A DNA stretch of 21,505 bases from a virus. The stretch spans positions 1 to 21,505 of IMG/VR virus record IMGVR_UViG_3300000313_000016, one strand, 5' to 3'. Position 1 is the first letter of the stretch. Every line of letters starts with the position of its first letter. The notes under the pieces are model-generated. The model saw only the letters and a list, made by a program, of their open reading frames with translations. It was not told where the DNA came from and searched no databases. The translations under genes and the position numbers were made by a program. Below are positions 1 through 21,505 of the stretch, in pieces.

Positions 1-402
1 AAAGGGTTCCATGAAAGCACCGCCATCCAAAAGATACACAAATTGATGGCTTTCAAGAACGTCCGCTGCTATGCAGAGATCCGACCATGTATCAACTCTT
101 CGAAATGTCGTCTTACCCACTGCATCCGTAACAAATAATTGTTTCCGGCTTACATTCCATACCCATTTCCAACCTGCCTGCAACGTATCGTATGCTGCGG
201 GATCGTTATCTCCCCACAAAACATTTAGCGATGATATAAAATCCATTGTAGCCTCATCACCATACACAATGATGTCTGCATCGATGCCAAATGAGCCGAG
301 CGGTTTCAGCCGGACACTAAAAAACGGTTCCGGTGGCCGAGCAAGACTTTTGCTCATACCACCAAAACCGATATGATTTTGTAAAATTAATCCTGTAGGC
401 AC
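1..402 (-). CDS. Putative tail-tip protein, partial (3' end outside window)
   Basis: The frame is open without a stop from the GTG at 402 down to base 1, giving 134 residues and continuing beyond the window. The GTG sits 8 nt after a strong AAAGGAGG that overlaps the end of the preceding tail gene (stop at 417-419), so I trust this start. The ATG three codons earlier, in another frame, meets a stop after 30 codons. The protein starts MPTGLILQNHIGFGGMSKS and has W-rich segments (AGWKWVW, DTWSD near residues 90-120). I see no signal peptide, membrane segment or family motif that I can name. Position directly after three tail-fibre-like genes suggests a virion tail protein, but that is inference from context only. 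It is easily missed because neither gene end is framed by a stop in the window. Confidence 0.8.
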   Translation of the reverse strand, partial: MPTGLILQNHIGFGGMSKSLARPPEPFFSVRLKPLGSFGIDADIIVYGDEATMDFISSLNVLWGDNDPAAYDTLQAGWKWVWNVSRKQLFVTDAVGKTTFRRVDTWSDLCIAADVLESHQFVYLLDGGAFMEPF

Positions 403-416
403 TTTTCATGCCTCCT

Positions 417-1517
417 TTATTGTTGGACCGAAAATCCATCCATACCATAGATGCCTCGGCGTCGCGTGTACGGAAATACCTGATGCAGCAGTCCCGATTT
501 TGGATAGCTGATTTCATACATCTGCCCAGGTGCCACATTCCGCATCGATATAAAATACACTCCTGGTACGTAACCGACTGGCGAGAAATTCCGCAAGCCA
601 TCCGGATCTCGTAGCACATACGCGACAAGGTTCATGTTCACGGTAATGCAGTTCAGCGTGTTCACATTGCGGCCGCTGTCCGTGGTGTTTTGACTCTGCA
701 GCTTATTATAATCCGGAATAAATGCATTCCATTTTGCTGCTGGCACTTCGCTCGTTTTAACCGGTAATGCCAACTGTTTTCCTGTATAGGCATAACTGAT
801 ATTTGAAGCATCATTCGGCCCAGCCGATGCCCATAAGACCGAAGGATTCCTGAGTGGTGCCGCATCGATGTCCGCCCTCAAAAAAGTTGACGCATTTGTC
901 GTCATAGAAAACAATGGCACGCTCTCTGTCTCAATAGTTGTGGCATCAAATGTTTTAGATGCCGTAAACATGTTGTAACTGTTACGACTGCCAGATAAAA
1001 TCAAGCCCCCATCCCAGTCACCAATTTTCTGCAGTGCACCCAATGCAAGGTGCTGAAATACCCCATCCGTTTCCACACTTACGATAAGTAGTGGTGCCGG
1101 GTCCGTAATTGTATTGCAATATAACGTGTGACTGCCAGCCGGATTGACCGGAATTCCTACACCAAGAACCTCCTGCGTACCAACATGCTTTGGAGCATTC
1201 GGTTGATCATACCAATAGCCGGAAGCTGGCTTATCCGTATGCGCTGTGCTGGCCACAAGACCAATACCATATGCATTGCCATCATTGCGTTGTGATGGAA
1301 ATATCTTCTTCCCGCCCGCTGTCCGAAACTGTCCGAACACGGTACCATCTGCAGACTTCAGACTGAGCAGCACCCCATCCAAATTATTGCTTCCATCGAT
1401 CGGCAGATCACTTACACAATTTTGCAAGATAGTCCAACCATTGGCCGCTGCGAATTCACTAACCTTTGTCAGTATGGCTATTGCGTCCAAAAGACCAGTA
1501 TATTTTTGATATGCCAT
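417..1517 (-). CDS. Tail-tip or fibre protein, paralog 3
   Basis: A 366-residue protein starting MAYQKYTGLLDAIAILTKV. I chose the ATG at 1517 because GGAGG (1525-1529) lies 7 nt upstream; the ATG at 1523 overlaps the previous stop but has almost no spacing. The protein is rich in beta-strand-like sequence. It shares an architecture with the two preceding genes: an N-terminal helix of about 25 residues, a W-x-x-Q-P segment (YWYDQP), a strand block followed by LALG and GGLILSGS, and a C-terminal block (VPGVYFIS then VFPYTRR). This matches GVFWVSG-like C-termini that I recall from phage structural proteins of unknown fold. The likely role is a subunit of the tail tip or receptor-binding apparatus. 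It ends 14 nt before the next tail gene starts. No catalytic residues are recognised. Confidence 0.8.
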   Translation of the reverse strand: MAYQKYTGLLDAIAILTKVSEFAAANGWTILQNCVSDLPIDGSNNLDGVLLSLKSADGTVFGQFRTAGGKKIFPSQRNDGNAYGIGLVASTAHTDKPASGYWYDQPNAPKHVGTQEVLGVGIPVNPAGSHTLYCNTITDPAPLLIVSVETDGVFQHLALGALQKIGDWDGGLILSGSRNSYNMFTASKTFDATTIETESVPLFSMTTNASTFLRADIDAAPLRNPSVLWASAGPNDASNISYAYTGKQLALPVKTSEVPAAKWNAFIPDYNKLQSQNTTDSGRNVNTLNCITVNMNLVAYVLRDPDGLRNFSPVGYVPGVYFISMRNVAPGQMYEISYPKSGLLHQVFPYTRRRGIYGMDGFSVQQ

Positions 1518-1519
1518 AT

Positions 1520-2944
1520 TCATTCCTCCAATCGGATTAAAAGATTCATCATCTTTGATATTTTTTCTATGCGACGCTCTTGGGCCAGCAGAGTGTCAAC
1601 ATCGCAATCATAAACAACCCCCGCATGACCCGGAATGTGAAATTTTCGGTCTTCCCAGCCATTCGGGATTGAGAGATGTTTTTTACCGCTGATTGTAATT
1701 TCACCATACTCTTTCATTGGCCGGCTCGGGAAAAACATATAAGGGATCTTTCCAATAATGCCCCGACGTTCGCTGTCAATTTGCAGAAACTCTATTGGTT
1801 CGATCTTCAGCTTTCCATAGCCATGCGCGAAATCTTCGATATTGTTCTCCGTTGGCCGGATACGAAATTTTATGTTTTGTGGCCGTGCCGGTTCCTGCCT
1901 TACAAAATGGTAATTTGTTACGTATCCATTGCAGACATGATCCGCAACTGCCGTAACGATTTGTACATAGTTTGCATAGCCCTGCCACGTTCCATCCGGG
2001 TGGCAGACCATAGCTTGTGTTGGTGTACCTCCAGCATCAATAGCAACTGCGGCAAAAGGAACGATGCCATGTGTGAGACTCCATTGCTGTGGGCGATAAT
2101 CCAGCCGCATACCAATAACGGGTACCGGGCTTCTCTGATTTGGTGAATACCAATAATTCCTGCCAACCGAAACAAGACCAGACGTTCCACCAACAACTGC
2201 TGCAGGAAAAGCGTATTCGCCGCCATCATATGGCTCAAATTGACCAATGAAAGCACTGTCCCAAATTTCCGCATTATTCATAACGATAATGAGCCGCTGC
2301 GCATCTTTAATGAGCCAGTATTTAAACACGCCGATTGTTGGTCCAGTAAAATCCATACTTAACGTGGGATACCCACAACCCGGGAGCAATGGCGGAGCGT
2401 AATCAACCTTACTGCCATTCCCCTGCACATATTGAAGTGGCAACAGCTTGACTCCGGAAAAATCCATGCCACCACCCTGCTCCTGCCAATCAAGGTCTGC
2501 AGAATATTGCTTGAATACTCCAAGATGGAGGACCTGCGCTGAAGCTTCAAAAATATCCGGCCGAAAATCCGACAGACGAACAGGCGCTACACTTGCTGGT
2601 GATATAAGAATGTTCCCACTGTCTTCCACTACCGAAAAATCACGTCCGGGCAAGTTCAGTCCCGCAACCGACCATACAAAATGTGTGGCTAGATTCTTCT
2701 TTTGCAGGAACCAGTCTGCATAGGTTTTTCCTTTTTCAATCGAATTCGGCAGCAGTCCAATGTATTGATATTCTCCTGATTTTCTTCCCGCCGCCCGCAG
2801 GATTGACCCGCGTGGCCATGGCTCATTACGCAAAACTGTCCAAGTATCATCTCCTTGGACAGTTTTGTCCGTTACCCATGCAATAATCTGAGTGATAAGA
2901 TCATCAAAGCTTGTAGCTGTTCCTTTTGTAATTTTTATGGCCAT
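1520..2944 (-). CDS. Tail-tip or fibre protein, paralog 2
   Basis: A 474-residue protein starting MAIKITKGTATSFDDLITQI. It is separated by 4 nt from the previous stop, with only a weak GGGCGTGA Shine-Dalgarno, so translation is probably coupled. Residues about 135-330 repeat the plan of the preceding 299-residue protein: LHLGVFKQYSADLDWQEQ, then FKYWLIKDAQRLIIVM, SAFIGQFEPYDGGEYAFP, VVGGTSG and HPDGTWQG. The C-terminal block (IIGKIPYMFFPSRPM) also corresponds. The extra N-terminal part (about residues 1-130) has the same kind of helix followed by W and an EYQYIGL strand. I read this as an enlarged paralog of a tail structural protein. No signal peptide, membrane segment or enzymatic motif is visible. 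The stop overlaps the alternative ATG of the next gene. Confidence 0.82.
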   Translation of the reverse strand: MAIKITKGTATSFDDLITQIIAWVTDKTVQGDDTWTVLRNEPWPRGSILRAAGRKSGEYQYIGLLPNSIEKGKTYADWFLQKKNLATHFVWSVAGLNLPGRDFSVVEDSGNILISPASVAPVRLSDFRPDIFEASAQVLHLGVFKQYSADLDWQEQGGGMDFSGVKLLPLQYVQGNGSKVDYAPPLLPGCGYPTLSMDFTGPTIGVFKYWLIKDAQRLIIVMNNAEIWDSAFIGQFEPYDGGEYAFPAAVVGGTSGLVSVGRNYWYSPNQRSPVPVIGMRLDYRPQQWSLTHGIVPFAAVAIDAGGTPTQAMVCHPDGTWQGYANYVQIVTAVADHVCNGYVTNYHFVRQEPARPQNIKFRIRPTENNIEDFAHGYGKLKIEPIEFLQIDSERRGIIGKIPYMFFPSRPMKEYGEITISGKKHLSIPNGWEDRKFHIPGHAGVVYDCDVDTLLAQERRIEKISKMMNLLIRLEE

Positions 2945-2948
2945 ACAA

Positions 2949-3848
2949 TCACGCCCATTCTATGACATGATACTGATCATCTTCGCGCCGAAAAATGTTG
3001 TTAAAAATCTTGTAGGTCTTATCCTTGTATATAACATTATCTTTAACCGACAAATCTGCTCGTCCACCAATCCAAAACAGACCATCAAACTCTCCAACCA
3101 TTCCTACCGGATCTGTTTCATAGAGCATAACCGGATATAACATATGATCCTCCATTGTGGCTTCCTGATTGGACTTTTTATAAATTGTAAGTGTATCTAC
3201 AGGTGCGGTATTGATGGGCCACGTCAAAAGCGTACTGCCGCCAAATCGCCAAACACCATCTGGTCGGCGAATACAAAGGGATGAATACCCTGCCTGTGAA
3301 ATCTGCGGACTAAGGAAAAGACTGTGTTCATTGCCTTTATTATTCCAAGCACTGCCATCATATGAACTACCACCAATTGCCATTGGATATGGATACTGTC
3401 GTTCAATAGCCACCGGCTTAAAAAATCCCAGATAAGCGCCCTCATACTGATTCGACATTTCTACGCGAAAAGTAATCCGGCTGGTGTTTGCCGTGAGCCA
3501 ATATGTCATAAATACGTCTTTGGCAAGTGGCACACAAGGCAATTTATCTTTATATATAGCACCCGGCTGCTCATACCATTCAAGATTTTCATCATATCCG
3601 CAGAAACCATTTAGGAGAATATTTTCCTGATCCGTTCCCTGCGCTTTGATTTTCATGCCGATATAAATTTCATCTTTACCATCACCGATACCTTTCAAAA
3701 TAACCTCTGTTGTATCAGAGGTAACAGCAGCTGGTCGCATCAGCTGCCATGCATTGCCAGCCGTAAAATTATTGCTATCGATGAGAAAAGACGTAATGTT
3801 TTGTAATAACTGCTTAACAGTTGTTGCCGTTGCGTTTAATACTGCCAA
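2949..3848 (-). CDS. Tail-tip or fibre protein, paralog 1
   Basis: A 299-residue protein starting with TTG (MAVLNATATTVKQLLQNITS). AAGGAGG at 3858-3864 lies 9 nt upstream and no ATG competes, so the TTG start is well supported. Recognisable blocks are an N-terminal helix, AGNAWQLMRP, EIYIGMKIK (60-68), WYEQPGA (91-97), MTYWLTANTSRITFRVEM (114-131), EGAYLGFFKP (136-145), YPYPMAIGGSS (152-162), RRPDGVWR (194-201) and a C-terminal GEFDGLFWIGG block (252-262). I recall this pattern from phage virion proteins encoded downstream of the tape measure, but I cannot give a domain name. Its place, first after the tape measure and the moron, suggests a tail-tip or distal-tail part. It is the simplest of three tandem paralogs. 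Confidence 0.82.
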   Translation of the reverse strand: MAVLNATATTVKQLLQNITSFLIDSNNFTAGNAWQLMRPAAVTSDTTEVILKGIGDGKDEIYIGMKIKAQGTDQENILLNGFCGYDENLEWYEQPGAIYKDKLPCVPLAKDVFMTYWLTANTSRITFRVEMSNQYEGAYLGFFKPVAIERQYPYPMAIGGSSYDGSAWNNKGNEHSLFLSPQISQAGYSSLCIRRPDGVWRFGGSTLLTWPINTAPVDTLTIYKKSNQEATMEDHMLYPVMLYETDPVGMVGEFDGLFWIGGRADLSVKDNVIYKDKTYKIFNNIFRREDDQYHVIEWA

Positions 3849-3872
3849 TTTTATCGACCTCCTTTAAATTTT

Positions 3873-3907
3873 GGCATAAGAAAAAGCAGCCTATTTCTAA
3901 GCTGCTT
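3873..3907 (-). terminator. Intrinsic terminator after the secreted-protein moron
   Basis: On the minus strand AAGCAGC (3907-3901) pairs perfectly with GCTGCTT (3890-3884) across a 10-nt loop, followed directly by TTTTCTTATGCC (3884-3873). It lies 29 nt after the moron stop and just upstream of the next gene's Shine-Dalgarno. The 12-nt tail is identical in two other terminators of this window. Confidence 0.85.
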
Positions 3908-3935
3908 GTGTTATTTTATACTATTTATACTGTTT

Positions 3936-4433
3936 TTATCTACTTACTGTTTTGTCAGGAACTTCCAATACCTGCTTCCATTCTTTTAAAACTTTAGAAG
4001 GCACTTTAAAAACATCATCTGAAGCATTTTTAAAACTTATCCTAAATGTCACATCCTTTGCTGATTTTATTTTTTCAACAAGAAGCTCGGGGACATACAT
4101 ATCTGTAGAAGTACATAATATATTGTGATCAACTATATTACTGGATGTTGTTTTTACAGGAATCTTATAAATATCAGAACCATCATCAAATTTTACCTCT
4201 ATATAGTCTTCAGTAAAGAACCACCAATCGGTATCCATAATAGTAAATGTAAGATATATTTGATTATTATCCATTTTACTAAAAATAATAGAACTAAACC
4301 TATCAACATCTTGTACCATACTATAAGTCATTGATGAATTATCAAAAGAGTCCTTATGAGTTTTCACGCTTGCAAACACAGAAAACTGAAATACCAATAA
4401 GATCGCTAAGATTAAAAATAAAATCCTTTTCAT
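3936..4433 (-). CDS. Small exported protein of unknown function (moron)
   Basis: A 165-residue protein with a clear N-terminal signal peptide: K2-R3, a hydrophobic core (ILFLILAILLVFQFSVF) and a likely signal peptidase I site after VFA at residue 22. There is no lipobox cysteine. The mature part is soluble, with WWFF, EDYIEVKFDDG and a single Cys, and matches no family I can name. The start ATG has GGGAGG 6 nt upstream. The gene is visibly more AT-rich than its neighbours, and it has its own promoter and terminator, which is the definition of a moron inserted between the tape measure and tail-tip genes. An exported moron product might alter the host envelope, for example by superinfection exclusion, but that is inference from similar gene positions and not from sequence. 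Confidence 0.82.
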   Translation of the reverse strand: MKRILFLILAILLVFQFSVFASVKTHKDSFDNSSMTYSMVQDVDRFSSIIFSKMDNNQIYLTFTIMDTDWWFFTEDYIEVKFDDGSDIYKIPVKTTSSNIVDHNILCTSTDMYVPELLVEKIKSAKDVTFRISFKNASDDVFKVPSKVLKEWKQVLEVPDKTVSR

Positions 4434-4457
4434 AAAAAACCTCCCTATTTGTATTCC

Positions 4458-4486
4458 AGAATACCACTAATCAATATTTGCGTCAA
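4458..4486 (-). promoter_or_regulatory. Sigma-A type promoter of the secreted-protein moron
   Basis: On the minus strand TTGACG (4486-4481), a 17-nt spacer, then TATTCT (4463-4458) preceded by TGG, an extended -10. It starts right after the tape measure stop and precedes the moron ATG at 4433. The -10 lies inside a perfect palindrome GTATTC-CA-GAATAC (4451-4464), a possible operator. Confidence 0.75.
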
Positions 4487-4487
4487 A

Positions 4488-7400
4488 TCATTTCATTCTT
4501 CGATACACCTGACTATACAGTTTCGCATTTTTAATATTTTCCTTTTGAACTTCACTACGAATCAGCGATCGTCCATACGTATCAAAGACTCGCTGTCCAT
4601 CCACATAATTTTCAATGCGAACAGGTGAACTTACTTGCGTACCAAGGTCGGCAGTAAATGCTGCCATACCATTGCCTGCTGTTTGTGAGCCGGTTCTTCC
4701 TACAGCCCCACCTTTTGCAAATGCCGGCAACCGTACACGCATATTCGCAAATGTTCCATTATTTATCCGCGCCAAAGTCTCAAGACCATATTTTTTTACA
4801 GACACAGCATTAATAACGAACTCTCCGTGCGAAAGCCTTGAAAGTATGCTATCGCTAGTTCCAGTGCCCGCACCTGTAATTAAGCCACCATCTGCATGTT
4901 TTTGCAAAGCGCTAAAGCCATTCCATGTAAAATCATACGATGATCCTGCTGTAGAACTTCCAGATGAATTCTCACCAGCTGTTGCTGGTATTAAGCTAAT
5001 CGCCGATTGCATTGTCTGTGCAATATTATCAAAAAAGGTTTTCGTACGATTCGCAAATTCAAATGTTTGATTGCTGAAGGTAACCATAAAACTATCCATA
5101 TCGGTCGTTACTTTGCTTAAGCCATTTGCTTTGTCTATGGTTTTATCTGCATCCGCTACAGTCATTTGTTTTTTCAAGCCATCTTTTTTCGGGTACCACT
5201 TATCCATAAGGTTATCCCTAATATCTTCTGCAAACGCTTTTTGCATTGCTTTCAAAATCGTATTTGCCAAATTTTTAAAAGCTTCGCCCAAAGAATTTGC
5301 TTGTGTAATACCCTCTGTTAAGAATGTCAGCAATCCATCTTCAAGAGCTTGTTTTGCCGACATACGGATTTTATCTAAGAGTTGTGGTATTTGCTTTAAC
5401 TGGTCTAAGTACTTAACTTGGTGCTGGTTTTTATCGATTTCGGCTAAAATATTTTGCTTATTATTCTCTCTAGGTTTAATCAGGTTACTTCGTTCTTCAT
5501 CTGTTTTCACCGTCTTCAGCTTTTCTTCTAAATCTTGCTTGGCTGCCACATAATCTTTCCATCCTTGATCGACTTCTTTTTGATAAGTATCCTGATCCTG
5601 CTGATATTCCCAAGAATTTACCTGCTGCTTGGCCCGACTTTTCTGTCCTGTGGTCATCCAAAAATCTGAATCGATCATGTTGTTTTGCCAAGTAGCACGT
5701 TCCTTCACTGCCTGCCGAAATTTATCGAGCATGGAATGGAGGTCTTTTTTTACGCCATCGATTGTTTTTTTAATACTCTGAGCCAGTTCCGTATATCCCA
5801 TAGATGCTGCTTCTTGGCTGATTTCCTCTAATTTTTTGAGCTGTTCTTGGATCTTCGGCCCATAATTAGATACATTTATATAGTTAATATAATCCTCTGT
5901 TATATCGCCAACTTCATAAAAACCTGCAGCAAGTTTATCGTACATATCATCGGCATTATCTTTGACCGTGCGCATACCAATCTCAAGATTTTTCTTTGCC
6001 TGATTGCTTTCAAGATCTAGTTCCTTAGCATGTAAAACAATTTGTTCTTTACCGACCGCATCAGTGTTGCCTTCTGCTTTATATTTATTAATTTTTTCCT
6101 GCGATGCCTGTATTGCCTCTTTTATAGGAATACTGGAAATATCATTAATTAATTCTAAAAAAGCTTTATTGGTTGCATCAAGACGTTTTTCATTTTCTTT
6201 CGCTTTTTCATTCGCCTTAAGCCCAAGTTCAGAATTTACAGTTGGTGCCTGAAACCCTGAAAGAACATCCACCCCAGCAGCTTTTGCCATTTTATTAAAA
6301 TCTACAAAGCCTGTAGGCGTACCATAAGATTGTTGATAATCGGCATATTTTTGAATAGGTTTCGGTGTACCGTCATCGTAATGGCCAGACGATGACATAT
6401 ATTCATTGCCATTTCCTGTTGCCATAATGACGTGATTATCTTTATTTACAACAATCCCGTCTCCGGCTTTTGGTGTATATCCGCTAGAACCATCGACCCA
6501 AGCACCAACACGTTTAGCAACATCCATGAGCGCAGGAACCCAATCCCGCATATCATTGCCAACAGTGTCCGTAGTAGCTATTCCAGCTTTTTTCAGCCCG
6601 TCTTCTAACCCTGCAGCATCCCAGCTTTTCACAACAAATTGTGTGCACACAAAATCATCATACGTTTTTCCACTATCAATAATTTGCTGTCCGGCATTAA
6701 CAACGTTATTTCCCAAATCACTTTTAGCAGCCCGCATTTCTTGAATCTTAGGAGCATTTAATAGTTCAGTCGCTCGTGAAAGCAACTCTGCTGCATGCCC
6801 TTCTACGCTGCCAGCATAAGCTTCAGCTGCCGGACCACTCCCATTATAACGAGCTAACGCCGTATGTGTATTCCCATATTGATTTAGCAGTTCTATAAGA
6901 TATCGAACCCCGCCGTTTGCATTTGATTGCAAATCCCAAGGGTTGGCATTATCAGCTAAGCTCCTGGCATACTCCGATGTCAGCTGCATCAGTCCAATAC
7001 CACCATCATCAGAAGTTTTTACACTTCCATCATCATTCCATTGCCGGCGCGAAGATTCCTGCTCTGCCATTCCAAGAACTAAATCATAGGTTAGTTTTCC
7101 AGTCTTATCCGTATCTTTAAGATTCTGATAAGCATTATATAAAGCAGCTTCTTCCGGTGTCGATCCCTGTGGCAATTCCCGTCCAGTCGGAACCATACCG
7201 TTTGCATCAGCACGCATCTGATCACTTACACCTTGAACATGTTGACTATATCCGGCAATAACAGTTGCCACATCTTGCTGGGCTTCCGTTGCTTTCTGCA
7301 GGGCATTCGTATGTTTTCCCAATTCTATATTCAGTTTTTGTAAGGCCATATCTTTTTCTTGCTGCGTTTTATAAACTGTATTGTTTACAGCTTCAATCTG

Positions 7401-9239
7401 TTGATTGATATTATCAATATAAGTCTGTTCTGTATCGACTTTATTCTGTGCTTCCGCTTGCGAATATTCCTGCCATGAAATATTATCCTGCTTATACTGT
7501 ATAGACAATTTCTCTAAAGAATCTTTATAAGCTTGTATTTGTTGATCAAGAAAATCTTTTAACTGTGACTGTAAGACTTTTAATGCTTCCTGTGAATCTT
7601 TGGCATTGGCTTGTCCTTGCATAGAATTAGGCTTCGGCCCAGCATAATCTTGCCTTGCACCCTTGTTTTTAAGATCATCCAACAATTTCTGCAATTTGCT
7701 TTGTTCCGCACTATCATCATGGGTGCTTTTCACACTGCTAAAATCAAAAACTCCGGATTTATCCAGTGCATACCCAGCCCCAACCGCTACTGCACTAACT
7801 GCTAATGCCGCAGCAACACCAGCAGGTCCCGCCATTGCGCCAGTTAGTACATTTAATGCAACCTGAGCAACCGAAGCTGCCTTAATAGCTGCCTGCACTC
7901 CTACAATTGCAGTTCTTACAAGTTTAAAGGCTGCACACATCCCTTGAACCATGGTAATAATCTTTTCAATAATAAAAAAGCTCATTAAAGTATCAACAAT
8001 AACATCAATGATGACTTTCGTTGCACCAAAAGAGCCGTTGGCTTTATCAACACCACCTTTTAAAAAGTTAACGACTGCATCCGCTACCGCAATAATCCCC
8101 TCAAGCCATTCTCCAATTCGGCTTGTAATTTCTCCAGCTGTCGGACCTAAAGCAACAATCAAGCTGCCCACACGGCCAAGACCATCGATAATTTCACTCA
8201 ATAATTGACTTGCCTTATCAAAAGAGGCCAGTGCCTCTTCCGAAAAATAAAACTTTCCGTCATCATCGTAAGCACCGAAAAGCTCAGTGAACTCAACGAA
8301 TAAGTCCTTGGCTTTTTCTATGCCCAGCTGAATTTTTACGATTGTCAGTAAAACTCCAGTATCTTCCGGCACGCCCCCCTGTCCATTAATGGCATCAGCA
8401 AACTGATTTGACCAGTTGCGAACTTTAGTCAAACCTGTTTCCAACGACTGAAAAAGCGGATTCAAAATGAATCCGCCCATAGACATGAAGTTATCTTTAA
8501 TTGTTGAAAGCAACCCTAGCATCCGATCGGCCATTTTCTGGGACATTCCACCGAACTTCTCGTCCATGCCTTCCATTAAAGCACTAATTGCCGTGTCTGC
8601 ATCAATACTAGCATCACCAATATTTTTCATTTGGTCTGCAGTTAAATGTAATTTATCTGCTAAAATTTGTTGAGCTGGAATTCCTGCTTCTGTAAGCTGC
8701 AGGAGTTCATCACCCATGACACGCCCTTTAGCTTTAATTTGCCCAAGTGCAAGCGTAATTCTTTGAATACCTTCCGTTCCAAGACCAAGCCCCGCAGATG
8801 CATCACCTATAGAACGAAGCATCTTAAGCGAAGTCTCTGCATCAAAACCAAAGGCCAGAAGTTTTTTACCTGCATCTGTAACACCTGGAAGGTCAAACGG
8901 CGTATCTGCTGCAATCTTTTTCAGATCACCAAGATACTGCTTGGCAAGTTCTGTACTACCCAAAAACACTTCAAAAGCAGCTTCATTGTTTTCAAGATTC
9001 GCATTGTATTTCAAAATAGAACCTACGGTTCCGTCAATCACTGTTTTTAGCATCGAAAGGCCAGCATATGCGCCTGTGACAATCATGCCAAGATTGGCCA
9101 GCTTAGACGAAAAACCACCAACCGCCTGCGAACTTTTTTCCGAAGATTCTTTTGCTCCTTTGATTGCATTAACAACCTGCTGCAGCTTTTCAACAAAGCC
9201 TTCATTCTCCGCAGTAATGTGAACTTTAATATCTGGCAC
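4488..9239 (-). CDS. Tape measure protein with lytic transglycosylase and NlpC/P60-like domains
   Basis: A 1583-residue protein; in long-tailed phages the tape measure sets tail length and enters the cell envelope during DNA ejection. It starts with GTG, 9 nt after AGGAGAG. Residues 1-260 hold the usual tape measure N-terminus (GTEGIQRITLALGQIKAKG at about 154-172). Residues about 350-490 are hydrophobic, with probable membrane segments. Residues 515-660 form coiled coil. Residues about 700-830 are a soluble lytic transglycosylase domain, with E728 in AEQESS, GGIGLMQLT (746-754) and YNGS (798-801). Residues about 850-985 look like an NlpC/P60 or CHAP-type cysteine peptidase, with C865 in DFVCTQF and H936 in DNHVIMATG after AGDG. 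Residues 1010-1320 are again helical, and the end is glycine- and serine-rich (FADGG-type repeats). Two wall-cutting domains in one tape measure fit local digestion of peptidoglycan during infection. Confidence 0.93.
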   Translation of the reverse strand: MPDIKVHITAENEGFVEKLQQVVNAIKGAKESSEKSSQAVGGFSSKLANLGMIVTGAYAGLSMLKTVIDGTVGSILKYNANLENNEAAFEVFLGSTELAKQYLGDLKKIAADTPFDLPGVTDAGKKLLAFGFDAETSLKMLRSIGDASAGLGLGTEGIQRITLALGQIKAKGRVMGDELLQLTEAGIPAQQILADKLHLTADQMKNIGDASIDADTAISALMEGMDEKFGGMSQKMADRMLGLLSTIKDNFMSMGGFILNPLFQSLETGLTKVRNWSNQFADAINGQGGVPEDTGVLLTIVKIQLGIEKAKDLFVEFTELFGAYDDDGKFYFSEEALASFDKASQLLSEIIDGLGRVGSLIVALGPTAGEITSRIGEWLEGIIAVADAVVNFLKGGVDKANGSFGATKVIIDVIVDTLMSFFIIEKIITMVQGMCAAFKLVRTAIVGVQAAIKAASVAQVALNVLTGAMAGPAGVAAALAVSAVAVGAGYALDKSGVFDFSSVKSTHDDSAEQSKLQKLLDDLKNKGARQDYAGPKPNSMQGQANAKDSQEALKVLQSQLKDFLDQQIQAYKDSLEKLSIQYKQDNISWQEYSQAEAQNKVDTEQTYIDNINQQIEAVNNTVYKTQQEKDMALQKLNIELGKHTNALQKATEAQQDVATVIAGYSQHVQGVSDQMRADANGMVPTGRELPQGSTPEEAALYNAYQNLKDTDKTGKLTYDLVLGMAEQESSRRQWNDDGSVKTSDDGGIGLMQLTSEYARSLADNANPWDLQSNANGGVRYLIELLNQYGNTHTALARYNGSGPAAEAYAGSVEGHAAELLSRATELLNAPKIQEMRAAKSDLGNNVVNAGQQIIDSGKTYDDFVCTQFVVKSWDAAGLEDGLKKAGIATTDTVGNDMRDWVPALMDVAKRVGAWVDGSSGYTPKAGDGIVVNKDNHVIMATGNGNEYMSSSGHYDDGTPKPIQKYADYQQSYGTPTGFVDFNKMAKAAGVDVLSGFQAPTVNSELGLKANEKAKENEKRLDATNKAFLELINDISSIPIKEAIQASQEKINKYKAEGNTDAVGKEQIVLHAKELDLESNQAKKNLEIGMRTVKDNADDMYDKLAAGFYEVGDITEDYINYINVSNYGPKIQEQLKKLEEISQEAASMGYTELAQSIKKTIDGVKKDLHSMLDKFRQAVKERATWQNNMIDSDFWMTTGQKSRAKQQVNSWEYQQDQDTYQKEVDQGWKDYVAAKQDLEEKLKTVKTDEERSNLIKPRENNKQNILAEIDKNQHQVKYLDQLKQIPQLLDKIRMSAKQALEDGLLTFLTEGITQANSLGEAFKNLANTILKAMQKAFAEDIRDNLMDKWYPKKDGLKKQMTVADADKTIDKANGLSKVTTDMDSFMVTFSNQTFEFANRTKTFFDNIAQTMQSAISLIPATAGENSSGSSTAGSSYDFTWNGFSALQKHADGGLITGAGTGTSDSILSRLSHGEFVINAVSVKKYGLETLARINNGTFANMRVRLPAFAKGGAVGRTGSQTAGNGMAAFTADLGTQVSSPVRIENYVDGQRVFDTYGRSLIRSEVQKENIKNAKLYSQVYRRMK

Positions 9240-9245
9240 GAACGA

Positions 9246-9533
9246 TCACTCTCCTATCCGGCGCATTTTCTGCAGCATCGCCGCTATTTTATTGTAGTCA
9301 CCAAAAGCACCGCCAATGCCGGCAACCACACCTTCAATAAAATCTGCCTGCTCATACATTTCTTCCGCAATAATCTTTTCATAAAAAAGTTTGACCTCGG
9401 GCATACTATATTGATTCAACACCACATCTTTTGTGTGTCCATGTGAAATCAGCTTTTGCAATACTTCATAAGGTGTTACTTCCTTTGTTTCACGCTTGGT
9501 TTCTTCTTCATCATTGGGGCCAAGCGTTTGTCG
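9246..9533 (-). CDS. Tail assembly chaperone, -1 frameshift extension (GT-like)
   Basis: A 95-codon segment with no good start of its own. The only early start is a TTG at 9461 with no Shine-Dalgarno. It is open in the -1 frame from the slippery site at 9533-9539. If ribosomes slip there, the chaperone's first 144 residues are joined to RQTLGPNDEEETKRE and onward, giving about 239 residues. The extension ends 6 nt before the tape measure GTG. This matches the lambda G/GT arrangement, in which the long form binds both tail tube subunits and the tape measure. The segment includes EVLQKLISHGHTKDVVLNQY and an end rich in glycine, then KMRRIGE. I infer the frameshift from layout and sequence; no product is seen directly. 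Confidence 0.75.
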   Translation of the reverse strand, partial: RQTLGPNDEEETKRETKEVTPYEVLQKLISHGHTKDVVLNQYSMPEVKLFYEKIIAEEMYEQADFIEGVVAGIGGAFGDYNKIAAMLQKMRRIGE

Positions 9534-9964
9534 AAAAAAGACTTGTTTACGTCATATACTGCTTTTGACAGGTTATACATATCATCCATCATTAAAGCTT
9601 TAATAGCTTCCACGGACATCGCTGTACTGGCTGAAACCAGTTCAGAAATCGCCTGTATAAGTTCTTCTGGATTTTTTACCCCATCGATAAAACCAGCAAT
9701 CAACATTAATTTTTGTGAAAGACTCACCTTTTCAGCTTCTGCTGTTTCTTCCCCATTTTCTTTAGTATTTTCTTTTTGCAGTACTTTAAGCACCTCATCC
9801 AATGCATTCACATTTTCCACAACAGTTTTCATAATGATGGACAACGGTTTTGCCACTTGAATTGCTCCTGCCCAGGAATATGGATGTACAACAATATTTT
9901 TCCCATCAATTTTTAATTCTTCCTGTGCAAAGAGAATTTCTGATTCATTAATTTTTTTTGCCAT
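9476..9964 (-). CDS. Tail assembly chaperone, short form (G-like)
   Basis: A 162-residue acidic, helical protein starting MAKKINESEILFAQEEL. GGGAG lies upstream of the ATG at 9964. It sits between the major tail protein and the tape measure, the fixed place for siphovirus tail chaperones that hold the tape measure soluble while tube subunits assemble. Residue features are IVVHPYSWAGAIQVAKPL in the N-terminal half, an acidic KENGEETAEAE linker (68-78), and a C-terminal KSFFDKRLAPMMKKK. A heptamer T TTT TTC encodes F143-F144 and leads into a second open frame. A neighbouring hairpin 20 nt upstream of its Shine-Dalgarno may lower its transcription relative to the tail tube gene. Confidence 0.82.
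   Translation of the reverse strand: MAKKINESEILFAQEELKIDGKNIVVHPYSWAGAIQVAKPLSIIMKTVVENVNALDEVLKVLQKENTKENGEETAEAEKVSLSQKLMLIAGFIDGVKNPEELIQAISELVSASTAMSVEAIKALMMDDMYNLSKAVYDVNKSFFDKRLAPMMKKKPSVKQRK
9533..9539 (-). promoter_or_regulatory. Probable -1 ribosomal frameshift slippery site
   Basis: On the minus strand the codons TCT TTT TTC contain the heptamer T TTT TTC, which fits X XXY YYZ exactly in the chaperone frame. The -1 frame is open from there to 9246. It lies about 54 nt before the zero-frame stop, as expected for lambda-like tail chaperone frameshifts. Confidence 0.7.
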
Positions 9965-9989
9965 ATTATTTCTCCCTCATATTATAAAA

Positions 9990-10011
9990 ATAAGCCGCCC
10001 CGAAGGACGGC
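9990..10011 (-). terminator. UUCG-capped terminator hairpin between tail tube and chaperone genes
   Basis: On the minus strand GCCGTCC (10011-10005) pairs with GGGCGGC (10000-9994), with one G-U pair, around a UUCG tetraloop closed by C-G, followed by TTATTTTTA. On the other strand the same stem is followed by ACTTTTT, so it could act in both directions. It begins 5 nt after the tail tube stop and probably works as a leaky attenuator. Confidence 0.75.
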
Positions 10012-10016
10012 ACTTT

Positions 10017-11141
10017 TTATGCATTAACCATTTTAAAGAACGGTTCATCCGGATGATTGATTCGGTCAGCCAGAACAGTCATCTCAAGAGTGAACGATCC
10101 CCAGTCATCGCCAATCAGTCCGATATCACCGCTTGGCGTGATCGATACATGCCAAATTTCAACCGTATAAGCGCGTCCCATGGACGGATCGCCAATAAAG
10201 AGCAGATCCCCTTCAATAGCCCGAACTGCACCACCCATGACCTTTGGATATTTACCATCCGGCACATTATAGCTGATTCGCACCTTGCTCCCGTCCGGAA
10301 TACCCGACGTATCCGGAATCGGGATGATACCAGCACGCAGCTGGGATTTATCAAGAATAAAATCTGTACCAGCAACATAGCTTCCACCTGCAGCTGTAAC
10401 CTTGATTTCATAAATTTCACCAGCAATCAAATCCTGTCCGCTCTTCCCCGGTGCAAACATGACCGTAACTCCCTCATCCAAAGTTTGTACTGTACCAGTT
10501 GCTTTTACAGCCGCACCCGGGATAGCAGCGATGCCCTTCTGCCATGTAAATTCCGCATCCGTGATGGTGCCAGAAGCTGCATTCGCCTTTGTAATCTTTA
10601 TATAATAAGCATCGTTCGTAGTTCCGATATAACTCCCACCGGAAATCAGCTTGGCTGTCCCAGGAGTTCCTATTGCGGCATATGAAGTAACGGCCCCGAT
10701 AGCTGCAGGTACAGATGCAACCGCTGCAATTGCCACATTGGTAATATTTCTATAGGGAACGGAAATCGGCGAGCCCAGATTGGCCGTATATACTTCATTC
10801 GCAACAGTCTTTGCAATCTGCTCTTCCACGCCTTCCTCACCATATAGCGATAATGCAAGGTTATAAGGCGTGATTTCATTGATTTCTAACGTGGCCTTAT
10901 AGGCCATCGATTTCACGGCTTCCGCATACAGTTCTCTGGCACCATCCATAGAACTGTATTTTTGTATCTTTTCGATATTTGGCGTAAGGTTGAATTTAGG
11001 AACGTTCCCTAAGTGCCTGCGAAGAAGCGGATTCCCCGCATAATCCCAACGCCGAAAATAGTTTTTCCCTGCACCAAGCAGCAGGTTCTTTGCTGATGGT
11101 GTGTTCTGTGCAAATCTTTGTAAATCAAATTTAAAATTCAT
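10017..11141 (-). CDS. Major tail tube protein
   Basis: A 374-residue protein beginning MNFKFDLQRFAQNTPS. Its ATG overlaps the previous stop (TAATG) and has GGAGG 8 nt upstream. Features are LLLGAGKNYFRRWD (20-33), typical of tail tube N-termini in Firmicutes siphoviruses, and a C-terminal block (YTVEIWHVSITPSGDIGL, about 325-342, then LEMTVLAD) typical of tube proteins. Between them residues about 150-255 form a Gly/Ala/Thr-rich beta-type segment (AYYIKITKA, LDEGVTVMFAPGKSGQ) that looks like an inserted surface domain. Hundreds of copies would stack to make the tube. The FDLQRFA tag is one I recall at the N-terminus of structural and secreted proteins of Negativicutes; its function is unknown to me. 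A stable hairpin follows the gene, consistent with high expression relative to downstream genes. Confidence 0.85.
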   Translation of the reverse strand: MNFKFDLQRFAQNTPSAKNLLLGAGKNYFRRWDYAGNPLLRRHLGNVPKFNLTPNIEKIQKYSSMDGARELYAEAVKSMAYKATLEINEITPYNLALSLYGEEGVEEQIAKTVANEVYTANLGSPISVPYRNITNVAIAAVASVPAAIGAVTSYAAIGTPGTAKLISGGSYIGTTNDAYYIKITKANAASGTITDAEFTWQKGIAAIPGAAVKATGTVQTLDEGVTVMFAPGKSGQDLIAGEIYEIKVTAAGGSYVAGTDFILDKSQLRAGIIPIPDTSGIPDGSKVRISYNVPDGKYPKVMGGAVRAIEGDLLFIGDPSMGRAYTVEIWHVSITPSGDIGLIGDDWGSFTLEMTVLADRINHPDEPFFKMVNA

Positions 11142-11569
11142 TAACTATTCCTCCATTCTATATTTACAACAATACGTGAGGTTGATGTTGGACGATCGAT
11201 ATCTCCATCTGAAATAACATCCGGCACACTTACTTTTGATGCGATTCCAAGTTCCTGCAATACCTTCTGTGGCCACTCTTTTAGCACACCAAGAGCTTTG
11301 TTCTGATAAATGTCTTGCAGATCATACGCCTGCGCCGGATCTGAATTATTGCTTTTTAATCCAATATCAATCCATAGCTTGACGTTACCTGATGTCGCTC
11401 TTTGAATATTAACCTCTGTCTCATCATCCCACGTGATTTCCATACAAGGGTATTTCTTCCCAGTGCCTTTCGTTCCAGCATAAATGTACAGACTTTCATC
11501 TTGGATTTGCTCATTCAAAAAGGCCGCCAGACTTTTCGCCAGCGGCCACCACATTATAATTCTATCCAT
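11141..11569 (-). CDS. Putative tail terminator / tail completion protein
   Basis: A 142-residue protein starting MDRIIMWWPLAKSLAAFLNE. It has the size, place (directly before the tail tube gene) and alternating helix-strand pattern of gpU-like or minor capsid tail terminators, which cap the tail tube and dock it to the head. Segments include YPCMEITWDDETEVNIQR and a C-terminal RIVVNIEWRNS strand. GGGGGTAGAT precedes the ATG at 11569; the ATG at residue 6 is a less likely start. The stop overlaps the next ATG. No motif is strong enough to name the family, so the call rests on order and size. Confidence 0.6.
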   Translation of the reverse strand: MDRIIMWWPLAKSLAAFLNEQIQDESLYIYAGTKGTGKKYPCMEITWDDETEVNIQRATSGNVKLWIDIGLKSNNSDPAQAYDLQDIYQNKALGVLKEWPQKVLQELGIASKVSVPDVISDGDIDRPTSTSRIVVNIEWRNS

Positions 11570-11573
11570 ATAT

Positions 11574-11981
11574 CTACCCCCGATGTACTTTTACCGACAT
11601 AGGGAACGTCCTACGACTTGCAGATTTCCCTCCGGTAAATGTATCTGCTGTAATCTGCGCTTCCAAGCGATTGACCTCAGATGCATATACCCGCCGTTTC
11701 AGCTCATAGGCATCTGCCCCTTCTGCTGTTCCGGTTGTGTTCATCATGGATTGCTTTTTCGCTGTTTCCATAAGTGCATAGGACTCAGCAAGTTCGGCAA
11801 TTTTGAAAGGTGTCGGATCTAGTATCTCATCAATATCAACATTCAGACTTTCTGCTAAATCCTCAATATACTTGCTGGATTTTGCGATATGCTTTTGTAA
11901 AATGCAGTCTTTGAGCATTTCATCATCTACTGTGGCTGCATCAAAATAAACACGGCCAAGGTATTTCTCTTCATCTGCCAT
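11574..11981 (-). CDS. Putative head-tail connector protein
   Basis: A 135-residue mainly helical protein starting MADEEKYLGRVYFDAATV. Its ATG overlaps the previous stop as TAATG, so translation is coupled. The helical run from about residue 20 to 110 (KHIAKSSKYIEDLAESLNVD, IAELAESYALMETAKKQ) resembles small head-tail adaptor proteins of the gp6/gp15 type. Genes nearby (capsid, gp10-like, tail terminator) fit a connector. Usually the adaptor gene comes before the HK97 gp10-like gene, whereas here it comes after, so the assignment is moderate. No catalytic motif is visible. Confidence 0.5.
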   Translation of the reverse strand: MADEEKYLGRVYFDAATVDDEMLKDCILQKHIAKSSKYIEDLAESLNVDIDEILDPTPFKIAELAESYALMETAKKQSMMNTTGTAEGADAYELKRRVYASEVNRLEAQITADTFTGGKSASRRTFPMSVKVHRG

Positions 11982-12451
11982 TAAAGCCCCGCCTCCTTTG
12001 TGGCCTTATCAATATGCCGGGCAAATATCGCATTGATTTCCACCCGGCTCCGCTCTGCCGCTTCATATAAAAATTCGTCTTTTTCAGTTCCCGGATGATG
12101 CACTTTCTTGGCAAAAATAAATTTATTACCAGCACCAGCCCAACGAAGGGAATGTTTGTCTTTTGGAACAATAACATGTGGCCGAGTTCCGCCATGCACC
12201 CATTTTCCATAAGGTGCCACACCTGAATCGATCTCAATGACCCCTTCACACTTATTGCCATCCACATGATAGTCAACTGCTCGTTCCAGCATTCCTGTTT
12301 TCGTTCTGAATCGATGTTTTTCTCTAGCCCCTTGCTGCACGAGTCGGCAAGATTCTAATAATGCACGCCGCATTTCTTCGACTGCGGCATTCGGTGCCCG
12401 TTCCATTGCCTGCAAGACAGCAGCTGCGTCAAATTGGATTTTCATATCCAT
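11981..12451 (-). CDS. HK97 gp10-like head-tail joining protein
   Basis: A 156-residue protein with the signature of the HK97 gp10 family: HRFRTKTGMLERAV (46-59), YGKWVHGGTRPHVIVPK (80-96), SLRWAG and FIFAKKVHHPG (111-121), ending in a helix with DKATKEAGL. This family contributes to head-tail joining or tail completion. Two in-frame ATGs occur (12451 and 12445); the first follows the capsid stop by 2 nt. Spacing and overlap with the next gene show one operon. Confidence 0.8.
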   Translation of the reverse strand: MDMKIQFDAAAVLQAMERAPNAAVEEMRRALLESCRLVQQGAREKHRFRTKTGMLERAVDYHVDGNKCEGVIEIDSGVAPYGKWVHGGTRPHVIVPKDKHSLRWAGAGNKFIFAKKVHHPGTEKDEFLYEAAERSRVEINAIFARHIDKATKEAGL

Positions 12452-12453
12452 AC

Positions 12454-13509
12454 TTAGCCAACCTTCGCAATAAATACGCTGTCGATGGCTTCAAATGACG
12501 GAAGAACAATTTCTGACACAATCGTCTGTGTGTTGACCGGATGTGGTTCTTTGATTGTCGTCACTGCAATACCAGTATTGACGATACTGGTATCTGCCAC
12601 CGATTGCCCACTCATCAAATCTGCTTCCTCCGGCGTTGTCCCATAATAAGTCGTGCCTAAATTGCCTTCCGGTAAAAGCGTGAAATAGTTATCCGGATAG
12701 AATTGTTCCCCAGCTCCGCCAACCTCCATGGAAAACATTTTGTTATAAACCGAAACCTGCAGGTTAAGTTTTTCCGAAAGATATGATTTAAGCATTCCAT
12801 CCGTCATAATGATGTTCTGCCCGCCAATCGGATTCATATCCAATCGGATTTTCTTGTTTTTGAGCAAATATCCCCAAGTTTTACGGGTGCAAATTGCCCG
12901 CGTTGGACGATTACCCGTATCCGTTTCCACTTGAGTCTGCCACCCCTCAATAATCTCAACAACATCTGAGTTTTCAGTGTCTGAAAATTTATTCGTGCCT
13001 GTAAGCACGGCCCTATGCTTATTCGGGAACTTATAGTCATAAGCATATCCCTGACCATCTTTTCCCGTGACCTGGATTTTCCCCATAGACAAAAGCTGCA
13101 TCCGCATGCGCTCAGCCACGACGTCTGCACCATCTATAAGATTTTGGGCGTCTTTATAGATTTTTTGGATAATCGGATCTACAACCGCCCGATTCATACC
13201 AGCCACAACCTTTAAAAGTTCCATGCGTTCTTTTTCACCAATCCTAAAGCTTTCGCGAAAGAACGGCATTTCTGTTTCGATTTTTGCAAGCCCGATGCGA
13301 TCTCTAACCGGAGCTTTCGCATCAAATGCACTTGGTGCCAAGGATACGGCTAAACCATTAAATCCGCGAATCCATGAAAGATCCAGCCCCACCTGCTTCT
13401 GCGATGGGAAAAGCAAGCTCCCTAAATATGGAATTTTATTGCTCGGGTTTTCCGTGTAATACGTGCTGATCAACGGCGCCGCGACTAAATCAAAAATTGT
13501 TTTTGCCAT
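12454..13509 (-). CDS. Major capsid protein, gpE family
   Basis: A 351-residue protein starting MAKTIFDLVAAPLISTYYTE, with AGGAGG 9 nt before the ATG. The N-terminus, the KIPYLGSLLFPSQKQVGLDL block (25-44), PVRDRIG and FRESFRIGEKERM, the central VVAERMRMQLLSMGKI helix, and the end IVLPSFEAIDSVFIAKVG match the lambda gpE-type capsid family (HK97 fold). Length is close to lambda gpE (about 340). It forms the icosahedral shell. The preceding genes for a decoration protein and a scaffold fit lambda-like head building. I see no separate prohead protease in the window; the JAMM domain of the minor head protein is the only peptidase-like domain among the head genes. Confidence 0.9.
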   Translation of the reverse strand: MAKTIFDLVAAPLISTYYTENPSNKIPYLGSLLFPSQKQVGLDLSWIRGFNGLAVSLAPSAFDAKAPVRDRIGLAKIETEMPFFRESFRIGEKERMELLKVVAGMNRAVVDPIIQKIYKDAQNLIDGADVVAERMRMQLLSMGKIQVTGKDGQGYAYDYKFPNKHRAVLTGTNKFSDTENSDVVEIIEGWQTQVETDTGNRPTRAICTRKTWGYLLKNKKIRLDMNPIGGQNIIMTDGMLKSYLSEKLNLQVSVYNKMFSMEVGGAGEQFYPDNYFTLLPEGNLGTTYYGTTPEEADLMSGQSVADTSIVNTGIAVTTIKEPHPVNTQTIVSEIVLPSFEAIDSVFIAKVG

Positions 13510-13525
13510 GTAAACATTCCTCCTA

Positions 13526-14239
13526 TTATCCTAAAAATGTAATTTGTTTGAGAGCTGCCATATCTGCGGCACTCGGTGGTACCGGAATTTTATTAACATC
13601 GATATAGCCATGAATGATCATGGCGCTTAAAGCCGGTCCATACGTAACGTCGGTGTCATTCATCAAAACGCCTTCTGCACTACCGCCAGCTCCAGCCACG
13701 CCACCCGTAAGCGCAGTAGCAGTAAGAGCAGCAACAGTGCCTGCGCCGGAATTCCCCTTTGCAGGAACTACATCAATAAGCTTACGAGCCTCCGCATCAT
13801 CCATAATCGCACTGACCACGTCATTTGCCACCGTAATAATTGTTTTGCTGTCATCCGTGGCGAGATTCACCGTGATGGTTTTATCCGCAACGGCAATCGC
13901 TAAAACCTTATCGGCAGCTGCCGGATCTACAAAAGCTACTTTGATTGTATTTCCCGAAACGCCCTCTGCCTTTGCCGTAAATACTAAATTACTGTTTTTA
14001 GCCGTAAAAGCAGTGGTAAACGATGCCGCAACAATACCGAGATTCACGTCGGCGACCGGTTTACTCGGATCAAGCAATACTCCATTGCCGCCCACAATCG
14101 TACCTGCTGCCACAATTTTATTACCATCTTCATCAGCAACGACTCCGGCATCATCCACGGTTACTGTCATGGCAACATAGTGATCTGGAAACTTTAAAAT
14201 CTGCTTTGTTCCTAAATAATTCGTTTGCGTAAATTTCAA
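13526..14239 (-). CDS. Head decoration protein (gpD-like) with inserted domain
   Basis: A 237-residue protein starting with TTG (MKFTQTNYLGTKQILKFP); AAGGGGG lies 8 nt upstream and no ATG is available nearby. The N-terminal 60 residues (ADEDGNKIVAAGTIVGG) and the C-terminal 50 (GVLMNDTDVTYGP then ALSAMIIHGYIDVNKIP) form a decoration-type fold that stabilises the expanded capsid. Between them residues about 68-185 are an extra Ala/Val/Thr-rich beta module (SNLVFTAKAEGVSGNTIKV, DKTITVNLATDD) of the kind also found inserted in other phage surface proteins. It lies between scaffold and capsid genes. The insert could be exposed on the virion surface; that is inference. Confidence 0.8.
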   Translation of the reverse strand: MKFTQTNYLGTKQILKFPDHYVAMTVTVDDAGVVADEDGNKIVAAGTIVGGNGVLLDPSKPVADVNLGIVAASFTTAFTAKNSNLVFTAKAEGVSGNTIKVAFVDPAAADKVLAIAVADKTITVNLATDDSKTIITVANDVVSAIMDDAEARKLIDVVPAKGNSGAGTVAALTATALTGGVAGAGGSAEGVLMNDTDVTYGPALSAMIIHGYIDVNKIPVPPSAADMAALKQITFLG

Positions 14240-14252
14240 TTTTTATTCCCCC

Positions 14253-14984
14253 TTATTCAAAATATCCGGCTAATGCTTTCGCATCACCTTCGGATTGCGC
14301 ATTGCTTTTGGCCAAAGATTTCACAAAAGCTACATCGGGCGAATCTGCCCCATTTCCACCAACATTCCCTGGCAACAAACTACCCGCCCCGGGATTCTGC
14401 GTATTGGCCACAAGCTTCGGATGCGCAGTCAAAAAATCTTTAACAAAATCATCTACTTTAGAATTTTTATCATCATTGAATGTGATGGATTCATCCTCTT
14501 CACTGACAACCATTTTACCCAGCAGCATATCCACGATAAGCGATGGATCATCTGCATTGTTTTTCGTGAGTGCTTCCATAAGTGTGGTTCGTTTCATGCC
14601 ATCAAAACGTTTTCCCCTCTCATCGGCTATCTGCGCTTTATGCACGGTATCCTGCTCTGAAAGTTTACCTTTCAATTTGGCAATTTGTTTTTGTAACGCT
14701 GGATCTGCTGACTTATCTTTTAAAGCCTTAGAAATTGCTTCGTCAAGACTATCATCGTCTGCATCTACATCAACTCCGAGAGCTTCAAGAACCTTCTCTG
14801 CTCTTTCACTGGAAGCCGTTGCTTTGTCGAAATCCTCCTTGGCTTTTATTTTCAGCGTCTTTAAATCTCCCTTTGCTTTAGAAATTTCGCCATCTTTCGC
14901 AGTCACAAAGTCTCGTAAAGCCTTGGCTGCTGCCGCATCGGTTGTTTCTAAAAGCGCTATAATCTGTTCTAATGTCAAATTCAT
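14253..14984 (-). CDS. Capsid scaffold protein
   Basis: A 243-residue, highly charged, largely coiled-coil protein starting MNLTLEQIIALLETTDAAAA. I chose the ATG at 14984 because AAAGGAG lies just upstream; an open extension to 15011 has no Shine-Dalgarno. Helical heptad-like sequence runs from about residue 25 to 130 (KGDLKTLKIKAKEDFDK, KQIAKLKGKLSEQDTVHKAQ). The C-terminal part is Gly/Asn/Pro-rich and then helical (VAFVKSLAKSNAQSEGDAKA), as in scaffolds whose C-terminus binds capsid protein. Place before decoration and capsid genes supports this. No protease motif is visible. Confidence 0.8.
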   Translation of the reverse strand: MNLTLEQIIALLETTDAAAAKALRDFVTAKDGEISKAKGDLKTLKIKAKEDFDKATASSERAEKVLEALGVDVDADDDSLDEAISKALKDKSADPALQKQIAKLKGKLSEQDTVHKAQIADERGKRFDGMKRTTLMEALTKNNADDPSLIVDMLLGKMVVSEEDESITFNDDKNSKVDDFVKDFLTAHPKLVANTQNPGAGSLLPGNVGGNGADSPDVAFVKSLAKSNAQSEGDAKALAGYFE

Positions 14985-15011
14985 CGACTCCTTTTTTCTA
15001 AAAATAAACAT

Positions 15012-15046
15012 AAAAAATACCGCTAGGAGAATTCTCCCGCGGTAAT
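15012..15046 (-). terminator. Terminator hairpin upstream of the scaffold gene
   Basis: On the minus strand TACCGC (15044-15039) pairs with GCGGTA (15023-15018). The inner GGAGAATTCTCC (15026-15037) is a perfect palindrome, and the stem is followed by TTTTTT. It lies 28 nt upstream of the scaffold start. A short leader frame runs through it (see 15023-15058). Confidence 0.65.
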
Positions 15047-15058
15047 TTGTGCAAACAA
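15023..15058 (-). other. Possible leader peptide overlapping a terminator
   Basis: AAGGTGG (15067-15073) is followed after 8 nt by TTG and an 11-codon frame, MFAQITAGEFS, whose TAG stop (15023-15025) lies in the 3' arm of the terminator hairpin. A ribosome translating it would cover most of the stem. This suggests attenuation of scaffold and capsid transcription, but such short frames also arise by chance. Confidence 0.3.
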
Positions 15059-15084
15059 TAGCACCACCACCTTATTTTGTTTTT

Positions 15085-15115
15085 GGCATAAGAAAAGGCA
15101 ACTCTTCACCTGCCT
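15085..15115 (-). terminator. Intrinsic terminator after the LysE gene
   Basis: On the minus strand AGGCA (15115-15111) pairs with TGCCT (15100-15096) around a 10-nt loop, followed by the shared tail TTTTCTTATGCC (15096-15085). The stem overlaps the LysE stop codon. The stem is short, so it may be leaky. Confidence 0.65.
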
Positions 15116-15708
15116 CAAAGCGAAATTAAACTAAACACACCAAAACTTGTAATTATAATACCTGAAAATTGATTTACCAATTTTAATCGTTTTTGGTCAA
15201 AATTATGGCGTAAGGCATTGACCATTCCGCTTAATATTAACCACCAAATCATAGAACCCAAAAAGACACCCAACACTAAGGAAAATGAATTTCCGATAGC
15301 ACTTCCACCTAATCCTGCAAAAACAGCAGCAAATGACATAATGGTTAGTGGATTAGTTATAGTCAAAAACAAAGTAGATATATATGAACCAACAATGCCT
15401 TCGCCTCGTGCATCTGCAGCAATTTGAGAAGGAATGGATTTAAATGTCGTATAACCTAAATAAATTAAAAAAGCGCCACCTATAATCCTCATGTAGGATT
15501 GGTTATCTAAAAGAAAAGTAGATACAGCTGAAATCCCCAACGCAGCTATAGAACCGTATATTGCATCAGCTGTAGCAGCACCTAACCCTGATATAAATCC
15601 AATTATCATCCCACTGGCGAGAGTACGCCGAATACACAGCACTCCAATTGGGCCTACCGGTGCGGCAATAGATATACCCAAAATTAAGCCTTTTATTAAA
15701 AACAACAT
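15115..15708 (-). CDS. LysE/RhtB-family exporter (moron)
   Basis: A 197-residue integral membrane protein of the LysE translocator family, which exports amino acids or related small molecules across the cytoplasmic membrane. The N-terminus has ISIAAPVGPIGVLCIRRTL and GLGAATADAIYG (41-52), the family signature. About six hydrophobic segments are visible, and the length equals the usual 190-210 residues. GGAGG (15718-15722) lies 9 nt before the ATG. It has its own sigma-A promoter and terminator and sits between the minor head and scaffold genes, a place where virion genes are expected. It is therefore cargo. Substrate cannot be told from sequence. It could benefit a lysogen or act on the envelope during infection. 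Confidence 0.88.
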   Translation of the reverse strand: MLFLIKGLILGISIAAPVGPIGVLCIRRTLASGMIIGFISGLGAATADAIYGSIAALGISAVSTFLLDNQSYMRIIGGAFLIYLGYTTFKSIPSQIAADARGEGIVGSYISTLFLTITNPLTIMSFAAVFAGLGGSAIGNSFSLVLGVFLGSMIWWLILSGMVNALRHNFDQKRLKLVNQFSGIIITSFGVFSLISL

Positions 15709-15848
15709 TTTTCTAATCCTCCACTCTTAATTATACTATTGGAGTTTCTTTTAACGTTTAAAATATCTTCCTGTTTTTATCCTATGGAAAAACTTTAGTT
15801 GTTTCCTAATTCAACATTCTAAATCCAAAACTGCTCATATTGGAGTTA

Positions 15849-15877
15849 ATTATACACATTTCTTCAATTATGGTAAA
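15849..15877 (-). promoter_or_regulatory. Sigma-A type promoter of the LysE gene
   Basis: On the minus strand TTTACC (15877-15872), a 17-nt spacer, and a consensus TATAAT (15854-15849). Transcription would give a leader of about 135 nt before the ATG at 15708. The elements GTATAATTAA and AACTCCAATA, found at this promoter, recur at 15727-15746 in swapped order. Confidence 0.75.
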
Positions 15878-15885
15878 GAAATTAT

Positions 15886-16017
15886 TTAATAATTCACAGG
15901 ATGTTTTAATAAAAAACTTTCCTGTTTTCTAAAGCGGCTTTCAGGCTCATTAAATCCATCCCAGCCACATAAAATCTTTTCCCAATTTCCTCCAACTTGA
16001 TACTTTTGCAATTCTTT
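15886..16017 (-). pseudogene. Orphan fragment of a MuF minor head protein C-terminus
   Basis: An open stretch of 43 codons without a start reads KELQKYQVGGNWEKILCG, WDGFNEPESR and then FRKQESFLLKHPVNY before a stop. The first 27 residues match the intact minor head protein at residues about 356-383 (KGLQKYQVGGNWEKLLRG...). DNA identity is about 77 of 81 bases (15937-16017 against 16968-17048), and similarity ends sharply on both sides. It is therefore a broken duplicate. It may be either the old C-terminus displaced by the present one or the remains of another exchange cassette. Confidence 0.8.
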
Positions 16018-16069
16018 CGAAATTGACCTCCTAAATATATTTTTGTAGGAAAGGCATATACCCTATCTA

Positions 16070-16105
16070 TTATTCCAATGCTGCCCCTTCGATTACTATT
16101 TTCAC
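16070..16105 (-). pseudogene. Possible gene relic of 11 codons
   Basis: AGGAGG (16116-16121) is followed after 10 nt by GTG and MKIVIEGAALE, then two stops in a row. MKI-I-EG is a common start of small phage and mobile-element proteins as I recall them, so this may be the 5' end of a lost gene. The evidence is weak because the frame is so short. Confidence 0.3.
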
Positions 16106-16128
16106 AAATACGCTCCCTCCTAAAAATG

Positions 16129-16164
16129 GGCATAAGAAAAGACAGCCTATAAAATAAGCTGTCT
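16129..16164 (-). terminator. Intrinsic terminator after the minor head / 55-residue gene pair
   Basis: On the minus strand AGACAGC (16164-16158) pairs perfectly with GCTGTCT (16146-16140) across an 11-nt loop, followed by the shared tail TTTTCTTATGCC (16140-16129). It lies 10 nt after the stop of the 55-residue gene. Confidence 0.85.
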
Positions 16165-16174
16165 AAAAGTTAAA

Positions 16175-16342
16175 TTATATTACTGCTATTTTTTTCTTTT
16201 TCCTATTATCCGATCCATTTGCAGGTCTTTTCGGAGCCACCTTATGCTTGTACAAAGGATCACCTGCCCGCATCCGTTCAAATTCATCATGTGTCAATGG
16301 TCGATCATTAATACCACTACGATGTTTATTTTCCTTTAACAT
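16175..16342 (-). CDS. Small basic protein of 55 residues, unknown function
   Basis: The frame starts MLKENKHRSGINDRPLTHDE and ends in a lysine-rich tail (KKKKIAVI). AAGGAG is about 6 nt upstream of the ATG, inside the last codons of the minor head gene, and the two frames overlap by 17 nt; such an ideal site argues for a real coupled gene. It contains FERMRAGDPLYKHK, charged and probably helical. No signal peptide or membrane segment is visible. It is the only gene between the JAMM-domain fusion and the terminator, the slot taken by immunity genes in MuF toxin systems. At 55 residues it is small for that, and a small virion or regulatory protein is an equal possibility. Confidence 0.7.
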   Translation of the reverse strand: MLKENKHRSGINDRPLTHDEFERMRAGDPLYKHKVAPKRPANGSDNRKKKKIAVI

Positions 16343-18110
16343 AGGTAACTCCTCCTTCCAAACAAGTTTTTATAAACTCATTTGCAATCAAATACTGCTT
16401 ATCTAAAGTATACCGTTTAATCAAATCTTTTTCAATACTATATGCCTTTTCATAATCATAATTTCTGCTTTTTTTCAAGATATATATCTCACCTTGATTC
16501 GTAACCACAGACATCATTCCAATATAGTCATCCGATAAAAAATAATCAATATCTGCAAGTGAAAAATTTGATGTGGACGGATGATTATGAACTACAACCA
16601 GTTCATTTGCATACGAATTACTTCTCAATGCCCATACCTGAATATTTTTATCAATATCTACACTCTGACTATCACCTAATATTTTTACTTTTTCATTTGT
16701 ATGCAAATTATATACAAATGACACTTCATCACTATTATTTTCTCTCATTGCTACAGATAATGCCTCTTTATGAACTTGATGTAAAAGCTCATTCTGTTCA
16801 TGAGTAAAATCAGGAACTTTAACACGAGGAACCTTATTTATTGCTATATCTGTAATCATAATTTTCTGGTCTCGTTTTTTCGCTTGTTCCAAAGATGACT
16901 CACTCCCTATTTCAATTTTACCATTTTTATTAGCCACCTGCAATTGAAAATCATCTTTAGTCACCCTGCTTTCAGGCTCATTAAACCCATCCCAGCCACG
17001 TAAAAGCTTTTCCCAATTTCCTCCAACTTGATACTTTTGCAATCCTTTTTGTCCAAACAATTCCTGCAACTTAGCTTCAGGCAAGCTATCCAAATATTTA
17101 CGAGCTTGCTCCGGCTGAAGCTCTTGGGTCTCGTTAATTTCCCAAACATAAATCACCTGCAGCATACACATACAATGTGGATGCCTCGGTATACTCGGGG
17201 CTTTGTCTTTTGGATAAGCTCCTTTACCAAAGCCAACATTCATATTTGCACAAACATCACACTGATCAAATGGCACAAGGCCATGTCGGCTTGATAATCT
17301 CCATCGATAACCCCAAACATCAGCATCATTTTGATTTTTGGCAATAAACCCATCATACCAAGCCCGTGCGGATTCTGTACGAGCAATGCGCTCAGCATGA
17401 TATCGCGATTTTTCCTCAAGAGCTGTATGCACAGCCTTATCAATAGCTTCAATCTCAAATTTTTTGCATGCGCTAATAAGCTTGCTATATGCCGCACGTA
17501 AATTAGGGCTTACCTCAGCATTGATTTGCTTTTGAATGTCTTTTGATGCCATAAGCACCGCTTGAACCATTTCCTTATCTCCATCGGCGGCCCATCGAGC
17601 ATATCTTTCTATTTTTTGCAGATATTGTGGCAATGCAGCCTGCTGAATAATAGTTTTTCCACTATTATAGCCATCATATAAATCCATGGCCATACTTTTT
17701 ACAGTTTGAGCTGACAACATACTTTTACGAATTGTTGTTATGATGGATTCTCGCATAACTGAGTTGCTGCCATGTATACGTGTAGAAAGTGCCATTTTAT
17801 CTGGCGTCCAGGAATCTGCAAGCAGTGTCTTTTTTATATTTTCGCTATTAACAACTATTTTAGGCAAAACGCCATAGCCCGCACAAGCGGCAAGATAAAT
17901 AGCATTTACAGTCGCTTCTTTATTGGCATTAAAAAAAGACGTTTCCGAAAGTACATCGGATACCGCCTTTACTAAGGGTTTACCGGCTTGAATGTCGTGG
18001 ATGATTTTCTCAACAACCGGCTGCGCAATCGACTGATATTCTTTTTGATAGTTCTGAAGAATTTTACGCACTTCTTCCCGAAAATCTTCGCTCTTAAATC
18101 GCTGAGACAT
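16326..18110 (-). CDS. MuF-type minor head protein fused to a JAMM/RadC-like peptidase domain
   Basis: A protein of about 594 residues. I prefer the ATG at 18110 (TGATG overlap with the portal stop, AGGGGA 9 nt upstream); a GTG one codon earlier is possible. Numbering below includes that extra codon. The N-terminal 230 residues are helical. The MuF (SPP1 gp7-like) domain follows, with RIARTESARAWYDG (242-255), CDVC (285-288) and the closing IPRHPHCMCML (308-318). A linker with YQVGGNWEKLLRGWDGF ends near residue 383. The C-terminal domain has HNHPSTSNFSLADIDYF (509-525), a JAMM metallopeptidase motif (H509, H511, S518, D521) with one residue fewer than RadC between the histidine and the serine. 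MuF proteins join portal and capsid and can be packaged into virions; variable C-termini are known toxins or enzymes. The C-terminal part is more AT-rich than the rest. Confidence 0.85.
   Translation of the reverse strand: MSQRFKSEDFREEVRKILQNYQKEYQSIAQPVVEKIIHDIQAGKPLVKAVSDVLSETSFFNANKEATVNAIYLAACAGYGVLPKIVVNSENIKKTLLADSWTPDKMALSTRIHGSNSVMRESIITTIRKSMLSAQTVKSMAMDLYDGYNSGKTIIQQAALPQYLQKIERYARWAADGDKEMVQAVLMASKDIQKQINAEVSPNLRAAYSKLISACKKFEIEAIDKAVHTALEEKSRYHAERIARTESARAWYDGFIAKNQNDADVWGYRWRLSSRHGLVPFDQCDVCANMNVGFGKGAYPKDKAPSIPRHPHCMCMLQVIYVWEINETQELQPEQARKYLDSLPEAKLQELFGQKGLQKYQVGGNWEKLLRGWDGFNEPESRVTKDDFQLQVANKNGKIEIGSESSLEQAKKRDQKIMITDIAINKVPRVKVPDFTHEQNELLHQVHKEALSVAMRENNSDEVSFVYNLHTNEKVKILGDSQSVDIDKNIQVWALRSNSYANELVVVHNHPSTSNFSLADIDYFLSDDYIGMMSVVTNQGEIYILKKSRNYDYEKAYSIEKDLIKRYTLDKQYLIANEFIKTCLEGGVTYVKGK
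16968..17048 (-). repeat. 81-bp direct repeat, copy in the minor head gene
   Basis: Near-identical (about 77 of 81 bases) to 15937-16017 in the same orientation, offset 1031 bp. It encodes the linker just before the variable C-terminal domain. The repeats bracket the JAMM domain, the 55-residue gene and the terminator. Confidence 0.85.
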
Positions 18111-19540
18111 CACTTATCATCCCCTGAAACACTTTCTTCGGACTTCGAATACAGCTTATCATCCGGCTGCGCATCGATGTCACCGATAACGGCATTGATT
18201 ACATCATCATCGTCAGCGCTTAACATCGTTCTAGCAGCTATCTTTTTAACCTCTTTATCAAACTTACCACCAATACCAAGCAGCAAAGCCTTAGTGATCT
18301 TATCCAGTTCAGCAGAGACATCCACAACACCATAATCATCATTATATTTTGAGATAAAGTCTACATCCGCTTTGATATACAAACCAAAAATCCGGGCAAT
18401 CTTTTCCTCGAATTCTTCAAGGTTTTTAGCAAAATCTGCAATAGTCTGATTTGATGATTGGTTATCCCATGCCTTTGATAACCCTGATGTCTGTTGTTGC
18501 ACCCCTGTAACATTAGCCCGCTCAGCCATACGATAAATCTCTTGAATCATATTCTGGATTTCATTGAGCAACATTTCTGACGGACCACTGTCCGGCGTTA
18601 TATAAGCTGGAGCTCCTGTACCACCACGAAAAAGCAGCATATCCGTGGTCCCCGTGGCAATTTCCTTCGCGTCATTAAAATCATCAGTCTCTCCAATTGG
18701 ATAGATCAACAAACTAAAGGCCTGATTACGATTTCGCTCCCGAAGTTCACTGCAGGCATTATAGATGGCAAGATTGGCTTTCGCAATAGAATAATAATCC
18801 GATTGTGGCAGCTCGTTTTCTTCATCATCTGTAATCGCACCATAAAGCGGCACAACTGGCAAAACACCAATTGTATTAGCTCCTTCAGTACGGCCGCTTT
18901 CATCTACTTTAACCCATTTTTGTGCCGTCCATGTCCATTCGACTGTCTTACTCACTTTATTACCATCCACAATATCCGTATATGCCATGCTATATTTAAG
19001 CAAAGTAAGATTCCCGAAGCGATCCAAAGCCCAAGCCCTGACTTGTTCCGGTCGAACAAGATATACAAACGGATATTTCCGATTTTTTAGTGCAGTAGCC
19101 ATATCCGGCTCAAGCTCAGCAAAGTTATCGACCACAGCAAAAATACAGCCAAATAACTTTGCTCGAATTGCAGTCCGTTTCATAAATCGATCAATTTTTG
19201 TTCCCTTGCCGTCGACATTATCTAAAAAACCATCAAAATACGCATTCTTTGTGTACTCACGTACGGGATACTCTTTAAAAATCGGATTAACATGCGCATC
19301 GATACAGGGCTTTAGGTAATTACAATAATATGCCATGAATCTGCGCCGCACATATTTCTCCATGCTCTCACGCGGATGCGGGACCAAATATTCTCCATTC
19401 TCAAAGCCGCCAGTGCCGGAATAAGCATCTTTCAAAAAAATATATTTATCGGGAATGTCTCCTCCAAATGGCACTGCGTTTTTTACAATTTGATACTCCG
19501 TCATTTTATTGGCTCGGTTTTTCTGTCTTGCTCGCAACAT
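18110..19540 (-). CDS. Portal protein
   Basis: A 476-residue protein lying between terminase and the MuF gene, the standard portal position. The portal is the dodecameric ring through which DNA enters and leaves the head. The sequence has YLKPCIDAHVNPIFKEYPV (about 76-94), YPFVYLVRPEQVRAWALD, IGVLPVVPLYG (a conserved strand block), a long helical stretch with NLAIYNACSELRERNRNQAF, and EIYRMAERANVTGVQQQTSG near the C-terminal third. It resembles portal proteins annotated as DUF4055-like. The ATG at 19540 follows AGGGGG by only 4 nt, so the TTG codon at 19537 or the Met at residue 13 could also be used. The acidic end is SKSEESVSGDDK. Confidence 0.85.
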   Translation of the reverse strand: MLRARQKNRANKMTEYQIVKNAVPFGGDIPDKYIFLKDAYSGTGGFENGEYLVPHPRESMEKYVRRRFMAYYCNYLKPCIDAHVNPIFKEYPVREYTKNAYFDGFLDNVDGKGTKIDRFMKRTAIRAKLFGCIFAVVDNFAELEPDMATALKNRKYPFVYLVRPEQVRAWALDRFGNLTLLKYSMAYTDIVDGNKVSKTVEWTWTAQKWVKVDESGRTEGANTIGVLPVVPLYGAITDDEENELPQSDYYSIAKANLAIYNACSELRERNRNQAFSLLIYPIGETDDFNDAKEIATGTTDMLLFRGGTGAPAYITPDSGPSEMLLNEIQNMIQEIYRMAERANVTGVQQQTSGLSKAWDNQSSNQTIADFAKNLEEFEEKIARIFGLYIKADVDFISKYNDDYGVVDVSAELDKITKALLLGIGGKFDKEVKKIAARTMLSADDDDVINAVIGDIDAQPDDKLYSKSEESVSGDDK

Positions 19541-19548
19541 ATCACCCC

Positions 19549-20832
19549 CTAGAACTTACCTGTCTGTAATCCATAATCTTTATACCCGCCCTTAATATCA
19601 GCGACTTCATAGCCATCAAGGCCGTACCAGCAGCAGGAAAAAGTGTGTGGATCGATACTGAATTCATCTTCAATAAGCTCGCCATCTTTATTTACGGCAT
19701 ATGTTAGATCCTGTAATTCATCAATTGTATGAATGCATTCAGCTGAACAAATAATCTTCTTGAACCGCTTTACCTTTTTTGTGTTTTGCGTTCGACTACC
19801 TGGTGGCTTTTTTGCACCAACCATCCGGAAACCTTGTTGATTATAATATTTAATCGTTTTTGGTTCAGCCGGATCTGCCCGAATCAATTCTTTGCTTTCA
19901 GCAAATTCCTGCAAGTCCACAGCTGTAGCATCATCGGTCATATGATTTTTGTAGTACTCCCAATAGATATAAAGATATTTACGTTTATCATCAATGGCCA
20001 TGCGCAGTACCGCATTATAGGAATCTTCGAAACCAAAGTCCATTCCCACACGTAAAAAACGCGAAGGGATATCTCCCACCGCATTCATAACTTTTGTATG
20101 TGATTGTACAATAAATTGCGGCAGCACCAGCGTTCCATTAACGCCAAACTGCCCTTTACGAGCAATGCGATATAAATCAAGGTCATACGCCTTCAGCCCA
20201 TCCAATTGCTCAATATAGCTATAAGGTAAAAAGTAATTATCGTCGGCTACGGAGTGATGATAATAGGTATCGCCAATCCGCAGCACACGTTTTTTATACA
20301 AATCCTTGTCTTTTATCTTTGGAACCTTGAAGAAATGCTTATACGTCCAATTTGACTTTGCCACTGGATTGGTAGATAAAATCATATGAAGTTTCATCGT
20401 TGGATGACGTAAACGTCCGATAAGTTCTTTAAACCCTGCATACTTTATTTCACTGCACTCTTCAAGCCAAATCAAACTGACATTATGGATGGATTTTAAT
20501 TTCGCAGGTTTATCCATTCCCTTGAAAATAATCTTGCTGCCATTTGGAAAACGAATCTGCATTGGCGAAATTATAAATCGCACTTTATCTTCAAGGCCTA
20601 AGTCAATAGCAATTTCTTCAAGAAGCGCGTAGCAACTATCGCGAATTGTGTCATATACATCACGAACGACTAAGGCCGTACGTTTTTCAGATAATAATTT
20701 TAAAATGATCTTTAATGCAACATGATATGACTTTGATGAACCATAGCCACCCACAAGGAAATAGAATTTACTGTCCCAATCAAAAAGAAAATCTTCAAAA
20801 TGTGGATTTACCTCTTTATTGATTTCCATCAT
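19549..20832 (-). CDS. terL: Terminase large subunit, PBSX type
   Basis: A 427-residue packaging motor and nuclease. The ATPase half has Walker A GGYGSSKS (28-35), Walker B VSLIWLEE (118-125) with E124/E125, and the coupling motif LSTNP (152-156). The nuclease half is RuvC-like, with acidic residues D265 (GMDFGFEDS), D320 ([10 protein letters not shown]) and D406 (YGLDGY). Length equals the Terminase_3 family norm of about 420-430. The ATG at 20832 overlaps the small subunit gene by 17 nt and follows AAAGGAA, so the two subunits are translationally coupled. All key residues are present and the gene looks intact. Confidence 0.95.
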
Positions 20833-21505
20833 TGCGGCGTTCCTTTCTGCCTATGGTGATGCGAATAGGTTCTTCTTTATCTCTAACTTCCTGTGTTGCA
20901 GTTAATATTCGCTGTTTACTTTCAATTGCCCGAGTTTTAGCCATCTGCACACGCGTCAGAGCTTCTTCCACACGAAGGATTTGACCAATTAACATTTTTT
21001 TATGCTCTTCATGCGCAACCATTGATTTTTCTTCTTTATAGGTTTTAACTTGGCGAACCACCCCCGTACGATCATCATAGACCTCTGTAATGATTGGAAC
21101 TTTCTTAACCTCATACATCGTTTTGGTTTCGACCAATTCGTTTTGGTCTTTCAACTCATTGAGATGCTGCAGCATGCGGCGCTCGCGAAACGTTAAAAGC
21201 CGGATATCTTCATCCATTTGCGCAATTGGATCTGTATCAATAGCTGCAAGCAGGTTTTGTTCCATTTCATCCATCATATCAAGCCAAATGGTCTGATATT
21301 CACCTGTAGCAACAGCATTCGTATTGCGTGGTGGTGCTCCGCCCTGATTTCCAATCGCGTTTTTATTACCAGGACGTGCACCATGCCCTTTTGCATTTTG
21401 ATTGCCAGGCTGCGCTCCCTGTTTTAGTGGAGCGCTCCCTTTCCCCAATTGGAGCGCTCCCTTATTTGAATGGGAGCGCTCCTTTATTTTTTCGTCCCAT
21501 TTATC
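20816..21505 (-). CDS. terS: Terminase small subunit, partial (5' end outside window)
   Basis: The small subunit recognises viral DNA and hands it to the large subunit. The frame is open to the window edge (229 residues visible). A TTG at 21448 could be taken as the start but has no Shine-Dalgarno, and the codons before it read [19 protein letters not shown], which matches the end of the N-terminal helix-turn-helix in this family (KDKWE...). The true start is therefore outside. After it comes a Gly/Asn-rich linker with repeats of the PGNQNA / PGNKNA / PRNTNA kind, then a long helical oligomerisation region from about [11 protein letters not shown] to [19 protein letters not shown], and a basic end ([10 protein letters not shown]). 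The GGAGCGCTCC repeats lie inside this gene. Confidence 0.88.
21429..21482. repeat. Three GGAGCGCTCC palindromes at 22-bp period
   Basis: Perfect copies at 21429-21438, 21451-21460 and 21473-21482; each start is exactly 22 bp from the next, about two helical turns, so all face the same side of DNA. The copies fall in three different codon frames of the small terminase gene (encoding GSAP, GALQ and ERSH), so protein sequence does not explain them. A degenerate fourth copy (8 of 10 bases) lies at 21409-21418. It is a candidate binding site of the terminase small subunit (pac or cosB-like). Confidence 0.7.

Follow-up and report, generated by a model that had tools for sequence, protein, structure and literature searches.

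Why should three terminators with unrelated stems run into the same 12 nucleotides? This question is raised by a viral DNA stretch of 21,505 nt (IMG/VR record IMGVR_UViG_3300000313_000016), referred to here as the window. An earlier note on this DNA had proposed that the common tail is a recombination hinge used when morons are gained, or a binding site for an RNA-directed regulator. We examined the tail in the window, in other phages and in host genomes, and the evidence suggests that it is probably part of an intrinsic terminator.

Three hairpins and one tail in the window

The description of three hairpins sharing one 12-mer was borne out by exact matches. The sequence TTTTCTTATGCC occurred three times in the 21.5-kb window, on the minus strand only, while the number expected by chance from 100 dinucleotide shuffles was 0. 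The elements are as follows.

3873..3884, minus strand: conserved tail 1, TTTTCTTATGCC (exact match)
3884..3907, minus strand: terminator hairpin 1, 10 pairs (scan; fold z -2.8)
15085..15096, minus strand: conserved tail 2, TTTTCTTATGCC (exact match)
15095..15116, minus strand: terminator hairpin 2, 7 pairs, overlapping the LysE stop codon (scan; fold z -0.6)
16129..16140, minus strand: conserved tail 3, TTTTCTTATGCC (exact match)
16140..16164, minus strand: terminator hairpin 3, 11 pairs (scan; fold z -4.1)

The stems were unrelated in sequence, and each hairpin terminated at the first T of the tail. RNA folding showed that hairpins 1 and 3 were clearly stable and that hairpin 2, behind LysE, was the weakest of the three; the best fold at site 2 paired a 5′ arm GGCA with the UGCC of the tail. 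A stable hairpin directly 5′ of a U-rich tract, as in an intrinsic terminator, was thus present, weakly so at site 2. The closest relative of the window phage was a Propionispira arboris prophage (capsid protein 90% identical), and the capsid protein was 73% identical to that of a Megamonas MAG. Because these are its capsid relatives, the phage probably has a negativicute host.

Units on both sides of the tails

The genes adjoining the first two tails are listed below.

2949..3848, minus strand: core structural gene downstream of tail 1 (phrog_687 structural protein, 6.7e-46)
3936..4433, minus strand: 165-aa exported protein, moron (ORF; promoter-like site 4458-4486)
14253..15011, minus strand: head scaffolding protein (phrog_194, 3.1e-10)
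15023..15058, minus strand: 11-codon upstream ORF, start TTG, 3′ end overlapping an inverted repeat (sequence; kept before the scaffold gene in relatives)
15115..15708, minus strand: LysE-type translocator, moron (PF01810, 1.5e-23)

Promoter scans placed a promoter-like site, TTGACG-17-TATTCT, at 4458-4486 directly after the tape measure gene, and another upstream of LysE at 15849-15877; such sites barely exceed shuffle level. The 165-aa protein matched no Pfam or PHROG family. The variable gene preceding the 2949-3848 gene, and those preceding its relatives in L084, L085 and L167, start with a signal-peptide-like or membrane-anchor-like stretch in 4/4 phages, so exported products seem favoured before this type of structural gene.

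The tails had been placed just before the Shine-Dalgarno of the next gene. This applied cleanly at site 1 only. At site 2 the ribosome-binding site (RBS) serves the 11-codon ORF upstream of the scaffold gene (15023-15058), and at site 3 it serves a vestigial ORF, also of 11 codons, that is followed by a displaced gene remnant. Relatives L084, L006, L007 and L009 carry an equivalent leader with an 11-codon ORF before the scaffold gene; in the window (15019-15058) and in these equivalents the ORF overlaps an inverted repeat, possibly for translational control. The Paenibacillus-type relatives L099, L103, L068, L076, L090, L096, L108 and L110 have a common structured-looking leader upstream of the scaffold gene, with the layout CGTCC..GGACG followed by ACATCACCGGACGCGACCGGG..AAAAAGCGAAGATGA; Rfam gave no match for that of L103.

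The pre-scaffold position also differs in content. A skipping-rope RNA (RF02924) lies between the minor head region and the scaffold gene at L084:8275-8370, L007:4786-4881 and L085:8110-8205, where it is the unit immediately 5′ of the pre-scaffold hairpin and tail. It is a distinct structured RNA, unlike the hairpin-tail element. None was detected in the window, where LysE takes its place.

The view that all three tails follow accessory units did not extend to site 3, where the unit is not a free moron. It is made up of the variable C-terminal part of the minor head (MuF-type) protein and a 55-aa ORF, and is fused to a core gene.

15937..16017, minus strand: displaced duplicate of the minor head linker (blastn, 95% identity over 81 bp to 16968-17048)
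16175..16342, minus strand: 55-aa ORF, putative immunity gene for the MuF C-terminal domain (ORF; position; 54-aa counterpart in L084)
16326..16943, minus strand: variable C-terminal region of the minor head protein, JAMM-like signature HNHP..S..D (alignment of six relatives)
16944..18113, minus strand: conserved N-terminal minor head (MuF-type) region (phrog_1657, 2.1e-26; phrog_115, 4e-11)

Alignment of minor head proteins from six relatives showed about 390 conserved residues with divergent C-termini beyond. PBECR2, Ntox50 and DUF6883 domains were found on the one conserved N-terminus, and a JAMM-like region in the window and L084. The family of relatives therefore shows the arrangement of MuF polymorphic toxins, the comparison system, in which a conserved head-protein N-terminus carries a swappable C-terminal toxin domain (PMC5576092). 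Pfam had no match for the window's minor head C-terminus or the 55-aa ORF, which may be the immunity gene for this C-terminus. In the region 15886-18113 of the window, a displaced remnant of an older C-terminus lies downstream of the minor head gene, flanked by the 81-bp direct repeat. The 95%-identical linker copy, which lies downstream of tail 3, indicates that the older C-terminus was replaced via recombination at the linker, not at the tail.

The tail in other phages and in hosts

The 12-mer followed by AGGAGG within 2-16 nt, a pattern that makes the Shine-Dalgarno a requirement of the main scan, was found in at least 118 IMG/VR stretches, compared with 26 for a scrambled 12-mer. Among the matches listed, almost all had a hairpin, each different and each closing at the first T of the tail. 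The tail precedes core late genes (HNH endonuclease, terminase, scaffold, tape measure). Downstream genes among these listed matches formed 41 clusters in which core late genes predominated, and upstream genes formed 90 clusters, mostly single accessory genes; the exception was the HNH matches, which have one common upstream regulator family. Some loci reach 62-66% G+C, and for some the nearest named phages are those of Arthrobacter or Bifidobacterium. Among named phages, Erysipelothrix phi1605 and two from Acutalibacteraceae carry the exact element before HNH. Relatives have the related tails TTTTATTATGCT/A and TTTTTTATGCC, and in C. difficile phiCD418 the GP20 gene, which occupies the scaffold position, is preceded by TTTTGTTATGC. 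The tail is thus found again ahead of core genes in many viruses of bacteria of Gram-positive type, and is neither private to the window phage nor restricted to accessory borders. A literature search for the 12-mer or its core returned nothing relevant.

It had been argued that a tail common after most host terminators would be a generic terminator feature. The 12-mer was instead rare in hosts. It occurred twice in the P. arboris genome (4.3 Mb), both times inside the related prophage, and five times in a Megamonas genome, two of them within a prophage. Among terminators predicted by simple rules, TTATGC was present in 23 of 209 (11%) on the late strand of related phages, in 0/67 on the other strand and in 1/133 from two host samples (<1%), a late-strand enrichment with p 1.8e-6 against the pooled others. 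TGC at the release point was likewise in excess in phage late-strand terminators (41 vs 5.6 in shuffles), and more weakly in host terminators (14 vs 5.0).

The tail is also present in a few host terminators. Selenomonadaceae contained 206 exact 12-mers in 121 genomes, compared with 122 for the reversed control (1.7 times), and 12 of 31 inspected copies passed a strict hairpin test, as against 3.7% of TTTT sites. Some of these are bidirectional symmetric terminators of the form GGCATAAGAAAA-hairpin-TTTTCTTATGCC. Several copies sit where housekeeping genes end; the adjoining genes are pfkA-, hslO/ffh- and hemL-like, names assigned by reading the translations. Given both the phage late-strand enrichment and these host positions, phages favour the tail as a terminator feature but do not have it to themselves. 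A DNA uptake-type repeat was rejected, as there are only about 1.7 exact copies per Selenomonadaceae genome.

Function or exchange: the HNH leader

Leaders of the HNH gene were gathered by protein similarity, blind to the tail, giving 74 distinct leaders, of which 39 contained the exact 12-mer. The gene order in this group is regulator gene, -10 element, a gap of about 20-23 nt, hairpin, tail, RBS and HNH. Both flanks are conserved and neither is a moron. The stem showed compensatory double changes at 6 of 11 pairs. Across 30 aligned leaders T9 and C11 were invariant and tail positions 5-8 variable, and the distance from hairpin to T-R-C was identical in all 53 scored leaders (those with T-R-C within 7-11 nt of the stem, among 64 examined), so that T9-R10-C11-C12 is held at a fixed distance from the hairpin. 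As no moron is exchanged at this place, conservation of the tail there needs a function. Rfam gave no match above threshold for this leader.

A -10 element with at most one mismatch was found in 37 of 49 HNH leaders (shuffle mean 12.9), and a consensus -35 in only 4 of the 37. Since the -10 is frequent and the consensus -35 rare, the promoter is probably of an activator-dependent type. Leaders L359-L438, about 60-160 nt before HNH, combine the fixed-distance -10 and few -35 matches with short upstream direct repeats such as TTGCAACACTTTGCAAC, which suggests a promoter-proximal terminator behind a late promoter that depends on an activator.

This layout invites the idea that the tail binds a phage late regulator or antiterminator enabling late transcription past the terminators. 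The HNH element stands directly after the apparent late promoter and behind a late-regulator-type gene ("transcriptional regulator" in named phages), and in phages TTATGC is seen on the late strand only. However, the tail is also present in host terminators next to housekeeping genes, phages of two phyla carry it, which makes one common regulator unlikely, and the DNA beyond the release point is absent from the terminated RNA. No candidate factor of this kind was identified, and nothing was found in support of the RNA-directed regulator of the earlier note. We therefore regard a regulator-binding site as very unlikely.

Another possibility is that hairpin and U-rich stretch form a leader element that protects the mRNA or governs ribosome access. 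The compact order of hairpin, tail, Shine-Dalgarno and gene at most sites would suit it, and at the HNH leader the hairpin would fall near the 5′ end of the late mRNA. But the Shine-Dalgarno spacing was imposed on most matches by the search pattern, host copies lie at convergent gene ends without an RBS, and the fixed hairpin distance of T9-R10-C11 is left unaccounted for, all of which makes this explanation highly improbable.

Three further candidates were rejected. An alternative fold in which the tail pairs with the 3′ arm (GGGC with GCCC) occurs in the HNH class, but is missing at many sites and broken by ACCC or GCAC variants. Pairing of the U tract with the Shine-Dalgarno is possible for any U tract and hence non-specific. 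A hidden leader peptide from the ATG of the tail would not keep its frame, because the tail-to-Shine-Dalgarno spacing varies.

Possible exchange at the tail

In the hinge proposal, tail, spacer and RBS form a short common sequence where morons, together with their hairpins, replace one another before core genes, and exchange itself maintains the sequence. The proposal found partial support: recurrence across phages, conserved genes 3′, variable units 5′ and a homology edge at the tail. Homology between the window and L084, L006 and L009 resumes precisely where tail 2 has its first T, and that with L084 and L085 precisely at the first T of tail 1 (W6410 and W17622, respectively, in reverse-complemented window coordinates). 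The pre-scaffold site holds LysE in the window but skipping-rope RNA in L084, L007 and L085. Unrelated downstream clusters are linked, in 14 pairs (mean of 0.6 in column shuffles), by identical runs of at least 10 nt after the tail, and the tail-spacer-RBS block common to unrelated genes reaches 25 nt; one such block, TTTTCTTATGCCCATTTTTAGGAGG, is common to window site 3 and unrelated genes elsewhere.

Under the terminator reading set out below, hairpins and morons are exchanged but the core gene downstream retains its tail, spacer and RBS, which would also bring the tail to the edge of homology. An exact edge is likewise expected if tail and RBS merely stay with the downstream gene, and the shared runs are partly A-rich sequence and Shine-Dalgarno, which may have arisen by convergence. 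The tail did not behave as a marker specific to moron borders, present there and absent elsewhere: it is kept at the HNH leader, at fixed spacing and without exchange, and in host terminators beside housekeeping genes, some of them bidirectional. It is nearly always sense-oriented behind a hairpin, and is found in GC-rich actinobacterial-type phages. Rarely conserved upstream genes made up 78% at TTATGC-type terminators (n=18) and 57% at other phage terminators (n=120), not a clear excess. Moreover, the site 3 insertion went through the 81-bp minor head linker. It is thus unlikely that exchange maintains the tail, although a junction may be a secondary role of it, and occasional exchange there fits.

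A probable extended intrinsic terminator

We consider it probable that the tail elements are intrinsic (Rho-independent) terminators with an extended release site, favoured in phage late operons. The tail was most likely kept for aiding RNA polymerase to stop, not as a gene-insertion mark. Direct observations behind this reading are the fixed spacing of T9-R10-C11, the covarying hairpin and the phage late-strand enrichment. The 12 nt would comprise a 9-nt U-rich tract (UUUUCUUAU) and the first bases beyond the release point (GCC), with the hairpin free to vary. Intrinsic terminators release RNA 7-9 nt past the hairpin (PMC8060035), therefore the conserved R-C-C would fall just beyond the RNA end. 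With U9 at the 3′ end and a purine following, RNA polymerase would pause long enough for the hairpin to close, and the letters just past the U tract would thereby be selected as part of the stop signal.

Some facts sit less easily with an extended terminator. Most host terminators work with the host RNA polymerase without the tail, and TTATGC is missing from about 89% of those on the phage late strand. At positions 11-12 the C is kept more strictly than a simple U-to-purine pause requires, and the second window hairpin is weak in isolation.

Comparable elements are known. In Bacillus subtilis, some intrinsic terminators have an interrupted distal U tract and depend on NusA/NusG (PMC8060035). 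The present elements resemble intrinsic terminators, these included, in the hairpin, the 9-nt U-rich tract, a predicted release 7-9 nt past the stem and the interrupted distal U tract, but differ in that the interruption and the GCC past the release point are conserved between phages with unrelated hairpins. No description of an extended tail common to several terminators was found in the literature searched. Moron terminators are known in lambdoid phages. As in these and in Salmonella phage L, whose intra-operon terminators have roles stated as unknown (PMC8022706), a terminator lies within the late operon and a putative moron, with a promoter-like site and a terminator, stands amid core genes. 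PeSLs of T4-like phages, reported as promoter-terminator cassettes proposed for module shuffling, are likewise repeated terminator-bearing intergenic elements at mosaic borders; by comparison, the hairpin here is not conserved and a fixed-distance -10 is seen only in the HNH leader class.

The terminators stand in two kinds of position. After accessory genes with apparent promoters of their own, they would keep moron transcripts of the lysogen out of the head and tail genes; others stand between what appears to be the late promoter and the late gene that comes first. Late-promoter transcription would have to pass them, by antitermination or partial read-through. A bolder extension, which we think very unlikely, is a dedicated class of late-operon terminator common to phages of the Bacillota and the Actinomycetota. 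A late transcription factor or a modified RNA polymerase would read U9-R-C-C in it; host-style transcription would then end at these terminators in the lysogen, and in the lytic cycle the same sites would be passed.

Late-operon terminators are common in phages, and their role is openly called unknown. At the HNH leader, naturally occurring variants of the conserved release-site sequence share a single homologous position, which makes the question of the tail testable in terms of termination strength and late-transcription passage. In phages without annotation, the tail also offers a simple string by which to locate module junctions and promoter-proximal late leaders.
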